Shown: piece after piece, positions 1-64,000 of the stretch
How the letters are laid out: the number at the start of each line of letters is the position of its first letter
Numbering within the stretch: position 1 is the first letter of the stretch
Assembly (NCBI RefSeq): GCF_003731635.1
Contig: NZ_RCUA01000007.1
Span: 124-64,123 of the forward strand
DNA: 64,000 nt
From: Marisediminitalea oceani
GTDB taxonomy: Bacteria; Pseudomonadota; Gammaproteobacteria; Enterobacterales; Alteromonadaceae
Direction of reading: 5' to 3'
Translations under genes and position numbers: made by a program
Notes under the pieces: model-generated
Told to the model about the DNA's origin: nothing
What the model saw: only the letters and a program-made list of their open reading frames with translations
Database searches by the model: none

Positions 1-40
1 TTATGGAGGTCCCGGACAAGCCCTTCGGACTTTCCGGGAC
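1..40. repeat. REP-like palindromic repeat, copy 1
   Basis: The first 40 bases nearly match 141-180 (three substitutions). Each copy folds on itself: GTCCCGGA pairs with TCCGGGAC, and an inner AAGYCC/GGACTT arm sits around a three-base tip. The first base of the window may cut the element, so more copies could lie to the left. This is the form of an intergenic REP-type element; the family is not named here. Confidence 0.6.
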
Positions 41-60
41 GACGGGAATTTGAACCTGTC

Positions 61-92
61 ATCCCGTAAGTTTCGGAGAAACTATCCGGGAT
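61..92. repeat. Related palindrome between the two REP-like copies
   Basis: ATCCCG (61-66) pairs with CGGGAT (87-92), and inside it AGTTTC (69-74) pairs with GAAACT (78-83). The nested two-arm form and the CCCGG-rich outer arm resemble the flanking copies at 1-40 and 141-180, but the inner arm sequence differs. Confidence 0.5.
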
Positions 93-140
93 CTCCTCGC
101 TATTCCTGTGTGTTGTGACGGTAAATGAGTAGCCAGACTG

Positions 141-180
141 TTATGGAGGTCCCGGATAAGTCCTTTGGACTTTCCGGGAC
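141..180. repeat. REP-like palindromic repeat, copy 2
   Basis: Direct repeat of 1-40, ending immediately before the terminator-like hairpin of the succinate-semialdehyde dehydrogenase gene. Differences between the copies fall at paired positions in the inner arm (AAGTCC here, AAGCCC in copy 1). Confidence 0.6.
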
Positions 181-208
181 AATTAAACAGGCTCAGGCCT
201 GTTTAATT
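181..208 (-). terminator. Hairpin at the 3' end of gabD
   Basis: A perfect 12-bp inverted repeat, AATTAAACAGGC and GCCTGTTTAATT, with a four-base loop. The gabD stop codon lies in the loop, so the last codons form one arm of the stem. It has no long T-run, so its role as an intrinsic terminator is likely rather than certain. Confidence 0.55.
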
Positions 209-1644
209 GCATAACACTGATATTTCATTTCCAGGTATTCTTCGATTCCTGCATGGGCGCCTTCGCGGCCCAGGCCGCTGGCTTTAACACCACCGAAGGG
301 GGCGTTTGCCGCCGAGATGGCACCGGTGTTAACCCCTACCATGCCGGATTCTATGGCGTCTACCACGCGCTGGGCACGGTGCAGGTCGTCGCTGAAGAAA
401 TAAGCTGCCAGTCCAAACGGCGTATCGTTGGCGTATTCGATCACTTCTTCTTCCGTATCGAAAGGAATAATGGGTACCAGCGGGCCGAAGGTTTCCTCGC
501 AGGTGCACTGCGCCGTCGGCGGCACATTGGTTAGCACCGTTGGGGTATACCAGTTGTCGCCGTTTGGCAGGCGTTTGCCTCCGGTCAGCAGTGTTGCACC
601 GTTGCTGAGTGCGTTGTCCACGTGCTCGGTCACCTTGTCGGCACCGGCTGCGTCAATCAGTGGGCCAATATCCACACCATCGTCGAGGCCGTTACCTACT
701 TTGAGTGCTTCTACTTTTTTGACCAGTTTGGTTTGAAACTCTTCTAACACGCTGCGCTGCACATAGACCCGGTTGGGTGATATACAGGTTTGCCCGGCGT
801 TACGGAACTTGCCTTTCATGAGGCCATCCACGGCAAGGTCGATATCGGCGTCCTCGAAGACGATAAAGGGAGCATTACCACCGAGTTCCAGTGACAGCTT
901 TTTCACATCGGGCGCGCATTTTTTCATTAACTGCGAGCCAATTTCGGTAGAACCGGTAAACGTAAGTTTGCGTACCGTGCTGTTCTCACACAGCGCATCG
1001 CCGATAACACTGGCCTTGCCGGTAATTACCTGAATTACGCCCTTTGGAATGCCAGCCTGAATGGCCAGTTCGCCCAGGGCCAAAGCCGTAAGAGGCGTCT
1101 GGCTGGCCGGTTTGACTATGATAGTACAGCCGGCCGCCAGAGCTGGCGCTACTTTACGGGTAATCATTGCCGCGGGGAAGTTCCACGGCGTAATGGCTGC
1201 ACACACGCCTACCGGATCGCGGGAAACCCGAATTTGCGTGTCGGGTGTACCGGCCGGCAAAATTTCACCGTTAATGCGCATGGCTTCTTCGGCAAACCAT
1301 TTAACATAGCTGGCGGCATAGGCAATTTCGCCTTTTGCCTCGGCCAGCGGCTTGCCTTGTTCTGTGGTCATGATAGTGGCCAGCTCGTCGGTGTGCTCCA
1401 CCATGAGCTCGTACCATTTGCGGACCAGCTCGCCACGCTCAGCGGGTGTTTTTTTGCGCCACAGCTTGAAGGCATCGTTGGCTGCCGTTACAGCCTGATT
1501 AACCGCATCAGCGTCCAGCTGTGGAATGGTTGCTATCACTTCTCCCGTGGCCGGGTTGTCCACTTCCAGACTGTCTGATGTCGTCACCCATTCTCCGTTG
1601 ATCAGGCAGGCTTGTTTAAAGATGTCGATATCATTCAGTGTCAT
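193..1644 (-). CDS. gabD: NAD(P)-dependent succinate-semialdehyde dehydrogenase
   Basis: A 483-residue class I aldehyde dehydrogenase, the usual length for GabD. It oxidises succinate semialdehyde to succinate, the last step of GABA breakdown, in the cytoplasm. Visible motifs are the PWNFP segment and KPA of the cofactor site, the FTGST nucleotide-binding turn, the general-base glutamate in LELGG, and the catalytic cysteine in NAGQTC. No GABA aminotransferase lies beside it; the next gene (GFA family) is on the same strand 80 bp upstream. Family-level specificity is inferred from overall similarity to GabD rather than from a unique residue, so a related semialdehyde substrate cannot be excluded. 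Confidence 0.88.
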   Translation of the reverse strand: MTLNDIDIFKQACLINGEWVTTSDSLEVDNPATGEVIATIPQLDADAVNQAVTAANDAFKLWRKKTPAERGELVRKWYELMVEHTDELATIMTTEQGKPLAEAKGEIAYAASYVKWFAEEAMRINGEILPAGTPDTQIRVSRDPVGVCAAITPWNFPAAMITRKVAPALAAGCTIIVKPASQTPLTALALGELAIQAGIPKGVIQVITGKASVIGDALCENSTVRKLTFTGSTEIGSQLMKKCAPDVKKLSLELGGNAPFIVFEDADIDLAVDGLMKGKFRNAGQTCISPNRVYVQRSVLEEFQTKLVKKVEALKVGNGLDDGVDIGPLIDAAGADKVTEHVDNALSNGATLLTGGKRLPNGDNWYTPTVLTNVPPTAQCTCEETFGPLVPIIPFDTEEEVIEYANDTPFGLAAYFFSDDLHRAQRVVDAIESGMVGVNTGAISAANAPFGGVKASGLGREGAHAGIEEYLEMKYQCYAIKQA

Positions 1645-1724
1645 AAACGGTGTCCATTTTGGTTAAAAATAAGTAATGTCCCGTACTTTGTACTGGTGAC
1701 GGTCGGTACGTAGATCAACTCTGT

Positions 1725-2129
1725 CTATTCTTCAGGGAATTGTTTAAACGAGCGAATACTGGCAAGAGAAGACTCCCAAAGGCACTGACTGGCGGTAAAA
1801 ATATGCGCGTCGGGTTGTTTAGTCGGAGACGAGTTAAGGCTGCCGGCTGGCACTACAGCGGTGAGGCTGTCTGTCATTATATAAGGCAGCGCAGAACCAC
1901 AGGTTGTACAAAAACTTCTGGCGTGTCGGGTTGAAGGAAGCTGGAAATGACGAATATATTCTTTACCCGTGAGCCAGGTAACAGCGTCTGCGTTGATAAA
2001 CAAATTTGCAGCAAATGCAGAGCCGCTATCTTTCTGGCAATGCTGGCAGTGGCAGATAAAAAAGTGGTCAAAATTGTCGGCTACCGTAAAGGTTACCGCT
2101 GTACATAAACAACTGCCTTGTATAGCCAT
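1725..2129 (-). CDS. GFA-family zinc-binding protein
   Basis: A 134-residue protein of the GFA/CENP-V fold. The zinc ligands are clear: CLC near residue 7, CHCQHC near residue 26, and CTTCG near residue 94. Family founders bind glutathione and were linked to formaldehyde handling, but most bacterial members have no proven reaction. An AGGGAGA ribosome site lies five bases before the ATG. It sits between gabD and an exported aminotransferase, all on the minus strand, but the gaps (80 and 120 bp) do not force an operon. Function is unknown beyond the family. Confidence 0.8.
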   Translation of the reverse strand: MAIQGSCLCTAVTFTVADNFDHFFICHCQHCQKDSGSAFAANLFINADAVTWLTGKEYIRHFQLPSTRHARSFCTTCGSALPYIMTDSLTAVVPAGSLNSSPTKQPDAHIFTASQCLWESSLASIRSFKQFPEE

Positions 2130-2207
2130 GCACTTCTCCCTGAAGGGAAATAATAAGGCTAATTAAAGCATATTTTAAGAGGGGCCGGGAGTAACAGGGG
2201 GGAGGTG

Positions 2208-2242
2208 ATACCGACTCTGACCTGGAGGAACAGAGCCGGTAT
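2208..2242 (-). terminator. Terminator-like hairpin after the exported aminotransferase gene
   Basis: ATACCG-a-CTCTG pairs with CAGAG-c-CGGTAT across an 11-base loop, ten bases past the stop codon. The single mismatch in the middle of the stem and the lack of a T-run lower the confidence. Confidence 0.4.
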
Positions 2243-2252
2243 AGCCTGAAAA

Positions 2253-3437
2253 TTAAGCTAAAACGGTTTTCAGAGCGCTTACACAGGCATCAGTTTCGTC
2301 GGGAGTGCCCACGCTGATGCGTGACCACGAGTCATAACCAGGCCAGGTTCTGCCTACCACTTTGACCCCTTGCTCACGCATTTTGGCGGCAAATTGATCG
2401 TGTGGCATACCGGTATCCACGTAAATAAAGTTACCCTGTGGATTTTTCGCGTAAGGACGGCCTAACTCTTCTGCTACGGCAGTTAGCTTGGCGCGCTCGG
2501 TCGCTACGCGCTCACGCATGGTGTTAAGGTTTTCGTGGTCGTCCATGCTTGCCATACCGGCAACCAGACCAAGGTAGTTAACCCCACCCATACGCAGTTT
2601 ACGGCCGATAACCTGAGCCTGTTCGGCAGGCATAATGGCGTAGCCAAGACGTTGACCCGCCATCGCGTGAATCTTTGAGAAGGTACGGCAAATAACCACA
2701 TTGTAACCTTCAGCAGCCAGGCTCGATTGAACATTTCCAGGGTATCCCGCAGACATTTCGATATAAGCTTCATCAATGAATACCTGAGTCTTTTGCGATA
2801 CGCGTTTGGCAAATGCGTTCAGTTTGGCAGGATCCAGCTCGCGGCCTGTTGGGTTATTCGGGTTACAGATATAGACCGCAGTGGTATCTTCGGTAACAGC
2901 CGCTTCAATAGCGTCCAGGTCGAAATCCATGTTGGCATCCAGTGGTACGTAAGTCACATCGGCACCCATAAATTCCGCGCCACGAGGCACGCCTTCGTAG
3001 GTGGCCATTGAGGTAACCAGCTTGCCGCCATTTTGTGTGATCCAGTCGGCATAGCCAAACAGGATTGGGGATGAGCCATTAGTCACTACAATTTGATCCA
3101 CCGAAACGCCTTCTTGTTTGGCAATTTTTTCTTTTAGTACTGACGTGGTGGGATCGGCATAGCGGCACAGGTTATAAAGTTCGCCCTGCATGGCTTCTAC
3201 CGCTTTGGCAGACGGGCCAAAGGCATTTTCGTTCGACGATAATCTGATTAATCCATCATTCAGATTGGGCGTGGCAGACGGAAAGTGTTCAGTCTTCATG
3301 CCCGCTGCGTTGAGTTCTTTAACCCCGGAATCTACGCAGGCGGCCAGGGCTGTTGCACCGGCTCCAAGTCCAACTGCTTTTAACCATTTACGGCGTGAGG
3401 AATCCACTGGTGGCATGTTTTGGATATCAGATTTCAT
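2253..3437 (-). CDS. Tat-exported class I/II PLP aminotransferase (HisC-like)
   Basis: A 394-residue protein with a fold-type I aminotransferase domain like HisC. The N-terminus carries SSRRKWLKAVGLGAG, a twin-arginine signal, followed by ALAAC, a lipobox-like site at about residue 34. Catalytic features follow: the PLP-binding SSPILFGYAD region, NPNNPTG (near residue 193), the D-E-A-Y segment, and the Schiff-base lysine in TFSKIHAMAG with a following GQRLGYA. An exported, folded PLP enzyme fits Tat transport, which carries folded cofactor proteins. The substrate is unknown: it may act on aromatic or histidinol-phosphate-like amines outside the cytoplasm. It is not in a histidine operon. Confidence 0.82.
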   Translation of the reverse strand: MKSDIQNMPPVDSSRRKWLKAVGLGAGATALAACVDSGVKELNAAGMKTEHFPSATPNLNDGLIRLSSNENAFGPSAKAVEAMQGELYNLCRYADPTTSVLKEKIAKQEGVSVDQIVVTNGSSPILFGYADWITQNGGKLVTSMATYEGVPRGAEFMGADVTYVPLDANMDFDLDAIEAAVTEDTTAVYICNPNNPTGRELDPAKLNAFAKRVSQKTQVFIDEAYIEMSAGYPGNVQSSLAAEGYNVVICRTFSKIHAMAGQRLGYAIMPAEQAQVIGRKLRMGGVNYLGLVAGMASMDDHENLNTMRERVATERAKLTAVAEELGRPYAKNPQGNFIYVDTGMPHDQFAAKMREQGVKVVGRTWPGYDSWSRISVGTPDETDACVSALKTVLA

Positions 3438-3742
3438 AGGTCAGGTCACTCTGTCTTCAATATATAAAGTATACGGAGTATCCACATTAAAGGGTATTTG
3501 AGGTTGATGCAATAGGGCGATTTAAAGGCGTAAATCAGGTAGTTGGGTGATCTGAATGGTTTAAGAGATAAACGGGGCGTGAACAAAAAATTGAAAAAGT
3601 GCAGCTGGTGCACCAGTTTTTGCGGTTTCAGGAGTGATTAATCCGGCAAATAACCGGTGACGATGAAACGTACATAAAGCGTTCAGTTGTCGAAAATCAG
3701 GGATAAAAAGCACTGTGGCTCAGGTTTAGCGATAAGTGCCTT
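3438..3742. other. Intergenic region with a 12-bp perfect palindrome
   Basis: About 305 bases between the aminotransferase start and the topoisomerase end hold no credible gene. A perfect palindrome, CTGGTGCACCAG, lies at 3605-3616, followed by a T-run; it could be an operator or a small hairpin. The aminotransferase promoter should lie near 3440-3500, where AT-rich TATAAAG and TATACG boxes are seen, but no clean -35/-10 pair can be fixed by eye. Confidence 0.4.
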
Positions 3743-4795
3743 TTACAGCAGTTTTAGTGTGGCTTGTTCGCAATCAGAATGATCGGATGACAGCCAGTCG
3801 CTATCTTCGTCAAAATTGGGCAGGGAGCTTTTTCTCTCAAAACGCTCGGTCAGGGCGGTGAGTACTTTGGGGTGGATATAGTATTTCTCACACACCGCCG
3901 GGGTATTCCCCAGTGTTTCTGCCACCAGTTTTACCAGCGTAGCATTAAACTTTCGGCGCGGGTGTTCAGCAACCAGCGCTGCAGCTTCATGGGCTTGTTG
4001 TACCGCCAGCCTAGTGCCCGTCCAGGTACGAAAGTCCTTGGCAGAGACAGCTATTTCGGTGAGTGAGTGAAGGTACTCATTGACGTCGTCACTGAGCAAA
4101 TCCTTCCATTGCCCGCCTTGCTTGTAACGTAAAACCGGATAGCCGGGACGGGCTGCGCTATCACAAATCAGCTGTGAGGCGGTAGGGTCGCTAATATCGA
4201 TATGCCGCGTTTTGCCATGCTTGCCGGTAAAGTGAAAGGCAAGTTCCTCGCCTTCCTGTTCCATATGTTTGCGCCGGAGCGTTGTCAGGCCAACCGTACC
4301 ATTTTCCTGCTGATAGGCGCGATTGCCAATGCGAATGCCGGTTCTGTCGAGCAGCATAACTGCCAGTGCGCAGGAGCGCTGTAAATCCCACTTTTCGTGA
4401 TTTAAGTGTTGCACATAGGTCTGGCGGATCTGCGGCAGTACCCGGGCAAACTGTTTCAGACGGGCGAACTTTTCAGCCTGCTGCTGAGCTTCCCACTGCT
4501 GATGATAAATATATTGCTTGCGCTGACGCTGGTCGTAACCAAAAGCCTGCACCTTAGACAGTTCACACAAGCTAATGCGAACATCCTGCCACATAGGGGG
4601 AATGACCAAACCTCTGAAGCGCTTGAGCAACGTTTGTTCGGTAACTTTTTCGTTATCAGTCAGCAAATACTGAAACCCTCGCCCGCGTTTACGCCGGGTT
4701 ACAAGAAAACTCTCACATTCGTGAATTTCTTCACTGGTGGTGGCCACGGCGCAGCAGTATTGCTTCACGCTGACTGGCGTTGTTCGGTTATGCAT
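3743..4795 (-). CDS. DNA topoisomerase IB (poxvirus type)
   Basis: A 350-residue eukaryotic/poxvirus-like type IB topoisomerase that nicks one strand through a 3'-phosphotyrosine and relaxes supercoils without ATP. The active-site set is visible: Arg in LLDRTGIRIGN, Lys in KHGKTRH, Arg in FRTWTGTRLA, and the tyrosine in CEKYYIHP near the C-terminus. An N-terminal domain with GFQYLLTDNE and IPPMWQDV matches bacterial members. An AAGGA site lies a few bases before the ATG. It stands alone between non-coding gaps. Bacterial IB enzymes are accessory, beside the essential type IA and II enzymes. Confidence 0.88.
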   Translation of the reverse strand: MHNRTTPVSVKQYCCAVATTSEEIHECESFLVTRRKRGRGFQYLLTDNEKVTEQTLLKRFRGLVIPPMWQDVRISLCELSKVQAFGYDQRQRKQYIYHQQWEAQQQAEKFARLKQFARVLPQIRQTYVQHLNHEKWDLQRSCALAVMLLDRTGIRIGNRAYQQENGTVGLTTLRRKHMEQEGEELAFHFTGKHGKTRHIDISDPTASQLICDSAARPGYPVLRYKQGGQWKDLLSDDVNEYLHSLTEIAVSAKDFRTWTGTRLAVQQAHEAAALVAEHPRRKFNATLVKLVAETLGNTPAVCEKYYIHPKVLTALTERFERKSSLPNFDEDSDWLSSDHSDCEQATLKLL

Positions 4796-4922
4796 AAGTC
4801 CTTGTGGTCTGGATGGTTGTCCTTAAGCTTGTACGGTCAGACTGTGAAGAGGTTCAGAATTTTATAAAAGGCGGGAAGTATAAGGCAGAGTAGGTGCTTT
4901 CTTACAGTTAGGATCCATAAAT

Positions 4923-4944
4923 CACCCCGGTAATAACCGGAGTG
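4923..4944 (-). terminator. Short hairpin after the outer-membrane protein gene
   Basis: CACCCCGGT and ACCGGAGTG pair with one mismatch around an AATA loop, about 40 bases past the stop codon of the minus-strand OMP gene. There is no clear T-run. Confidence 0.35.
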
Positions 4945-4981
4945 AGAATAGTCGTTGCATTTTTGGGGATCAAGCGGCTGG

Positions 4982-5521
4982 TTAAAAAGTGTAGCTAACA
5001 CCTAATCCGTAGCTGTCGATGTCGGTAGTGTTACTGTTATTTCTTGCCGTGTAGTCAAAAGCTACTCGCCAGTGAGAAGTGAGGGCATAATCTACTCGGG
5101 CTGACCAGGCAAACCCATCTTCGGTTAACTCTTCGTGTGTTTGTGTTTCCGGGTCGACAAGAGTTAAATTTGTTGAAGCATAACCCAGGCCGAGATCAAA
5201 AAGAAAACCTTGTTGTCTGGGTGTCTGAAGGCGAATAAGCACGGCGTGAGAAGAATCCATCTCGGTGTTGATACTGGCTATAGTATCGTCCGATACTGAC
5301 GTCGACGTTTGCGCTTCAATAGCAACACCTTTAAAAAGATAAACTCCAGCGCGCAAACCCATTGTAGCAAATCGCCCGTCGGCGTTAACGGGGTTTAGCG
5401 AAACACTCGTAGCCTGGGCGTCGGCCCCAACATAAAAGTCCAGTTTTTGCGGCGCATTTAGCGCTTCGACACTTGCAGTTAAAGAAGTAAAAACAGCACT
5501 CAGTGCGAGAATACGTTTCAT
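4982..5521 (-). CDS. Small outer-membrane beta-barrel protein
   Basis: A 179-residue protein with a short signal peptide (MKRILALSAVFTSLTASVEA). The mature part alternates polar and hydrophobic residues in strands, for example FYVGADAQATSVSL, MGLRAGVYLF and WRVAFDYTARN, and it ends in YTF, the C-terminal aromatic signature read by the BAM complex. This fits an eight-stranded OmpA-like or OprF-N-like porin-family barrel. An AGGGA site lies five bases before the ATG. There is no peptidoglycan-binding domain. The specific role is unknown. Confidence 0.72.
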   Translation of the reverse strand: MKRILALSAVFTSLTASVEALNAPQKLDFYVGADAQATSVSLNPVNADGRFATMGLRAGVYLFKGVAIEAQTSTSVSDDTIASINTEMDSSHAVLIRLQTPRQQGFLFDLGLGYASTNLTLVDPETQTHEELTEDGFAWSARVDYALTSHWRVAFDYTARNNSNTTDIDSYGLGVSYTF

Positions 5522-5647
5522 TTATATCCCTATGAATCATTGATAAAGAACGCAGCGCAGGCTACCCAAGTAGCAATGGAAAGTAAAATGTTTAATAGTT
5601 GGGCTGTGAGGTGCAGAGGGTAATAAACAATAGGCAGAAAAGGTGTG

Positions 5648-5680
5648 TTACGGGCCGCCTACGCTGGTAAAGGCCCGTAA
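5648..5680 (-). terminator. Terminator after the small cytochrome c gene
   Basis: TTACGGGCC (5648-5656) pairs with GGCCCGTAA (5672-5680), seven bases past the stop codon of the cytochrome gene. Stem is 9 bp with a 15-base loop. Confidence 0.55.
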
Positions 5681-5686
5681 AAGATT

Positions 5687-5995
5687 TTATTTCAATGATG
5701 CAAAGTAAGCGGCAAGATTGGCAATATCTTCATCTGATAGCGGCTTGGCCATCATGCCCATCATGGGATCTTTGCGTACATCAGCACGAAAATCCTTTAA
5801 CTGTTTTTCCAGGTAGGCGGCTTTCTGACCGGCCAGGTTAGGCCACATAGGACTGGGGCTGATCCCCGCCGGACCATGACAGGCGGCACATTGTCCTGAC
5901 AGAGCTTTACCTTTTTCAATATCCGCTGCAGCAACTGAAAAGTTGACGAGCGAAAGAGTAAAGGTCAAAGCGCCAAGTGATACTATTTTTTTCAT
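5687..5995 (-). CDS. Periplasmic class I cytochrome c
   Basis: A 102-residue monohaem cytochrome c of the c4/c553 group. It has a signal peptide ending at AAA near residue 24, a CAACH haem site near residue 36, and methionine axial-ligand candidates in DPMMGMMAKPLSDED. It carries electrons in the periplasm, probably to a terminal oxidase or peroxidase. GGAG lies eight bases before the ATG. It is a single-gene unit with its own terminator. The partner cannot be told from the neighbours, which are an OMP and a heat-shock protein. Confidence 0.85.
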   Translation of the reverse strand: MKKIVSLGALTFTLSLVNFSVAAADIEKGKALSGQCAACHGPAGISPSPMWPNLAGQKAAYLEKQLKDFRADVRKDPMMGMMAKPLSDEDIANLAAYFASLK

Positions 5996-6137
5996 TTTTC
6001 TAACTCCAAAAAAAGCACAATGCTTAAGATTGAGTATCGTACATTTCTTGTAAAAAAAAAGTAAAATAACTGGTGGCGATTTTGACTACACGTACCAGGC
6101 GATGGTGTTAGGAGTATGTGGTATACGCTACATAAAA

Positions 6138-6162
6138 AAGCGGCGCCAAAAAGGCGCCGAAC
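6138..6162 (-). terminator. Rho-independent terminator of the Hsp20 gene
   Basis: CGGCGCC (6141-6147) and GGCGCCG (6153-6159) form a 7-bp GC stem with a five-base loop; on the minus strand it is followed by a run of six T. It lies about 30 bases past the Hsp20 stop codon. Confidence 0.8.
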
Positions 6163-6187
6163 ATGAAAACACAAGGTGAGGGAGGTG

Positions 6188-6631
6188 TTATTCGCTCTCG
6201 AATAAGCGCCCACCTATTTCTATCTTACGTGGCTTCTTAGCTTCTGGGATCACTCTTTCCAGATCAACATGTAATAAGCCGTTTTCCAGGTCGGCCGCGA
6301 GTACCTTTACGTGGTCGCCAAGCTGAAATTTGCGCTCGAAGTTGCGCTCGGAAATACCTTTATGCAGGAACTTCCGCTCTTGTTTATCGGCGTCGCTGTT
6401 TTTAGTGCCAGTGATCGACAAGGTATTGTCTTCTACAACAATATTGATGTCGTCTTTGCTAAAACCGGCAATCGCCATGGTAATTCGGTATTTGTCTTCC
6501 GCCAGTAATTCAATGTTGTACGGCGGGTACGTGCTTTGCTTTTCAGCACGGCTGGCAGCATCAACTAACGATGCAAGGTGATCAGAACCAATGAATGAAC
6601 GGTAAAGTGGAGATAGATCGATAGAACGCAT
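6188..6631 (-). CDS. ibpA: Small heat-shock protein, Hsp20/IbpA family
   Basis: An alpha-crystallin-domain holdase that binds unfolding proteins and hands them to DnaK/ClpB. The start MRSIDLSPLYRS matches the IbpA N-terminus, the core carries YPPYNIELL and AGFSKDDINI, and the end has ERNFERKFQL, the GLL strand motif and ERVIPEAKKPRKIEI, all typical of IbpA/IbpB. Two in-frame ATGs lie at 6637 and 6631. The second is preferred: it stands seven bases after AAAGGA, whereas the first is only one base away and sits inside the predicted thermometer hairpin. Length is then 147 residues. Regulation is probably heat-driven at transcription and translation. Confidence 0.88.
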   Translation of the reverse strand: MRSIDLSPLYRSFIGSDHLASLVDAASRAEKQSTYPPYNIELLAEDKYRITMAIAGFSKDDINIVVEDNTLSITGTKNSDADKQERKFLHKGISERNFERKFQLGDHVKVLAADLENGLLHVDLERVIPEAKKPRKIEIGGRLFESE

Positions 6632-6634
6632 AGT

Positions 6635-6657
6635 CATATCCTTTATTAAGCAATATG
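6635..6657 (-). promoter_or_regulatory. ROSE-like RNA thermometer hairpin over the Hsp20 ribosome site
   Basis: Read on the minus strand, CATATT-G-CTT pairs with AAGGATATG around an AATA loop: nine pairs with one bulged G. The UUGCU facing AGGA is the signature of ROSE elements, in which a bulged G and weak pairs mask the ribosome site and open when warmed. The AAAGGA is fully buried except its first base. Confidence 0.65.
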
Positions 6658-6727
6658 TTTAAAAATTAAATGCCCCGATAATCGGCGGCGGTGTTGTCGG
6701 CCTTACTGTTAAGCACCGACAATTCTA

Positions 6728-6755
6728 AAGTAGGGCCGGGTTAAATTTATTCAAG
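6728..6755 (-). promoter_or_regulatory. Candidate sigma-32 promoter of the Hsp20 gene
   Basis: On the minus strand CTTGAA (6755-6750) is followed after 14 bases by CCCTACTT (6735-6728). The first box is perfect for the heat-shock sigma factor -35 and the second matches CCCCATNT at most places. It would give a leader of roughly 90 bases that holds the thermometer. Confidence 0.45.
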
Positions 6756-6883
6756 GCAAAAATTTAAATTTTTTTCGACCAGTTTGCCAAACCCTACGAG
6801 AAAGGGCCTCACTGCTTCAGGCCAAAGCCTGATAGCATGGTCAGTATTAACCTATCTAAGTCGTTTTGTTTAAGGGATATCAC

Positions 6884-7918
6884 ATGTCTTACCGACCTTT
6901 TACCCGCCAGGTCCAATCGGTTCGCCTGGTCATTGTTGCTGTGCTGCTGGTGATTACCACGGCGTGTCAGAGTACGTCGTCGCCTACTGCCGCTGCTTAC
7001 GGGCCAAAGTTTGCTGAGCATGATCAGGGCTTTACCGCGGTTGTGGTGGCTTATGCACCGGAGATGGAAGGCATTCTGGGGCGCATCGAAGCCGATCCCA
7101 ATGCCAGTATCACGCAAATGGTGACTTACAAGGGGATTAAGTACCGCATTGGTAAATATCATGATGAACCGATTCTGATTTTTGCTACCGGTATGAGCAT
7201 TGCCAATGCGGCGATGAGTATGCAAATGGCGTTTGATTATTTCCCGGTTAAACAGGTGGTGTACATGGGGATTGCCGGGGCAGTGAATCCAGAGTGGCAG
7301 CCCGGTGACGTAATTGTGCCTGAGCGTTGGTATTACCACGACGAAAGCGTGTATGCGAACCCGGAACCGAACAATCCCGGCGAATCAGTGTTACCAGCAT
7401 ATTATGCGCGCTTTATGGCCGAGCAACCGGCTCGTAAAGCGGCTGATCCGCATTATCCAAACTACAAGCCGTTCCATTTTGTGCATCCCGACGAAGTGTT
7501 AATTATCAAAGACGGCATGGATAAACCACAGGATACTGCGTATTTTTCAGCATCGCCCCGTTTATTAAGCGCAGCGAAAAGTGCCATGGCTAAAATGCCG
7601 GCACAAATGATTCTCGGTGAACGCAAAGCGAAGTTAAGCGTTGGTGGTAACGGTGTTACCGGCTCAGTATTTCTCGATAACCGTGAATACCGTAAATGGA
7701 CCCGCGAAGTGTTTAATGCCGAAGTTACTGAAATGGAGTCCACCGCGGTTGGCCAGGTGTGTACGGTTAATGAAGTCGACTGGGTGATTATCCGCGCCAT
7801 CAGCGATCTGGCCGGTGGTCAGGAGGGCGTTAACGTAGAGCATATTTACGATAAAGAAGTTTCGCGGGTGGGCGCTAATGTGTTGTTCGCCGTGATGGAC
7901 GAGCTGGCAGCACAATAA
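6884..7918 (+). CDS. Lipoprotein with nucleoside phosphorylase / MTA-SAH nucleosidase fold
   Basis: A 344-residue protein with a hydrophobic lead and the lipobox VITTAC, then a PNP/UDP phosphorylase-family domain. Family landmarks are FATGMSIANAAMSMQ, VVYMGIAGAVNP with WQPGDVIVPE, and near the end EVTEMESTAVGQVC followed by AISDLAGG, where ME and D match the ribose- and base-binding residues. A secreted or envelope-anchored nucleosidase would act on nucleosides outside the cytoplasm. ATG 6884 follows AAGGGA by six bases and is preferred to a TTG at 6866. The stop overlaps the next start by one base (TAATG), so the two are coupled. Confidence 0.8.
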   Translation: MSYRPFTRQVQSVRLVIVAVLLVITTACQSTSSPTAAAYGPKFAEHDQGFTAVVVAYAPEMEGILGRIEADPNASITQMVTYKGIKYRIGKYHDEPILIFATGMSIANAAMSMQMAFDYFPVKQVVYMGIAGAVNPEWQPGDVIVPERWYYHDESVYANPEPNNPGESVLPAYYARFMAEQPARKAADPHYPNYKPFHFVHPDEVLIIKDGMDKPQDTAYFSASPRLLSAAKSAMAKMPAQMILGERKAKLSVGGNGVTGSVFLDNREYRKWTREVFNAEVTEMESTAVGQVCTVNEVDWVIIRAISDLAGGQEGVNVEHIYDKEVSRVGANVLFAVMDELAAQ

Positions 7919-8889
7919 TGAAGCGCCTGTTCTGCTCTGTGTTGGTATGGATATGCGCCATGGCCCCGGTGGTAGTTAGCGCACAAAGCACCGATCCGGT
8001 CGGCAATCCGGTCGGCAATCCGGTCGGCAATCCAGGCGGAAGGCAGGCGCTGGCCCGCAGTTACGCCGAAATTGTCGGTCGGCTGGCATTAACCGATAAG
8101 TTATTCGCGGCGATGACAGAGCAGTGTGATACCAAAGTTGCCATGCCCAGCCAGTCTTATTCGGCTATCGATTACGCGTTGCGGATGCAAACCAATATGA
8201 GCTTCTTTCAGTGGCGTAAGCAGTTTAGCGACCCCGCTCAGGAAGCGAAGCTGGTAAAACAACTGATGAGCAGCACCCTCAGCGATATTGGTGGCTGTGA
8301 AGAGAGCGCGGTTCAGCGGTGGTTTGCCGGGATGCTGCAAAATATGTTGCAGCCTTCCATTGAGCAATTAACCGAATTGCCCGATTTGCTGGGCATATCC
8401 CGGGATAAACCAGACGAAGAGCAACTGGTGAGAGTGTTTATTCATCAGCTAGCACGTTATCAGCAGTTATCGGTAGCCGAAGTACGCGGCCTGGCCATGG
8501 CGCTGGAAAGTGGCATGTACCGCTACAGCATGGTTGCCTTTACTAATCAGATCACCAAAGATTACCCGCAATCGGTAGCGCTCCGGGAGTATGTATATCA
8601 ACAGACCAACACGGCCGGTGATTTATACGAACTGGCCGACAGCCTGCGCTTTACTGACCGAGAAAGAGCCGTAACCTTGTTCGGCGAGGCGGCGGAGCAG
8701 GGCAGTTTTGTTGCCCAGCGCTGGTATGGCAACTACCAGGCATGTGTGGGAAATACTGAACAAGCCCTGCTATGGCTTAATAAGGCCAGGCAAAATGAGC
8801 CCGATGAAGCCTCATTCATCGACGACATTATTAGCGAAATACAGGAACTGGGCGAACCAACAAATTGTCTGGACGGCTGGGTTTACTAA
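7918..8889 (+). CDS. Secreted protein of unknown function, Sel1/TPR-like C-terminus
   Basis: A 323-residue protein with a signal peptide (MKRLFCSVLVWICAMAPVVVSA). Just after the cleavage site is a tandem DPVGNPVGNPVGNP tract coded by three 12-base repeats near 7995-8035. The middle is helical and unassigned. The C-terminal stretch AVTLFGEAAEQGSFVAQRWYG followed by NTEQALLWLNKAR looks like one or two Sel1/TPR repeats. Its ATG overlaps the stop of the nucleosidase lipoprotein, so the two proteins are probably made together and may work together in the envelope. No enzymatic motif was found. Confidence 0.7.
   Translation: MKRLFCSVLVWICAMAPVVVSAQSTDPVGNPVGNPVGNPGGRQALARSYAEIVGRLALTDKLFAAMTEQCDTKVAMPSQSYSAIDYALRMQTNMSFFQWRKQFSDPAQEAKLVKQLMSSTLSDIGGCEESAVQRWFAGMLQNMLQPSIEQLTELPDLLGISRDKPDEEQLVRVFIHQLARYQQLSVAEVRGLAMALESGMYRYSMVAFTNQITKDYPQSVALREYVYQQTNTAGDLYELADSLRFTDRERAVTLFGEAAEQGSFVAQRWYGNYQACVGNTEQALLWLNKARQNEPDEASFIDDIISEIQELGEPTNCLDGWVY
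7995..8035 (+). repeat. 12-bp in-frame tandem repeat, three copies
   Basis: GGTCGGCAATCC recurs three times in tandem, coding Val-Gly-Asn-Pro each time; the last copy degrades into GGCGGA. Being in frame, slippage would change the length of a linker behind the signal peptide without breaking the gene. Confidence 0.8.
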
Positions 8890-8902
8890 AGGAGACATGC
8901 AC

Positions 8903-9520
8903 ATGTCTGATACATTTTATTCCTATCAGTTAAGTAACGGCCACGGGCTGCCTCATGACCCTTTTAAAGCCATTATAGCGCCGCGACCTATAGGCTGGAT
9001 TGCCTCTGAAAACCAAAGCGGTATTGCCAATCTGGCGCCATACAGTTTCTTTAATGCCTTTAACGGTGCGCCACCAATTATTGGTTTCGCCAGCGTAGGC
9101 TTTAAAGACAGCGTAAGTAATATTAAGGCGACCGGTGAATTTTGTTGGAGCCTGGCAACACGGGAGCTGGCTGATGCCATGAATGCCTCCAGTGCTGGCG
9201 TGGATCCTGAGATAGATGAATTTGAGCTGGCCGGCTTGCAAAAGCGGTCATCCACGTTGGTCAGGGTGCCTCATGTTGCCGCCAGCCCGGCTTCCATGGA
9301 GTGTAAGGTGACCCAAATCATTCAGCTTAATGACATGCACGGTGAGGCTTGCGATACCTGGCTGGTGCTCGGTCAGGTGGTGGCGGTCCATATTCAGAAA
9401 GCGTATTTAAACGACGGCGTGTTTGATACGGCTGGGGCTAATTCGATTATGCGGGCCGGTGGCCCCGGCGATTATTTTGGTGTGTCGGCAGAGGCAAAAT
9501 TCTTTATGGGGCGGCCTTAG
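8903..9520 (+). CDS. Flavin reductase-like protein (FMN-binding split barrel)
   Basis: A 205-residue member of the flavin reductase-like (DIM6/NTAB) family, which bind FMN noncovalently. The landmark PFKAIIAPRPIGWI opens the domain, followed by LAPYSFFNAFNGAPPIIGF and the SNIKATGEF segment. Such proteins reduce flavin for a partner monooxygenase or act as ester hydrolase-like FMN proteins. The start at 8903 has AAGGAG eight to nine bases upstream, better placed than the ATG at 8897. It follows the secreted protein by 13 bases. Its stop overlaps the stop of the convergent GGDEF gene by four bases, leaving no space for a normal terminator. Confidence 0.82.
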   Translation: MSDTFYSYQLSNGHGLPHDPFKAIIAPRPIGWIASENQSGIANLAPYSFFNAFNGAPPIIGFASVGFKDSVSNIKATGEFCWSLATRELADAMNASSAGVDPEIDEFELAGLQKRSSTLVRVPHVAASPASMECKVTQIIQLNDMHGEACDTWLVLGQVVAVHIQKAYLNDGVFDTAGANSIMRAGGPGDYFGVSAEAKFFMGRP

Positions 9521-11229
9521 CCCCCGCCTTTGCATAAGCGGTTACGGCCGCTCTGCTTTGCCTGGTAGAGCAGTTCGTCAGCGGCCTGCACCAGCGCCTC
9601 AACAGACTGCTCGCCGTTACCGGCTACTGCCCCCATACTAAATGTGACGGTAAGTTTATGTTCACCGGCGGTGATGTCGCGAATTTCTTCCTGCATACGG
9701 CTAAACAACCCGTCTACGGCATCGAGGCGGGTGTTGGTCATTATTATAAGCCATTCCTCACCGCCCCAGCGCCCGAGCCTGTCTTGCTGGCGGATCAGCG
9801 TATTGGTGCGCCGGGCAAATTCGGTTAATACTATATCGCCGGCATCATGACCGTAGGTATCATTGATTGTCTTAAAGTGATCGATATCGGCCAGCGCCAC
9901 CACAAAAGGTTGGCCAAGCTGTTTGCTGCGGTCTGCCACCTGTCTGGCAAACAGCTGGATCGCCCGGCGATTTAATACCTGCGTGAGGCCATCGGTATTG
10001 GCGAGTTTTTCAAAATGCACTGCTGCCTTGCGTTTTTTTACAAACAATAAGGTGAGTACTGCCAATGCCAGAATGGCTGAAACCAGTGCCAGCAGGTAGA
10101 TAAGTCGCTGCTGATTTTGCTGCTCAGCTGCCAGTGCCTGTAAACGGGATTGCTGGCGTGCCTGCTCAAGCTCCCGGGCCTGGCTAACCATCTGAAAGCC
10201 GGCATACTCTCTGGCCAGCGCATTATTGCGGGCCAGTTCCTGGTTCAGCGCGAGGGCCTGCTGCAATGTTGCAGTAGCCTGCTGCCAGTTCTGACTGACA
10301 GTGGCTCGCTCGACCTCTAACTTAAGTACCGGTAACTGCTCTTTGAGGCTGAGCTGATTGGCAGAAAAAGCCAATAGTTGTTCTACAGCATGTGGTGAAG
10401 GCGGGTTGTCTGTTTCCAGCAGGTATAAACGAATCAATACTGCTTTGGCGTCTAACGCTTCAGCTAACAGGTATGCCTCTTCGAGCAGCGCTTGAGCAGC
10501 CGGTTGGTCATTCTCTTCCAGCGCCTGGCGAACTAATGCTTCCAGGGCATGCAGTTTGACCAGCGTTTGCGGCAGGGCTGAGTAATCATCGAGGACGGCA
10601 AGGGTGTCTGCAAGCTGTTGCTGGGTTTGCGGGATATGCCATAACAGCGATGCAGCGCGAACCCGAATGTAGTGAGCCGGATGCGTAAGCAATGGCAGCA
10701 GTAATTCCCTCACCGACTGATAAAACTCTATCTCGTAGTGAATATCTGCAACCGCCAGGTTAATAGCCGCCATATCATCGGCGGCGTTTACAGCCGCGGG
10801 AAGAAGTTCTGTGCTAATAATGTGGCTTATCGACAAGGCTTGTTTGTATTCGCCGGTATGCAATGAATAAAGGGCCATCAGGTGGTAATAAGCCGCCTGT
10901 TGCTGGCGAGACAGTGAAGAGAAATCCTTTTGTAGTAATCGGTTAAACGACTGTTGGGCTGAATCCCCGTTGCTACGACGATGGATGAAAGTAAACAAGG
11001 TTGCCGCGTCGGCAATAACATCAATGTCGGGCGAGAGAGTGCTTGCGCAATGTTGAGCAATATCAGTGTTGATTGCCTGTACTTCGCTAAGATTCATAGA
11101 GTCCAACGCGACCGTTAAATGGCTGGCGAATTGAGGCGCGGCTAAACAGTGGGAAATTGTAGCCTGGGCAGCAGCCTGATTGCTAAACAGCGCCAATGCA
11201 GCAAAGACAAAACAACCAAATCGCAACAA
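9517..11229 (-). CDS. Diguanylate cyclase with periplasmic TPR-like sensor
   Basis: A 570-residue protein: signal peptide, about 330 residues of helical TPR-like repeats facing the periplasm, a coiled coil of glutamine-rich sequence, one membrane segment (LIYLLALVSAILALAVLTLLFV), and a C-terminal GGDEF domain that makes cyclic-di-GMP. The active-site loop is GGEEW, with the two glutamates needed for catalysis, and RQQD five residues upstream is an inhibitory I-site. The start is TTG at 11229 or 11226, after GGAGAG. It overlaps the flavin reductase stop by four bases. The signal sensed is unknown. Confidence 0.88.
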   Translation of the reverse strand: MLRFGCFVFAALALFSNQAAAQATISHCLAAPQFASHLTVALDSMNLSEVQAINTDIAQHCASTLSPDIDVIADAATLFTFIHRRSNGDSAQQSFNRLLQKDFSSLSRQQQAAYYHLMALYSLHTGEYKQALSISHIISTELLPAAVNAADDMAAINLAVADIHYEIEFYQSVRELLLPLLTHPAHYIRVRAASLLWHIPQTQQQLADTLAVLDDYSALPQTLVKLHALEALVRQALEENDQPAAQALLEEAYLLAEALDAKAVLIRLYLLETDNPPSPHAVEQLLAFSANQLSLKEQLPVLKLEVERATVSQNWQQATATLQQALALNQELARNNALAREYAGFQMVSQARELEQARQQSRLQALAAEQQNQQRLIYLLALVSAILALAVLTLLFVKKRKAAVHFEKLANTDGLTQVLNRRAIQLFARQVADRSKQLGQPFVVALADIDHFKTINDTYGHDAGDIVLTEFARRTNTLIRQQDRLGRWGGEEWLIIMTNTRLDAVDGLFSRMQEEIRDITAGEHKLTVTFSMGAVAGNGEQSVEALVQAADELLYQAKQSGRNRLCKGGG

Positions 11230-11251
11230 AGCTCTCTCCGTTGGGTACTGT

Positions 11252-11695
11252 TTACTTAATTGTCCTAATGACTCTAATGGTGGCAGTCGCCAGTTTCACT
11301 TCTGCAAGAAATAACGTCAGTGCTGAAATTAACAATAACATTGTCAGAATAAAAAGGGTGACAACCAGTACATTAAGTTTGACCTGCCATAACTCCCCGG
11401 CAAATAGACTCATTATCACGCCACACACCATTACCGCCGAAGCAGTACAAAAACCGATGGACCAGTTAATTAACTTAACCCGGCGCCACAACAATATGAT
11501 TTCCCGGCGTAGGCGGGTGTTTTGCTCAGCTTCTGTCTGACTGTTCATTTCTTTTTCGGCTGAACGGACCCGGTCGGTAATACGCCCTAGACGTCCGGAC
11601 ATGACGTTTAGAAAACCGGCTATACCAGCCAGTAAAAATACCGGGGCAACGGCAATTTCAATCAGGGTCGACAGTGAGGGGATCAGAGCTTCCAT
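11252..11695 (-). CDS. DUF2721 family membrane protein
   Basis: A 147-residue protein with three membrane helices: IEIAVAPVFLLAGIAGFLNVM, the WSIGFCTASAVMVCGVIMSLF stretch, and VKLNVLVVTLFILTMLLLISAL. A charged loop, GRLGRITDRVRSAEKE, between the first two is the hallmark of DUF2721. No function is known for the family. It lies 22 bases upstream of the GGDEF gene on the same strand, so the two probably share a transcript. Confidence 0.8.
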   Translation of the reverse strand: MEALIPSLSTLIEIAVAPVFLLAGIAGFLNVMSGRLGRITDRVRSAEKEMNSQTEAEQNTRLRREIILLWRRVKLINWSIGFCTASAVMVCGVIMSLFAGELWQVKLNVLVVTLFILTMLLLISALTLFLAEVKLATATIRVIRTIK

Positions 11696-11892
11696 CTTTT
11701 CTTAATTCAAGCGCACAGTTTCGCTTTTATATCACAGATAAGCAGACGGTTGGCAGTTTAGAGGGTGGTGAGTTGGCGCGGATTAGGTAATCAGGCTTTG
11801 ATTCGCGTAGCGCAGCAGTCATAATGCCTCCCCCATTTGGGATAAACCACTCCACCTGCTTACCGGCAGCTATACCATGCAAACGGAATAAT

Positions 11893-12492
11893 ATGGATAA
11901 ATTAACCGACACAGGCGATTATTACGAAGAAACCTTTAAAGGACTGATATGGACCGAAAAGCGGCTATCCGGCACAAGCTTTGAAGAATGCGAATTTATC
12001 GATTGTGACTTTTCCGATAGCCGGTTTCAGGGCTGTAAATTTACCCAATGTGAGTTTATCCGCTGTAACCTTAGCCTGGCGGATATGGCCAACAGTCAGT
12101 TATACGGCCTGACGTTTAAGGATTGCAAACTGGTGGGCGTCGACTGGACGAAAGCTGGCTGGCCGCAATACTATCGTGATTTTGAGCTTAAATTTCAGCG
12201 TTGCTTACTTAACGACGCATCCTTTTACGGCCTCACCCTGAATGAACTGGTGCTGGATGAATGCAAGGTGCATGATGCAGACTTTCGCGAAGGCAATTTT
12301 ACCGACAGCCAGATGACACACTGTACCTTTGATCGCAGCTTGTTTATGCACACCAATCTTGAGCGCGTTGATTTTAGCGACTCTACCGGATGTTCCATCG
12401 ATGTGCTGGCTAACGAGCTCAAAGGTGCCACCTTTTCCAGTTTCGAGGCAGTGCATTTACTGGAGTCCTTAGGCATAGTGCTGGTGGATTAG
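11893..12492 (+). CDS. Qnr-like pentapeptide repeat protein
   Basis: A 199-residue protein of pentapeptide repeats (A/C-D/N-L/F-x-x), for example CEFIDCDFSDSRFQGCKFTQ and DADFREGNFTDSQM, broken by a loop containing WTKAGWPQYYRDFELKF. The end, LKGATFSSFEAVHLLESLGI, resembles the C-terminal dimer helix of Qnr proteins, which mimic DNA and shield gyrase from quinolones. Chromosomal Qnr-like genes are common in aquatic gammaproteobacteria. The ATG at 11893 is chosen over 11824 since homology-like sequence starts there. Whether it protects gyrase cannot be told from sequence. Confidence 0.72.
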   Translation: MDKLTDTGDYYEETFKGLIWTEKRLSGTSFEECEFIDCDFSDSRFQGCKFTQCEFIRCNLSLADMANSQLYGLTFKDCKLVGVDWTKAGWPQYYRDFELKFQRCLLNDASFYGLTLNELVLDECKVHDADFREGNFTDSQMTHCTFDRSLFMHTNLERVDFSDSTGCSIDVLANELKGATFSSFEAVHLLESLGIVLVD

Positions 12493-12580
12493 TACAAGCC
12501 CGGCGACGTTAAAGACTCTGTATCCAAATATCCAACGCTTACAGGTATAATGCCGTCAAACCTGTTTTAGAGGACTCCTT

Positions 12581-12868
12581 ATGGCCACCGCCGCCGCAGT
12601 ACACATTCTGGTAAGAACCGAAAAAGAAGCGCAACTACTTCTAGCCCAGCTCAAAAAAGCCAAGGGTAAAAACTTTGCCGCCCTGGCCCGTAAGTTTTCA
12701 ATTTGCCCCTCCGCCAAACGCGGCGGTGACTTAGGTGAGTTTAAGCGTGGCCAGATGGTAAAGCAGTTCGACGACGTGGTATTTAAAAAAGACATCCTCA
12801 CCATCCACGGCCCGGTAAAAACCAAGTTTGGTTATCACCTGATAAAAACCCTGTATCGCAACGACTAA
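12581..12868 (+). CDS. ppiC: Parvulin-type peptidyl-prolyl cis-trans isomerase
   Basis: A 95-residue single-domain parvulin without signal peptide, nearly the length of E. coli PpiC. It speeds proline isomerisation in the cytoplasm. Motifs are [32 protein letters not shown] and FGYHLIKTL, with the two histidines of the active site. AGAGGA precedes the ATG. The GNAT gene starts three bases after its stop, so they form a two-gene unit. Confidence 0.9.
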
Positions 12869-12871
12869 AGT

Positions 12872-13294
12872 ATGGCGCTAACCATCCGCGAAATTGACTG
12901 GCAGGATACCTTGTCAGTCAGGCATCATGTGCTGTGGCCCGATAAACCCGTCTCGTTTTCCCGGGTCGATGGAGATGAAACCGCTACCCACTACGGGGCA
13001 TTCACCGATGGGATACTGGTTTGTGTGGCATCGATTTACCTGAGCGAGGATAGCGCCAGGCTAAGAAAGTTTGCGACACTGCCAGACTATCAGGGCAGGG
13101 GAATTGGCAGACAGGTTCTCGCAAAGGCCATAGAACAACTCAAACACCAAAATATCAAACGCTTCTGGTGTGACGCCCGAACCACGGCAACGGCTTTCTA
13201 TCAGAAGTTTGGACTGTCAGTGGAAGGCCGTGAGTTTGTTAAATCAGGGGTAAGTTACTTTCGCATGAGCGTTAGCTGGCCCGAAGCTAACTGA
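12872..13294 (+). CDS. GNAT-family N-acetyltransferase
   Basis: A 140-residue GNAT protein. The acetyl-CoA pyrophosphate loop is seen as LPDYQGRGIGRQVLAKAI (R/Q-x-x-G-x-G/A), and the C-terminal FYQKFGLSVEGREF is the usual beta-bulge region with the catalytic tyrosine. It transfers acetyl from acetyl-CoA to an amine; the substrate is unknown. It is co-transcribed with ppiC (three-base gap). Confidence 0.85.
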   Translation: MALTIREIDWQDTLSVRHHVLWPDKPVSFSRVDGDETATHYGAFTDGILVCVASIYLSEDSARLRKFATLPDYQGRGIGRQVLAKAIEQLKHQNIKRFWCDARTTATAFYQKFGLSVEGREFVKSGVSYFRMSVSWPEAN

Positions 13295-13590
13295 CTACTG
13301 AAGAGTAAAATACTTGCCCCGATAGTCTCACTCAACAAGCCCCCCGGGAACCTACTATGCACTGCAATAATGCAGCCTGACAAACTTGTCATGCTGCTTG
13401 CCATTATTGACAGATAACTTTCCGTGCAGATGTAAATAAAATGTTGATAAGGCGGCAGTTTTTACTCTGAAATCAGCCAAAACAGGGACTTTATACCAAA
13501 AATATAAGCTGCTTTTAGTTTTCCTTGAACAGGCATAAAGGTTGCTTAGTAGTATGTGTTTCTTCTTCATCATTTTCGGATACTCATACT

Positions 13591-14604
13591 ATGGATATTA
13601 AAAAACTCGTCCTGGCCGTCATCATTGGCGGCGTGACCACCACAGCTGTGGCAGTGGATAAAAACGCGGTACGTACTCAGGCTAAAATGATGCACGGACC
13701 GATCCCGGCAACCATGCCTGGCGCTGAGATGGATACGCCGGCACTAATCGATTTGGGTGAGCGCCTGTACTTCGAAACGGCGTTATCAGCCGATGGCAGC
13801 CAGTCATGCAATACCTGCCACCGCATCGATGGTGGTCGGGGCGGCGTCGATAACGAAGCTACCTCACTTGGCGTGAAAGGGTCTCGTGGCGATCGTAATT
13901 CACCGTCTGTATGGAATGCTGGTTTTCATGTGGCGCAGTTTTGGGATGGTCGGGCTGCTGATCTCGCCGCTCAGGCCAAAGGGCCTATTCTGAACCCGGT
14001 AGAAATGGCGGTGCCGGATGAGAAAACGGCGGTTAATAATCTCAAAGAGGAAGGCTACGAAACGCTGTTTGCAGAAGTTTTCAAAGGCGAAGCTGAGCCG
14101 CTTACCTACGACAACGTAGCTAAAGCCATTGGCGCTTTTGAGCGTACGCTTATTACCGTGGATCGCTTCGATAAGTTCCTGGCCGGCGACGATAGCGCCA
14201 TGACCGAAACCGAACTGAAGGGCTATCAGACCTTTGTGCAGTCGGGCTGTGCTTCCTGTCACAATGGTGCGCTGTTTGGTGGTTCCATGTACATGAAAAT
14301 GGGGTTGATTAACGCCTACGAAAACACCCACGATCTGGGACGTTTCGCGGTAACCAACAACCCGGCTGATAAATATGTATTTAAGGTACCAAGCCTGCGT
14401 AACATCACTAAAACCGCGCCCTATTTTCATGATGGTGCGGTAGCCGGGCTGGACGAGGCGGTTGCACAAATGGCATGGATGCAGTTAGGTCGTAAGCTGA
14501 GTGATCAGGAAGTCTCTGAAATTGTGGCTTTCCTGGGTGCGCTGGAAGATACCCATACCATTACGGTTAAGTACTTAAACAGCGGTGCTGAGGTGGGTCA
14601 GTAA
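13591..14604 (+). CDS. ccpA: Di-haem cytochrome c peroxidase
   Basis: A 337-residue periplasmic bacterial cytochrome c peroxidase that reduces hydrogen peroxide to water using electrons from small cytochromes. A signal peptide leads (MDIKKLVLAVIIGGVTTTAVAV). Two haem sites are seen: CNTCH near residue 71, and CASCH near residue 220, and the loop MKMG and the segment FKVPSLRNITKTAPYFHDG are typical of the family. The start at 13591 begins the signal peptide; an upstream extension to 13525 adds nothing conserved. The 296 bases upstream hold no gene. It converges on the NosR-like gene through a shared terminator. Confidence 0.88.
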   Translation: MDIKKLVLAVIIGGVTTTAVAVDKNAVRTQAKMMHGPIPATMPGAEMDTPALIDLGERLYFETALSADGSQSCNTCHRIDGGRGGVDNEATSLGVKGSRGDRNSPSVWNAGFHVAQFWDGRAADLAAQAKGPILNPVEMAVPDEKTAVNNLKEEGYETLFAEVFKGEAEPLTYDNVAKAIGAFERTLITVDRFDKFLAGDDSAMTETELKGYQTFVQSGCASCHNGALFGGSMYMKMGLINAYENTHDLGRFAVTNNPADKYVFKVPSLRNITKTAPYFHDGAVAGLDEAVAQMAWMQLGRKLSDQEVSEIVAFLGALEDTHTITVKYLNSGAEVGQ

Positions 14605-14609
14605 GGCTT

Positions 14610-14637
14610 AAAGTAGCTCCCTGAAGGGAGCTACTTT
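14610..14637. terminator. Bidirectional terminator between ccpA and the NosR-like gene
   Basis: AAAGTAGCTCCC (14610-14621) and GGGAGCTACTTT (14626-14637) form a perfect 12-bp stem with a four-base loop. A-rich and T-rich flanks serve both directions. The last codons of the minus-strand NosR-like gene lie inside the right arm. Confidence 0.75.
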
Positions 14638-16742
14638 ACTTCCCTGGCCAGCGAGTCGGCGATATCCGGTTTGGCTCGTCTGGTCTTTTTGGCTTTTTTT
14701 AGTGGCGGGCACAAGTCGTCATTATTGTAATAAACAATACACTCCAAACACTGCACACATTCGTTATAGTCCACTTTGCCTTGTGGTGTAATCGCCTTGA
14801 TGTCGCACTTGTGATAGCACATGGTACATGGCTTACCGCATTCCTTGCGGCGGGTTAACCATTCAAATTTGTGGAAGTAGCCAAGTACTGCCAGTCCGGC
14901 ACCTAACGGGCACACGTAACGGCAATAGAATTTATTAATAAACAAACCGAGTCCGAGCAATACCAGGGTGTAGAGCACAAATGGCCAGTAGCGCACGAAA
15001 TGCAGGGTAATGGCGGTTTTAAACGGTTCTACTTCGGAGAGCACTTCGGCAGCCGACAGAGAATAATATGAGGTACCGGCCAGGCCAATTAAGATGGCGT
15101 ATTTAATCCACCACAGGCGGCGGTGCAGGGAGAAGGATATTTTGTACTGGCGAATGCGGAAGCGTTTAGCGACCCAGCCGACCATTTCCTGCAGGGCACC
15201 AAAGGGGCAAAGCCAGCCACAGAAAATCCCGCGCCCGACAACAAATAGGCTGATAAACACATACAGCCACAGGATAAACAGCACCGGATCCATCAGATAC
15301 ACCTGCAAATCAAAGCCATTGATAAAGCTTTGCAGAATGGGGTAGATGTTTACAATCGACAGCTGCCCCTGGGCATACCAGCCAATAAAGAACAGGGTGA
15401 AAAACATAAAGCCCCAGCGCACCTTACGAAATAGTGCTTCATTAGCAGACAGCTTGTGCTGGAAGGCAAAGATGGCGGTAACAGTAATCAGGCTCAGCAC
15501 TAAAATGGTAATGGTATGCCAGCGCATCTTCCATACTCTGACCCATGCCGGTAGTGGCTTTTCCATTACTTCTACTTCGGCGATATCAAACAGGGTTTCT
15601 GGCAGGGCATAGTCGTTGGAAAACTGCGCTTGTTGTTTGATGAGGTGGTTCTTCGCCACCTCGACATTCAGATTCAGTTGCATTGGCACACTGGGGTTAA
15701 AGCCTGATTGTGTATTAACCGCGAACAGCTGCAAATCTTCTGTAGCGGCAATATCACCTTCCAGCGCCTGTGGCTCGAAACTAAAAAAGTTGAGGTCGCG
15801 CATGGCGAACGGCAGCTCATTTTGCGTCAGACTTACCTGGCTGGGTACTGTGCCGGGCTTAAAGTCGGCATCGAGGTAGCTGAAGTAGCCTTCCGACATC
15901 ACCATAAACGCCTGCTCATTAGGCTTTAGCATGGACTGCAGACGATTAAAGGCGTCGTCACCGAGCAGGTTACGACCGATAAGCGGTGAATTAAGGTATG
16001 CGTAATACACTGTAAAAGTGTCGTTAAAATCGGTGTCAAAGGTCTCAGACGGATAGTCATCAAGATCGCTGCCGAGTGCATCCTCAAAGGTTTCTCGACT
16101 GATCTGCCACTCTTTCAGGTAGCCTCTATCGATCAGTTGGGCCGTAGTAAGGGGCTCGTAATTGTCCTGCTTAGCGGTGGCCGCAGGGGCGCTGGCAAAG
16201 CCGGTGAGCTTGTTTCTGGCAACCTGTAGCGCAGAGAGTAACACCGTGTCACTCATAACAATCACCGACACGGTGGCTTTAGTAACGCCGTCTACGTGTA
16301 CGGTGTTGTCGTTCGGGTTAGTGTCGTTAGACGCGCTGTCGACTATGACGCGGTTAGACACATTCTGACCAATGTACTGGTCGAGAAATTTCAGCATGGG
16401 TTCTGGCCCCAGGCCGTGTAAAAAAATAGGTTCGTGGTGGTGCAGAATATCGATGCCGACAATGTTGCCTTGCACATCGATACCAATCAGCAGGTTAATG
16501 CGGTCGCCGGAAAAACCGGGTAATTCTACCAGGTCGTTGCTTTGAAAGGCGTAACCGAGGAGTTCCTGTAACTGATAAACGGGGTAAACGGGATAGTCAG
16601 CTTGCTTTTCGCCAATTACTGTAGCTTTGGGAAACAGTTGCTGAATGCGTTCCGGGGTAATACTTTCTTCAGCGTGGCTGACAGAACAGATACTGAAGCA
16701 GATAACTAACCAAATACCGAGAACAAATGCGAAACGTTTCAT
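14631..16742 (-). CDS. NosR/NirI-like FMN-binding polyferredoxin membrane protein
   Basis: A 703-residue protein with a signal peptide, a periplasmic FMN-binding domain and a membrane part with cysteine motifs. DGVTKATVSV fits the flavinylation site (covalent FMN on threonine). About six helices follow, then CGWLCPFGA and CRYVCPLGA (the two CxxxCP motifs of NosR/NirI/RnfE-like proteins), and a C-terminal pair of 4Fe-4S clusters in CGKPCTMCYHKC and CVQCLECIVYY. NosR feeds electrons to N2O reductase maturation, but no nos or nir gene is here. It lies 108 bp downstream of the PQQ dehydrogenase on the same strand, which suggests a role in that system, for example electron transfer across the membrane; this is inference. 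Confidence 0.85.
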   Translation of the reverse strand: MKRFAFVLGIWLVICFSICSVSHAEESITPERIQQLFPKATVIGEKQADYPVYPVYQLQELLGYAFQSNDLVELPGFSGDRINLLIGIDVQGNIVGIDILHHHEPIFLHGLGPEPMLKFLDQYIGQNVSNRVIVDSASNDTNPNDNTVHVDGVTKATVSVIVMSDTVLLSALQVARNKLTGFASAPAATAKQDNYEPLTTAQLIDRGYLKEWQISRETFEDALGSDLDDYPSETFDTDFNDTFTVYYAYLNSPLIGRNLLGDDAFNRLQSMLKPNEQAFMVMSEGYFSYLDADFKPGTVPSQVSLTQNELPFAMRDLNFFSFEPQALEGDIAATEDLQLFAVNTQSGFNPSVPMQLNLNVEVAKNHLIKQQAQFSNDYALPETLFDIAEVEVMEKPLPAWVRVWKMRWHTITILVLSLITVTAIFAFQHKLSANEALFRKVRWGFMFFTLFFIGWYAQGQLSIVNIYPILQSFINGFDLQVYLMDPVLFILWLYVFISLFVVGRGIFCGWLCPFGALQEMVGWVAKRFRIRQYKISFSLHRRLWWIKYAILIGLAGTSYYSLSAAEVLSEVEPFKTAITLHFVRYWPFVLYTLVLLGLGLFINKFYCRYVCPLGAGLAVLGYFHKFEWLTRRKECGKPCTMCYHKCDIKAITPQGKVDYNECVQCLECIVYYNNDDLCPPLKKAKKTRRAKPDIADSLAREVK

Positions 16743-16800
16743 TGGGCTCCCTGCAATGGGTGGGGCAAGTAGCGATGACTAAACTACCCGCCCCGAGGAG

Positions 16801-16843
16801 AAAAAACGCGACAAACCCGGTGGGACTAAAACGGTTTGTCGCG
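16801..16843 (-). terminator. Strong terminator after the PQQ alcohol dehydrogenase
   Basis: CGCGACAAACC (16807-16817) pairs with GGTTTGTCGCG (16833-16843); on the minus strand the stem is followed by six T. It lies just past the dehydrogenase stop codon and separates that gene from the NosR-like gene, so the latter would need read-through or its own promoter. Confidence 0.8.
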
Positions 16844-16850
16844 GTGCCTC

Positions 16851-18614
16851 TTAGCTACGAGGCAATTTGAAGGTCCAGACAGTACCACCCTGGTTAATGT
16901 CTTTAACTTTCTTGGCAACTTCACCACCCCACAGAGGAACGGCGCCACCCCATCCAGATACGATGCTCAGGTATTGCTCACCGTCCTGTTCCCAAGTGAT
17001 TGGAGAACCAACGATGCCTGAACCAGTATTGAACTTGTAAACCACTTCACCAGTTTTGGCGTTGAAGCCGTACAGGTAGCCTTCAGGTGTACCAGTAAAT
17101 ACCAGGTTACCTGCAGTGGCTAACACACCGCCCCACAGAGGCGCGTTGTTTTTGAATTCCCAAACAATTTCACCGGTTTTAGGGTCAACGGCTTTAAGTG
17201 AACCGATGTGGTCGTAGATAGGTTTGATAGTGAAACCAGAACCCATGTACGCAGCACCTTTTTTGTAGTTAACTGGCTCATTCCAGATGACCATGCCCCA
17301 TTCGTTTGAAGGTACGTAGAACAGACCAGTGTCCTGGCTAAATGCCATAGGCATCCAGTTTTTACCACCTAAGAAAGAAGGTACGGCAAATACAGTTTTA
17401 CCTTTTTTGCCATCTTCGCTATCAGATGGGTTACCAGGGCGATTTGACTCGTCGTAGATTGGACGACCGTTTTTATCCAGACCTTTCGCCCAGGTAATAC
17501 CGCTTACAAATGGGAAGCCACGGATGAAGTCGCCGTTTTCACGGTTAAGAACATAGAAGAAGCCGTTACGGTCAGCAGTAGCTGCTGCTTTAACTGTTTT
17601 TCCGCGATCTTTATAGTCAAACGCGATTAGCTCGTTAACACCGTCGTAATCCCAACCATCGTGTGGAGTGGTTTGGAAGTGCCATACGATTTTGCCAGTG
17701 TCAGGGTCGATAGCCAGACGCGAAGAGCTGTACAGGTTATCACCAGGACGCAAGTGAGAGTTCCAAGGAGCCGGGTTACCGGTACCCATGAAGATCAGGT
17801 CTTGATCAGGGTCGTAAGTACCGCCTAACCATGTTGCTGCACCACCTGTTTTCCACAGGTCGCCGGTCCAGGTTTTGTTGGCTTTACCACCAGTAATACC
17901 GTTTTCTTTACCGTTCAGGTAACCCATGTGGCCTTCAACAGTAGGACGAGACCAAACCAGTTCACCGGTCATTGCATCGCGGGCTTCAACTTTACCCACA
18001 ATACCGAATTCACCACCAGAGATACCAGTAACTACGTTACCTTTAACAATCATCGGTGCAGCTGTGAAAGAGTAACCTGCTTTATAGTCGCCTAACGTTT
18101 TACGCCACTTTGGCTTACCCGTTTTCTGGTCCAATGCAACCAATTTTGCATCCAGGGTACCGAAGATAACTAAATCGCCGTACAGTGCAGCACCACGGTT
18201 GATTACGTCACAGCAAGGCATGATACCGTCTGGTAAACGAGCTTCCCATTGCCATAATTCGTCACCGGTTTCTACGTCGATAGCGTAGATACGAGAGTAA
18301 GAAGCGGTAACGAACATAATGCCGTCTTTAACCAGTGGCTGTGATTCCTGACCACGTTGTTTCTCACCACCGAAAGAAAAGGCCCAAACCGGACTCAACT
18401 TCTTAACGTTGCTAGTGTTCATTGTGTCGATTGGACTAAAGCGCTGTCCACGTGGACCAAGGCCATAGCTGACCACGTCACCTGGGGTTGCCTGGTCATT
18501 GACGATATCTTTATCTGTCACTTTGGCCTGGGCCATGCCAGTCATAGCACCTAGTGACAGGGTTAAACAGAACGCAGAGCTGAGTAAGCGGCCTGAAACT
18601 CTTTTACTTTTCAT
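16851..18614 (-). CDS. PQQ-dependent alcohol dehydrogenase, lanthanide (PedH/XoxF-like) type
   Basis: A 587-residue periplasmic quinoprotein with an eight-bladed propeller that oxidises primary alcohols to aldehydes and passes electrons to cytochrome c550. Signal peptide [16 protein letters not shown] onward ends at AQA. Active-site residues (this numbering): adjacent cysteines 134-135 (MPCCDV), metal-ligand Glu 202 (GGEFG), Asn 280 (GTGNPAP), catalytic Asp 322 and Asp 324 in WDYDG. The second Asp, two places on, marks lanthanide-dependent enzymes; calcium enzymes have Ala or Ser there. The start at 18614 lies seven bases after GGAG; an ATG at 18635 lacks such a site. The substrate is probably ethanol or other short alcohols, by similarity to ExaA/PedH. 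Confidence 0.9.
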
Positions 18615-18814
18615 CAGATTTCTCCAGTGTTTCAACGGGGTTTGGTACCCTTTGTTACAACGTCCGCGGCTTGTTCATCAAAAAGCATGCGACTGTTGAG
18701 TGTTGTTTTCGTCCACTAGGTGAGTATAGAACACCATACTTACCTAAGAGTCCTCAGAATTAGTATCAGTCATCATTTTGTTAACAACCATTAAACCTTG
18801 GGTTATCATTTTTA

Positions 18815-18836
18815 GTTCGTTGGTAGTAATACTTCG
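18815..18836 (+). promoter_or_regulatory. Putative operator, copy 1 (TACTTWGGTAGTA type)
   Basis: GTTCGTTGGTAGTAATACTT shares GTTGGTAGTAATA with the copies at 20482, 37264 and 39055. It lies about 200 bases before the dehydrogenase ATG. The left half is degenerate (TTCG for TACT). Confidence 0.45.
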
Positions 18837-18889
18837 CTGAAGGGCTTATATCTCGTGGCTTTGGCGGTGTATGAGAGGAGCGATAAATA

Positions 18890-18930
18890 ATAAAAAAGGC
18901 CGAATTTTAAAGTGAAAAATAGCGGCCTTT
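18890..18930 (-). terminator. Terminator after the XoxJ-like gene
   Basis: AAAGGCCG (18895-18902) pairs with CGGCCTTT (18923-18930) across a 20-base loop; on the minus strand the stem runs into TTTTTT. It lies about 28 bases past the stop of the XoxJ-like gene. Confidence 0.7.
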
Positions 18931-18957
18931 CGAAATCTTGTAAAAAAAATGTAATGC

Positions 18958-19857
18958 TTATTCGGTGCGATGGTAATCGGGGATTTCGTAGCTCAGGCCG
19001 TACTCTAAAAACAGTGCTTCCATTTCGCCGTTTTTAATCATCGGTTCGGTGATTGCCTGGATTGCATAAGCCAGCTCCCGATAATCTGTCTTAACTGCCA
19101 TGCCAATATCCCAAGACTTAATGCTCATAGCGGCCAGGCCGTCAGCACTGATGTCATATTGCTCGGGAAGCGGTGCAAATTCGGTTTTGTTAACGTCTCC
19201 CGAGGTACTCATGCCCCATTGCAACTGACCTTTCATTCCGGCCACTGCAGCCACTTTACCTTCCTGCAGCAGTTTGATGCCGTCAAAAACCGAGTCCACA
19301 TGAACCAGCTTGTCACGCAGGCGGCCACCAAGGGTTGCACCGAGAAAGAAACTGGGTAGTGAATCAAGCTCTACGGCAACCGGTTCGTACTGGAATATGG
19401 CCAGGGTGCGAATATCATTGGTTTTTTCGTGGTCACGCAATAGTGCCCAGCTTTCCTGTTGATAGGGGCCGAACATCACTACCAGGTCATTCTTGGGCAA
19501 GCCGTAACCGTCAATGGCGTAGGCAAACTTACGATCGTAAGGTACCCGGAGCATCAAGTCGGCTTTCTGGCGGGTAATAATATGCCCTTTCCAGATCGCG
19601 TTGCGCAGGTCATCCTCGAGGTTTTCGTCAGCGTTGATCCACATCCACTCCAGATCAACGCCCAGTCCCGCCGCTATACGTTTACCTACCTCAATATCTA
19701 CACCGGCAGGTTCGCCGTCCTTGAGATAGGAGTACGGGGGGAAGTTGTTGTAGACAGCAATGGTTATCTGGCCTTGCTCAAGAATATCCTCATAACTTTT
19801 AGCCATAACAGACGTGGCTATTAAACTACAAATCAGAAGAACAACTCTTACTACCAT
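18958..19857 (-). CDS. Periplasmic solute-binding protein of quinoprotein clusters (XoxJ/MxaJ-like)
   Basis: A 299-residue type II periplasmic binding protein (SBP_bac_3 fold). It has a signal peptide (MVVRVVLLICSLIATSVMA), GQITIAVYNNFPPYSYLKDG, and GVDIEVGKRIAAGLG, the classical entry to the fold, with DLMLRVPYDRKFAY. Members next to methanol/ethanol quinoproteins (MxaJ, XoxJ, and the quinoprotein-associated binding proteins) are thought to help activate the dehydrogenase or its PQQ/metal loading rather than serve transport. No permease lies beside it, which supports that. AAGGGG precedes the ATG. It lies between cytochrome c550 and the dehydrogenase. Confidence 0.8.
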   Translation of the reverse strand: MVVRVVLLICSLIATSVMAKSYEDILEQGQITIAVYNNFPPYSYLKDGEPAGVDIEVGKRIAAGLGVDLEWMWINADENLEDDLRNAIWKGHIITRQKADLMLRVPYDRKFAYAIDGYGLPKNDLVVMFGPYQQESWALLRDHEKTNDIRTLAIFQYEPVAVELDSLPSFFLGATLGGRLRDKLVHVDSVFDGIKLLQEGKVAAVAGMKGQLQWGMSTSGDVNKTEFAPLPEQYDISADGLAAMSIKSWDIGMAVKTDYRELAYAIQAITEPMIKNGEMEALFLEYGLSYEIPDYHRTE

Positions 19858-19894
19858 TACTGCCCCTTAACTATGTATTGATCAGGTATGCGGC

Positions 19895-20341
19895 TTACTC
19901 TGGCACGCCGCGAGTTTCGATGTACGCTTTGATTGCCCACATTGCTTCCTGAGAAAGAATACCTTCAAACGGAGGCATGTAAACACGGCCATCAACCACA
20001 GCACCGTTACGGATACGTGTCATAAACCAGCCGTCGGCTTCTTCCTGGCTGAAGAATTCAAACTCATCGTTTAGTTTACGCAGATCAGGCGTGATTCCGC
20101 CAGAGATAACTTCCAGACCGTGACAACGGGCACAATTCTGGTTGTAAGCTGAGTCACCGATTTTAATCGCCAGCTCATTGCCAGTGTAAGGGTTAGTCTT
20201 CAGCCACTCATCACCTAATTGTGGTAATTCACTGGTATCTACTGCTTGCGGCGTTACATCACCGTGAGCCATTGCATTAGCGGTTACCAGGGTCAGTACC
20301 GCCAGCATCGCGCTGCGCAAAATAGTTAAATACATCTTCAT
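19895..20341 (-). CDS. pedF: Cytochrome c550-type electron acceptor of the PQQ dehydrogenase
   Basis: A 148-residue periplasmic cytochrome c with signal peptide, GDSAYNQNCARCHGLEVISGG (CARCH haem site), DGRVYMPPFEGILSQEAMW (methionine ligand) and a C-terminal helix AIKAYIETRG. This is the layout of cytochrome c550 (ExaB/PedF/XoxG), which accepts electrons from PQQ alcohol dehydrogenase and passes them to the oxidase. The start at 20341 follows GGAG by about eight bases; an ATG at 20365 is less well placed. It is the first gene of the minus-strand series cytochrome, XoxJ-like, dehydrogenase and shares its upstream region with the divergent pedA1-like gene. Confidence 0.85.
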   Translation of the reverse strand: MKMYLTILRSAMLAVLTLVTANAMAHGDVTPQAVDTSELPQLGDEWLKTNPYTGNELAIKIGDSAYNQNCARCHGLEVISGGITPDLRKLNDEFEFFSQEEADGWFMTRIRNGAVVDGRVYMPPFEGILSQEAMWAIKAYIETRGVPE

Positions 20342-20481
20342 CTCGGTTTCTCCAAAAGCTGCCACATTGAGTTGTCATGCCGTTAAATGTTGCAGGAAAG
20401 TAAAAATAGTCATCAATAAGTTTTCATGTCTACAACAAAGCACAGGGTGAAAGTTAGGAGATCTGGGGTTTCCTTCCAATT

Positions 20482-20501
20482 GTACTTAGGTAGTAAACCT
20501 T
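20482..20501 (+). promoter_or_regulatory. Putative operator, copy 2 (TACTTWGGTAGTA type)
   Basis: GTACTTAGGTAGTAAACC carries the inverted pair TACT/AGTA with a five-base spacer. It stands in the 237-base gap between the divergent cytochrome c550 (141 bases away) and pedA1-like (78 bases away) genes, so one site could govern both. Confidence 0.55.
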
Positions 20502-20578
20502 TCATCCTTTTTGCTCATTTCAACTGTGTACAATCATGCTCTACTATTGCACCATAAGGTTAAAAAAGGGTTTTGTTT

Positions 20579-21808
20579 TTGAACATAAAAAAACGGATAG
20601 GTTACAAATTTTACACCTGTTTAACGCGGTTTTCGCAGCACGTTCGCGTCCTGATCGCGTTTGTTGTAGGTGGGATTTTGATGCCTGCAGTGGCTAATGC
20701 CAAGGCACTAAATATAGATGTGATTTATGTTCAGCAATCATCAAACCAGGCTGCGCAGCCCTTATTACTTAAAAAAACGCCCGGCAATCTCACCATCGCT
20801 GGTGCGGAACTGGCCATAAAAGACAGCAATACCACGGGGCGTTTTTTAAAACATCAATACAGTCTTTCTGGTGTAACCGGCGATAACAGCGAGGAAATTG
20901 TAGCGGCCCTTAAGCAACGTCTGAACGGACAGCCGGCTATCCTCCTCACAGACCTGCCCACGACTACGCTGAAAGTAGTAGCTGATTTAGCACTCGCCAA
21001 CTCCAGTGTGATCATAAATGCCGGTGAAGCCGACAATAATTTACGTGTATCTCAGTGCCGTGGTGGGCTGTTACACACTTTGGCGAGTCGCGCTATGTTA
21101 ACCGATGCCATGGCTCAGTTTTTTATGGCCAGACGCTGGCGGGAGTGGTTTGTGATCAGTGGTGAATCTGACGCCGACAAAGCCTATGCTGAGTCAATTA
21201 ACCGATCAGCCAAACGCTTTGGTGCAAAGATAACCGAGCAGAAAACCTGGAGCTTCGATACCGATTTGCGCCGTAGTGCTCAGCGCGAGGTGCCGCTATT
21301 CACTCAGGGCGAAGATTATGATGTTGTGCTGGTGGCCGATGAGTCTGATTTGTTCGGCAACTATATTCCGAACAATACCTGGTTACCCAGACCGGTTTCG
21401 GGCACCCATGGGTTAACCCCAACAACCTGGCACTGGGCCCTTGAGCAGTGGGGCGCTACCCAGTTACAAAACCGTTTTTACGAACAATTTGGGCGCGAAA
21501 TGCTCGACAAAGATTATGCAGGATGGCTGGCAGTGCGGAGTATCAGTGAAGCGGTTACCCGCACCCAATCCAATGACCCTAAAGCCCTTTACTCGTATCT
21601 GATGAGCAATGATTTTGAGCTGGCCGCGTTTAAGGGCCGAAAGTTGAGCTTTCGGCCCTGGAACGGCCAGTTGCGGCAACCGATTCCATTGGTGCACCCG
21701 AAAGGTTTGACCTCTCTGTCGCCGCAGGAAGGGTATCTTCACCCAAGCACTGACTTAGATACGCTGGGATTCGACAAGCCAGAATCACGCTGTGATATGG
21801 CTTACTAA
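20579..21808 (+). CDS. pedA1: PQQ-system ABC transporter substrate-binding protein
   Basis: A 409-residue periplasmic protein of the type I binding-protein fold, with a signal peptide ending near VANAKA. It matches the family of substrate-binding proteins of the PQQ-dependent alcohol dehydrogenase system (TIGR03863-type): GAELAIKDSNTTGRF, LLTDLPTTTLK, WREWFVISG and the FDTDLRRSAQREVP stretch. In P. putida the homologous PedA1A2BC system is needed for lanthanide-dependent growth, so the cargo is probably a lanthanide ion or complex. Start is TTG: 20579 lies eight bases after AAAAAGGG; the nearby 20573 TTG is also possible. The next gene begins 14 bases on. Confidence 0.8.
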   Translation: MNIKKRIGYKFYTCLTRFSQHVRVLIAFVVGGILMPAVANAKALNIDVIYVQQSSNQAAQPLLLKKTPGNLTIAGAELAIKDSNTTGRFLKHQYSLSGVTGDNSEEIVAALKQRLNGQPAILLTDLPTTTLKVVADLALANSSVIINAGEADNNLRVSQCRGGLLHTLASRAMLTDAMAQFFMARRWREWFVISGESDADKAYAESINRSAKRFGAKITEQKTWSFDTDLRRSAQREVPLFTQGEDYDVVLVADESDLFGNYIPNNTWLPRPVSGTHGLTPTTWHWALEQWGATQLQNRFYEQFGREMLDKDYAGWLAVRSISEAVTRTQSNDPKALYSYLMSNDFELAAFKGRKLSFRPWNGQLRQPIPLVHPKGLTSLSPQEGYLHPSTDLDTLGFDKPESRCDMAY

Positions 21809-21822
21809 AAGGTGGTAGAAGT

Positions 21823-22779
21823 ATGCGTTTATTAGTTTTAGCAGCCGGCTTGTTAACGGCACTGGTGAGTCAGGCTGAGGTGGCTTACGTTTCCAATGAA
21901 AAGAGCGATACGTTAACCCTCATCGATGTGGATAAACTGGAAGTCATCGATACGCTGGAGGTAGGAATGCGCCCCCGCGGCATTATCTTCAGCCAGGATT
22001 ATAAATACCTGTATATTTGTGCCAGCGAATCTGATGCCGTGCAGGTAATGGATTTGGCCACCCACAAGGTGATTCACAATCTGCCTTCCGGTGAAGATCC
22101 GGAGCAGTTCGCCCTGCATCCAAACAACCGTCATCTGTATATTGCTAATGAAGACAGTGCAGTGGTTACCGTTGTCGATACCGTAGACCGTACCGTTATC
22201 GCACAAATTGATGTGGGTATTGAGCCGGAAGGTATGGCCGTGAGCCCGGATGGAAAATGGGTTATCAATACCTCGGAAACTACCAACATGCTGCACTGGA
22301 TTGATGCCAGTACCCACGAGCTGGTGGATAACACCCTGGTCGATCAGCGTCCGCGCCATGTGGAATTCAGCAAGTCCGGCGAAAAGGTCTGGGCGTCGGC
22401 TGAAATAGGCGGCACCGTCGACGTTATTGATACAGCCTCCCGGGAGCTGATTAAAAAGATCACCTTTAAAATTCCTGGCGTACACCGCGATAAAATACAG
22501 CCGGTGGGCATTAAACTTACCGATGATGGCAAATATGCCTTTGTGGCACTTGGTCCGGCAAACCATGTGGCGGTAATCGATGCCAGCACCTATGAAGTGC
22601 TTGATTATTTGCTGGTAGGTCGTCGTGTATGGCAGTTAGCTTTTGCCAAAGAACAGTCTTTATTGTTCACCACTAATGGTGTTAGCGGCGATGTGTCGGT
22701 GATTGATGTGGAAGATCTGAAAGTCATTAAAACGATTAAAGCCGGCCGCTATCCATGGGGCGTTGTGGTTAAACCATGA
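21823..22779 (+). CDS. pedA2: YVTN beta-propeller protein of the PQQ-associated ABC system
   Basis: A 318-residue secreted seven-bladed propeller with a signal peptide and repeated VxxxDxxxxxVxxxIxVGxxPxG units, for example GEDPEQFALHPNNRHLYIA and GRYPWGVVVKP. It belongs to the PQQ-catabolism-associated propeller family. In PedA1A2BC it is a periplasmic partner of the transporter; the biochemical task is not known, perhaps metal or chelate handling. AAGGTGG precedes the ATG. The stop overlaps the ATPase start (ATGA), so translation is coupled. Confidence 0.82.
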   Translation: MRLLVLAAGLLTALVSQAEVAYVSNEKSDTLTLIDVDKLEVIDTLEVGMRPRGIIFSQDYKYLYICASESDAVQVMDLATHKVIHNLPSGEDPEQFALHPNNRHLYIANEDSAVVTVVDTVDRTVIAQIDVGIEPEGMAVSPDGKWVINTSETTNMLHWIDASTHELVDNTLVDQRPRHVEFSKSGEKVWASAEIGGTVDVIDTASRELIKKITFKIPGVHRDKIQPVGIKLTDDGKYAFVALGPANHVAVIDASTYEVLDYLLVGRRVWQLAFAKEQSLLFTTNGVSGDVSVIDVEDLKVIKTIKAGRYPWGVVVKP

Positions 22780-23513
22780 GTGATCCGGTATTAGCTGTAG
22801 AGCAAATAGGGTTTAACTACGGCGCTAAACAGGCACTGTCTGAGGTGACGTTTTCACTGTCGCCGGGGGCGTATTATGCCTTGCTTGGGCCTAATGGCGC
22901 GGGCAAGAGCACGCTGTTCTCGATTCTTTGTCAGTTACTGCAGCCGCAAACCGGTAGGGTAACAGTTAATGGCATCAATGCCGCGAAAAAGCCGCGTCAG
23001 GTGTTAAAGCAAATCGGTATGGTGTTTCAGCAACCCACCCTGGATTTAGATTTGAGTGTTGAGCAGAACCTGGCTTATCACGCCAGTCTGCACGGCTTAT
23101 CGAGCGCCTACACAAAACAGCGGATCGATGAAGAATTACAGCGTTTTGCATTAAGCGATCGACGCAAAGATAAAGTCCGCTCACTCAATGGCGGTCACCG
23201 CCGCCGTGTAGAGATAGCTCGAGCGCTGCTGCATCAACCGGCTATTCTGTTGCTGGATGAGGCCACCGTGGGCCTGGACCAGTCCACCCGTGACACGATT
23301 AACGATCACCTGCGCCAATTGTGTAGCGACTCTGGTATCACAATTTTGTCGTCGACCCACCTGATTGACGAAGTGCGCCCCAATGACGAGCTGATTGTGT
23401 TGATCAAAGGTCAGATTCAACTGCAGCAACGTTGTGAGGAGGCCATGCAGGCCCAGCAACTGGACTCGGTGCAGGCGCTTTACCGACACTTTCATCAGCA
23501 GGGGGAGCAATAG
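22776..23513 (+). CDS. pedB: PQQ-system ABC transporter ATP-binding protein
   Basis: A 245-residue ABC ATPase: Walker A GPNGAGKST, Q-loop MVFQQPTLDLDLSV, an unusual signature LNGGHRRRVEIARALL in place of LSGGQ, Walker B ILLLDEATVGLD and a switch His in STHL. The NGGHRRR form is typical of the PQQ-associated ATPase family (TIGR03864-type). It powers the PedC-like permease. The start overlaps the propeller gene by four bases, and the permease follows directly. Confidence 0.88.
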   Translation: MSDPVLAVEQIGFNYGAKQALSEVTFSLSPGAYYALLGPNGAGKSTLFSILCQLLQPQTGRVTVNGINAAKKPRQVLKQIGMVFQQPTLDLDLSVEQNLAYHASLHGLSSAYTKQRIDEELQRFALSDRRKDKVRSLNGGHRRRVEIARALLHQPAILLLDEATVGLDQSTRDTINDHLRQLCSDSGITILSSTHLIDEVRPNDELIVLIKGQIQLQQRCEEAMQAQQLDSVQALYRHFHQQGEQ

Positions 23514-24305
23514 ATGTACTGGACCTGCTTTGTTGGTGTATTAAAACGGGAACTGCTGAGATTCTGGCAACAGCGCTCGCGGCTGATAAGCGCGCTGGTA
23601 CGCCCTTTATTATGGCTGGTGGTGTTTGCGGCGGGCTTTCGTGCTGCGCTGGGGGTAGCGATTATTCCTCCCTATGAAACCTACATCACTTATGAGGTTT
23701 ACATTATTCCAGGGCTGGCCGGCGTGATCATGCTGTTTAACGGCATGCAAAGCTCGCTTTCTATGGTGTACGACCGGGAAATGGGCAGCATGAAGGTGCT
23801 TCTCACCAGCCCCATGCCCCGACCGTTTCTGCTGGTTAGTAAGCTGTTGGCCGGTGCCTGTATTTCCATGTTACAGGTGTATGCCTTTTTCGCCATCGCC
23901 TGGTTGCTGGAGGTGGAAGCTGAGCCAATGGGTTACTTGCTGGTTATTCCGGCTTTACTCCTAACCGCCTTATTACTGGGAGCGCTGGGACTATTGCTGT
24001 CGTCTTTTATCAAGCAATTGGAAAACTTTGCCGGGGTGATGAACTTCGTGGTGTTTCCGATGTTTTTCCTCTCTTCGGCGTTATACCCGTTGTGGAAAAT
24101 GCGCGAGTCGAGCGAATGGCTTTACTGGATATGCCAGTTTAATCCGTTCACTCACGCGGTAGAACTGATTCGTTTTGCGCTTTATGGCCAGTTTAACGGG
24201 CAGGCAGCGCTGGTAACCGGTGTTTGTACGCTGATTTTTACCAGTCTGGCTATTTGGGGCTATGACCCTAAACGGGGCATGGTAAAACGCAAGGTGGGCG
24301 GTTAG
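23514..24305 (+). CDS. pedC: PQQ-system ABC-2 type permease
   Basis: A 263-residue ABC-2 permease with six membrane segments, starting on the base after the ATPase stop. The family signature RELLRFWQQRSRLISALVRP lies near the N-terminus and MSMVYDREMGSMKVLLTSPM in the middle. ABC-2 permeases are mostly exporters, whereas the PedC homologue in P. putida is assigned to lanthanide uptake together with PedA1/A2/B, so direction is not settled by the fold. The last gene of the four-gene operon. Confidence 0.87.
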   Translation: MYWTCFVGVLKRELLRFWQQRSRLISALVRPLLWLVVFAAGFRAALGVAIIPPYETYITYEVYIIPGLAGVIMLFNGMQSSLSMVYDREMGSMKVLLTSPMPRPFLLVSKLLAGACISMLQVYAFFAIAWLLEVEAEPMGYLLVIPALLLTALLLGALGLLLSSFIKQLENFAGVMNFVVFPMFFLSSALYPLWKMRESSEWLYWICQFNPFTHAVELIRFALYGQFNGQAALVTGVCTLIFTSLAIWGYDPKRGMVKRKVGG

Positions 24306-24418
24306 CTCGCTGAATTAACAAACGGATGGATTATCCTGATAGCCGCGGTAAATAAAGGCTGGCTGAATGACAGTACATCCACTAATATAACTTACAGAGC
24401 ATTTACAGGGTGATAAAA

Positions 24419-25087
24419 ATGGTAGAAATTCTCGTCGCTGATGACCATCCCTTATTTCAATATGCAATCACCGATTTCGTTGAGCGTAATATTCCGGACA
24501 CTAAAACCATCAGTTGTATCGACCTTGAAGAAGCACTCAATACAGCAGAAGAAAACCCCAACATTGATTTAGTGCTACTCGATCTGAATATGCCAGGCAT
24601 GGATGGCCTTAACGGTATCGTGCGTTTTCGTAATCAGTTCCCTGAAATTCCTATTGTTATTGTGTCGGCAGAAGAAGATAAAAATGTCGTGCTGCAGGCC
24701 TTTACCTATGGCGCGGTAGGGTTTATCACCAAGTCTTCCAGCTGTGAGCAGATTGTGGGTGCGCTCCAGCAGGTACTCTCCGGTCAGGTATATTTGCCGC
24801 CGGATATCATCCGCAATGGCGGAAGCACTAAGCCCAAGGAAGACTCCGCTCAACAGCAAATCGATCCTAAGTTGATTGGCGCTTTAACCCGCCGCCAGTT
24901 ACTGGTGTTTGAGTGTATCGCCAAAGGTAAGTCTAACAAGCAGATTGCCTATGAGCTGAATATTGCCGAAACCACAGTGAAGGCTCACGTGTCGGCTATT
25001 CTTACTAAGCTGAATGTACATAACCGCATCCAGGCAGCGCTTTGTGCGGCCAGTATCGACTTTAACCAGTATCTGATGCGCAATTAG
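24419..25087 (+). CDS. LuxR-family response regulator (AgmR/ErbR/PedR1-like)
   Basis: A 222-residue two-component regulator: a receiver domain (acid pocket ADDHP, phosphoacceptor Asp in LVLLDLNMPGMDG, later T/K in TKSSS) and a NarL/LuxR helix-turn-helix, LTRRQLLVFECIAKGKSNKQ with AETTVKAHVSAIL. It matches the AgmR/ErbR/PedR1 type that activates PQQ alcohol-dehydrogenase genes. It follows pedC by about 110 bases. No kinase lies beside it; the hybrid kinase at 27350 is a candidate donor. The ATG at 24419 is preferred over GTG 24410 on ribosome-site spacing. Confidence 0.85.
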   Translation: MVEILVADDHPLFQYAITDFVERNIPDTKTISCIDLEEALNTAEENPNIDLVLLDLNMPGMDGLNGIVRFRNQFPEIPIVIVSAEEDKNVVLQAFTYGAVGFITKSSSCEQIVGALQQVLSGQVYLPPDIIRNGGSTKPKEDSAQQQIDPKLIGALTRRQLLVFECIAKGKSNKQIAYELNIAETTVKAHVSAILTKLNVHNRIQAALCAASIDFNQYLMRN

Positions 25088-25261
25088 CGGTTAGTGATTG
25101 ATAATGCTTTGTAAGCCATGGGTATCCTGTTGCCCATGGCGTGAGTGATTCTCCTTCCTGCCGACTTCCCACCTGTGACGGTCTTTTATTGCAAGTGCTT
25201 TAAAAACCACTAAAAATTAAGTATTGTTTTGGCCTTGCTCGCCAGATTTGCAAAGGTTGAT

Positions 25262-25570
25262 ATGGATATCGAAGTTACCAGACCAAAACAATTCACCGAT
25301 TTTACCCGCAGCTACCGTTTGCTTGCCGATGGCAAGGAAGTGGCGTTAATCGAACGCGGGACCACGCGAAAGGTTACTCTGCCGCCCGACAGTAAAATAC
25401 TCACGGCTTACATAGATTGGTGCTACAGCCCGGACTTTGCGGTTAGTGATATTCAGGACAGCCGCATCGTAGTCAAAAACGCATTCGCCTCTAACCCACT
25501 TAAAGCGCTGTTACTTCCGCTTTATTACGTGACATTTGGTAAACATAAGTATCTTAAGATAGAGTCGTAA
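25262..25570 (+). CDS. Hypothetical protein, 102 residues
   Basis: No family recognised. A soluble, short protein beginning MDIEVTRPKQFTDFTRSYRL; it contains a Lys/Arg-rich strand TTRKVTLPPDS and the segment IDWCYSPDFAVSDIQDS, and ends near a hydrophobic FASNPLKALLLPLYYVTFG. AAAGG lies five bases before the ATG at 25262; an upstream TTG at 25229 is not supported by a ribosome site. The next gene begins 45 bases downstream, so they may be co-transcribed. It could be a membrane-associated beta-sandwich. Confidence 0.6.
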   Translation: MDIEVTRPKQFTDFTRSYRLLADGKEVALIERGTTRKVTLPPDSKILTAYIDWCYSPDFAVSDIQDSRIVVKNAFASNPLKALLLPLYYVTFGKHKYLKIES

Positions 25571-25615
25571 TTCTTACGTCTATGGACGGCCGTTTTGAAC
25601 GACAAGGAGAAACCA

Positions 25616-25978
25616 ATGCAAGACAATCAACAAGAATACTGGGGGATGCCGCTAAACACTTACTGCATGCTGCTGCATTTGAGCCAGCTAAGCAGTATTG
25701 TCATTCCCGGGCTTGGTTTTATATTGCCTATCGTGATGTGGGTGGTAAATAAAGATAAAAGTGACACCATAGACCAGCATGGCAAAGTGACTGTAAACTG
25801 GTTGATAAGCCTGGTTATCTACTATGCGATTTGTTTTATTCTCATTTTCATACTAATCGGCGTAGTTGCCATATGGATTCTGGCTTTGTTGAATATTGTC
25901 TTTGCTATTATTGCTGCACTAAAAGCCAATAATGGCGAGTTGTGGGTTTATCCGCTTAGTATCCGGTTTTTAAAGTAA
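25616..25978 (+). CDS. DUF4870 family membrane protein
   Basis: A 120-residue integral membrane protein of DUF4870 (Tic20-like) type: LNTYCMLLHLSQLSSIVIPG, the ILPIVMWVVNKDKSDTIDQHGK loop, and two more hydrophobic helices. KDKSDTIDQHGKVTVNW is the diagnostic region. Function is unknown. AAGGAG lies a few bases before the ATG at 25616, which is better than the upstream TTG at 25595. Confidence 0.85.
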   Translation: MQDNQQEYWGMPLNTYCMLLHLSQLSSIVIPGLGFILPIVMWVVNKDKSDTIDQHGKVTVNWLISLVIYYAICFILIFILIGVVAIWILALLNIVFAIIAALKANNGELWVYPLSIRFLK

Positions 25979-26115
25979 CCGGCACTGTTTCAGATGCCAA
26001 CCCATCGCTGATAACTGGAAAGATTAAGACATTCATCCGTACTTCCAGGATATAAGATTTATTAATTACCACCCAAGGAATTTGGTCTTCATTACGGTAG
26101 TTTTAAATACCAATA

Positions 26116-26130
26116 TACGCCTTTGGCGTA
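26116..26130. promoter_or_regulatory. Palindromic operator candidate of the toxin-antitoxin pair
   Basis: TACGCC and GGCGTA flank a TTT spacer 27 bases before the toxin ATG. Antitoxins of this type bind such palindromes over their own promoter. Confidence 0.45.
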
Positions 26131-26157
26131 CATTGATATTAATGTTATAGTTAGCTA

Positions 26158-26475
26158 ATGGTAATAATTGAAACACCCATATTCACCAAGCTCATAACAG
26201 AGCTGATGAATGATGATGAATACAAAGACTTGCAGGAAGCACTTGTTAGCAGGCCAGATAGGGGCGCAATCATCAAAAATAGTGGTGGTCTAAGGAAGGT
26301 CCGCTGGGCGCTGGAAGGAAGGGGTAAGAGTGGTGGAGCAAGAGTTATCTATTACTGGATGACCGACAACGACCAACTTTATATGTTGTTGGCGTACCCA
26401 AAAAATGTGCAGGATAATTTGACAGACGCACAGCTTAAAGCGCTGAAGAAAATCGTAGAGAGGTGGTCAGAATGA
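26158..26475 (+). CDS. HigB/RelE-type toxin
   Basis: A 105-residue RelE-superfamily mRNA interferase: ETPIFTKLITELMNDDEYKD, GAIIKNSGGLRKVRW, and GARVIYYWMTDNDQLYMLLAYPKN, which are the fold's central strands with the conserved Arg/Lys/Tyr. It cleaves mRNA in the ribosome until its antitoxin binds it. Toxin-first order and the ATGA overlap with the antitoxin are typical of the HigBA/NadS group. No ribosome site is seen, so the ATG may be read from a very short leader. The block lies between a DUF4870 gene and the NosP/NahK locus, and is probably a later insertion. Confidence 0.85.
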   Translation: MVIIETPIFTKLITELMNDDEYKDLQEALVSRPDRGAIIKNSGGLRKVRWALEGRGKSGGARVIYYWMTDNDQLYMLLAYPKNVQDNLTDAQLKALKKIVERWSE

Positions 26476-26762
26476 ATGGCGACATGTTTGAACAATTGAT
26501 AGAGAGCGTGACTCAAGCAGACGATATTATCAAAGGTAAGGCAAAGCCTTTCCGTGCAACTGAATTTGCTGAGCCTCAGGTAAAAGCCATTCGCGCAAAA
26601 ACGGGATTATCGCAAACCCGTTTTGCTGACGTTTTGGGTGTGAGCAAACGCACATTGGAGAATTGGGAACAAGGCCGACGCCATCCAACAGGTCCTGCTC
26701 GTGCTTTGCTTAAAATCTTAGATGCTGACCCCAAGCACGCTATGGAAGTACTTAATCACTAG
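26472..26762 (+). CDS. HigA/NadS-type antitoxin with XRE helix-turn-helix
   Basis: A 96-residue antitoxin. The helix-turn-helix is IRAKTGLSQTRFADVLGVSK followed by RTLENWEQGRRHPTGPARALL, the classic XRE pattern. It neutralises the toxin encoded just upstream and represses their operon. ATG 26472 overlaps the toxin stop (ATGA), the usual coupled arrangement; the earlier GTG at 26463 is less likely. Confidence 0.87.
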   Translation: MNGDMFEQLIESVTQADDIIKGKAKPFRATEFAEPQVKAIRAKTGLSQTRFADVLGVSKRTLENWEQGRRHPTGPARALLKILDADPKHAMEVLNH

Positions 26763-26928
26763 AACCCCCGCTTAACTGCATGATTTGGCGGATGCATTCG
26801 ACGACGAGGCAAGGAAAACCAGGCGTTGCCTTCGATGCTATGTATGATGATTTTAGTCGCGCGGAGAGGCTTTACTGGTTAAGCTAAGCAATTGATGATC
26901 ATCAACTCTTTGGAATTAGAATTAGCCA

Positions 26929-27336
26929 ATGACTACGGATTACCTGTCGCTGGAATGGCAGACTCTGCAAAATCAGTTCGATAGCTATGAGAAATACAGT
27001 TTGCTCATTAAGCTGCTCGCTATTTTTACAACGGCTTTTGCATTAGGCTTTGAATTTAACCTGATAGTACCGGTGTTAATGGTTGGGGTATTCTGGTTGC
27101 AGGACGGTATCTGGAAAACCTTTCAGGGGCGTTTTGAAACCCGTTTGCTAATTGTTGAGGCTGCTTTGGCTGCCAATCATAATGAAACCGGCTGCCAGTT
27201 TAATCAGCAATATCAGCAAACCGCTAACAGCGGTCTGGGCCTGATTAAAGAGTACCTCAAACAGTGCCTCAGGCCGACAGTAATGTATCCATATGTTGTT
27301 TTGCTTGGTCTTACTTTATCGGCTGTATGGTGGTAG
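26929..27336 (+). CDS. Hypothetical small membrane protein
   Basis: A 135-residue protein with two to three hydrophobic stretches: IKLLAIFTTAFALGFEFNLI, VPVLMVGVFWLQDGIW and a C-terminal YPYVVLLGLTLSAVWW. A soluble loop of about 40 residues lies between (RFETRLLIVEAALAANHNET). It starts at ATG 26929 and converges on nahK with a 13-base gap. No family is recognised; the position next to the nosP/nahK locus suggests but does not show a link. Confidence 0.65.
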   Translation: MTTDYLSLEWQTLQNQFDSYEKYSLLIKLLAIFTTAFALGFEFNLIVPVLMVGVFWLQDGIWKTFQGRFETRLLIVEAALAANHNETGCQFNQQYQQTANSGLGLIKEYLKQCLRPTVMYPYVVLLGLTLSAVWW

Positions 27337-27349
27337 TGAGTACTTACAA

Positions 27350-30040
27350 TCAGGTTTTTGCGTTTGATAACAGGTTAGATAACGCCAGCTTCATCTTATG
27401 AGGCTTCACGGGCTTATTAAGCAGCGAATAGCCTTTTTCCCGTACCTTCTGGCGCAGCTCATTGGTATAGTTGGCCGTGATCATAATAACCGGTGGGTGC
27501 GGTATTAAATGCTGATGAGTAATTTCCAGTGCGTCAAAGCCAGTATCGCCATCGTCCAGGTGATAATCGGCAATGATAAGCTGAGGGTCCAGCTCGGTTA
27601 AGAACTCCGGTTCTTGCAATTCTTCCAGGGTTTGTACCGAGGTAATGTTGCAATTCCAGCTGCCCAGCACCGTTTCCATGCCTTTACAAATTTCATCGTC
27701 GTTATCGATAAGTAAAATTCGCGCCCCTTCGAGTTGATCGTTGAAGCGGTCGATTAACGGTGCTGGAGTCGGTTTAACCCGCTGGGCAAGCTTATCTGCA
27801 TAGGGCAGGGTGATGCTGAAGCAGGAGCCTTTGCCCTCTACTGAACGAACATTAATGGTATGGTTCATCACACTGGCGAGCCGTTCTACAATGGCCAGGC
27901 CTAAACCGAGGCCTTTATCATGACGGCGTTTCTTGGCATCCAGGCGATTAAACTCGTGGAAGATTTCACTCAGTTTGTCCTGCGGGATACCAATACCGGT
28001 ATCAAAAATCTGAATTTGTAAGCCTGCCTTGCGCCGCCTTACGCCTACTAAAATACTGCCTTCGTTGGTGTAGCGAATTGCGTTGCTGAGCAGGTTGCGC
28101 AGGATCCGCGCCAGCAGATAAGTATCTGAATGAACCAGTGTTTGAGTGGTCTTTACTCTCAGCCTGAGGCCTTTACCCTCTGCCTGAGGGGTAAACTCAT
28201 TCACCATATTGGTAATTAAGTCGTCGATTTCAAAATCATCCAGAACCGGTTCAATCAATCCGGCCTCAAGCTTTGAAATATCTACCAGCGCACTGATTAG
28301 CGACTCGAGGTTTTCCAGTGAGTAGCTTAATGAACGAATAAGTTTCTGTGCTTCTTCGCCAAGTATCAGATCGTTTAAGGCATCGGCAAATAAACGGGCT
28401 GAGTTCATGGGTTGCAGCAAGTCGTGACTGGTGGCGGCGAGGAATTTCGATTTCGACTCATTGGCCTGGTCGGCTTCCCGTTTTGCCTCCAGCAGCTTAA
28501 TTTCGGCCAGTTGTCGTTCTTCAATTTCGTTGCGTAACTGCAGGTTAATTTCAGAAATCTTTTTGGTGCGCTGGTTTACCCGCTGCTCCATGTAATCATA
28601 GGCATGCTTAAGGGCCCGGGCGGTGCGTCGCTGCTCGGTAACATCCTGCTCCAGAGCAAAAAAACCAATGACGTTGCGCTGCTCGTCAAAATGGGGGATG
28701 TAGGTTTTGTTTGAGATCCGCACGTTATCCGGATCACGGCTGTGTTCGAGCTCAAAGTTAACCGCCTGGCCGAGCATGGCACGGGCAATATGGATGGTGA
28801 GGGTCTGATACTCTTTATGGCCAAGCACGTCACTGAGGTGATGATTAATAATTTCGTCCCGTGAGCGGTTAAACCACTTTTCAAACTCGCGGTTAACGAA
28901 TTCGTAGCACAGATCTTTGTTAACATAGGAAATCAGTGCTGGCATGGCATCGGTGATCAGGCGGATACGCTGTTCACTTTCGCGCAGGGCAATCTGATTG
29001 CGACTGCGTTCGGTAATATCGGCAAAGGTGATTAGTATGCCGCCGCCGGGGATCAGGTTGCGCCGCACCAGTAATACCAGGTTTTCATCGAGCATCATCT
29101 CGACTTCCAGGAAGTCCTTATCCGGTGCCACATCAAAGGAAATGGCGTCAAACAGGGCTTTGGCAAACACGTTTTGTTGCATGAGTTCGGCAAATACATC
29201 GCCGCGTTGAACACCGCTGTCCGACAAGCCTAACAGCTCGAAAAAGCGCTGATTCCAGGTTTCGATTTGCCTGTCAGCGTTAATCAGTACAACGCCCTGG
29301 CTCATGTTTTCCAGGGTGGCTTTGAGGAGCTCAGCCTGTTCGGTCATGGCGGTCTCGTAGCGGACCTCTTCGGCTAATTTTATATTGGTGATATCGGTAT
29401 ACACCACCACCAGGCAGTTATCGTTAGTTTTACGCTCCTGCATCTGGATCCAGGTGCCATCGCGCAATTTAAAGATGGTCTGGGCAATCGGATCGGGATA
29501 AACGCCCACTTTTTTCTGCGCTTTGGCTTTGTGATCAACCAGTACCAGCGAGGCGGCGGTGATTTCCTGAAAAGAGGTTTTGCCCAATTCGTAGGTAATA
29601 TTGTGCTGTTGCCAGAATTCGGCGCAGCGGCTGTTTACCATTACCATTTTGCGGTCTGCATCGAACAGGGCGAAGGCATCGGAAATACTCTCAATAGCGT
29701 CACGCAGACGCTGACGATCCTGTTCGGCCTGAATCTGGCTTTTCTCTGTTTCCCGGCGGGCCAGTTCGAGCTGTTGGTTGGACTCTTCCAGACGATGCAG
29801 GGTTTGCTGCAGGCGGTAGGTGCGCTCTTTTACCTTATCGGCGAGCATGGCTGCGCCTTCAAAAGACTGATAGGCATCACTGTGATTGCCCCACCCCATT
29901 TCTACCCGACGCATCAGCACGCGGTTTATTTTCTGCAGCTTCTCGTTTTCGTAGCGCAGCCGTTCGAGCTCATCTTCGCCGGCTATTTCCGGCGACTCAA
30001 CGGCTACTTCAGGCGTCAGTGGACTTGAGGTCGGTTTCAA
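27350..30040 (-). CDS. nahK: NahK/ErcS'-like PAS hybrid sensor histidine kinase
   Basis: An 896-residue soluble hybrid kinase. The order is N-terminal coiled coil (GDELERLRYENEKLQKI and WGNHSDAYQSF), three PAS domains, HisKA with H-box FLAATSHDLLQPMNSARLFA, HATPase (N-box LRNLLSNAIRYT, G1 DTGIGIP, G2 GLGLGLAI), and a receiver with Asp in LIIADYHLDDG. The PAS and coiled-coil content fit NahK/ErcS'. In P. aeruginosa NahK sits with NosP and ties NO to biofilm control, and ErcS'-type kinases lie by the ethanol-oxidation genes. TTG at 30040 lies six bases after GGAG inside nosP; TTG at 30052 is an alternative. It overlaps nosP. Confidence 0.85.
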   Translation of the reverse strand: MKPTSSPLTPEVAVESPEIAGEDELERLRYENEKLQKINRVLMRRVEMGWGNHSDAYQSFEGAAMLADKVKERTYRLQQTLHRLEESNQQLELARRETEKSQIQAEQDRQRLRDAIESISDAFALFDADRKMVMVNSRCAEFWQQHNITYELGKTSFQEITAASLVLVDHKAKAQKKVGVYPDPIAQTIFKLRDGTWIQMQERKTNDNCLVVVYTDITNIKLAEEVRYETAMTEQAELLKATLENMSQGVVLINADRQIETWNQRFFELLGLSDSGVQRGDVFAELMQQNVFAKALFDAISFDVAPDKDFLEVEMMLDENLVLLVRRNLIPGGGILITFADITERSRNQIALRESEQRIRLITDAMPALISYVNKDLCYEFVNREFEKWFNRSRDEIINHHLSDVLGHKEYQTLTIHIARAMLGQAVNFELEHSRDPDNVRISNKTYIPHFDEQRNVIGFFALEQDVTEQRRTARALKHAYDYMEQRVNQRTKKISEINLQLRNEIEERQLAEIKLLEAKREADQANESKSKFLAATSHDLLQPMNSARLFADALNDLILGEEAQKLIRSLSYSLENLESLISALVDISKLEAGLIEPVLDDFEIDDLITNMVNEFTPQAEGKGLRLRVKTTQTLVHSDTYLLARILRNLLSNAIRYTNEGSILVGVRRRKAGLQIQIFDTGIGIPQDKLSEIFHEFNRLDAKKRRHDKGLGLGLAIVERLASVMNHTINVRSVEGKGSCFSITLPYADKLAQRVKPTPAPLIDRFNDQLEGARILLIDNDDEICKGMETVLGSWNCNITSVQTLEELQEPEFLTELDPQLIIADYHLDDGDTGFDALEITHQHLIPHPPVIMITANYTNELRQKVREKGYSLLNKPVKPHKMKLALSNLLSNAKT

Positions 30041-31217
30041 TGGGCGCTCCAATCGCTACGCCAGTAAAAGTATGGTTCAAGTGTAACCCATTTATTTGCT
30101 CACCGTAGGTATTAAATCCGATCATATGATTGGCACGGTAAAGCTCTGACATGGCATCTTCCAACTGGTATTTATCGATTTCAGCGCGGCGGTGAGTACA
30201 GTCAAACCCAATGAGTAAATCAATCTCGCCTACGTTGCGGCGAATATCATTAAGGATCATGGTGGAGTGAGCATGCAGCCCGCTGGATTTCATCTTGGTC
30301 AGCACAATCCCGGCGTCAATGGCGCAGAAAAAAGTCAGGCTTAAATCATCGTTCACCTGCTGGATGCTGCGGATATACAGGTGGTCGCCAATTTGCACTG
30401 CCAGAGGGTGCATGGCGAAAACTTCTGAGGTTAGTTCCTCGAGCTTTAAGCCGTTTATGCGGCAATACTCCAGCGCAGCCGGTTCGGCATTAAACTCTTC
30501 CACCACCCGTTGTCCCGGTGCGGTTTGGGTAACCACCAGCTTGTCGTTTTCGGGCGCTAAATGATGGTGGCTGAATACATCAAAATAACAGTTGGTATTA
30601 ATCAGCATAAAAACTGCTGCGCTACTGTAAAAGCGACCGTTGCAATAAATCTGGGTATCGACAAAGTGCTGATCATCCCCGGCTGATCCGCCTACCAGCG
30701 GAATATCCTGCATACTCATATTGAGTACATCGATAACCAGCTCTTCCCGAATAGATAAGCCATCCAGTAAGGTCATGCCGAAAGAATGTTGTTCTACCGG
30801 TCCGGGGGATACGGCTTTGCTGCGCAGCTTGTCGAGCATGGAGTTAACCAGTTCATCGGCATCGTGCTCTGAAAAGGCCGCCAGATTTTCGATCAGCACG
30901 GTTTCTACGGCGAAGTGCTGTTTACTGAGGGCAAAGGCGCAGATGGAGTGCTTGCGGCAACCATCGGGCGTTATTTCGCCGGCAGAAGTACAGCCAATTA
31001 CCGGGATGTCGCCAAAATAGCGGTTTAATTCTTTCGACAGTTGTTCCAGCGGATACCGGGTACAACAATAAAAAACGACACATGCTGCTTCACATGGCGC
31101 CAGTGCATTGTAGATGTCCCGTGCTGCAATGACAGGGTCAAGACTTTCCGATCCGGCTCTGGCCACAGAAGGTGAGTCGAAAACTTCAACGGTTTGACTA
31201 ATTTGTTGCGACAGCAT
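30009..31217 (-). CDS. nosP: FIST-domain protein of the NosP family
   Basis: A 402-residue FIST protein (FIST_N and FIST_C): SQQISQTVEVFDSP, CVVFYCCTRYPLEQLSKELN, IPVIGCTSAGEITPDG, and GIVLTKMKSSGLHAHSTM. NosP proteins bind haem and sense nitric oxide, relaying it to the partner kinase encoded next to them. AGGGA lies six bases before the ATG. The gene overlaps nahK by about 30 bases and both are transcribed together. Haem binding is known for the family and not shown here. Confidence 0.85.
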   Translation of the reverse strand: MLSQQISQTVEVFDSPSVARAGSESLDPVIAARDIYNALAPCEAACVVFYCCTRYPLEQLSKELNRYFGDIPVIGCTSAGEITPDGCRKHSICAFALSKQHFAVETVLIENLAAFSEHDADELVNSMLDKLRSKAVSPGPVEQHSFGMTLLDGLSIREELVIDVLNMSMQDIPLVGGSAGDDQHFVDTQIYCNGRFYSSAAVFMLINTNCYFDVFSHHHLAPENDKLVVTQTAPGQRVVEEFNAEPAALEYCRINGLKLEELTSEVFAMHPLAVQIGDHLYIRSIQQVNDDLSLTFFCAIDAGIVLTKMKSSGLHAHSTMILNDIRRNVGEIDLLIGFDCTHRRAEIDKYQLEDAMSELYRANHMIGFNTYGEQINGLHLNHTFTGVAIGAPIETDLKSTDA

Positions 31218-31397
31218 GGATACTCCCTAAACTCGGGTGACTGGTTGCATTACGCTGTGCCAAAGGGCTGAGATACCAATTCACCGCTGTCGATTCTATA
31301 TAATTCACAATTGTTTAACAAGATTAGCAAGAGTGATTTACGCACAAAACTCGGCCATTAGTAGCATAAATTGGGCCGTTGGTCATACAACTAACGA

Positions 31398-32132
31398 TCA
31401 GGCCGGATCAGCTAACGACTGTTTAAAACGTTCGGCGAGGGCTAAAAGTTCATTTTCGAGAGGATTACGGGGGCGTTGTGAGGTTAAGCGGACATCTTCC
31501 AGCACCTGCATAGGATGACTACTGAGTAGCAGGATACGGTCAGATAAGGTGAGTGCTTCAGTTATATCATGGGTCACATAAACTACGGTAGTCCGGCGTT
31601 TTTGCCACAGTTCACTGAGCAGTTGTCTGAGCGAGTCGGCGGCGGGAATGTCCAGCGACGAAAAAGGTTCATCCATTAGCAGAATATCCGGCTCACAGGC
31701 AAACGCCCGGGCCAGCGCTGCCCGTTTCAGCATACCGCCTGAAAGTTGGGCTGGATACTGATATTCGGCGCCGCTTAAACCCACCAGACTGAGCCAGTGT
31801 AAAGCGCTGGAGCGGCGCTGTGATGTGCTGCCGTCACATACCAACATCACGTTTTCGCAAATGCTCAGCCAGGGCATCAACCTGGGTTCCTGGAACATCA
31901 GCGACACCCTGGCCGTTTTGCCGTCTGGTTTGCTGAGGCGAATCTCACCCTCAAAGTCGTTGTCGAGGCCGGCAATCAGGTTGAGCAGTGTGCTTTTACC
32001 CGCCCCTGATGGACCGAGCAGGGTGACAAACTCCCCGTTGCTAAGAGTCAGGCCGAGGTTGCGAATAACGGCGGTGGCAATCCCCGCGTCGTTTACAAAT
32101 GCCTTGTTGATAATATCTACTGTGTAAGTCAT
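31398..32132 (-). CDS. Nitrate/taurine-type ABC transporter ATP-binding protein
   Basis: A 244-residue SsuB/TauB-like ATPase: Walker A GPSGAGKST, Q-loop MFQEPRLMPWL, signature LSGGMLKRAALARAFA, Walker B ILLMDEPFSSLD and the switch His in YVTHDITEAL. It energises the neighbouring permease. The start ATG 32132 overlaps the permease stop (ATGA), better than the GTG at 32138. No substrate can be fixed by sequence; this class takes up nitrate, sulfonates, thiamine precursors and similar solutes. Confidence 0.86.
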   Translation of the reverse strand: MTYTVDIINKAFVNDAGIATAVIRNLGLTLSNGEFVTLLGPSGAGKSTLLNLIAGLDNDFEGEIRLSKPDGKTARVSLMFQEPRLMPWLSICENVMLVCDGSTSQRRSSALHWLSLVGLSGAEYQYPAQLSGGMLKRAALARAFACEPDILLMDEPFSSLDIPAADSLRQLLSELWQKRRTTVVYVTHDITEALTLSDRILLLSSHPMQVLEDVRLTSQRPRNPLENELLALAERFKQSLADPA

Positions 32133-32872
32133 CGCCACTTCAGTACCCGCCGTTCCCAGGGGCGTAAAACGCCGGCTTCCAGGGCAAAGATAATACAGGC
32201 AAACGCCAGTGTATAAGCCAGCACACTGGTAATATCAAAATACTGAAAGAACAATGACAGTTGAAAGCCCACGCCATCGCTGCAGCCGAGCAATTCAACT
32301 ACCAGCACAATTTTCCATACCAGGGCCAGACCGCCGCGGGCTGCGGCCAGAAAATACGGGTACAGTTGCGGCAAATAAACCTTTATAAAAGTGCGCCCCG
32401 CCGGTACCTGATAGGCTTTGGCCACATCCAGCAAGCGCTTATCCACGGCTCTGGCGCCTTCGCGCATAGTGACCGCGATATTGGGCGTTTTATTTACGAT
32501 AACAGCAATTAGCGCGGCTGTTTCATTTAATCCAAACCAGATAAAACACAGAATAATCGTTACCAGCGCCGGCACGTTCAGCGCCAGGGTCACGACGCTG
32601 TCGAGCCATAAATCAAGCCGCTTAAAGTGGCCAATAACCAGCCCCAGTAAGCTGCCCAGTAACATAGCGCACAGAAAACTAATGGCAATACGGCGCAGGG
32701 TAATGGTCAGGTGGTGCGGTAACTCGCCGCTGTCGACATGACCCATCAGGTTAGTCAGCACTGCATAGGGAGCTGGTAACAAGTCGGGAGTAAATAGCAT
32801 CACAGCGGCCTGCCATAGCAGAATAAAAACCACCATCGACAGCATGCGGGTTAGTGCCGGATGACTGTGCAT
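32129..32872 (-). CDS. Nitrate/taurine-type ABC transporter permease
   Basis: A 247-residue inner-membrane permease with about six helices and the BPD_transp_1 contact motif EGARAVDKRLLDVAKAYQVP (EAA loop). It matches the SsuC/TauC class. The gene begins six bases after the binding-protein stop and overlaps the ATPase start, so the three form one operon. Confidence 0.86.
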   Translation of the reverse strand: MHSHPALTRMLSMVVFILLWQAAVMLFTPDLLPAPYAVLTNLMGHVDSGELPHHLTITLRRIAISFLCAMLLGSLLGLVIGHFKRLDLWLDSVVTLALNVPALVTIILCFIWFGLNETAALIAVIVNKTPNIAVTMREGARAVDKRLLDVAKAYQVPAGRTFIKVYLPQLYPYFLAAARGGLALVWKIVLVVELLGCSDGVGFQLSLFFQYFDITSVLAYTLAFACIIFALEAGVLRPWERRVLKWR

Positions 32873-32878
32873 CAGTGC

Positions 32879-33874
32879 TTACTGTCCTGCCAGCGCCGGA
32901 CTATGCCAGAACAGGCTGTCAGGCAGAGATTGCAGTGAACCGGTTACGCCAGTAGTTCCCTCATTGGCTTTAAGTACCTTAAACAGCTTTTGTAAATCGG
33001 CTTTAATATCGGCATCAAAGCGGGTCGGAATTCCTTGGCGGTAGTGCTCAATAAGCACTGGCCGGGCTTCGGCGGAATACTTTTGCGTGAAAGAAGGAAT
33101 AATTTGCCACAGATTATCGTCACTATTCATTTGGGCCCGTGTAGCAAATGACATGGCAAAAAACTGGTCTACCAACGCCGGATTTTCGGCTGCCCAGCTT
33201 TGTTTAAATAACCAGCCAATCACCGGTACGTCGGCACTGATTTGCCAACTGCCAAGCACTTCATCCATTGTTAGTAGCGAGCGTTTATCGTGAGTTTTCA
33301 GCTCCGCGGCGTAATGCCAGAAATTGACGACGGCGTCGAGCTGATCGCGCAGCATAAGCTGATTAAGCATAGGGGGCGCGGCGAATTTAACGGTTGTCTG
33401 ACTGGCTAATTCAAGGCCGAAATGTTGCCTTGCATAGGCACTGTAAAGGATCCAGTTTTTGTTGCCTTTACCGCCGGCGAAGCCAATAGTTTTGCCTTTT
33501 AACTCACCTATGTTTGCGGCGTTGTCTGAGCTGTGAACAACCAGTTCGCCCGCCGCGGTAGAGTAGGGATAGAAGTGATACAGCCGGCCTTCGTCATACT
33601 GACGAGCAGCCCATAGCCAGTCGCCTACAATCATGTCTACGGCGCCGCCTTGCAGGGCAACAGACAGTGCCTGCGGTGAGCCGAGGGCAACCCGGGTTAG
33701 CTTAAAGCCGTATTGTTCCGGGTAATTTTTCGCTTCTGCGAGATCAAGCTCCCAGTTGAGGGTGCCATATTTGAGTACGCCGACACGGATTTCTGGCAAT
33801 TCGTCAGCGCTTGCGCACGATATCAGCGCGCTACACCACAGGATGATACAACTCAGTACAACTCTAATCATCAT
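32879..33874 (-). CDS. Nitrate/taurine-type ABC transporter substrate-binding protein
   Basis: A 331-residue periplasmic binding protein (NMT1/SsuA-like) with a signal peptide ending near ASA. The segments EIRVGVLKYGTLNWELDLAE, FKLTRVALGSPQALSVALQ and GAVDMIVGDWLWAARQ match the fold, with LKGKTIGFAGGKGN in the hinge. Similar systems are found next to quinoprotein loci, but the ligand is unknown; a metal chelate, nitrate or sulfonate are open. It is transcribed ahead of the permease and ATPase, behind a DUF4242 gene. Confidence 0.83.
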   Translation of the reverse strand: MMIRVVLSCIILWCSALISCASADELPEIRVGVLKYGTLNWELDLAEAKNYPEQYGFKLTRVALGSPQALSVALQGGAVDMIVGDWLWAARQYDEGRLYHFYPYSTAAGELVVHSSDNAANIGELKGKTIGFAGGKGNKNWILYSAYARQHFGLELASQTTVKFAAPPMLNQLMLRDQLDAVVNFWHYAAELKTHDKRSLLTMDEVLGSWQISADVPVIGWLFKQSWAAENPALVDQFFAMSFATRAQMNSDDNLWQIIPSFTQKYSAEARPVLIEHYRQGIPTRFDADIKADLQKLFKVLKANEGTTGVTGSLQSLPDSLFWHSPALAGQ

Positions 33875-33884
33875 GGTATGAGTG

Positions 33885-34157
33885 TTATTCGGCGGTCGTC
33901 GGGTCGATCATGGTTCTAACCTGATTAATCTGATTGGCCGGGATACCCATTTGTTCGGCATGGTCCATAATGGCCTGTTTATCAGGTGAAATATAAACAC
34001 AATAAATCTTGTTGTCGGTAACGTAGCTCTCTACCCACTGAATATGCGGGCCGGCCTCACGTAATACACAGCAGGACTGTTGAGAAGTATTTTGCAGCTG
34101 CTCGGCATTGAGTTCGCCGGCGCCCGGGATTTCGCGTTCGATAATAAATTTTGGCAT
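33885..34157 (-). CDS. DUF4242 family protein
   Basis: A 90-residue protein of DUF4242 (ferredoxin-like fold, sometimes termed nickel-binding). It begins MPKFIIEREIPGAGELNAEQ, has the double cysteine SQQSCCVLRE and the strand VESYVTDNKIYCVYIS. No proven function is known for most members. ATG 34157 follows AAGGA by ten bases; TTG 34166 also reads in frame but is too close. The gap to the binding protein is ten bases, so it is first in the ABC operon. Confidence 0.8.
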   Translation of the reverse strand: MPKFIIEREIPGAGELNAEQLQNTSQQSCCVLREAGPHIQWVESYVTDNKIYCVYISPDKQAIMDHAEQMGIPANQINQVRTMIDPTTAE

Positions 34158-34200
34158 GGCAGACAAATCCTTCGTTTTTTAAATTGTAGTGAGCCGAAAG

Positions 34201-34228
34201 GAAAAAGGTCCCCGCAGATGCGGGAACC
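34201..34228 (-). terminator. Terminator after exaC
   Basis: CCCCGC (34210-34215) pairs with GCGGG around AGAT, extended by GGT/ACC arms; on the minus strand the stem is followed by TTTTTCC. It stands between the aldehyde dehydrogenase stop and the DUF4242 start, so the ABC operon needs its own promoter or read-through. Confidence 0.7.
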
Positions 34229-34255
34229 TCGCTTACGCCAGTTATGGCAACGCTT

Positions 34256-35773
34256 TTAGAAAAAGCCCAGTGGGTTGATGTCGTAGCTGGTCAGCAGGTT
34301 TTTGGTTTGCTGATAGTGGTCGAGCATCATTTTGTGGTTTTCACGGCCCACACCTGATTTCTTGTAGCCACCGAATGCTGCGTGTGCAGGATAAGCGTGG
34401 TAGCAGTTCATCCATACACGGCCGGCTTCAATGCCACGGCCCATGCGGTAGGCAAGGTTAGTGTCACGAGTCCATACACCCGCACCCAAACCAAACTCAG
34501 TATTGTTAGCAATAGCCAGTGCTTCTGCTTCGTCTTTAAAGGTGGTTACGCCAACAACCGGTCCGAAGATTTCTTCCTGGAACACGCGCATGTCGTTAGA
34601 ACCTTTCAGCAGGGTAGGTTGTACATAGAAACCGTTGCTGAAGCCTTCAACGTTGGCAGGACCGCCACCGATAAGCACTTCGGCGCCTTCTTTCTTACCT
34701 AACTCAAGATAGCCCAGGATTTTTTCATACTGCTGAGCAGATGCTTGTGCACCCACCTGAGTATCGGTATCCAGTGGGTTACCACGTTTGATTTGTTGTG
34801 TACGAGCGATAACCAGCGAGATAAAGTCATCGTACATATCTTCCTGAATCAGCGCACGTGATGGACACGTACAAACTTCACCCTGGTTGAAGAATGCCAG
34901 TACAGTACCTTCAACACATTTGCTCAGGAACTCGTCTTCATGCTTCATTACGTCGCTGAAATAGATATTTGGCGACTTACCACCCAGTTCTACAGTCGAT
35001 GGGATGATGTTGTCTGCAGCGCATTTCAGGATGTGAGCACCCACGGGAGTTGAACCAGTAAAGGCAATTTTTGCGATACGCTTGTTAGTTGCCAGTGCTT
35101 CACCCGCTTCTCTACCGAAACCGTTTACGACGTTCAGTACACCCGGCGGTAACAGATCGCCGATGATTTCCATCAGTACCAGAATAGACGCAGGGGTTTG
35201 TTCAGCAGGCTTCAGAACGATACAGTTACCGGCAGCCAGTGCAGGTGCCAGCTTCCACGCTGCCATCAGCAGTGGGAAGTTCCACGGTATAATCTGACCT
35301 ACAACACCCAGCGGTTCATGAAAGTGATAAGCAATGGTATTTTCGTCAATTTCGCTGATGCCACCTTCCTGAGCGCGGATACAACCGGCAAAATAGCGGA
35401 AGTGGTCGGCGGCCAGTGGAACGTCAGCGTTCAGGGTTTCACGCACTGCTTTACCGTTATCCCAGGTTTCCGCTACTGCCAGGGCTTCCAGGTTAGCTTC
35501 GATACGATCGGCAATTTTAAGCAGGATATTAGAGCGTGCTGCTACTGAAGTCTTGCCCCAGGCTGCTTTTGCTTTGTGAGCGGCATCCAGCGCTAACTCG
35601 ATATCTTCAGCCGTTGAGCGTGGGATTTCGCAGAATTTTTCGTTGTTAACAGGTGATACGTTATCGAAATACTGACCTTTAACGGGAGCAACCCACTCGC
35701 CGCCAATAAAGTTTTCGTATCGTGATTTAAATGAGACGACAGAATTTTCTGTTCCAGGTGCTGCATAGATCAT
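34256..35773 (-). CDS. exaC: NAD-dependent aldehyde dehydrogenase of the alcohol pathway (ExaC-like)
   Basis: A 505-residue class III-like aldehyde dehydrogenase: [35 protein letters not shown], base glutamate in VELGGKSPN, catalytic cysteine in [11 protein letters not shown]. It oxidises acetaldehyde or other short aldehydes to acids, making NADH. It lies in the same locus as the PQQ dehydrogenase, and in Pseudomonas exaC sits beside exaAB, so it is likely the second step. The ATG at 35773 follows GGAG by eight bases; an upstream ATT at 35794 is not convincing. The porin is upstream and NDH-2 beyond. Confidence 0.9.
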
Positions 35774-35874
35774 GTTGCTTACTCCGGTAATCAATTATAA
35801 AAGCGTTGCCAGATTGTCGGTTTTGCGGGAGCCATGATTAAGCTCCCTGACCGGCACCGACTGCCGTAAGACAA

Positions 35875-35900
35875 GACTGTTTTCTGGCAAGGAAACAGTC
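35875..35900 (-). terminator. Terminator-like hairpin after the porin gene
   Basis: GACTGTTT pairs with AAACAGTC across a ten-base loop, five bases past the porin stop codon. A second hairpin, GGGAGC/GCTCCC, lies at 35827-35847. Confidence 0.5.
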
Positions 35901-35905
35901 AGTTA

Positions 35906-37069
35906 CTAAAAGTTTACGATGGCACCAACGGCAAGAGTCTGAGCTTCTTCCTGACCCAGAATTCCAGAGAACTCGCTGGTCGAATATTCCACTGCAAAGG
36001 TGACGTTGCTGTTATAGCCATAGAACCAGGCAGCTTGCATACCTTCGTGACCGATGTAGTCGGTGTCTTCGATTTCGTTCTCGCCATAAGAGAGTACGAA
36101 ACGATTCGCATCCATCTTATAAGAGGCCTGCAGGATGTAGCCTTCGCTATCGAGCGCGTTATAGGTAGTTGGGTCATACATGGTGATCGGCGCTAAACCC
36201 AGTGCTGCTTCTGTGGGGCCTAACAGAATGCCGATACCTTCACCGCTGTAGCCTGATGCGTGCAGTGATAAACCACCAAAGCCTACTTTTACACCGTATG
36301 AAGCGCCGTTTGAGTCAACGTCACCCATATCAGATTCAGAGGTTTGCGACAGGAAACCCACCCATGCAGTGACTGATGCGTCGTCGAAAGTGCCGCTGTA
36401 GGTCACTTCACCCTCAAAACGAGGTGCAGATTCTTCGCGGTCAGCATCGCCATTCACTGGCGAAGGATCGACAGCCGCAACGGCTACCTTGAAGCCACCA
36501 CCGAAAGACGGCGAGGTATAACGTATTTGCGACGCTGGGAACGGATAAGTGTACCCGCTGCCGAGGTTACCGAATGATACGCCCTGGCCATCAACCAGTC
36601 CCAGCGTATCATTGACATTGCCGTAACCAAGCAGGACTTCGTCTAAGAAAACGTTGCTGCGGTTAAACAGTGTGAAATCTTTACCAATCAGTAATTGACC
36701 CCAGTCGGCATCCAGCGTCGCGTAAAACTGACGAACATCGATACCGGTTGAGGTAACACCACTGTTAGAATCGTTGATGGTTACCCAGAAAGATGAGCGA
36801 CCGCCCACTTTCATGTCACCAATCTGCTTACTGAAGTTCATACCCAGCCAATTAGGCAGGAAACCCATTTTAACGCGGGATTGGTCACGGTCACCGTTTG
36901 GACCGTTATCAACAGACGTTGTGGTGTAGAATGTGTTGAATGACGCGTCAACCGATACGGTAGCCACTTCGGCATCGTCGTAAATGGTGATTGCGGCATT
37001 GGCTGAAGCTGAAGAGAGTGCAAGTAAGGCAACGGCTAGCGGTTTGCACGCAAATTTATTATTTTTCAT
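35906..37069 (-). CDS. Outer-membrane porin
   Basis: A 387-residue barrel with a signal peptide (MKNNKFACKPLAVALLALSS), long amphipathic strands and an aromatic C-terminus (VGAIVNF). It is of the general diffusion or substrate-selective porin type. GAGGG lies six bases before the ATG. It stands beside exaC and shares its upstream region, with a putative operator, with the divergent ndh gene; a role in solute entry for the alcohol pathway is an inference. The N-terminal part reads ITIYDDAEVATVSVDASFNT. Confidence 0.78.
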   Translation of the reverse strand: MKNNKFACKPLAVALLALSSASANAAITIYDDAEVATVSVDASFNTFYTTTSVDNGPNGDRDQSRVKMGFLPNWLGMNFSKQIGDMKVGGRSSFWVTINDSNSGVTSTGIDVRQFYATLDADWGQLLIGKDFTLFNRSNVFLDEVLLGYGNVNDTLGLVDGQGVSFGNLGSGYTYPFPASQIRYTSPSFGGGFKVAVAAVDPSPVNGDADREESAPRFEGEVTYSGTFDDASVTAWVGFLSQTSESDMGDVDSNGASYGVKVGFGGLSLHASGYSGEGIGILLGPTEAALGLAPITMYDPTTYNALDSEGYILQASYKMDANRFVLSYGENEIEDTDYIGHEGMQAAWFYGYNSNVTFAVEYSTSEFSGILGQEEAQTLAVGAIVNF

Positions 37070-37263
37070 GTGTAACCCTCATATTTGTGTTTATTGCGTG
37101 GAGTAACACTTTTATTGCGTCCCACTGTCACTCACGTTAATTGACAACGATTCTTTGCCGTTGCTCTTTTGCATTGAGTATTGTTGAGCGGCCGGATTTT
37201 GAGTACTCCTCAATGGAGCCTTTTGAATTCAACTTTAGTCCTCTGCGGAAATTCTCCGAAAGT

Positions 37264-37281
37264 CCTACTACCAAAGTGCTG
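37264..37281 (-). promoter_or_regulatory. Putative operator, copy 3 (TACTTWGGTAGTA type)
   Basis: On the minus strand, CAGCACTTTGGTAGTAGG. It lies about 195 bases from the porin ATG and about 244 from ndh, in their shared divergent region. Confidence 0.5.
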
Positions 37282-37524
37282 GTTTGGAGGGGCGGTTTTG
37301 GCACTGCTTTGAAGTGCTACTAAAAGCCAGCGCAAAGTGGCAGTTCAGAGAGTATTTTTTAGCGTTTTTGTTAACATAAAATACTTTTACACTGGCAGAG
37401 TCTGACTTTACCTCACCGGTAAAAGGCGTAAGCTGCTAGTGGTTGATAAGACCCAGAGTGTCGATTGATCTGTGCACATCAGTGCATTGTGCAGACCAAT
37501 TCACATTTAATAAGTAGGTCTGTT

Positions 37525-38817
37525 ATGAAAAAAATCGTAGTTGTAGGCGGTGGTGCCGGTGGTCTTGAGCTGGTTACCCGGCTAAGTAAAACACTGGGTA
37601 AGCGCAAGCTGGCCGAGATAATACTGGTTGACCGTAGCCGCACGCATGTCTGGAAACCCCTGCTTCATGAAGTGGCTGCCGGGGTCATTAATAAAGCCTC
37701 AGACGGCGTTGACTACCGTATGCACGCCGCCCAGCACCATTACCAGTTTCAGCTCGGCAATATGAGCTATATCGACCGTGACAACCAAAGTATCTACCTC
37801 GACCCGTTATACGACGAAGACGGCCTGGAAATCCTCCCGGAGCGTACTGTGGAGTATGATTATCTGGTTATGGCTATCGGCAGTGTAACCAATGATTTCG
37901 GTACCCTTGGCGTGAGTGAGCACTGTTATTGCCTGGACTCACTTATCCAGGCCGAACGTTTTCATCGCGCGCTGTTAAATCAGCTACTGAAGATCAATCA
38001 GGAAGGTGTGACCAAGAAAAAAATCCACGTCGCGATTGTGGGAGCCGGGGCAACCGGCACCGAGTTGGCAGCGCAGTTACACCACGTGAGTAACCTGGCC
38101 AGAGCCTACGGTATGCCTGAAATGTCGGCCGACAAACTGCAGGTGTCGATACTCGAGGCTGGGCCACGGATATTGCCTGCATTACCCGAGCGAATTGCGG
38201 GCTCTGCGCGTCGTGCCCTTACCAAGCTAGGCATTGAAGTACGCGAGAATACGCGGGTACAAAGGGTGGATAAAGAAGGGTTTGTCACCGCCGAAGACGT
38301 GCTGATTGAAGCCGACTTAATGGTGTGGTCAGCCGGGGTTAAGGCGCCCGAGTTTCTGACCGATTTAAATCTGTTCGAGCTTAACAAAGCTAATCAGATC
38401 CTGGTAACGCCTGCTCTGCAAAGTACTGTGGATAATAAGATTTTTGCTATCGGCGACTGTTGCGGAGTGCTCCAGAAAGACGGTAGCTGGGTACCACCAC
38501 GGGCGCAGTCGGCGCACCAGATGGCCAGTTTACTGGCCAAAAACCTGCAAAACCTGTTTATGCATAAACCGATGCAGGCCTATACCTACACCGATTACGG
38601 CTCGCTGGTGCACCTCAGTAAATACTCCACGGTAGGTAGTCTGATGGGCAAACTCAGCAACAGCACCATGTTTATTGAAGGGCGACTGGCTAAGATGGTG
38701 TATGTGTCGCTGTATAATATGCATTTGTTTGCGGTGCATGGCTGGTTTAAGGGCTTTTTAATGCTGCTGATGCGCAAAGTCAGTAACCTGGTTACCCCTA
38801 AATTAAAACTTCACTGA
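37525..38817 (+). CDS. ndh: Type II NADH dehydrogenase (NDH-2)
   Basis: A 430-residue single-subunit flavoenzyme that moves electrons from NADH to quinone without pumping protons. The FAD motif KKIVVVGGGAGGLELVTRL opens the protein, the NADH motif KKIHVAIVGAGATGTELAAQ lies near residue 165, and IFAIGDCCGV marks the FAD ribityl region. The C-terminal amphipathic helix binds the membrane. ATG 37525 is chosen since the FAD motif starts within a few residues; the upstream extension has no conserved sequence. It fits disposal of NADH made by ExaC. Confidence 0.9.
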   Translation: MKKIVVVGGGAGGLELVTRLSKTLGKRKLAEIILVDRSRTHVWKPLLHEVAAGVINKASDGVDYRMHAAQHHYQFQLGNMSYIDRDNQSIYLDPLYDEDGLEILPERTVEYDYLVMAIGSVTNDFGTLGVSEHCYCLDSLIQAERFHRALLNQLLKINQEGVTKKKIHVAIVGAGATGTELAAQLHHVSNLARAYGMPEMSADKLQVSILEAGPRILPALPERIAGSARRALTKLGIEVRENTRVQRVDKEGFVTAEDVLIEADLMVWSAGVKAPEFLTDLNLFELNKANQILVTPALQSTVDNKIFAIGDCCGVLQKDGSWVPPRAQSAHQMASLLAKNLQNLFMHKPMQAYTYTDYGSLVHLSKYSTVGSLMGKLSNSTMFIEGRLAKMVYVSLYNMHLFAVHGWFKGFLMLLMRKVSNLVTPKLKLH

Positions 38818-38822
38818 GTTAT

Positions 38823-38856
38823 GTTACCCGGTAACGGCATACCGTTACCGGGTAAA
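38823..38856 (+). terminator. Hairpin terminator after ndh
   Basis: TTACCCGGTAACGG and CCGTTACCGGGTAA form a near-perfect 14-bp stem with a short loop (CATA), starting just past the ndh stop codon. Confidence 0.7.
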
Positions 38857-39054
38857 TCCTGCCTCTGGTCGTTCTGACCACAGTTAAAAAAATGTGATTT
38901 TTGTAACAAACAGCCAGCCGATTTGACCCGCTGAAAAGTGAAAAATGGCGGCTCTGATTGCTCAAATAATGTACTTTGTTTGCCAATTCAGTAAAGACTG
39001 TTTAACAAACAATTTTCACTCGTTTAAAGGCTTCGAGGAGTGAATTACCGGCCT

Positions 39055-39072
39055 TATTACTACCAAAGTACT
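39055..39072 (-). promoter_or_regulatory. Putative operator, copy 4 (TACTTWGGTAGTA type), orphan
   Basis: On the minus strand, AGTACTTTGGTAGTAATA, which is the copy closest to the consensus and carries the full TACT/AGTA inverted pair. It is in the convergent gap between ndh and the deaminase, not before any gene. Confidence 0.45.
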
Positions 39073-39135
39073 GCCCGATTGATGCCTAAGTAGCAGGTGG
39101 CGGTGGTGGCCGCCACAGAGTCTGGGGCAGGCTGA

Positions 39136-40494
39136 TTACCCGGCGATAAGTTTGCTGGCGGCAGTCCGGTGGCGCGCTAACAGAGCAGGCAGGTCGAGGC
39201 CGTTTATCTGGCCATGACTAACCCGCCACTGGCCCCCTACCATAACGTGCTCGGCTTTTTCTGCGCCACACAGGATCAATGCAGCGAGCGGATCATGGGA
39301 GCCACTGAAGCGGATGTCATCCAGGCTGAACATGGCCAGGTCGGCCTGCATGCCCTCGGCAATGGCGCCAATATCTGTGCGCCCCAGCACGCTGGCTGAG
39401 CCTTCGGTTGCCCAGCGTAATACCACTTCCGGCGTGATTTTTTCTGCACCGTATTTTAAGCGCTGCAGATACAGCGCCTGACGGGCTTCATACATCATGT
39501 TGGATGCGTCATTAGACGCCGAGCCATCAACGCCTAAGCCAATCGGTGCGCCGGCTTCAATAAGATCAAGTGTAGGGCAGATCCCGGAAGCCAGACGCAT
39601 ATTCGACACCGGACAATGACAAATACCGGTACCTGCGGCGCCCAGCCGGGCAATTTCTTCTTCATTAAAGTGAATACCATGCGCCAGCCAGGTGCGGTCG
39701 TTTAACCAGCCCACGCTTTCCAGATAGTCCACGGTGCGCATGCCGAAGGTTTGCAAGCAGAAGTCTTCTTCATCCAGCGTTTCGGCCAAATGCGTGTGCA
39801 GCCGCACATCTTCGCGTTTAGCCAGTTGAGCGCTTTCCTGCATAATTTCGCGGGTAACCGAGAACGGCGAACAGGGGGCCAGAGCAATCTGAATTTGCGC
39901 GCCTGCTTCACGTTCGTGGTACTGGCTAATAAGGCGCTCGCTGTCGCGAATGATGGCTTCGCCGGTTTGTACGGTGTGCTGCGGAGGTAAGCCGCCGTCT
40001 TTTTCACCAAGACTCATTGAGCCACGGGTTAGCATGGCGCGCATGCCCAGCTGCCTGACTACATCAACCTGAACATCGATGGCGTTATCCAGTCCCTGGG
40101 GGAACAAGTAATGGTGATCGGCGGCGGTGGTACAGCCGGATAACAGCAATTCTGCCATCGCGACCTGGGTGGCCAGGTGCAAGGCATCCGGCGTGAGTCG
40201 CGCCCATACCGGATATAATGTTTTTAGCCACGGGAACAAAGGCTCATTCACTACCGGTGCCCAGGCACGGGTGAGGGTCTGGTAAAAATGATGATGGGTG
40301 TTAATCAGTCCTGGCAAAATCACCAGGCCGGACGCATCGAAAACCTCATCGCAGGGCGATTCAGGGGCGTCGTGATTAAATAGCAGGGTTTCGATTTTAC
40401 CCTTATTGATTACCAGACCTGTGACCGGTTGCGACTGGTCAGGGGCAAAAACAAATAACGGCGATTTTATCCAGATACGCTGTTCTGCAGACAT
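39136..40494 (-). CDS. Amidohydrolase, 8-oxoguanine deaminase-like
   Basis: A 452-residue TrzN/AtzA/8-oxoguanine deaminase-type enzyme. Metal site residues are seen in GLINTHHHFYQTL, in the strand with LHTHLAETLDEEDFC (HxHxxE), in WLAHGIHF and LGVDGSASND (Asp). SGCTTAADHHYLFPQG is also typical. Such enzymes hydrolyse aminopurines, for example 8-oxoguanine to urate-like products. GGAG precedes the ATG. It is divergent from YceI and convergent with ndh. Confidence 0.83.
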   Translation of the reverse strand: MSAEQRIWIKSPLFVFAPDQSQPVTGLVINKGKIETLLFNHDAPESPCDEVFDASGLVILPGLINTHHHFYQTLTRAWAPVVNEPLFPWLKTLYPVWARLTPDALHLATQVAMAELLLSGCTTAADHHYLFPQGLDNAIDVQVDVVRQLGMRAMLTRGSMSLGEKDGGLPPQHTVQTGEAIIRDSERLISQYHEREAGAQIQIALAPCSPFSVTREIMQESAQLAKREDVRLHTHLAETLDEEDFCLQTFGMRTVDYLESVGWLNDRTWLAHGIHFNEEEIARLGAAGTGICHCPVSNMRLASGICPTLDLIEAGAPIGLGVDGSASNDASNMMYEARQALYLQRLKYGAEKITPEVVLRWATEGSASVLGRTDIGAIAEGMQADLAMFSLDDIRFSGSHDPLAALILCGAEKAEHVMVGGQWRVSHGQINGLDLPALLARHRTAASKLIAG

Positions 40495-40787
40495 AGCAAT
40501 GGCTCCAATAATAAAGTTAATGGTAATGCCAGCTCAGTTATGTCCTGTCTGCTGATCCAGGAGAAGTAGATTCGCTATGTAGTTTACCGAATCATGCGTA
40601 AATGAAAACCCCGTGCGCCTACGCAAGGTATCAAACCGGGCTTAGGATGGTTTTTGGCGGTTTGGTTGCTGTACTTATTCTATAAATCAGAATGAATCGT
40701 TTAATTAATAGATAGAGCTAAATTCCTTTATACGCGTAAGAATAACCGCAATTCAATTACTCTTTCAGACAACAAAAGGAATCTGTG

Positions 40788-41360
40788 ATGAATAAACGAC
40801 TTTCAGCCGTTCTACTTAGCGCGCTTTTCAGCGTATCAGCTTTTGCAGCACCAACCAGCTATTCAGTGGATCCGACCCACACTTTTGCAGTAGCCTCGTG
40901 GAGCCATTTCGGCTTTTCAACGCCTACCGCAGTATTTGCGGGTGCTGAAGGCACCATTACTTACGATGCCGAAAAGCCTGCTCAAAGTGATATCGCCATT
41001 TCTGTAAGCATCGAGACGGTTGATACTTTTGTAGACAAGCTGACAGAGGAATTTCTTGGCGAAGAATGGTTTGATGCAGCGACGTATCCTAAAGCCACTT
41101 TTGTAAGCACCAAAGTTGTGCCAAAAGGCGATAACAAATTTGCTGTTACCGGCGATCTGACTATCAAGGGCACTACCAAAACAGTCACTATGGATGCGAC
41201 TCTGAACGGTATGGGCGAACACCCTATGTCAAAGAAGCAAGCCATTGGCTTTGATGCAGAAACGGTTATCAAGCGTTCTGATTTCGGTATCGACCAGTAC
41301 GTACCTTACGTAGGCGATGAAATTACCCTGCGCCTGACCACCGAAGCCCAGGCTAAATAG
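40788..41360 (+). CDS. YceI family periplasmic protein
   Basis: A 190-residue YceI-like lipocalin-type protein with a signal peptide (MNKRLSAVLLSALFSVSAFA). It carries YSVDPTHTFAVASWSHFGFS, the first strand of the fold that binds polyisoprenoid chains, and the TFVSTKVV, FAVTGDLTIKGTTK, and GDEITLRLTTEA strands. Family members bind isoprenoid quinone-like lipids, so it may store or carry such molecules. AAAGGA precedes ATG 40788; the upstream GTG at 40785 is adjacent. Confidence 0.87.
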   Translation: MNKRLSAVLLSALFSVSAFAAPTSYSVDPTHTFAVASWSHFGFSTPTAVFAGAEGTITYDAEKPAQSDIAISVSIETVDTFVDKLTEEFLGEEWFDAATYPKATFVSTKVVPKGDNKFAVTGDLTIKGTTKTVTMDATLNGMGEHPMSKKQAIGFDAETVIKRSDFGIDQYVPYVGDEITLRLTTEAQAK

Positions 41361-41559
41361 TTTTTCACAGAGTGCTTTCTCTTCACATCCTCAGCACTCT
41401 GGGCGGTAGCAAAGGCGTGATCTGCGCTACCGCATTTTGCCGCCAGCCTGGCAGTTCGGCGTAAAATAGCATCAGTTGGTCGGTAACTGACTTTCCTTTG
41501 GAACTAATACGAACCATTGTAAGTCTATTAGTGTATATCCCTTAACTCGTGGTACTCAG

Positions 41560-41868
41560 ATGAACTGGTTAAGATTGTTAGTGGTAATGGTAGCAATGGT
41601 GGGCTGTCCCGCCGTTAGCACTGTGCTGCATGATGATCACAGCGTCGGAGTTCAGCGTGTTGATTTACACGACCTTGTCGTTGATTCTAATGCCCCCGAT
41701 AGCATTGAAATCAGTGATGAGAGCGACACCGATTTTGATGGCTACCTGCCACAGTCCGCTTCGACTTCTGAAGTTCATCTGTTCCATTCTGCATTCACTT
41801 ATCAGAGTCGAAACAAGCACGCCTATCGCTCCCACCACGGTATCAGAGCGCCTCCCTCAGTAAGTTAA
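41560..41868 (+). CDS. Hypothetical small secreted protein, His/Asp-rich
   Basis: A 102-residue protein with a signal peptide (MNWLRLLVVMVAMVGCPAVS) and a mature part rich in His, Asp and Ser (HDDHSVGV, SDESDTDFDGY, SRNKHAYRSHHG). The Cys in AMVGC could be a lipobox, but the match is weak. His/Asp content hints at metal contact. A site 50-70 bases upstream (CTTTGGAACTAATACG) loosely resembles the putative alcohol-locus operator. No family is recognised; the gap to the next gene is 70 bases. Confidence 0.5.
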   Translation: MNWLRLLVVMVAMVGCPAVSTVLHDDHSVGVQRVDLHDLVVDSNAPDSIEISDESDTDFDGYLPQSASTSEVHLFHSAFTYQSRNKHAYRSHHGIRAPPSVS

Positions 41869-41938
41869 TTTCACCGATATCTGCGTCGTGCAATGGTGCA
41901 TTCAGGCGCATAGAAATTAATTTAAAGAGGATAAATCC

Positions 41939-42502
41939 ATGCATAATTTAACTCTGTGCAAAACCGAATCTATTGATACGCTCGCTCATCCGGATATCTA
42001 TGAGCATGTTGAGTTAGCATCTTCCGCGCTGAGTATTTTTACCGATTTTCATGATCACCAACCGCTGGTGATTGATGGCAACGTAAAAGCCGTAGAGCTG
42101 GAAAAACTGATGCGTCAGTCTCACGTTAAAATGAAACTGGTACTCGATCAGCGGCAACAGTTTGTTGGTATTGTTACCCTGGCAGACATCACCGAGCAAA
42201 AAATTCTGCAGCGGGTAGTGCAACTGGGAATACCCCGGTCAGAGCTGCTGGTGGTGGATATGATGCAACCTAAATCCCTATTGCAGGCATTCGACTACAA
42301 CGAGCTTAAACTGTCGAGCGTGTCTGACGTAGTGAACGCCTTGCGCGAGAATGGTGCGATGCATTGCCTCGTGATTGATAAGGTGGCCCATGAAATTCGT
42401 GGTGTAATCAGCGTGAGCGACATCGCCCGCATCTTGCGGATCCCACTGGATATTCAATTCCAGCCTTCCTTTGCGGCACTTTCACATATCATTGCCGCCT
42501 AA
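41939..42502 (+). CDS. Tandem CBS-domain protein
   Basis: A 187-residue protein with two CBS domains: the first from about residue 20 (KMKLVLDQRQQFVGIVTLADI) and the second from about residue 110 (GAMHCLVIDKVAHEIRGVISVSDIARIL). CBS pairs bind adenosyl ligands and act as energy sensors. No enzyme or channel domain is attached, so it is a stand-alone regulator. AGAGGA precedes the ATG. Confidence 0.83.
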   Translation: MHNLTLCKTESIDTLAHPDIYEHVELASSALSIFTDFHDHQPLVIDGNVKAVELEKLMRQSHVKMKLVLDQRQQFVGIVTLADITEQKILQRVVQLGIPRSELLVVDMMQPKSLLQAFDYNELKLSSVSDVVNALRENGAMHCLVIDKVAHEIRGVISVSDIARILRIPLDIQFQPSFAALSHIIAA

Positions 42503-42518
42503 TCATTCCTTACCTGTT

Positions 42519-42540
42519 CGCGACAACCCTGTGTCGCGGC
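42519..42540 (+). terminator. Hairpin after the CBS-protein gene
   Basis: CGCGACA pairs with TGTCGCG across a loop of about six bases, shortly past the CBS stop codon. A T-run is not immediate. Confidence 0.4.
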
Positions 42541-42589
42541 AGGCATGTTTTTGCTAAACTGGAAGGAGGTTCGCTTACGGAGTGACAAT

Positions 42590-43030
42590 ATGGATATCAG
42601 GTACATTAAACAGCACGGTGATTTTGCCTTAACCATGGTAAATGACATTGTGTTGGTGAATGCCAAGGGTCCATGGAACACCGAGTGTGTGGAAAACTTC
42701 GGCCTGACCTATGCCGGCACGGTGTATAAAAGTGGCATGCTACGCTGGGCCGACATTGTTGTGCTTGATGGTGAAAGCCTGTTAGTGCCGGAAGCAGAGC
42801 GCGCGCTCACTGAGCGTATCGGCAGAGCAATAGCCGCCGGGCTCGTGCAGGTTTATATTGTTACCGAAAAGTCACGGACGGCGGCCACCTCCGTAAGGCA
42901 AATCAAAAAACTCTACGAGCCCTATAATATCCGTGTGGAGTATGTCACTGAACTGGATATGGCGATTGAGCTTGCCGGCCAAGCAGATTTTGCGGCTGAT
43001 GCACAACAGATCCGGGCGTTTTTTGCCTGA
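42590..43030 (+). CDS. STAS/SpoIIAA-like protein of unknown function
   Basis: A 146-residue soluble protein, beginning MDIRYIKQHGDFALTMVNDI. It has an alternating strand/helix layout (DFALTMVNDIVLVNAKGPWN, RWADIVVLDGESLLVP, AGLVQVYIVTEKS, IRVEYVTELDMAIELA) like STAS-type folds. No catalytic motif was found. GGAG lies seven bases before ATG 42590; an ATG at 42545 lacks a ribosome site. Not assigned to a known function. Confidence 0.6.
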   Translation: MDIRYIKQHGDFALTMVNDIVLVNAKGPWNTECVENFGLTYAGTVYKSGMLRWADIVVLDGESLLVPEAERALTERIGRAIAAGLVQVYIVTEKSRTAATSVRQIKKLYEPYNIRVEYVTELDMAIELAGQADFAADAQQIRAFFA

Positions 43031-43077
43031 CTCAATTACCAACCTCTAACTGCATTATCTAAAACCCGCTAAGCCGG

Positions 43078-43686
43078 TTAATTCCACTTTCTGAAAAAAA
43101 CATTGAACAGTTTCGGGGCTTCCTCACGTATAGAAAAGCTGTCGGGGTTTTCCAGATATTCCATGGCAATACCGCGTATGAAACAACTGAGTGCCAGAGT
43201 TAGTGTCTTAGGATCCAGGTCAGCCGATAAGGTGCCTCGGGACTGTGCTTTTTCGAAAAATTTTGACAGGACTTCACTCTTTTCCCGACGGGCGTCAATG
43301 GTTCGTTCCTGGCATACCTGCAGACTGCCGGTGTAGTCACATTTCAGTAAAAAAAGTGAAAGCACACGGCGTAGATACAGGTCATCTTCCAAACGGGTGA
43401 CCATCTCAATGCAGTAGCTTTTGAGACTTTCGAGCGGGTCATCGTCGGTATTCTCCAGCCCGTCTACTAAGTCTTGTATAAACGGGCGATGAAGCTCATC
43501 GTGAAGGGCCATAAAGATGTCAGTTTTGTTTTTGAAATGCCAGTAAACGGCGCCCCGGGTAACATTTGCTGCTTTAGCAATTTGTTCTAACGTTGCCCGC
43601 GCTACGCCTTTTTCGGTAAAGACGTCTACTGCAGCTTCCAGAATGGCATTTCTGGTTTGTTCGGCTTCTTCTTTCGTTCGTCGCAT
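43078..43686 (-). CDS. acrR: TetR-family repressor of the RND pump (AcrR-like)
   Basis: A 202-residue TetR repressor: MRRTKEEAEQTRNAILEAAV, helix-turn-helix VFTEKGVARATLEQIAKAANV with TRGAVYWHFKNKTDIF, then a ligand-binding C-terminus. The start at 43686 matches the AcrR N-terminus; the earlier ATG at 43716 falls inside the operator. It is divergent from acrAB, the classical layout, and represses it until drug ligands bind. It probably represses itself too. Confidence 0.87.
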   Translation of the reverse strand: MRRTKEEAEQTRNAILEAAVDVFTEKGVARATLEQIAKAANVTRGAVYWHFKNKTDIFMALHDELHRPFIQDLVDGLENTDDDPLESLKSYCIEMVTRLEDDLYLRRVLSLFLLKCDYTGSLQVCQERTIDARREKSEVLSKFFEKAQSRGTLSADLDPKTLTLALSCFIRGIAMEYLENPDSFSIREEAPKLFNVFFRKWN

Positions 43687-43713
43687 ATTCTGACTTTTTG
43701 GACTGATTGACAA

Positions 43714-43736
43714 CATACATACATGAATGTATTTTA
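43714..43736. promoter_or_regulatory. AcrR-type operator
   Basis: CATACATACATGAATGTATT is an imperfect palindrome around the CATG/GAATG centre, with TACATACAT and AATGTAT half-sites, very like the E. coli AcrR site (TACATACAT...ATGTATGTA). It overlaps the promoter region between the repressor and acrA. Confidence 0.7.
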
Positions 43737-43811
43737 AACTATAACTTAAAGAGCCTTTTGTCCAGTATTCCTGTCAAGTAGTCCTCAGGAACCATTAAAG
43801 TAAAAGTATTT

Positions 43812-44936
43812 ATGATCAAAAAATTGGTAATAGCAGCAATATCGATTATTGCAATATCAGGTTGTTCACAGGAACCTGCTCCTCAAGCCGCTGGTGGTGG
43901 CCAGCAGCCGCCTCCTACTGTTTCTGTTCTCGAGGTTGCCCTGCAGCCCGTTGAAAATACCGTTACTTTACCGGGTCGCGTAAGCCCGCTGCGGCAGTCG
44001 CAGGTGCGTCCACAGGTAGAAGGTGTTATCACCGAACGCTTGTTTGAAGAAGGCGCGTTTGTGGAAAAAGGCCAGCAGTTGTATCAGATTGATGATTCAC
44101 GCTACGCCGCTCAGTTAGCCAGCGCTAAGGCCGACGTTAAAAGCGCCGAAGCCAATCGTAAAACGCTGGAAGCCCGGGCAGAACGCTATAAAGGACTGTT
44201 GGACAAAAACGCAGTAAGTCAGCAGGAGTATGACGATGCCATTGCCCAGGCCGAGCAGGCCGATGCGCAAATCAGCGTGGCGAAAGCGGCGGTAGAACTT
44301 GCTCAGGTGGACCTTGATTTCACTAAGGTGTATGCACCGATCAGCGGCCAGATTAGCCGTTCATACATGACAGTGGGTGCATTGGTGACCTCTAACCAGA
44401 CGCAGCAACTGGCAACTATTACCCAGTTAGACCCCATTTATGTGGATATGCAGCAATCCGGTAAAGGTGTTCTAAAACTGCGTCGCGCCATGCAGGAAAG
44501 TGGCACGTTGCCAGTGACTTTAGTGCTAGATGACATGACCGGCGAAAGTTATGAGCACACCGGCGAACTGAAATTTTCAGAAGTGACTGTTGATGAAACC
44601 ACCGGTGCAGTTGCTCTGCGTGCCGAGTTCCCTAACCCTGACTCACTGTTAATGCCAGGTATGTTTACGAAAGCCCGGGTGAATATCTCCAATACCCAGG
44701 AGATACTGGTGCCTCAGCGTGCCGCTACGCGCCAGCCTGACACCTCGCTTTCAGTGATGGTTGTTAATGCTGAGAATAAAGTTGAAGCGCGCACCATTAC
44801 CATTGCCGGTAGTTACGGCGATCAGTACATCGTAACCAGTGGTGTCGCAGCTGGCGATAAAGTGATTGTTGCCGGTTACCAGAAGGTAAAACCGGGTGCT
44901 CAGGTCAATACCAAGCCATGGCAGCCTCAGGGCTAA
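43812..44936 (+). CDS. acrA: RND efflux periplasmic adaptor (AcrA-like)
   Basis: A 374-residue membrane-fusion lipoprotein (lipobox AISGC at about residue 19). It has the lipoyl/barrel hairpin (LPGRVSPLRQSQVRPQVEG), the long helical hairpin (AKADVKSAEANRKTLEARAE and KNAVSQQEYDDAIAQAEQAD), and the beta-barrel and membrane-proximal domains. It links AcrB to an outer-membrane TolC. No tolC lies nearby, so an unlinked one is used. Confidence 0.9.
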   Translation: MIKKLVIAAISIIAISGCSQEPAPQAAGGGQQPPPTVSVLEVALQPVENTVTLPGRVSPLRQSQVRPQVEGVITERLFEEGAFVEKGQQLYQIDDSRYAAQLASAKADVKSAEANRKTLEARAERYKGLLDKNAVSQQEYDDAIAQAEQADAQISVAKAAVELAQVDLDFTKVYAPISGQISRSYMTVGALVTSNQTQQLATITQLDPIYVDMQQSGKGVLKLRRAMQESGTLPVTLVLDDMTGESYEHTGELKFSEVTVDETTGAVALRAEFPNPDSLLMPGMFTKARVNISNTQEILVPQRAATRQPDTSLSVMVVNAENKVEARTITIAGSYGDQYIVTSGVAAGDKVIVAGYQKVKPGAQVNTKPWQPQG

Positions 44937-44968
44937 CGCGCGTTAACTAATTCAGGAAATCATCTTAT

Positions 44969-47900
44969 ATGGCACGTTTTTTTATAGACCGCCCGGTGTT
45001 TGCCTGGGTACTTGCTATCATCGTTATGATGGCGGGTATTCTGTCAATTAGCGGGCTTCCCATTGAGCAGTACCCCAAGGTTGCGCCGCCGTCGGTGACG
45101 ATCAGCGCCGCTTATCCCGGGGCTTCGGCCGAAACCATCGAAAATACGGTAACCCAGGTCATCGAACAGAGTCTGACCGGTATCGACAACTTACGCTATT
45201 TCATTTCCAGTAGTGAAAATGCGCGGATGTCGATTACCCTGACCTTCGAGCCGGGTACCGACCCTGATATCGCGCAGGTGCAAACGCAGAATAAGTTACA
45301 GTCGTCCATGTCGTTGCTGCCAACCCAGGTGCAACAACAGGGCGTAACCGTAAACAAGTCCAATGATGCCTTCGCAGTGGTCGTTGGCTTTTATTCCAAA
45401 GACGGCAGCCTCTCGCAGTTTGATCTGAGTGATATGCTGGTGTCGCAGTTTCAGGATCAGATTGCCCGGGTCAACGGCGTGGGTAACTTGCGGGTGTTCG
45501 GTGCGCAGCGCTCCATGCGAATCTGGCTGGACCCGGATAAACTGTACAGTTATAACCTCACGCCGGTGGATGTGCGGGCCGCAGTACAAACGCAAAACAC
45601 CGATATTTCGGCTGGTCAGCTAGGCGGTATGCCAGCGGTTGAGGGCCAGCAAATCAACGCTACCATTACCGCTCAGTCGTTGTTAAAAACCGCTGAAGAC
45701 TTCAAGAATATTGTACTGAGAGTGAATACCGACGGCTCTCAGGTGCGTTTAGGCGACGTTGCCAAAGTGGAGTTGGGCTCTGAGAGCTACAGCTTTATTG
45801 CCCGTTATAAGCGCCGACCAGCAGCGGGTATGGCGGTCAGTCTGGCAAGTGGTGCCAATGCGTTAGAGACTATCGAAGCGGTTAAAAAGCGGGTGGAAGA
45901 ACTGGCGGTTAACCTGCCCGACAGTGTAGAAATTGTGTATCCGGTAGACTCTTCGCCGTTTATTAAATTGTCGATTACCTCGGTGGTTAAAACCCTGGTA
46001 GAAGCGGTGGTACTGGTATTCTTTGTAATGCTGTTATTCCTGCAAAACTGGCGCGCCACGCTGGTACCTACTATTGCTGTGCCAGTAGTTTTACTGGGCA
46101 CCTTTGCCGTGCTGTATGCTTTTGGTTTCAGTATTAACGTACTGACCATGTTTGCCATGGTACTGGCCATTGGCCTGCTGGTTGATGACGCCATTGTGGT
46201 AGTGGAGAACGTTGAGCGGTTAATGGAAGAAGAAGGTCTCGACGCCAAGGAAGCGACTAAAAAGTCAATGACACAGATATCCAGCGCGCTGGTGGGGATC
46301 GCAGTAGTACTGTCTACGGTATTTATACCCATGGCGTTCTTCAGTGGCTCAGCAGGCTCTATTTATCGTCAGTTCTCGATTACCATTGTATCCGCCATGA
46401 CATTTTCAGTGCTGGTCGCCATTATTTTGTCTCCAACGCTTTGCGTGACGCTACTGCGCAGAGAAGATGTGGAAAACAAAAAAGATAAAGGTTTCTTTGG
46501 CTGGTTTAACCGAGTGTTTAATAAAGGCCGTGATACCTACGGAAAAGTTTCTACCGGTATTGCGCATCGCGTAAAACGTTCGTTGTTGGTGTATGGTCTG
46601 TTGGTTGTGGGCATGGGCGCTATTTTCACCCAGTTGCCGGGCGCTTTCCTGCCGGATGAGGATCAGGGCAACATTATGGTGCTGGTCAACGCGCCGGCGG
46701 GTGCCACGGCTGGTCGTACCCTGGAATCAGTCAAACAGGTAGAGGATTTTTTCCTTGATCAAAAAGGTGAAGCGGTAAAAGACATCTTTACCATTGTTGG
46801 CTTTAGCTTTGCCGGGGCGGCACAAAACTCCGGTATGGGCTTTGTGCATTTGGTTGACTGGGAAAAACGTGACGAATCACAGAGTGCCTTCTCGATTATC
46901 GGCCAGGCCTTTGGGGCCTTATCGCAAATTCAGGATGCCAGTGTATTTCCTATTTTACCGCCGCCTATTCGTGAGCTGGGTAACGCAACTGGTTTTGACT
47001 TCCAGTTAGTTGACCGTGCCGGTAATGGTCACGAGGCATTAATGAATGCGCGTAATCAATTCCTTGGCATGGCCGCACAGAATCCGAAGCTGGTGGGTGT
47101 GCGTCCTAATGGTCTGAGCGATGTGCCGGAATTTAAGGTCAATATCGACAATGAGAAAGCGTCTGCGTTAGGGCTGTCACTGAGTGATATCAACAATACA
47201 CTGAGCATTGCCTGGGGTTCTGCATACGTAAACGACTTTATCGACAGAGGCCGGATTAAGCGGGTTTACATGCAGGCTGATGCACCGTACCGGATGGATC
47301 CGGAAGATCTGGACAAGTGGTTTGTGCGCAATAACGAAGGCGACATGGTGGCGTTCAGCGCGTTCTCTACCGTTGAATGGAACTACGGTTCACCCAAGCT
47401 TGAGCGTTTCAATGGTATTTCTTCCGTAAACATCCAGGGGAGCCCGGCTGAAGGCATTTCTACCGGTGAAGCCATGGCCGAAGCCGAGCGCTTAGTAGGT
47501 CAGTTACCGCCGGGCTTTGGCCTGGAATGGTCCGGCATGTCTTATGAAGAGCAGGCGGCAGGTTCACAAGCACCGATGCTTTATGCGCTGTCTATTATCG
47601 TGGTGTTCCTGTGTCTGGCAGCGCTTTATGAAAGTTGGGTTGTACCCTTTGCCGTATTACTGGTGGTGCCTTTAGGTATCTTCGGTTCGGTTGTGGCTGC
47701 CTATATCTTTGGCTTGCCGAATGACGTGTATTTACAGGTTGCCTTCCTGACTACCGTGGGGCTCGCTTCCAAGAATGCTATCCTGATTGTGGAATTCGCC
47801 AAAGAACTCTACGACAACGGTACACCTATATTTGAAGCGGTTATCACAGCGGCAGAGCAGCGTTTCCGGCCAATCCTGATGACTTCAATGGCATTTATTC

Positions 47901-48094
47901 TGGGTGTCACGCCGCTGGCAATTGCTACCGGTGCCGGTTCTGAAAGTCAGAACGCTATTGGTATAGCCGTGATGGGCGGGATGTTTGCCGCAACCTTCCT
48001 GGCTATTTTCTTCGTGCCCATGTTCTACGTGATGGTGGTTAAGTGGTTTGGCGCTAAACGTCATTCACACGAGGAAGACAGCAAAGAAAGCTAA
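44969..48094 (+). CDS. acrB: RND multidrug efflux transporter (AcrB-like)
   Basis: A 1041-residue HAE1-family inner-membrane drug/proton antiporter. It starts MARFFIDRPVFAWVLAII, has 12 membrane segments, the proton-relay residues in the GLLVDDAIVVVENVER motif of TM4 (adjacent Asp-Asp), and the conserved lysine in the TM10 region (VGLASKNAILIVEFAKEL). Broad drug efflux is expected. Follows acrA by 32 bases. Confidence 0.93.
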   Translation: MARFFIDRPVFAWVLAIIVMMAGILSISGLPIEQYPKVAPPSVTISAAYPGASAETIENTVTQVIEQSLTGIDNLRYFISSSENARMSITLTFEPGTDPDIAQVQTQNKLQSSMSLLPTQVQQQGVTVNKSNDAFAVVVGFYSKDGSLSQFDLSDMLVSQFQDQIARVNGVGNLRVFGAQRSMRIWLDPDKLYSYNLTPVDVRAAVQTQNTDISAGQLGGMPAVEGQQINATITAQSLLKTAEDFKNIVLRVNTDGSQVRLGDVAKVELGSESYSFIARYKRRPAAGMAVSLASGANALETIEAVKKRVEELAVNLPDSVEIVYPVDSSPFIKLSITSVVKTLVEAVVLVFFVMLLFLQNWRATLVPTIAVPVVLLGTFAVLYAFGFSINVLTMFAMVLAIGLLVDDAIVVVENVERLMEEEGLDAKEATKKSMTQISSALVGIAVVLSTVFIPMAFFSGSAGSIYRQFSITIVSAMTFSVLVAIILSPTLCVTLLRREDVENKKDKGFFGWFNRVFNKGRDTYGKVSTGIAHRVKRSLLVYGLLVVGMGAIFTQLPGAFLPDEDQGNIMVLVNAPAGATAGRTLESVKQVEDFFLDQKGEAVKDIFTIVGFSFAGAAQNSGMGFVHLVDWEKRDESQSAFSIIGQAFGALSQIQDASVFPILPPPIRELGNATGFDFQLVDRAGNGHEALMNARNQFLGMAAQNPKLVGVRPNGLSDVPEFKVNIDNEKASALGLSLSDINNTLSIAWGSAYVNDFIDRGRIKRVYMQADAPYRMDPEDLDKWFVRNNEGDMVAFSAFSTVEWNYGSPKLERFNGISSVNIQGSPAEGISTGEAMAEAERLVGQLPPGFGLEWSGMSYEEQAAGSQAPMLYALSIIVVFLCLAALYESWVVPFAVLLVVPLGIFGSVVAAYIFGLPNDVYLQVAFLTTVGLASKNAILIVEFAKELYDNGTPIFEAVITAAEQRFRPILMTSMAFILGVTPLAIATGAGSESQNAIGIAVMGGMFAATFLAIFFVPMFYVMVVKWFGAKRHSHEEDSKES

Positions 48095-48114
48095 ACTTAC
48101 AGCTTGCTACTATA

Positions 48115-48142
48115 GAAACCCCGCTCCGAGCGGGGTTTCTTT
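48115..48142 (+). terminator. Rho-independent terminator of acrAB
   Basis: AACCCCGCTCCGAGCGGGGTTT forms an 8-bp GC-rich stem with a CCGA-type loop followed by a T-rich tail, about 20 bases past the acrB stop. Confidence 0.85.
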
Positions 48143-48276
48143 ACTTCTGGCGCCAGGTAGCATCAGCATGAAATTCAGCCCGCAAAGTCCAACCAGATCA
48201 AATAACCGCGGTTTGATTCTACCAACTACAGGCAACTGTGGCATTATGAAGTGAGTTGAGATTGGGAGTTGGAACT

Positions 48277-50157
48277 ATGACCGTTGCTCTGCCGCCGCGA
48301 CCGGACTGGTCGCATCTGATCAAGTCAGGTAGCCGGGTATTTGTTGGTGGGAATGCCGGAGTGCCCTATGCACTCATTGATGATTTAATTAAGCACAGTA
48401 AAGGGTTCAGTGATATTGAACTGGTGCACATGCTGGCCCTTGGCGATACGCGCTGGGCAAAAGAAGAATACCGGCAGCTGTTTAAGGTAAATACTTTTTT
48501 TATTCAGGGCGATGAAATTCGCCGCGCAGTGGATGAAGGCCGGGCCGATTATACGCCGGTGTTTTTATCGGAAATGTCGAGCCTGTTCAGCGACGGTACC
48601 TTACCGCTGGATGCTGCGCTGGTGACAGTAAGTCCGCCGGATGAGTTTGGCTATTGTTCGCTAGGCGTGTCGGTAGACATCTCCATGTCGGCAGTACGTA
48701 ACGCCACCATTGCCATTGCCCAGATAAATCCGCAAATGCCGCGTACTGCTGGCCACTCTTTTATTCACATCAGCGAATTTACCGCCTGTATCGAAGCCGA
48801 TGAACCCTTGCAAGCCATTGAGGCACCCGCTATCGACAGCGTGACTGAGCGGATTGGCCAGTACGTAGCTATGCTGGTAGAAGACGGCGCCACCCTGCAG
48901 TTTGGGGTGGGGAAGATCCCCAGCGCCACATTAAAGTACCTGCAGCGCCATAAGGATTTGGGGATTCACAGTGAAATGCTGTCAGACAGCATTATGGATA
49001 TCATTGCATCAGGCGCTATTACCAACCGCAAGAAAACCTTTCACCCCGGCAAAATCGTGACCAGTTTTTGTATGGGCAGTGAGCGCCTGTATAAGTTTGT
49101 CCACAATAATCCGCACATCGAATTTTATCCCAGCAGCTATGTGAACAAACCCACCAATATTGCTAAAAACGACAATATGATTTCCATTAACAGTGCGCTG
49201 GAGGTGGATTTAACCGGGCAGGTGGTGGCCGACTCGCTGGGCTATGACTTTTACAGTGGCATTGGTGGCCAGGTGGATTTTGTGTCGGGCGCGTCGATGA
49301 GTAAAGGCGGCAAACCCATTATTGCAATGCCCTCCACGGCGCAGAATGAAACCGTTTCGCGTATCGTTCCATGCATTGCCGAAGGCGCAGGGGTAACCAC
49401 ATCACGAGGCAATGTGCATTACATTGTTACCGAATATGGTATTGCCTCGCTGCGCGGCAAAAGTATTCGTGAGCGGGCGCTGGAGCTGATCCGTGTGGCC
49501 CATCCCAAGTTTCGCGCCCATCTGCTCGCTGAGGTGCGCAAACATTACTGGGTACCGCATTTTCAGCAAAAATACCCCACGGATATTCCGGAGCTGGGCG
49601 CAATCCAGCTGCAAAAGATGGTTATTCAGGGCGAGACCTTTTACCTGCGGCCGCTAAATCCGGCCGATGAACGGCGCTTGCAGGAGTTTTTCTATTCGCA
49701 TACCAAAGAAACCCTGCGCTTACGCTATAACTACGACCCCAAACAAATGTCGCGGGAGAAGTCCTGTAACCTGGTCAGCGTCGATCAGAACTCCGACGCG
49801 GCCTTGTGTATTGTGCGTCAGGAAGGCTCGCGGATCACCATCCATGCGGTGGGGCGTTTTTATTATAACGAGCACGATAACTCCTGTGAGGCGGCCTTTG
49901 TTACCCGCGAAACGCAGCAGGGTAAAGGGATGGGCAGCCGTTTGCTGATCAAGCTTATCGATATTGCCCGTAAACGAAAAATCAACAAGATGCTGGCGTT
50001 TTGCCGGGCCGATAATAAACCCATGATTGCCATTTTCGAACATCACGGATTCAAGCGCCTGTTTAGTGGCGACCCCAGTGAGGTGGAGTTGGAATTGCCG
50101 CTGCAGGAGCCCGAAGCAGCGGAAGGGGCGGAGCAGGAGACAGAAAATGACCATTAA
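48277..50157 (+). CDS. Acetyl-CoA hydrolase/transferase fused to a GNAT domain
   Basis: A 626-residue fusion. Residues about 1-440 are a class I CoA-transferase/acetyl-CoA hydrolase (PDWSHLIKSGSRVFVGGNAG, FGVGKIPSATLKYLQRH, DFVSGASMSKGGKPIIAMPS, VTEYGIASLRGKSIRERAL), and about 455-600 are a GNAT domain (FYLRPLNPADERRLQEFF and ETQQGKGMGSRLLIKL). The transferase half moves CoA between acids; the GNAT half could acetylate proteins, as in Pat-like regulators. ATG 48277 follows GGGAG by eight bases. The last 11 bases overlap the next gene, so they are coupled. Confidence 0.87.
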   Translation: MTVALPPRPDWSHLIKSGSRVFVGGNAGVPYALIDDLIKHSKGFSDIELVHMLALGDTRWAKEEYRQLFKVNTFFIQGDEIRRAVDEGRADYTPVFLSEMSSLFSDGTLPLDAALVTVSPPDEFGYCSLGVSVDISMSAVRNATIAIAQINPQMPRTAGHSFIHISEFTACIEADEPLQAIEAPAIDSVTERIGQYVAMLVEDGATLQFGVGKIPSATLKYLQRHKDLGIHSEMLSDSIMDIIASGAITNRKKTFHPGKIVTSFCMGSERLYKFVHNNPHIEFYPSSYVNKPTNIAKNDNMISINSALEVDLTGQVVADSLGYDFYSGIGGQVDFVSGASMSKGGKPIIAMPSTAQNETVSRIVPCIAEGAGVTTSRGNVHYIVTEYGIASLRGKSIRERALELIRVAHPKFRAHLLAEVRKHYWVPHFQQKYPTDIPELGAIQLQKMVIQGETFYLRPLNPADERRLQEFFYSHTKETLRLRYNYDPKQMSREKSCNLVSVDQNSDAALCIVRQEGSRITIHAVGRFYYNEHDNSCEAAFVTRETQQGKGMGSRLLIKLIDIARKRKINKMLAFCRADNKPMIAIFEHHGFKRLFSGDPSEVELELPLQEPEAAEGAEQETENDH

Positions 50158-51079
50158 AATTTATCGCGGTAGAGATTGCGTGCATCACGATGTGTCTTCT
50201 GAGCACCCGGAAAACCCCGACCGCCTGTACGCCATCGACGACCAGCTGTTGTCTTCCGGCCTCGAAATGATTTGCCAGCACGGTGATGCTAAGCAGGTGA
50301 AACGGGAAAATTTAGCGCTGGCTCACGACCCTTACTACGTTGATAGTATCTTCCAGCGCTCGCCGCGCACCGGCGTAATCTGGTTGGAGCAGGATACCGG
50401 CATGACACCGATTACCTTAAGTGCCGCTTTATATGCCGCTGGTGCCGGCTGCGATGCAGTAGACTGGGTTATGGAAGAGGAAGATCGTCAGGCATTTTGT
50501 GCCGTGCGACCGCCGGGTCATCACGCAGAATACGACAATGCTATGGGCTTTTGCCTGTTTAACAATATTGCTGTGGCGGCTCGCTATGCCCTTAAGCATT
50601 ACGAACTGTCGCGCGTGGCCATTATCGATTTTGATGTGCACCACGGTAACGGCACTGAAAATATCATTGCCGGGGACAGACAAATTTTAATGTGTTCCTC
50701 GTTTCAGCACCCGTTTTACCCGCACTCTGGTCATCCGGTATCGGCCAGCAATATACTCAGTGCGCCACTGAAAGCTGGCGCAACCGGTGAAGAGTTCCGT
50801 GAAAAAGTAAATTACTGGTTTGATGCGTTGCGTAATTTTATGCCGGAGCTCATTTTAATCAGCGCCGGATTTGACGCCCACGCTGAGGATGCCATGGGGC
50901 AGTTGCGCCTGCGCGAAGATGACTACCACTGGGTGAGCAAGCAACTTCGTAATGTAGCCGATGACGTATGCCACGGACGAATAGTGAGTATGCTGGAAGG
51001 TGGTTACAACCAGAGTGCTTTAGGGCGCAGTGTGGTGGCGCATATCAAAGGGTTACACGGTGACGAACAGAGTCACTGA
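50147..51079 (+). CDS. Class II histone-deacetylase-like amidohydrolase
   Basis: A 310-residue zinc hydrolase of the HDAC/acetylpolyamine amidohydrolase family: SEHPENPDRL, RPPGHHAEYDNAMGFCLFNN (active-site His pair), and IDFDVHHGNGTENI (zinc Asp and His), with ISAGFDAHAEDAMGQLRL (second zinc Asp) and MLEGGYN. It removes acyl groups from lysine or polyamines. It begins inside the end of the CoA-transferase/GNAT gene after AGGAG, so both proteins are made from one message. A writer and eraser of acylation next to each other is a plausible reading. Confidence 0.88.
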   Translation: MTIKIYRGRDCVHHDVSSEHPENPDRLYAIDDQLLSSGLEMICQHGDAKQVKRENLALAHDPYYVDSIFQRSPRTGVIWLEQDTGMTPITLSAALYAAGAGCDAVDWVMEEEDRQAFCAVRPPGHHAEYDNAMGFCLFNNIAVAARYALKHYELSRVAIIDFDVHHGNGTENIIAGDRQILMCSSFQHPFYPHSGHPVSASNILSAPLKAGATGEEFREKVNYWFDALRNFMPELILISAGFDAHAEDAMGQLRLREDDYHWVSKQLRNVADDVCHGRIVSMLEGGYNQSALGRSVVAHIKGLHGDEQSH

Positions 51080-51087
51080 TACACGGC

Positions 51088-51615
51088 TTATACGGCGCAG
51101 AAGCAGCCTTTTACATCGCTGTTAATGCTAGCGCCGTAGTATTCGGCTGAGGTGGCGGCTTGTTTAATCTGGCTCACCAGGTTTGTGCCAGTAAAGCAGC
51201 CGTAACCCACCGCATAGGGCCCAAGGTAGCGCAGCTGTCCGGCGTTATCGACTACGGCCAGGGCCGGGTAATGATCGACAAATTTTGTCAGTGCAGGGTG
51301 TTCGGCTAACGACAGCCGTTGTAGCTGATAACCTTCATTTGCCAATTCACCGGATAGCTCCTGCCGATGTGGTTCGGTGAGTTTATCGCAATAACAATTG
51401 CCGCTGGAAACCATATGCACCAGCGTACCCGGCGTTACGCCAGCCTGGCCTAATGCTTCAGCAAAGTCGTTATCAAATTGCGGGTTACTGGCCGCCTGGG
51501 CCAGTAACATGGATGGATCGAAGGGTTTTATCTGATTAATGCTGGCAAAGCCGAGCAGGCTCAGAATGCCGAGCGCCCATACCACAACGAGCAGAACGAT
51601 AGTGCGTTGGCTCAT
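51088..51615 (-). CDS. DUF6436-type thioredoxin-like membrane-anchored protein
   Basis: A 175-residue protein with one N-terminal helix (TIVLLVVVWALGILSLLGF) and a periplasmic part. Cysteines lie in NCYCDKL, GYGCFTG and GCFCAV. The layout, with a CxC in the first strand and PALAVVDNAGQLRYLG, resembles thioredoxin-like proteins of DUF6436; this name is a family guess. The start overlaps the stop of the upstream MCP by one base, so they are coupled. Confidence 0.65.
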   Translation of the reverse strand: MSQRTIVLLVVVWALGILSLLGFASINQIKPFDPSMLLAQAASNPQFDNDFAEALGQAGVTPGTLVHMVSSGNCYCDKLTEPHRQELSGELANEGYQLQRLSLAEHPALTKFVDHYPALAVVDNAGQLRYLGPYAVGYGCFTGTNLVSQIKQAATSAEYYGASINSDVKGCFCAV

Positions 51616-53093
51616 TACACCACAAAGCGTTTAACGGTTTGCAGCATACGCTGACACATCTCGGCCAGCTGCACTGACTTGGCTTCGAGTGCCTCGGCAG
51701 TCCTCGCCTCCAGGTTTGCCAGTTCATGAATAGTTGCCGTACTCTGGGCAATTGAGCTTGAAGCCGATTCCTGCTCAACCGCCGAAGTGGCGACTTCCAT
51801 CATGTTGTCGCTGGCGGCCTGGATTTTTTCTTCAATGCTGTTCATAAAGCTGGCGGCATTGTCAGAGGTGTTAACCGCTTCATCAACCAATTCAATACAT
51901 TGATTCATCTGTGTAACCGATGAGGCAGTACTCGATACCAATTGCTCGGTAATGGTGGTGATTTCATCGGCGCTTTCTTTGGACCGTATAGCGAGCGTGC
52001 GCACTTCATCGGCAACAACCGCAAAACCGCGGCCATGCTCGCCGGCACGGGCCGACTCAATCGCTGCATTCAGGGCCAGCAGGTTGGTTTGTTCTGCCAC
52101 CGCCGTAATAGAGCGCATAGCATCAGAAATGTTGGCACAACGCTCGTTAAGTTCCTGATTTGTTCTGGCAGCGTTATTCAGCCGGTCGCGCAGCGAATTG
52201 ATAGTGGCGGTAGCGCTTTCCACCGCAGCACGGGATTCACCGGTAGTGTGGCGTGCATCTTTGGTAATGTCGTTGGCTGCGGTAGTGCGTTCCGAGGAGT
52301 CTTGCAGCGTGACTGCAATTTCCTCTGAAGCAACCGAGATGGCGCCAATTTCCGTGCTGCTTTGCTGCACGTGTTCGTTTAATTCTTTGGTGGATGACTG
52401 CATAAACTCACTGGCGCTGGCCACATCATTAGCCAGCGACGAAGCATCATGTACCAACTGTCGGAGTGAGGCGAGCAGTTCGTCGAAGCGCTTTAGCATA
52501 GGGATGGACTTATCGACCTCCACGCGCAAGTTAAGCTGTTGTCCATCGGCCAGAATTTTGTTGATTACCGCGTCCAGCTCTGCGCCACCAACGCCCTCAT
52601 CATGGCTGCGTTTGGTCATATACATCAGGATGCCGCCTTCTACTAATGCAAATAATGCATGCAGCACCAATATCACAAAGGTGACGTGGCCTTCCTCAAA
52701 CACATACACTGCAACTTCATTTACCTGGAGTAGGAAAAAACCAATGTGATGAACCGCGACAACAGCAACTGCTGAAGCGATAACCTTCCAGTTACGAAAT
52801 ACCGCTAAAACAGCCAGTAACGCGAAAATTTCAAAGTGTACTTCGGTTAGCCCAAACGCCTGGTGAATGTGTAGCGCTGTCATTAGCTGGGTGCCTATCC
52901 CCATTGCATGCGCGCTAATTTCGGCTTCAGGCTGGTTAAAGCTCAAGAACAATGGCAGCGCGATGATGGGGATACCTAACCAGAAGGCTATAAATAGTTC
53001 CCCGGTGACCAAACCGATAATGATGGCTGCTACCAATTGGGCGACTAAAACACCACGAAATATTTTATGCCCTTCGGACACCCATGAATACAT
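51615..53093 (-). CDS. Methyl-accepting chemotaxis protein with polytopic membrane sensor
   Basis: A 492-residue MCP. Instead of a periplasmic ligand domain, residues 15-160 form about six membrane segments with many histidines ([44 protein letters not shown]). A HAMP-like linker and an MCP signalling domain follow, with the hairpin tip [26 protein letters not shown]. It signals to CheA/CheW. The histidines in the membrane could bind haem or sense a lipid-soluble signal, which is inference. GGAG precedes the ATG. Confidence 0.87.
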
Positions 53094-53208
53094 AGCAAAA
53101 ACTCCGGAATTTTTTGATAAGTGTAGGCGAGGAACAGGATCATGCCAGTAAACCAGATCAATCTTTAGTGTTATAGATGATCTGGTCGGAGTAGAAATTT
53201 CCTTTATC

Positions 53209-54180
53209 TTACAGCCACTTTTTCCAGAGCATGGCGATTAGCATTAACACCGCCAGCACGCCCATAGAAGACATCAGCAGGGTAAACGCATTTGGCGTTT
53301 CGGTGCCTGGTAAACCGGCCACGTTCATACCAAATACTCCGGTCAGGAAGGATAAAGGTAAAAAGATTGCAGTTATCATAGATAGTACGTACATGCGGAT
53401 GTTCTGCTTATCGGCAATCTGGTTGCGTAGTTCATCCTGCAACACAATGGCGCGCTCACGGGCAAGATCCAGGTCCTCAATCGAACGGGTCATACGGTCT
53501 GACTGGTCGCGAAGATCAAACGCCATGGTGTCGGGAATTAAACCCGGCACACGCACCAGGGTTTCCAGCGCGTCGCGCTGTGGCGCGAGGTGGCGACGAA
53601 TGCTGGCAGTCTGCCTGCGTAACATGGCCAGCTGATTACGATCGTGTTTGTTGAGTGATTCCTGGGCTTCGTAATCGCCGAGAGATTCATCGATGTCTTC
53701 CACTTTATCGTGAATGCGATCGGCAATGCGGGTTAACAAAGCTATCAGTAGTTCAGTGGTAGTTGCGGGCACGTCGCCCTGCTCAAGGCTGGTGCGGGTA
53801 TCCTGCACACTCATTAATTTGCGGTCCTGGCGACGTAAGGTGACAATCAGGGAGCCAGAAATCCACAGGCGTAGTGATACCATGTCTTCCGGATCTGCAC
53901 CCGGATTCACATTAATGCCGCGTAAAAAGACCAGGGCACCACGGTTCACCGGGATCACCCGGGGCCGGGTTTGCTGGGCCATCAGACTGTCTCTGACCTC
54001 TTCAGATAAACCCAGTGCTTGTAGCATGGCTTCAGCTTCAGGGGCATCGGATTGCATATGCACCCAACGGTAGCCCTGTTCCGGAAACGGTGAAGTCAGT
54101 TGGTTTGCATCAAGCGATTCGGTTTCACCTGATGGATTAATATCATAAGCCCATAAAAAAGCATCGTTTAATTTTGCCAT
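53209..54180 (-). CDS. zntB: CorA-family zinc transporter ZntB
   Basis: A 323-residue CorA-type protein with a long cytoplasmic N-terminal domain and two C-terminal membrane helices. The GMN filter motif lies in [13 protein letters not shown], and [14 protein letters not shown] plus [15 protein letters not shown] match ZntB. It moves zinc (often with protons). It starts in the TAATG overlap with mscS, one base shared. Substrate is inferred from family. Confidence 0.87.
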
Positions 54181-55058
54181 TACGAATTCCTGGAAGGTTT
54201 AACCAGTTGCAAAGTGCCATCAAGGTGAACGTCACGCTGCGGAAAGGCTATCACTATGTCATGCTCAGCAAAGAGCTCATCTATGGTGAAACGTACCTGA
54301 CTGCGGATCACCCGCAGGTCACGTTCTTTGGTAGCATTTACCCAAAAGAAGGTTTCAAACATCAGGGCGTTGTCACCAAAATCATCAAAAATAACTACCG
54401 GTTTTGGCTCGGTCAGAATGTCTTCCTGTTGCTGGGTGGCCTGTTCAATCAGGCGCGCAACCAGTTTGCAATCAGAACCATAAGCCACCCCCACCCGCAC
54501 TGATGTGCGGGTCAGGTTGTCAATAAGGGTCCAGTTTACCACGGTGTTTTCCAGTAACTTACTATTGGGGATCAGCATGTGCACGCCATCGACCCGGCGA
54601 ATACGGGTAGACCGGGTATTAATGGTTTCAACGCTGCCACGGGCACCATCTACTTCCAGAAAGTCACCGATACGGATTGGTCGCTCCCACATTAAAATCC
54701 AGCCGGAGATAAAGTTGTTAATAATGTTCTGAGCACCAAAGCCCACACCAATGGCTACGGCACCGGACAAAAACGCAAAAGCCGTGAGCGGCACGTTCAT
54801 GACATCCAGCGTGGTCACGATTAAAATCGCGCCGGCGATAATATAGAAAAGCCGCTTGAACAAATGAATGGTGTCGGCGCTGGCACCGGATGCCCGTAAC
54901 CGGTAAGTCGCAATATGTGCGAGCTTCTTCATCAGCCAGATACCCACCACATAAATCAGTGGTACAGCAATTAAATCACCGCTGGTGAAAGTAATATCAA
55001 ACAGCGTAAACAGGTCTTGCGACAGAAAGTGTTTTACTTGTTGTAGTGTTTCTTCCAC
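54180..55058 (-). CDS. MscS-family mechanosensitive channel
   Basis: A 292-residue small-conductance channel: three N-terminal membrane segments, the pore-lining Gly/Ala helix (FAFLSGAVAIGVGFGAQNIINN), and the MscS beta domain (IRIGDFLEVDGARGSVETIN with STRIRRVDGVHMLIPNSKL). It opens on osmotic downshock. A GTG start follows AGGGA. It overlaps zntB by one base. Confidence 0.9.
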   Translation of the reverse strand: MEETLQQVKHFLSQDLFTLFDITFTSGDLIAVPLIYVVGIWLMKKLAHIATYRLRASGASADTIHLFKRLFYIIAGAILIVTTLDVMNVPLTAFAFLSGAVAIGVGFGAQNIINNFISGWILMWERPIRIGDFLEVDGARGSVETINTRSTRIRRVDGVHMLIPNSKLLENTVVNWTLIDNLTRTSVRVGVAYGSDCKLVARLIEQATQQQEDILTEPKPVVIFDDFGDNALMFETFFWVNATKERDLRVIRSQVRFTIDELFAEHDIVIAFPQRDVHLDGTLQLVKPSRNS

Positions 55059-55192
55059 GGGTCTTATCCCTATTTATCGGAGGCGCTCATAATAAGTGTG
55101 CTATTGATTAATGCAAATAACTTAGGTGAAAACAAGCCCGCTTTAATTTTGTCCTTACGATGAAAAATATTGATATAAAAAATGACATGCCG

Positions 55193-56128
55193 CTATCCGG
55201 GTTGTTTATCCTGATTCTGGCCCTCTCCGGGGCTGCTGCGTTTGGCCCAGAAACTGGCAAACAGAGCGCCTGAAAGGTTGTGCCAGATACTGAATATTGC
55301 GCCGGGCAGGGCGCTCGCCGCCGAGAAGTACTTTAAAGCCAGGGCGACGCTCAATCCGGAGTTCTGCATACCTACTTCTATCGCTACCGTTCTGGCAATT
55401 ACCGAGTCGTAACCCAGTTTGCGGGACAGCCCGTAGCCACAGCCAAGACCAATAAGGTTATGCAGGATAACAGCACTCACTACCTGCCAGGCCACGGTGT
55501 TGAGGTTGTCACTATTAAGCGCAACCACAATGGCGATGATGAGCAGTATGGCAGCCATGGAAAATACCGAGCAGGCTGGCGCTATACCAGCCAGCTTATG
55601 TTTAAAAAAGTGGTTTAGCAGCATGCCAGCAGCCACCGGCAGCAAAATGACTTTAACCAGCATACCCAGCATCGACAAGGCAGGTACCTCGATGCTTTGG
55701 CCTAAATATAACCAGGTGAGTAAAGGCAGCAGGATTACGGCCACCAGGGTCGATATCATGGTCATACTAACCGATAGCGCTACGTTGCCTTTGGCTAAAT
55801 AAGCCATCACGTTCGATGCGGTACCGCCGGCGGTAGCGCCGACCAGCATCATGCCGGTAATTAACGCCTCTGACAGCCCGAGTAGCAAAGCAATGAGCCA
55901 GGCCGCAAAGGGCATAATAATGAACTGAATAGCCACGCCGGCCCCGACTATGCGGCGGTACTGCCATACTTTAGTGAAATCCCGCCACTGCAGTGTGAGC
56001 CCCATGGCCAGCATCACCACAACCAGCAAGGGCACAATAAACGCCTTTAAACCAACCAATAAAGCAGGAAAAAGATAAGCAAACACGCTTATCAACAACG
56101 CCAGAACCGGAAACAAATAAATGGCCAC
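55193..56128 (-). CDS. BASS-family (bile acid:sodium symporter-type) transporter
   Basis: A 311-residue integral membrane protein with about ten hydrophobic segments. VVMLAMGLTLQWRDFTKVWQ and VGATAGGTASNVMAYLAKGN are the two unwound-helix motifs of the BASS fold, and EVGMQNSGLSVALALKYF is also typical. It probably carries an organic anion with sodium; substrate unknown. The GTG at 56128 has a weak GAG upstream; TTG 56140 is an alternative. Confidence 0.8.
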   Translation of the reverse strand: MAIYLFPVLALLISVFAYLFPALLVGLKAFIVPLLVVVMLAMGLTLQWRDFTKVWQYRRIVGAGVAIQFIIMPFAAWLIALLLGLSEALITGMMLVGATAGGTASNVMAYLAKGNVALSVSMTMISTLVAVILLPLLTWLYLGQSIEVPALSMLGMLVKVILLPVAAGMLLNHFFKHKLAGIAPACSVFSMAAILLIIAIVVALNSDNLNTVAWQVVSAVILHNLIGLGCGYGLSRKLGYDSVIARTVAIEVGMQNSGLSVALALKYFSAASALPGAIFSIWHNLSGALFASFWAKRSSPGEGQNQDKQPG

Positions 56129-56217
56129 TGTAACTCTCAATAAAAACAGACTGGTTTAAGTTTAACATTGCTAAGCGGCAATTATTTAATAACAGAGGAT
56201 CACCTTGCTGTCGCCTA

Positions 56218-56286
56218 ATGAAGTTTCTTCGCCGCCTCTGGATTTGTCTTTTTTCATTACGGGCTGTACCTGCCGTGCATGGCTGA
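56218..56286 (+). pseudogene. Relic of a DUF1439 paralogue (signal peptide only)
   Basis: ATG 56218 reads MKFLRRLWICLFSLRAVPAV and stops at TGA 56284. It is clearly related in DNA and protein to the start of the intact DUF1439 gene at 57693 (MKYLCRLWICLFTLLVGMPA), including the shared upstream bases. After the stop the similarity is lost, and the sequence runs into a PfkB-like fragment. So the body of this copy has been lost or replaced. Confidence 0.65.
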
Positions 56287-56317
56287 ACGCTGTCAAAACA
56301 ACGGCAGTATTGTTTGA

Positions 56318-56557
56318 TTCGACCCTAATTACCGTGTTGATCTTTGGCAAAGCAGACTGGATAAGTTTAAAGCAAAATGTAACGCGTTTTTTGCATTGGC
56401 TGATGTGGTAAAAGTAAGTGAAGAGGAATTGGCGCTTCTTACCGGAGAGTTGAATATACCAGACGGTTGTAGTGCTTTACACCAGCTAGGAGCGGGAGTC
56501 ATATTTGTCACCATGGGAAGTAAAGGTTGTTACCTTTCAACAAACGTTACCATTTAA
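56318..56557 (+). pseudogene. Truncated PfkB-family carbohydrate kinase fragment
   Basis: With no start codon, this frame runs open for 79 codons to TAA 56555. It reads FDPNYRVDLWQSRLDKFKAK, then ALADVVKVSEEELALLTGE and VIFVTMGSKGCYL, which is the middle of a fructokinase-type PfkB kinase (FDPNYR, the ADVVK-SEEE motif and the VTxGxxG loop). N- and C-terminal parts, including the catalytic GAGD site, are missing. A frame break is likely just upstream (AVLFD in another frame). Confidence 0.75.
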
Positions 56558-56965
56558 CCATGAGTGGTACACTTATTATCTGAATTCGAGACATTTAACG
56601 CGACTTCGATTTTGGCGCATGAAGCATAAAAACATACCATCACTTGAATATGCAAAATGTTGAGATCAGGGCTTTTCACATATCTCATTGTGTACTTCAG
56701 TACCAAAGACCAATTTAATTGCCTATCTTGACGACAACTACTTCATTGACTTTTGAAAACTATCCATTTGACACACGTGCAACTAGCCTTAAATAAAGCT
56801 GACACAGTGGGTAGTGCATAGCGTAAATTTTCTTTTACTCGTAATTTCATGCATTTAATCTTCGAGGTTTGATTTAATGCGTCTTGTGACTTGCATGAGT
56901 TACGACTAGGCTTTAATTGTGGACTTGGACTTTCACAATTAAAATTAAAAGGAGATTTTATTAAG
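56558..56965. other. AT-rich intergenic stretch
   Basis: About 400 bases with no credible gene on either strand; visibly more AT-rich than the surrounding genes. It separates the kinase relic from the orphan secreted protein gene and looks like decayed or acquired sequence. Confidence 0.4.
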
Positions 56966-57475
56966 GTGCTTAAATATATTCATAATTCTGTATTATCGAT
57001 TAAACGCCATCGAGTACGTTTTAAGTCGTCAGATGTATTCAAATTAGGTACTTATGTATCATTCTTTGTGGTTTCATCTATTATCTTTTCCGGTTCTACT
57101 TTAGCAAAAACGTTTTGTAGTACTGAAGTGGTAGAGGAAAAAGGAACCCCGGCTCTCAGTCCTGGGCTGATTGATGCAATGTATGAAGCAATTAGCACTA
57201 ACACGTTTGACCTTGACGAACCTTATACTTTGATAACTAAGAAACATTTCTGTACGGGGGTAGGTAAGTCTAATATAGGATCCGAAAGTTCTTTTGAAAC
57301 GTTTAACAATGCTCCGGATCCTGACCCAACACCGAAAGAAGGTGATAAGCAAACAGTCAAACAGACTAGAGCCGATGGAACCAGGGAGTGGACTTATACT
57401 TATATAAATGGAGTTTGGGTATTGACTGGATACAAATACACACCTTTGCCTGATGCTGATAGTCTGGAGCCATAA
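56966..57475 (+). CDS. Orphan AT-rich secreted protein
   Basis: About 170 residues if read from GTG 56966, 11 bases after AAAAGGAG; an upstream TTG 56891 frame is also open. A hydrophobic segment YVSFFVVSSIIFSGSTLA suggests a signal anchor or signal peptide. The mature part is polar with two Cys (FCSTEVV and HFCTGVG), a charged PDPDPTPKEGDKQTVKQTR linker and a C-terminal ADGTREWTYTYINGVWVLTG. No family was recognised. AT-rich codon use differs from neighbours, so horizontal gain is likely. Confidence 0.55.
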   Translation: MLKYIHNSVLSIKRHRVRFKSSDVFKLGTYVSFFVVSSIIFSGSTLAKTFCSTEVVEEKGTPALSPGLIDAMYEAISTNTFDLDEPYTLITKKHFCTGVGKSNIGSESSFETFNNAPDPDPTPKEGDKQTVKQTRADGTREWTYTYINGVWVLTGYKYTPLPDADSLEP

Positions 57476-57692
57476 TTGACCGGCCGCCAATAAATAGATC
57501 CACAAGATAGATGAATTGGGCATAACAAGGCCACATCAGCTGCGCGGCAACGTTAGTCCGTTCCTTGTCTAAAGCTGCCGTAGCAACGGCAGATCAAAAC
57601 TATAAGTCCTCACGATAACTGGATGATAGTATCGTGCCTGCATACTAAAAATCTGGTAGCCTTAGCAGATAGTAATCAACTGATGTTGTCCC

Positions 57693-58211
57693 ATGAAGTA
57701 TCTTTGCCGCCTCTGGATTTGCCTGTTTACTTTGCTGGTGGGTATGCCTGCCGCGCATGCTTTCACCATGACCTTTTCGGAAAGCCAGTTAAATACTATG
57801 GTGACCGCAGTGTTTCCTCAGCAGCGCACCTTTGACGATGTAGTGTTTACCTTCTCTGACCCCTTTGTTGAGCTTGACCCACTGGAAGATGAAGTGAACG
57901 TGAAAGTCACCGTACTGGCAGAGCAAAATGGTCAACGGTTGCAAGCCAAGGCGGAGATTTCCGGGCGCATTGCCTACCACCATCAACTGGCGCAACTGCG
58001 CCTTATTGAGCCGCGGTTGGATAAGCTAAAAGTGCTGGATAATCAGGCGGTAGTATCCGATAGCCTGGTTAATGGCATAAAGCGTCTTGAAGGTAAACGA
58101 GTGCCGGTGATCCTGCTGTTAGACTTCGACGATTTGGATATGGCGGCGTTTGGTATTCAAAAGCCCAAACGCATCGACATAACCAGTCAGGGTCTTCTCA
58201 TCGAAATATAA
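57693..58211 (+). CDS. DUF1439 family periplasmic/lipid-binding-like protein
   Basis: A 172-residue protein with a signal peptide (MKYLCRLWICLFTLLVGMPA). FTMTFSESQLNTMVTAVFPQ begins the mature domain, typical of DUF1439 (YceB-like, tubular lipid-binding fold). No Cys at the cleavage site is seen, so it is probably soluble, not a lipoprotein, unlike YceB. It lies upstream of an ATP-grasp gene by 24 bases. A truncated relative is at 56218. Confidence 0.78.
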   Translation: MKYLCRLWICLFTLLVGMPAAHAFTMTFSESQLNTMVTAVFPQQRTFDDVVFTFSDPFVELDPLEDEVNVKVTVLAEQNGQRLQAKAEISGRIAYHHQLAQLRLIEPRLDKLKVLDNQAVVSDSLVNGIKRLEGKRVPVILLLDFDDLDMAAFGIQKPKRIDITSQGLLIEI

Positions 58212-58235
58212 TCTGTTATTACCTCGGGAATGATT

Positions 58236-59105
58236 ATGAAAAAGCTCGCGTTTCTGTCGATGGACGATTTGCAGGATTTCTTTGTTTACGACGAGCTGCT
58301 GCTGGCGCCTTTTGCCGAGCTGGGGTATGAAGTGGATACGATTTCCTGGCACCAGCCGGAAGTGGATTACAGTAGCTATGAAGCAGTTATTGTGCGCAGC
58401 CCCTGGGATTACCAACAGTATGAAACTGAGTTTGTCGCCTGCCTGAAGCGTATTGATCAGCAATCCCGATTGATGAACTCGTTGTCACTGATGATGTGGA
58501 ATCTAAACAAACAGTATCTTAAAGATCTGGAAGCTGCTGACGTACCTGTGCTGCCCACGCGCTGGCTTTGCGGCTTTGATCAAAGCGCTATTACCGAGGC
58601 GTTTAGCGAATTTGCCTGCGATGAACTGGTTATTAAGCCCTGCGTAAGTGCTAATGCCGACGATACCTTTCGCTTAACACCAGCTAAGCTGACGTCTACC
58701 GCTGCTGAGCTGGCCACATGTTTTGCCGGGCGCGAGTGTATGGTTCAGCCGTTTGTACGGAGTGTTACCGAACAAGGCGAGGTGTCTTTGTTTTATTTCG
58801 CTGGCAAACTGAGTCATGCCATACTCAAGCAGCCGAAAGCAGGGGATTTCAGAGTGCAGGAAGAGCATGGCGGCAGCCTGCAGGCGATTACGCCGGAACC
58901 CGCTATGCTGGCAAATGCGCAGGCGGCGCTGAATGCCATGCCTGATGATTACCTGTATGCGCGGGTTGATTTATTATGGTTTGCCGATGAATGGCGCATC
59001 ATAGAGCTCGAGCTCATTGAGCCCTCACTCTATTTCAACCTGGATGAACAGTCACCCCAGCGGTTTGTTAACGCCTACCTTCGCTATCTTAATGCTCACG
59101 CTTAA
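58236..59105 (+). CDS. ATP-grasp family protein
   Basis: A 289-residue protein of the ATP-grasp superfamily, like prokaryotic glutathione-synthetase-type and DcsG-like ligases. It has VIVRSPWDYQQY, an ADVPVLPTRWLCGFD linker, the ATP-binding lysine in DELVIKPCVSANADDT, and the metal residues in YARVDLLW and IIELELIEPSLYFNLD. It joins a carboxylate to an amine or thiol with ATP; the substrate is unknown. Start ATG 58236 follows CGGGA by about six bases. The end overlaps the DUF3300 gene (convergent, 17 bases). Confidence 0.8.
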   Translation: MKKLAFLSMDDLQDFFVYDELLLAPFAELGYEVDTISWHQPEVDYSSYEAVIVRSPWDYQQYETEFVACLKRIDQQSRLMNSLSLMMWNLNKQYLKDLEAADVPVLPTRWLCGFDQSAITEAFSEFACDELVIKPCVSANADDTFRLTPAKLTSTAAELATCFAGRECMVQPFVRSVTEQGEVSLFYFAGKLSHAILKQPKAGDFRVQEEHGGSLQAITPEPAMLANAQAALNAMPDDYLYARVDLLWFADEWRIIELELIEPSLYFNLDEQSPQRFVNAYLRYLNAHA

Positions 59106-60441
59106 CCCGAGGTTTCTGAGCATTATCCCGCGGTGCCGGGCGACTATGTGATTGCTTAACCGGGCGCTGCTGGCTTGGCTTAGAGTAGGCTTGCTGCGGA
59201 CGCTGTGAATGCGACGGCGCTTTATTTACCCACTTGCGCTCTTTGTGTACCGTACGCTCCTGAGGTTGTTGACGAACCTGTTGCCGTTCAGCTGGCGCAA
59301 ATTCCCGCTGTTTATAGCCCGGCTTACCGCCATGAGCCTGTTCTTTAGGCGCTCTCACCACATTTTTGGGCAGGCTGCGATTACCTGGGTTATTCTCATG
59401 GCTTTGCAGGCGCTGTTTTAACTGTTTGGCGTCCTGGCTGTATTTCACAGGTTTCTGCCCTTTGGACTCGCGCTGTAATGGTTTACCCTGTTTCCCGCCA
59501 TCTATCCGATAGCTATTGCCAGCCTGGGTTCGGGTATACAGTTCGCGATGTCTGGCTGCATTATCTAATGATCGGTGTTGCTTAACGATGGCCGGTTTGT
59601 GGGTCGCTACCCGTTGCGAATAACGGGCATGGCGGTTGCCCACATTATGCTGCCAGCGATGGTATTCTTTTACAGAATAACGCTTGGTCGGATAGTGTGG
59701 TCTCACATAACGACGTGAAGGGGTACTACGAATAATAATGTGCCGTTCAGGCCACCAGATATTACCGAAGTAAAAGCCGGCTGAAATGCTTACCCGCGGG
59801 CCCCAGTAAATACGATGACCCAGGGCTATCCGTACGCTGGTGGGCCAGAAAACCGGCTGGCTGTGGTAATGCCAGTGGCCATAGACATGGCGGGTGTCGT
59901 AGTAAGGAATATACACCACTTCGGGCTGGCGGGATTCAATCACAATGATCTTATCTTCGGTGGAAACCTGCTGGTAATCGTTGCTTTGCAGGTTGCCACT
60001 CTGGCGCGCCTGTAAACGCAGCGCCTGTACTCTGTCGAGCACCCAGTCTTCATTGGTGATCACCGCGTCGCCGAGGTTTTGCAGCCAGCCGAGGTCATCA
60101 CTCATGTGACGCAGGACATCGGTAAACGGCACCAAAGCCTTTACACTTGGATCCCAGTCGGCGTTTTCCAGCGCCCGCTCCAGTGCGTCACCCTCCAGCG
60201 ACTGATTATCCTGACGCCAGCGGTCGGCTTCTATCACTTGTAACGGGTAAGTACTGGCGATCAGAATATGGGTTACCAGCGTGTCGGGGTATAACGCGAT
60301 TGGCGCCAACAGGGTGTCGAGCGTTTCTTCGCTGAGACGCTGCGCATTATATGTTGGTTGATTTTCGGGGGCCGTGGTAGCCAGTGCATGACCGCCGTAG
60401 ACCAGCGGCAGAAACAGGGCCAGTATTAATCGCTTTTTCAT
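59089..60441 (-). CDS. DUF3300 family secreted protein
   Basis: A 450-residue secreted protein with a signal peptide (MKKRLILALFLPLVYGGHALA). The conserved part is residues 20-230 (LDTLLAPIALYPDTLVTHIL, YPLQVIEADRWRQDN, WDPSVKALVPFTDVL, VYIPYYDTRHVYG, and the His/Trp-rich FGNIWWPER). The rest is low-complexity, rich in Gln, Lys, Arg and Pro, and is probably disordered. CAGGAGA precedes the ATG. No function is known for the family. Confidence 0.85.
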   Translation of the reverse strand: MKKRLILALFLPLVYGGHALATTAPENQPTYNAQRLSEETLDTLLAPIALYPDTLVTHILIASTYPLQVIEADRWRQDNQSLEGDALERALENADWDPSVKALVPFTDVLRHMSDDLGWLQNLGDAVITNEDWVLDRVQALRLQARQSGNLQSNDYQQVSTEDKIIVIESRQPEVVYIPYYDTRHVYGHWHYHSQPVFWPTSVRIALGHRIYWGPRVSISAGFYFGNIWWPERHIIIRSTPSRRYVRPHYPTKRYSVKEYHRWQHNVGNRHARYSQRVATHKPAIVKQHRSLDNAARHRELYTRTQAGNSYRIDGGKQGKPLQRESKGQKPVKYSQDAKQLKQRLQSHENNPGNRSLPKNVVRAPKEQAHGGKPGYKQREFAPAERQQVRQQPQERTVHKERKWVNKAPSHSQRPQQAYSKPSQQRPVKQSHSRPAPRDNAQKPRVKREH

Positions 60442-60520
60442 ACAAACTCTCCTGTGCCACAGGGCACTTGGTGTGATGTTTGTATCGTTATAGCAAGGGC
60501 AAGATTAATTCAGGCTGAAC

Positions 60521-60545
60521 CAAGCTGAACCAATTGTTCAGCTTG
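60521..60545 (-). terminator. Hairpin after ribA
   Basis: CAAGCTGAAC (60521-60530) and GTTCAGCTTG (60536-60545) form a perfect 10-bp stem with a five-base loop, just past the ribA stop on the minus strand. No T-run is seen. Confidence 0.5.
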
Positions 60546-60559
60546 CTGGCAAATAAAGC

Positions 60560-61180
60560 TTAGTCACCCAGAATATGTGGGTCGAAGGCGTGGCCGAGTT
60601 TTTCGGTTTTGGTTTTAATGTAGTTTTTGTTGTCTTTGGTGATACCGTGATCAATGGGCTTGCGGGCCACCACGTTAATATCGAGATCTTTCAGCGCCGC
60701 GGTTTTACGGGGGTTATTGGTCATCAGCTCAACATTCTTAACATTCAGCTTATCCAGCATGACCTTGCACATCTCGTAGGTGCGCATGTCGGCATCGAAA
60801 CCCAGATGTTCGTTAGCTTCAACGGTATCCATGCCCTGGTCTTGCAGATGATAGGCACGGATTTTATTGATAAGGCCGATACCACGCCCTTCCTGACGCA
60901 AATACAGCAGTACGCCACAGCCGTTTTCGACGATATTTTCCATCGCTCGCTCTAACTGGAAACCGCAGTCACAACGGGTAGAGAACAGCGCATCGCCGGT
61001 GAGGCATTCAGAATGGATTCGAATAGGCACCACGTCTTCCGGCTGCCAGGTACCGTATGATAATGCAACGTGCTCTACACCCGAGTTTTCTTCCACAAAA
61101 CCATGGATAGTGAATTCTCCCTTGCGGGTAGGAAGCTTTGCTGCGCTGACAAATCGGTATTGCTGGGATTTACTGGTCAT
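60560..61180 (-). CDS. ribA: GTP cyclohydrolase II
   Basis: A 206-residue enzyme that opens GTP to the first riboflavin precursor. Zinc cysteines are in HSECLTGDALFSTRCDCGFQ, and YLRQEGRGIGLINKIRAYHL and LGFDADMRTYE are the other hallmarks. ATG 61180 begins the conserved sequence; an upstream start at 61225 adds no conserved residues. No RFN/FMN riboswitch is seen upstream, so it is likely constitutive. Confidence 0.92.
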   Translation of the reverse strand: MTSKSQQYRFVSAAKLPTRKGEFTIHGFVEENSGVEHVALSYGTWQPEDVVPIRIHSECLTGDALFSTRCDCGFQLERAMENIVENGCGVLLYLRQEGRGIGLINKIRAYHLQDQGMDTVEANEHLGFDADMRTYEMCKVMLDKLNVKNVELMTNNPRKTAALKDLDINVVARKPIDHGITKDNKNYIKTKTEKLGHAFDPHILGD

Positions 61181-61326
61181 GAAACTCGAGCCGGGTTGAT
61201 GTAGAAACTGCCTAATAAGTACCACTACATGAGGGCAGGAACACAGGTTTACAAGCCCTCAGGGGCGGCGATTATACCGCCTATCAGGGCACGGGTCTAA
61301 TATTCAGGCCGAACTAAATTGGTATA

Positions 61327-61671
61327 CTAAAGATCCGCCTGCTCCAGCGCTTGCTGTAGTTTTAGCTGTACGTTTTGCAGCATGTCTGCCTTGCTGATAT
61401 GGGCGGTAGAGGCGCCTACCGGCTCCAGCCAAACCGCTTCGCACAGCCATTCCACGTTAAACAGTAGCTCAAAATCATCGGCCACCAGGCGCACCTGTAA
61501 CCTGTCAGCACCCCAGTCATTCTCGCCCTGGCGGGCATTGAGTAAACGGGCAATATTGTGGCACAGACCCACTGCCTGTTGCTGGGTAGCGGGGATCGGC
61601 CCGGTCCAGCGGATAATGCCGGGTTCGCATACCAGCAAGTTGGCAATAGCGGGTGGGGTTAACTGCTGCAT
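61327..61671 (-). CDS. Hypothetical protein downstream of SelO
   Basis: A 114-residue soluble protein (MQQLTPPAIANLLVCEPGII start). Segments are LQVRLVADDFELLFNVEWLC and EAVWLEPVGASTAHI. AAGGGA lies seven bases before the ATG. It overlaps the selO stop by 13 bases, so it is coupled to selO. No confident family; it may belong to a DUF3630-like group, which is a guess. Confidence 0.6.
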   Translation of the reverse strand: MQQLTPPAIANLLVCEPGIIRWTGPIPATQQQAVGLCHNIARLLNARQGENDWGADRLQVRLVADDFELLFNVEWLCEAVWLEPVGASTAHISKADMLQNVQLKLQQALEQADL

Positions 61672-63071
61672 GAAAGACTCCCTTGCGAACTGGCAGCGCC
61701 GGGTTGGGAATATTCCCGGGTTATCTCGTTATCATCAAATGGCTGACGAATGGCTTCCATCAGCTTGTGCGCCGGCCCGAAGTCACCTTGTTCGGCGGCG
61801 TCGATAGCCGATTGTAAATAGTGCGTACGTGGGATAACCAGTGGATTAAGCGGGTAAAGCGCATCATTTGCAACACCCGCAGCAAGGCGGCGCTGGCGGT
61901 AATCCTGCCACCAGTTATCAAAGGCGTTACGGTCAACAAACTGATCGCGTAACGGCACTGATTCCTGCTGTGGGTCGGTCATAATGAGTTGCCTGAAGCT
62001 TTGGGTATAGTCGCGTTTCTCAGCGTTAAGCAAACTCAGCCAGGTATTCAGGCAGGGCTCGTTCTCTGCATTATCCTCAAGGCCAATGCGGCTGAGCATC
62101 TGATGATGGTACTGACTTAAAAAGGTGGGCTCAAATAACGTCAGGCAGGCGCGGATATCATCGGTATTCAGGTGACCAGAAAACGCATAGGCCAGCGCGT
62201 TAAGGTTCCACAGCGCGATTCCGGGCTGACGATCAAAGGCATAGCGGCCTTCGTAGTCGGAGTGGTTAAATACTGCATCAGACTGGAAGTGTTCGATGAA
62301 GGCGTAAGGCCCGTAATCGAAGGTAATACCGTGGATTGACATATTGTCGGTATTCATTACGCCGTGTACGAAGCCGTATGCCTGCCAAAGCGCCACCATG
62401 CGCGCGGTGCGTAATGTAATGGCTGTCAGCAGCGCTTTATGCGGATTGGCGTCTTGTAAACACTCCGGGAAGTGATGAGTGAGGGTGTACTGCATCAGCT
62501 TGTCCAGCGTGTCTTGTTGTTTATTGTGGTAATAAAACTCAAAGTGGCCAAAGCGAATATGGCTCGGGGCCATGCGGATCATCATGGCGCCAGGCTCAGG
62601 CAACTCCCGCACAATGGATTGTTCACTGGTCATTAAACACAGCGCCCGGGAAGTTGGGATGCGCAGATGATGCAGTGCTTCTGAGGCAATGTATTCCCGC
62701 AAGGTTGAGCGTAACACGGCACGCCCGTCGGCATGGCGGGAATAGGGGGTCTGGCCGGCGCCTTTTAAGTGCAGATCAAAGCTAGTGCCCTGGTCATCGC
62801 TTACCTCACCCAGTAATAAACCACGCCCATCGCCCAGAAAAGGATTCCACTGGCCAAACTGGTGGCCGCCGTATTTTTGCGCCACGGCGTTAGTCGCCAG
62901 CTCACCGCCTTCATCAAATATCGCCGACATCAGTGCGTCGCTATCCGGCAGTTCAAACTGTGCTGCCAGCTCGCGGTTGTACATCGGCATGCTCATTTCG
63001 CTCAAAGGCTGCGGCTTTACTGCGCTGACTGTGTCGGCTAATTCGGTAGCGTAGCGATGGTGTAATTGCAT
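61659..63071 (-). CDS. selO: Protein AMPylase SelO (YdiU)
   Basis: A 470-residue pseudokinase-fold enzyme that transfers AMP to protein Ser/Thr/Tyr. Motifs include QKYGGHQFGQWNPFLGDGRG, HLKGAGQTPYSRHADGRAVL, HGVMNTDNMSIHGITFDYGP and the C-terminal Cys-Ser-Ser (SLSCSS), the bacterial form of the selenocysteine end in eukaryotes. It is linked to redox stress response. The gene downstream overlaps by 13 bases. Confidence 0.92.
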   Translation of the reverse strand: MQLHHRYATELADTVSAVKPQPLSEMSMPMYNRELAAQFELPDSDALMSAIFDEGGELATNAVAQKYGGHQFGQWNPFLGDGRGLLLGEVSDDQGTSFDLHLKGAGQTPYSRHADGRAVLRSTLREYIASEALHHLRIPTSRALCLMTSEQSIVRELPEPGAMMIRMAPSHIRFGHFEFYYHNKQQDTLDKLMQYTLTHHFPECLQDANPHKALLTAITLRTARMVALWQAYGFVHGVMNTDNMSIHGITFDYGPYAFIEHFQSDAVFNHSDYEGRYAFDRQPGIALWNLNALAYAFSGHLNTDDIRACLTLFEPTFLSQYHHQMLSRIGLEDNAENEPCLNTWLSLLNAEKRDYTQSFRQLIMTDPQQESVPLRDQFVDRNAFDNWWQDYRQRRLAAGVANDALYPLNPLVIPRTHYLQSAIDAAEQGDFGPAHKLMEAIRQPFDDNEITREYSQPGAASSQGSLSCSS

Positions 63072-63184
63072 TGGACTCTCAATAAACTACAGGAAGAAAA
63101 GTGTAACACCTGCCTGAACTATAGTGTAGATGGGGAAGGGCGCAGGATAATGTTGCAGTCATCCGACGCCATAGTTACCAGCCA

Positions 63185-64000
63185 TTAATTCGCGAGTTTA
63201 AAGGCTACGTAAGCCGCCCCTTGTTGCCCCTTAGGATTACGGGCGTTATTGGTGCTGATGACGATATACTGAACCCCATCAACCATGTAGGTCGCTGGTG
63301 TGGCCGTACCGGCATAGGGCAGTTGTGCCTGCCATAAAATTTTGCCGTCTGAAGTATCAAAGGCGCGAATTGTGCGGTCGTAAATGGTTGCGCCAATAAA
63401 CAATAAGCCAGAGGCTGTGACTACTGCACCGCCATAGTTTTCAGAACCGGTGTTAGTCAGGCCTGCGGCGGCGAGCTCGGGATATTCACCCAGCGGCTTA
63501 CGCCACAAATACTGACCGGTTGCTACATCGATTGCGTTCAGAGTGCCCCATGGTGGTTTGACTGCCGGGTAGCCGTCGGGATCCAAAAACTTGTGGTAGC
63601 CGGAAAAGTAGTAACGCGCATTTTTGGCGCTGTTAAACGGGGAAACCATTTCTACTTTATCGCCGGTCTTGGCGGGTTCCTCGCTGGATGGAGGCTTTTC
63701 ATCAGTCAGGAAGCTGGTAAGGTCGGTAAGCTCTTGCTTTGTTAGCCCGGCAAACTGGGGCATTCTCCCCCGGCCGTTTTTGATAACATTTTTGATGTCA
63801 TGGTCGGCGAGTTTATTGCCAATATCGATGAGCGAAGGAAACGCCGGCGGAGAACCGCTTCTGTCTTCACCATGGCATACTGCACAGTTTTGCGCATATA
63901 AATTATGCCCTTTATCAGCATGCTGCGTGGCTTCTACCATCGAGCCTGTCCAGGCAATATCATTGGAATTTATAAATATCACGCCCTGGTCAGGGTCTAC
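63185..64000 (-). CDS. PQQ-dependent dehydrogenase with internal cytochrome c domain (3' part)
   Basis: Partial: the gene runs off the right edge, so the N-terminus is missing. About 270 residues are seen. First a cytochrome c insert (YAQNCAVCHGEDRSGSPPAF, with a CAVCH haem site and MPQFAGLTKQEL ligand), then PQQ propeller blades (FLDPDGYPAVKPPWGTLNAI, GSENYGGAVVTASGLLFIGA and the C-terminal TPATYMVDGVQYIVI). This matches the quinoprotein glucose/alcohol dehydrogenases with a built-in cytochrome. It is a second PQQ enzyme in the window; the substrate cannot be told. Confidence 0.82.
   Translation of the reverse strand, partial: VDPDQGVIFINSNDIAWTGSMVEATQHADKGHNLYAQNCAVCHGEDRSGSPPAFPSLIDIGNKLADHDIKNVIKNGRGRMPQFAGLTKQELTDLTSFLTDEKPPSSEEPAKTGDKVEMVSPFNSAKNARYYFSGYHKFLDPDGYPAVKPPWGTLNAIDVATGQYLWRKPLGEYPELAAAGLTNTGSENYGGAVVTASGLLFIGATIYDRTIRAFDTSDGKILWQAQLPYAGTATPATYMVDGVQYIVISTNNARNPKGQQGAAYVAFKLAN

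Follow-up and report, generated by a model that had tools for sequence, protein, structure and literature searches.

A predicted lanthanide-dependent PedH/ExaF-type alcohol dehydrogenase and its NosR-like neighbor in a marine gammaproteobacterium

The closest described relatives of the enzyme analyzed here are PedH of Pseudomonas putida KT2440 (PDB entries 6zcv and 6zcw) and ExaF of Methylorubrum extorquens, which belong to PQQ alcohol dehydrogenase type 2b. Purified P. putida PedH is reported to be active only with lanthanides, and its metal site is described as differing from that of PedE by an Asp in place of a Ser (PMC5487730). PedH-dependent growth of P. putida at nanomolar La reportedly needs PedA1A2BC (PMC6839425), and the ped cluster is reviewed in PMC12997753. 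According to an ocean survey that used the same Asp-x-Asp criterion as we did, lanthanide-type PQQ dehydrogenases, type 2b among their families, occur in 20% of 1,888 marine MAGs (PMC11996626). Since many marine genomes are reported to carry such enzymes, a system of this kind is not unusual in the sea, and the enzyme described below is not novel in kind. Our literature search, which had partial coverage, found no paper joining Alteromonas, lanthanide, PQQ, and alcohol dehydrogenase, and the case may already have been reported.

The window (i.e., the whole stretch of 64,000 nucleotides analyzed here) encodes what is very probably a lanthanide-dependent ethanol dehydrogenase of the PedH/ExaF type accompanied by its usual partners, with the lanthanide dependence being a prediction. 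The gene and its motifs are the following:

16851..18614, minus strand: PedH/ExaF-type PQQ alcohol dehydrogenase, predicted lanthanide-dependent, 587 aa (TIGR03075, identity, tree, AlphaFold2 model)
17640..17654, minus strand: W-D-Y-D-G with catalytic Asp322 and lanthanide-type Asp324 (D-Y-D codons 17643-17651; sequence and alignment columns)
17766..17786, minus strand: GTGNPAP with metal ligand Asn280 (sequence and alignment columns)
18003..18017, minus strand: GGEFG with metal ligand Glu202 (sequence and alignment columns)
18198..18215, minus strand: CCDVIN with adjacent Cys134-Cys135, the vicinal disulfide of the dehydrogenase family (sequence and alignment)

The frame starts with ATG, an in-frame TTG at 18635 is a possible alternative start, and the N-terminus, as judged by eye, resembles a signal peptide. 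Read from the TTG, the frame passed the TIGR03075 model for PQQ methanol/ethanol dehydrogenases (787.8 bits; cut-off, 480.05). By both sequence and fold, the top PDB matches were 6zcv and 6zcw, whose titles name the lanthanide-dependent alcohol dehydrogenase PedH of P. putida. The AlphaFold2 model was nearest to 6zcw (rmsd 2.5 over 563 alignment columns); its mean pLDDT is 76, with local values below 50 near Glu202 and immediately following Asn280, for which reason we claim no metal geometry from it. Identities over aligned columns were 70.1% to 6zcw, 56.9% to 1flg, 41.9% to 1kv9, and 39.1% to 6dam. One scan yielded at least 591 relatives of the dehydrogenase, and the nearest named relatives among the matches listed belong to Alteromonas/Aestuariibacter, in agreement with the original prediction of a marine gammaproteobacterium. 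Matches also occur in 583 plasmid records, 88 of them at 60 to 80% identity, including Sphingobium and Pseudosulfitobacter plasmids.

The original prediction had placed W-D-Y-D-G near 17643-17651, with a Glu in GGEFG and an Asn in GTGNPAP, and all three motifs were found on the minus strand at the positions given above. Glu202, Asn280, Asp322, and Asp324 align with the metal site of 6zcw, and both Asp residues are invariant in a 23-sequence alignment. We then compared the site across a family set of 201 sequences (i.e., the window protein, 4 PDB references, and 196 frames from fetched loci), which was reduced to 196 sequences by the removal of 5 exact duplicates. The Glu, Asn, Asp, and +2 columns read E-N-D-D in 146 sequences, E-N-D-S in 25, E-N-D-T in 17, E-N-D-A in 7, and D-N-D-T in 1; the 80 named loci in this set were retrieved with the window protein itself, which biases the counts toward its own kind. 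Among the references, the +2 residue is Asp in PedH (6zcw) and XoxF (6dam), Ser in ExaA (1flg), and Thr in the type II quinohemoprotein 1kv9. The window protein is E-N-D-D like 6zcw and 6dam and unlike 1flg and 1kv9, as expected by the original prediction, which assigned Asp at +2 to lanthanide enzymes and Ala or Ser to calcium enzymes. One point of that rule needs correction, in that the non-Asp groups include Thr in addition to Ala and Ser. The adjacent cysteines, whose function we take from PMC12997753, also occur in calcium relatives and do not discriminate the PedH/ExaF type 2b enzymes.

Phylogenetic analysis placed the window protein in the same group. The tree was built without the motif columns from the 95 rows remaining after thinning at 85% identity, by a quick search without bootstrap; six long rows were marked as uncertain, all of which lie outside the PedH clade. 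The window protein and 6zcw fell in a 43-row clade with the second Asp in all 43 rows (SH-aLRT, 98). The sister group of this clade consists of 10 rows, 1flg among them, all with Ser (SH-aLRT, 100), and the XoxF rows, like those with Ala or Thr, lie outside the PedH clade. The tree was also a check on whether the protein would group with calcium enzymes despite its Asp, and it did not. The distribution of the +2 residue matches the branching of the tree, so that the second Asp is a marker of groups and not a chance feature. Asp-x-Asp is also present in the glucose dehydrogenase family, and the motif is thus diagnostic only inside the methanol/ethanol family of PQQ dehydrogenases. Even there, metal heterogeneity has been described within families thought to be purely lanthanide or calcium types, with type 2b being named (PMC11996626), and one Ser-type PedE is reported to have retained 50 to 80% activity with lanthanides added (PMC10409515); the +2 residue is accordingly a good but imperfect predictor of the metal.

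Compared with PedH and ExaF, the window enzyme has the same fold, the same ligands including both Asp residues, and the same adjacent cysteines; it carries WDYDG where they have WDFDG, and both forms occur among its kin. The calcium ethanol dehydrogenases ExaA/PedE (1flg) share the family, the fold, and the cytochrome c550 partner, but they have Ser at +2, form a separate clade, and are 57% identical. The XoxF methanol dehydrogenases (6dam, 4mae, and 6oc5) share the Asp-x-Asp metal site, as read for 6dam, but they also form a separate clade, and 6dam is only 39% identical.

The genes around the dehydrogenase include the components of a ped cluster:

18958..19857, minus strand: PedG/XoxJ-like periplasmic binding protein (SBP_bac_3 PF00497, 46.1 bits; cut-off, 26.4; position between pedF and pedH in kin)
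19895..20365, minus strand: PedF cytochrome c550 (TIGR04494, 202.7 bits; cut-off, 122)
20573..21808, plus strand: PedA1, ABC substrate-binding protein (TIGR03863, 471.6 bits; cut-off, 413.6)
21823..22779, plus strand: PedA2, beta-propeller protein (TIGR03866, 522.7 bits; cut-off, 287.3)
22776..23513, plus strand: PedB, ABC ATPase (TIGR03864, 317.3 bits; cut-off, 302.25)
23514..24305, plus strand: PedC, ABC permease (TIGR03861, 451.2 bits; cut-off, 241.35)
24410..25087, plus strand: ErdR-like response regulator (best NCBIfam model ErdR, 176.4 bits, below the cut-off of 390)
27350..30052, minus strand: NahK/ErcS-family hybrid histidine kinase (NF041832, 496.2 bits; cut-off, 400)
30009..31217, minus strand: NosP nitric-oxide-sensing protein (NF041558, 508.4 bits; cut-off, 450)
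34256..35794, minus strand: ExaC acetaldehyde dehydrogenase (NF050026, 958.7 bits; cut-off, 900)
35906..37069, minus strand: outer-membrane porin, putatively for alcohol entry (Porin_4 PF13609, 77.5 bits; cut-off, 27)

The genes pedF, the pedG-like gene, and pedH form one row on the minus strand, from which pedA1, pedA2, pedB, and pedC (20573-24305) diverge, an arrangement with the same PedF/PedG-like neighbors and PedA1A2BC as in the PedH and ExaF systems. PedF and all four transporter proteins scored over their cut-offs, which bears out the claim that a PedA1A2BC cluster adjoins the dehydrogenase; the PedG-like assignment draws only on the SBP_bac_3 match and position. In 80 named-genome loci, we found PedG-like proteins in 69, PedF in 68, PedA1 in 52, PedA2 in 51, PedB in 50, PedC in 45, and ExaC in 44; these counts tend to be low, as many of the loci end at contig edges or span only 10 kb, and a few PedB matches at 26 to 33% identity may be other ABC ATPases.

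Several further genes lie in or near this island. An ABC transporter (31398-33874, minus strand), whose binding protein is weakly sulfonate-type-like, recurs near pedH (permease in 11 and binding protein in 9 of the 80 loci). NosP and the NahK-family kinase (27350-31217, minus strand) sit inside the alcohol oxidation island and, in many kin, also beside the NosR-like gene described below, a placement from which a tie between NO signaling and alcohol oxidation is possible. We rejected as a part of the system an MbnH/MauG-like di-heme peroxidase gene (13525-14604, plus strand; convergent with the NosR-like gene), which is near pedH in only 2 of the 80 loci. A pentapeptide-repeat protein (11824-12492, plus strand) scores far below every Qnr cut-off and is near pedH in only 1 of the 80.

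Cofactor supply and the search for a calcium-type paralogue were addressed at the level of the host genome (4.99 Mb, 90 contigs, rated 100% complete). On another contig, pqqB, pqqC, and pqqE scored over their NCBIfam cut-offs, and short frames judged by eye to resemble pqqA and pqqD stand in a row with them. Exactly one TIGR03075 gene exceeded the cut-off. The absence of a calcium-type partner, originally noted for the window, thus extends to the whole genome at this cut-off, and no calcium counterpart to which a rare-earth switch could turn was detected at that level, which distinguishes the host from bacteria with a PedE-type counterpart to PedH/ExaF. Three other candidates were discarded as paralogues. 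A quinohemoprotein of 722 aa that has a cytochrome c within it scores below both the TIGR03074 and the TIGR03075 cut-offs, a 423-aa frame on contig C14 is a candidate BamB from its size and score, and a 132-aa frame at C32 is too short for a dehydrogenase. The 722-aa quinoprotein (window position 63185 to the right edge; 3309-5477, minus strand, in locus L009) carries the cytochrome c domain as an insertion in its propeller and has an Asp-x-Asp of its own (W-D-R-D); it is glucose-dehydrogenase-like and yet below the cut-off of that model.

Taken across 246 genomes of the host's bacterial family, a match of the methanol/ethanol dehydrogenase family at 1e-60 was present in 30. Three of these (G161, G169, and G177) have the Thr type only, while 27 carry the PedH type; 26 of the latter proteins are full length, each with the Asp or identical to a row that reads Asp, and the remaining one (G118) is a C-terminal fragment in which the motif was not readable. 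No other family match at 1e-60 was found in 22 of the 27 PedH genomes, with up to five candidates per genome scored. Most PedH carriers of this sample thus have the lanthanide-type enzyme alone, in contrast to P. putida with its PedE and PedH pair.

The observations on this PedH-type system comprise its sequence, site residues, clade, neighborhood, PQQ genes, and single family member over the cut-off; among them, the alignment, the tree, the neighborhood, and the lone TIGR03075 gene agree with a PQQ alcohol dehydrogenase of type 2b beside lanthanide importer genes, a conclusion that we regard as supported. The rare-earth-dependent alcohol oxidation system originally proposed is likewise predicted by these lines of evidence. 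By analogy with P. putida PedH and the review cited above, PQQ would act in the periplasm together with an Ln3+ ion bound by Glu202, Asn280, Asp322, and Asp324, and the enzyme would convert ethanol and other short alcohols to aldehydes. On the same grounds, electrons would exit via the PedF cytochrome c550 to an oxidase, PedG would help load the enzyme, and PedA1A2BC would import the lanthanide. ExaC would oxidize the aldehyde in the cytoplasm.

The less expected part of the locus is the gene directly downstream of pedH, which is separated from it by 108 bases and which accompanies PedH in every PedH-bearing relative checked in the host's family:

14631..16742, minus strand: NosR-like membrane flavo-iron-sulfur protein of a ped-associated group, 703 aa (NosR model, 655.5 bits, below the cut-off of 1000; clade; co-occurrence)

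No match to the NosZ model TIGR04244 was found in the host genome. We rejected a true NosR function on the basis of that result, the score under the NosR cut-off, and the separate clade described below. No solved structure matching the protein was found. Relatives of the NosR-like protein in the 246 family genomes split into two groups by score, with none between 626 and 528 bits. The upper group is present in 27 genomes, which are exactly the 27 with PedH, and in none of the other 219. The lower group (i.e., classic NosR) is present in 41 genomes, exactly those in which nosZ was matched (in 40 of them over the cut-off); one of them, G125, has two fragments only, which were sorted by their low scores, the larger being beside nosZ. 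A single genome, G198, is in both groups. Shared ancestry would inflate any p-value calculated for this co-occurrence.

A NosR tree (58 rows, thinned at 80%) separated the same groups. A row counted as ped-group if it reached at least 550 bits in BLAST, and as nosZ-type if NosZ lay next to it or if it came from a family genome carrying nosZ. All 25 ped-group rows grouped together (SH-aLRT, 98), apart from 26 nosZ-type rows with one unlabeled row among them; an outer branch comprises three rows from genomes that carry PedH/ExaF, one of which sits on a very long branch. Like NosR and the NapH-like flavinylated proteins described in PMC8238504, the ped group has the Ala-Thr of the FMN site (Ala156-Thr157; 41/41 ped-group and 42/42 nosZ-type rows) and the 12 cysteines of the membrane and 4Fe-4S motifs (C508-C678; kept in 40 or 41 of 41 ped-group rows, with one row gapped). 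It differs in the residue before Ala-Thr, which is Lys/Arg in 41/41 ped-group rows and Gly in 41/42 nosZ-type rows, and in occurring with PedH, not nosZ, in the family sample. No NosZ was seen in approximately 39 ped-group loci, all but three of which (L228-L230) have PedH, ExaC, or NosP within reach. In 29 named-genome loci picked by score (approximately 10 of which repeat genomes already counted), NosZ was found in none, and PedH, ExaC, pqqB/C, NosP, a porin, or NDH2 lay within ~1.5 kb in 18 and not in the other 11.

Outside the host's family, the pairing is only partial, and we discarded a universal association of the NosR-like gene with PedH. In a sample of the class (60 of the 115 listed matches were aligned; the rest scored at most 660 bits versus 743 for the lowest PedH-clade row), 12 genomes fell in the PedH clade. 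Three of them carry a NosR-like protein of the ped clade, two carry one of the outer branch shared with Methylorubrum, one has the nosZ type only, and six have no NosR-like match at 1e-60, with up to three candidates per genome scored. The one ExaA-only genome noted in this sample (G364) lacks a gene of the NosR-like clade. Of 49 named PedH genomes, 29 have a match above 600 bits, 10 have weaker matches only, and 10 have none; the 29 were sorted by bits alone, across a gap (602 to 545) that is narrower than that in the family (626 to 528).

A survey of flavinylated proteins (PMC8238504) lists 172 genomes in which a NapH-like cluster occurs with an ExaA-type oxidase, and it proposes that the flavinylated protein takes electrons away from the oxidase, a task of cytochrome c in other microbes; the category used there does not appear to separate PedH from ExaA. 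This proposal, made for another cluster, is a misfit here, where PedF stands in the same gene row and coexists with the NosR-like protein. Our literature search, again with partial coverage, found no other paper linking NosR with PQQ or alcohol dehydrogenase. We tentatively suggest that marine PedH systems might have a second dedicated redox partner beside PedF, namely a distinct NosR-like clade of membrane flavo-iron-sulfur proteins, which would shuttle electrons between PedH in the periplasm and either the membrane or the cytoplasm, whether to mature the enzyme, to repair it, or to give it another outlet to the quinone pool; this partner would be tied to the lanthanide enzyme and not to PQQ enzymes generally, and bacteria like the host might be wholly lanthanide-reliant for the oxidation. 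Alternatively, the gene could be an unrelated passenger of the island that takes no part in oxidizing alcohols. Its distance of 108 bases from pedH makes joint transfer likely from linkage alone, many PedH genomes outside the family are without it, and no marker gene lies within ~1.5 kb in 11 of the 29 named loci and in all three class loci (L228-L230). We nevertheless consider this unlikely. Within the family, the gene stays with PedH through several gene orders (in 25 genomes with both genes on one contig, the gap between the matched stretches is <1 kb in 6, 1 to 6 kb in 13, and about 21 to 22 kb in 6; the two genes are on different contigs in 2 genomes), and at least five genera mix members having both genes with members having neither. 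The NosR-like gene can have ExaC, pqqBC, NosP, or the porin as a neighbor in other taxa, and the FMN site and cluster cysteines are kept.

With regard to the metal, an enzyme that accepts Ln3+ and, more weakly, Ca2+ would be well matched to a genome that has no calcium paralogue over the cut-off, the state shared by 22 of the 27 PedH genomes at up to five scored candidates each, and the ocean survey takes the motif to indicate "at least facultative" dependence (PMC11996626); we regard such flexibility as improbable, since P. putida PedH, which is 70% identical and has the same ligands, is reported to be active only with lanthanides (PMC5487730). Least probable is an ExaA/PedE-type calcium enzyme in which the second Asp is fortuitous: the fold and three of the four ligands are common to calcium enzymes, and seawater contains Ca at ~10^-2 M versus lanthanides at ~10^-11 M (PMC11996626), but the protein groups with the all-Asp PedH rows even in a tree lacking the motif columns, is closer to PedH (70%) than to ExaA (57%), and is encoded next to lanthanide importer genes.

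Read as a lanthanide-dependent PedH-type system, the locus is a clean example from a marine heterotroph without a calcium fallback among the methanol/ethanol-family PQQ dehydrogenases. Alteromonas is a genus that grows in culture. Given the lack of such a fallback, growth of the host on ethanol by way of PQQ should require rare earths, whose concentration in seawater is put near 10^-11 M (PMC11996626). The co-occurrence of the NosR-like gene provides a concrete, deletable candidate for an overlooked electron transfer partner of PedH-type enzymes.
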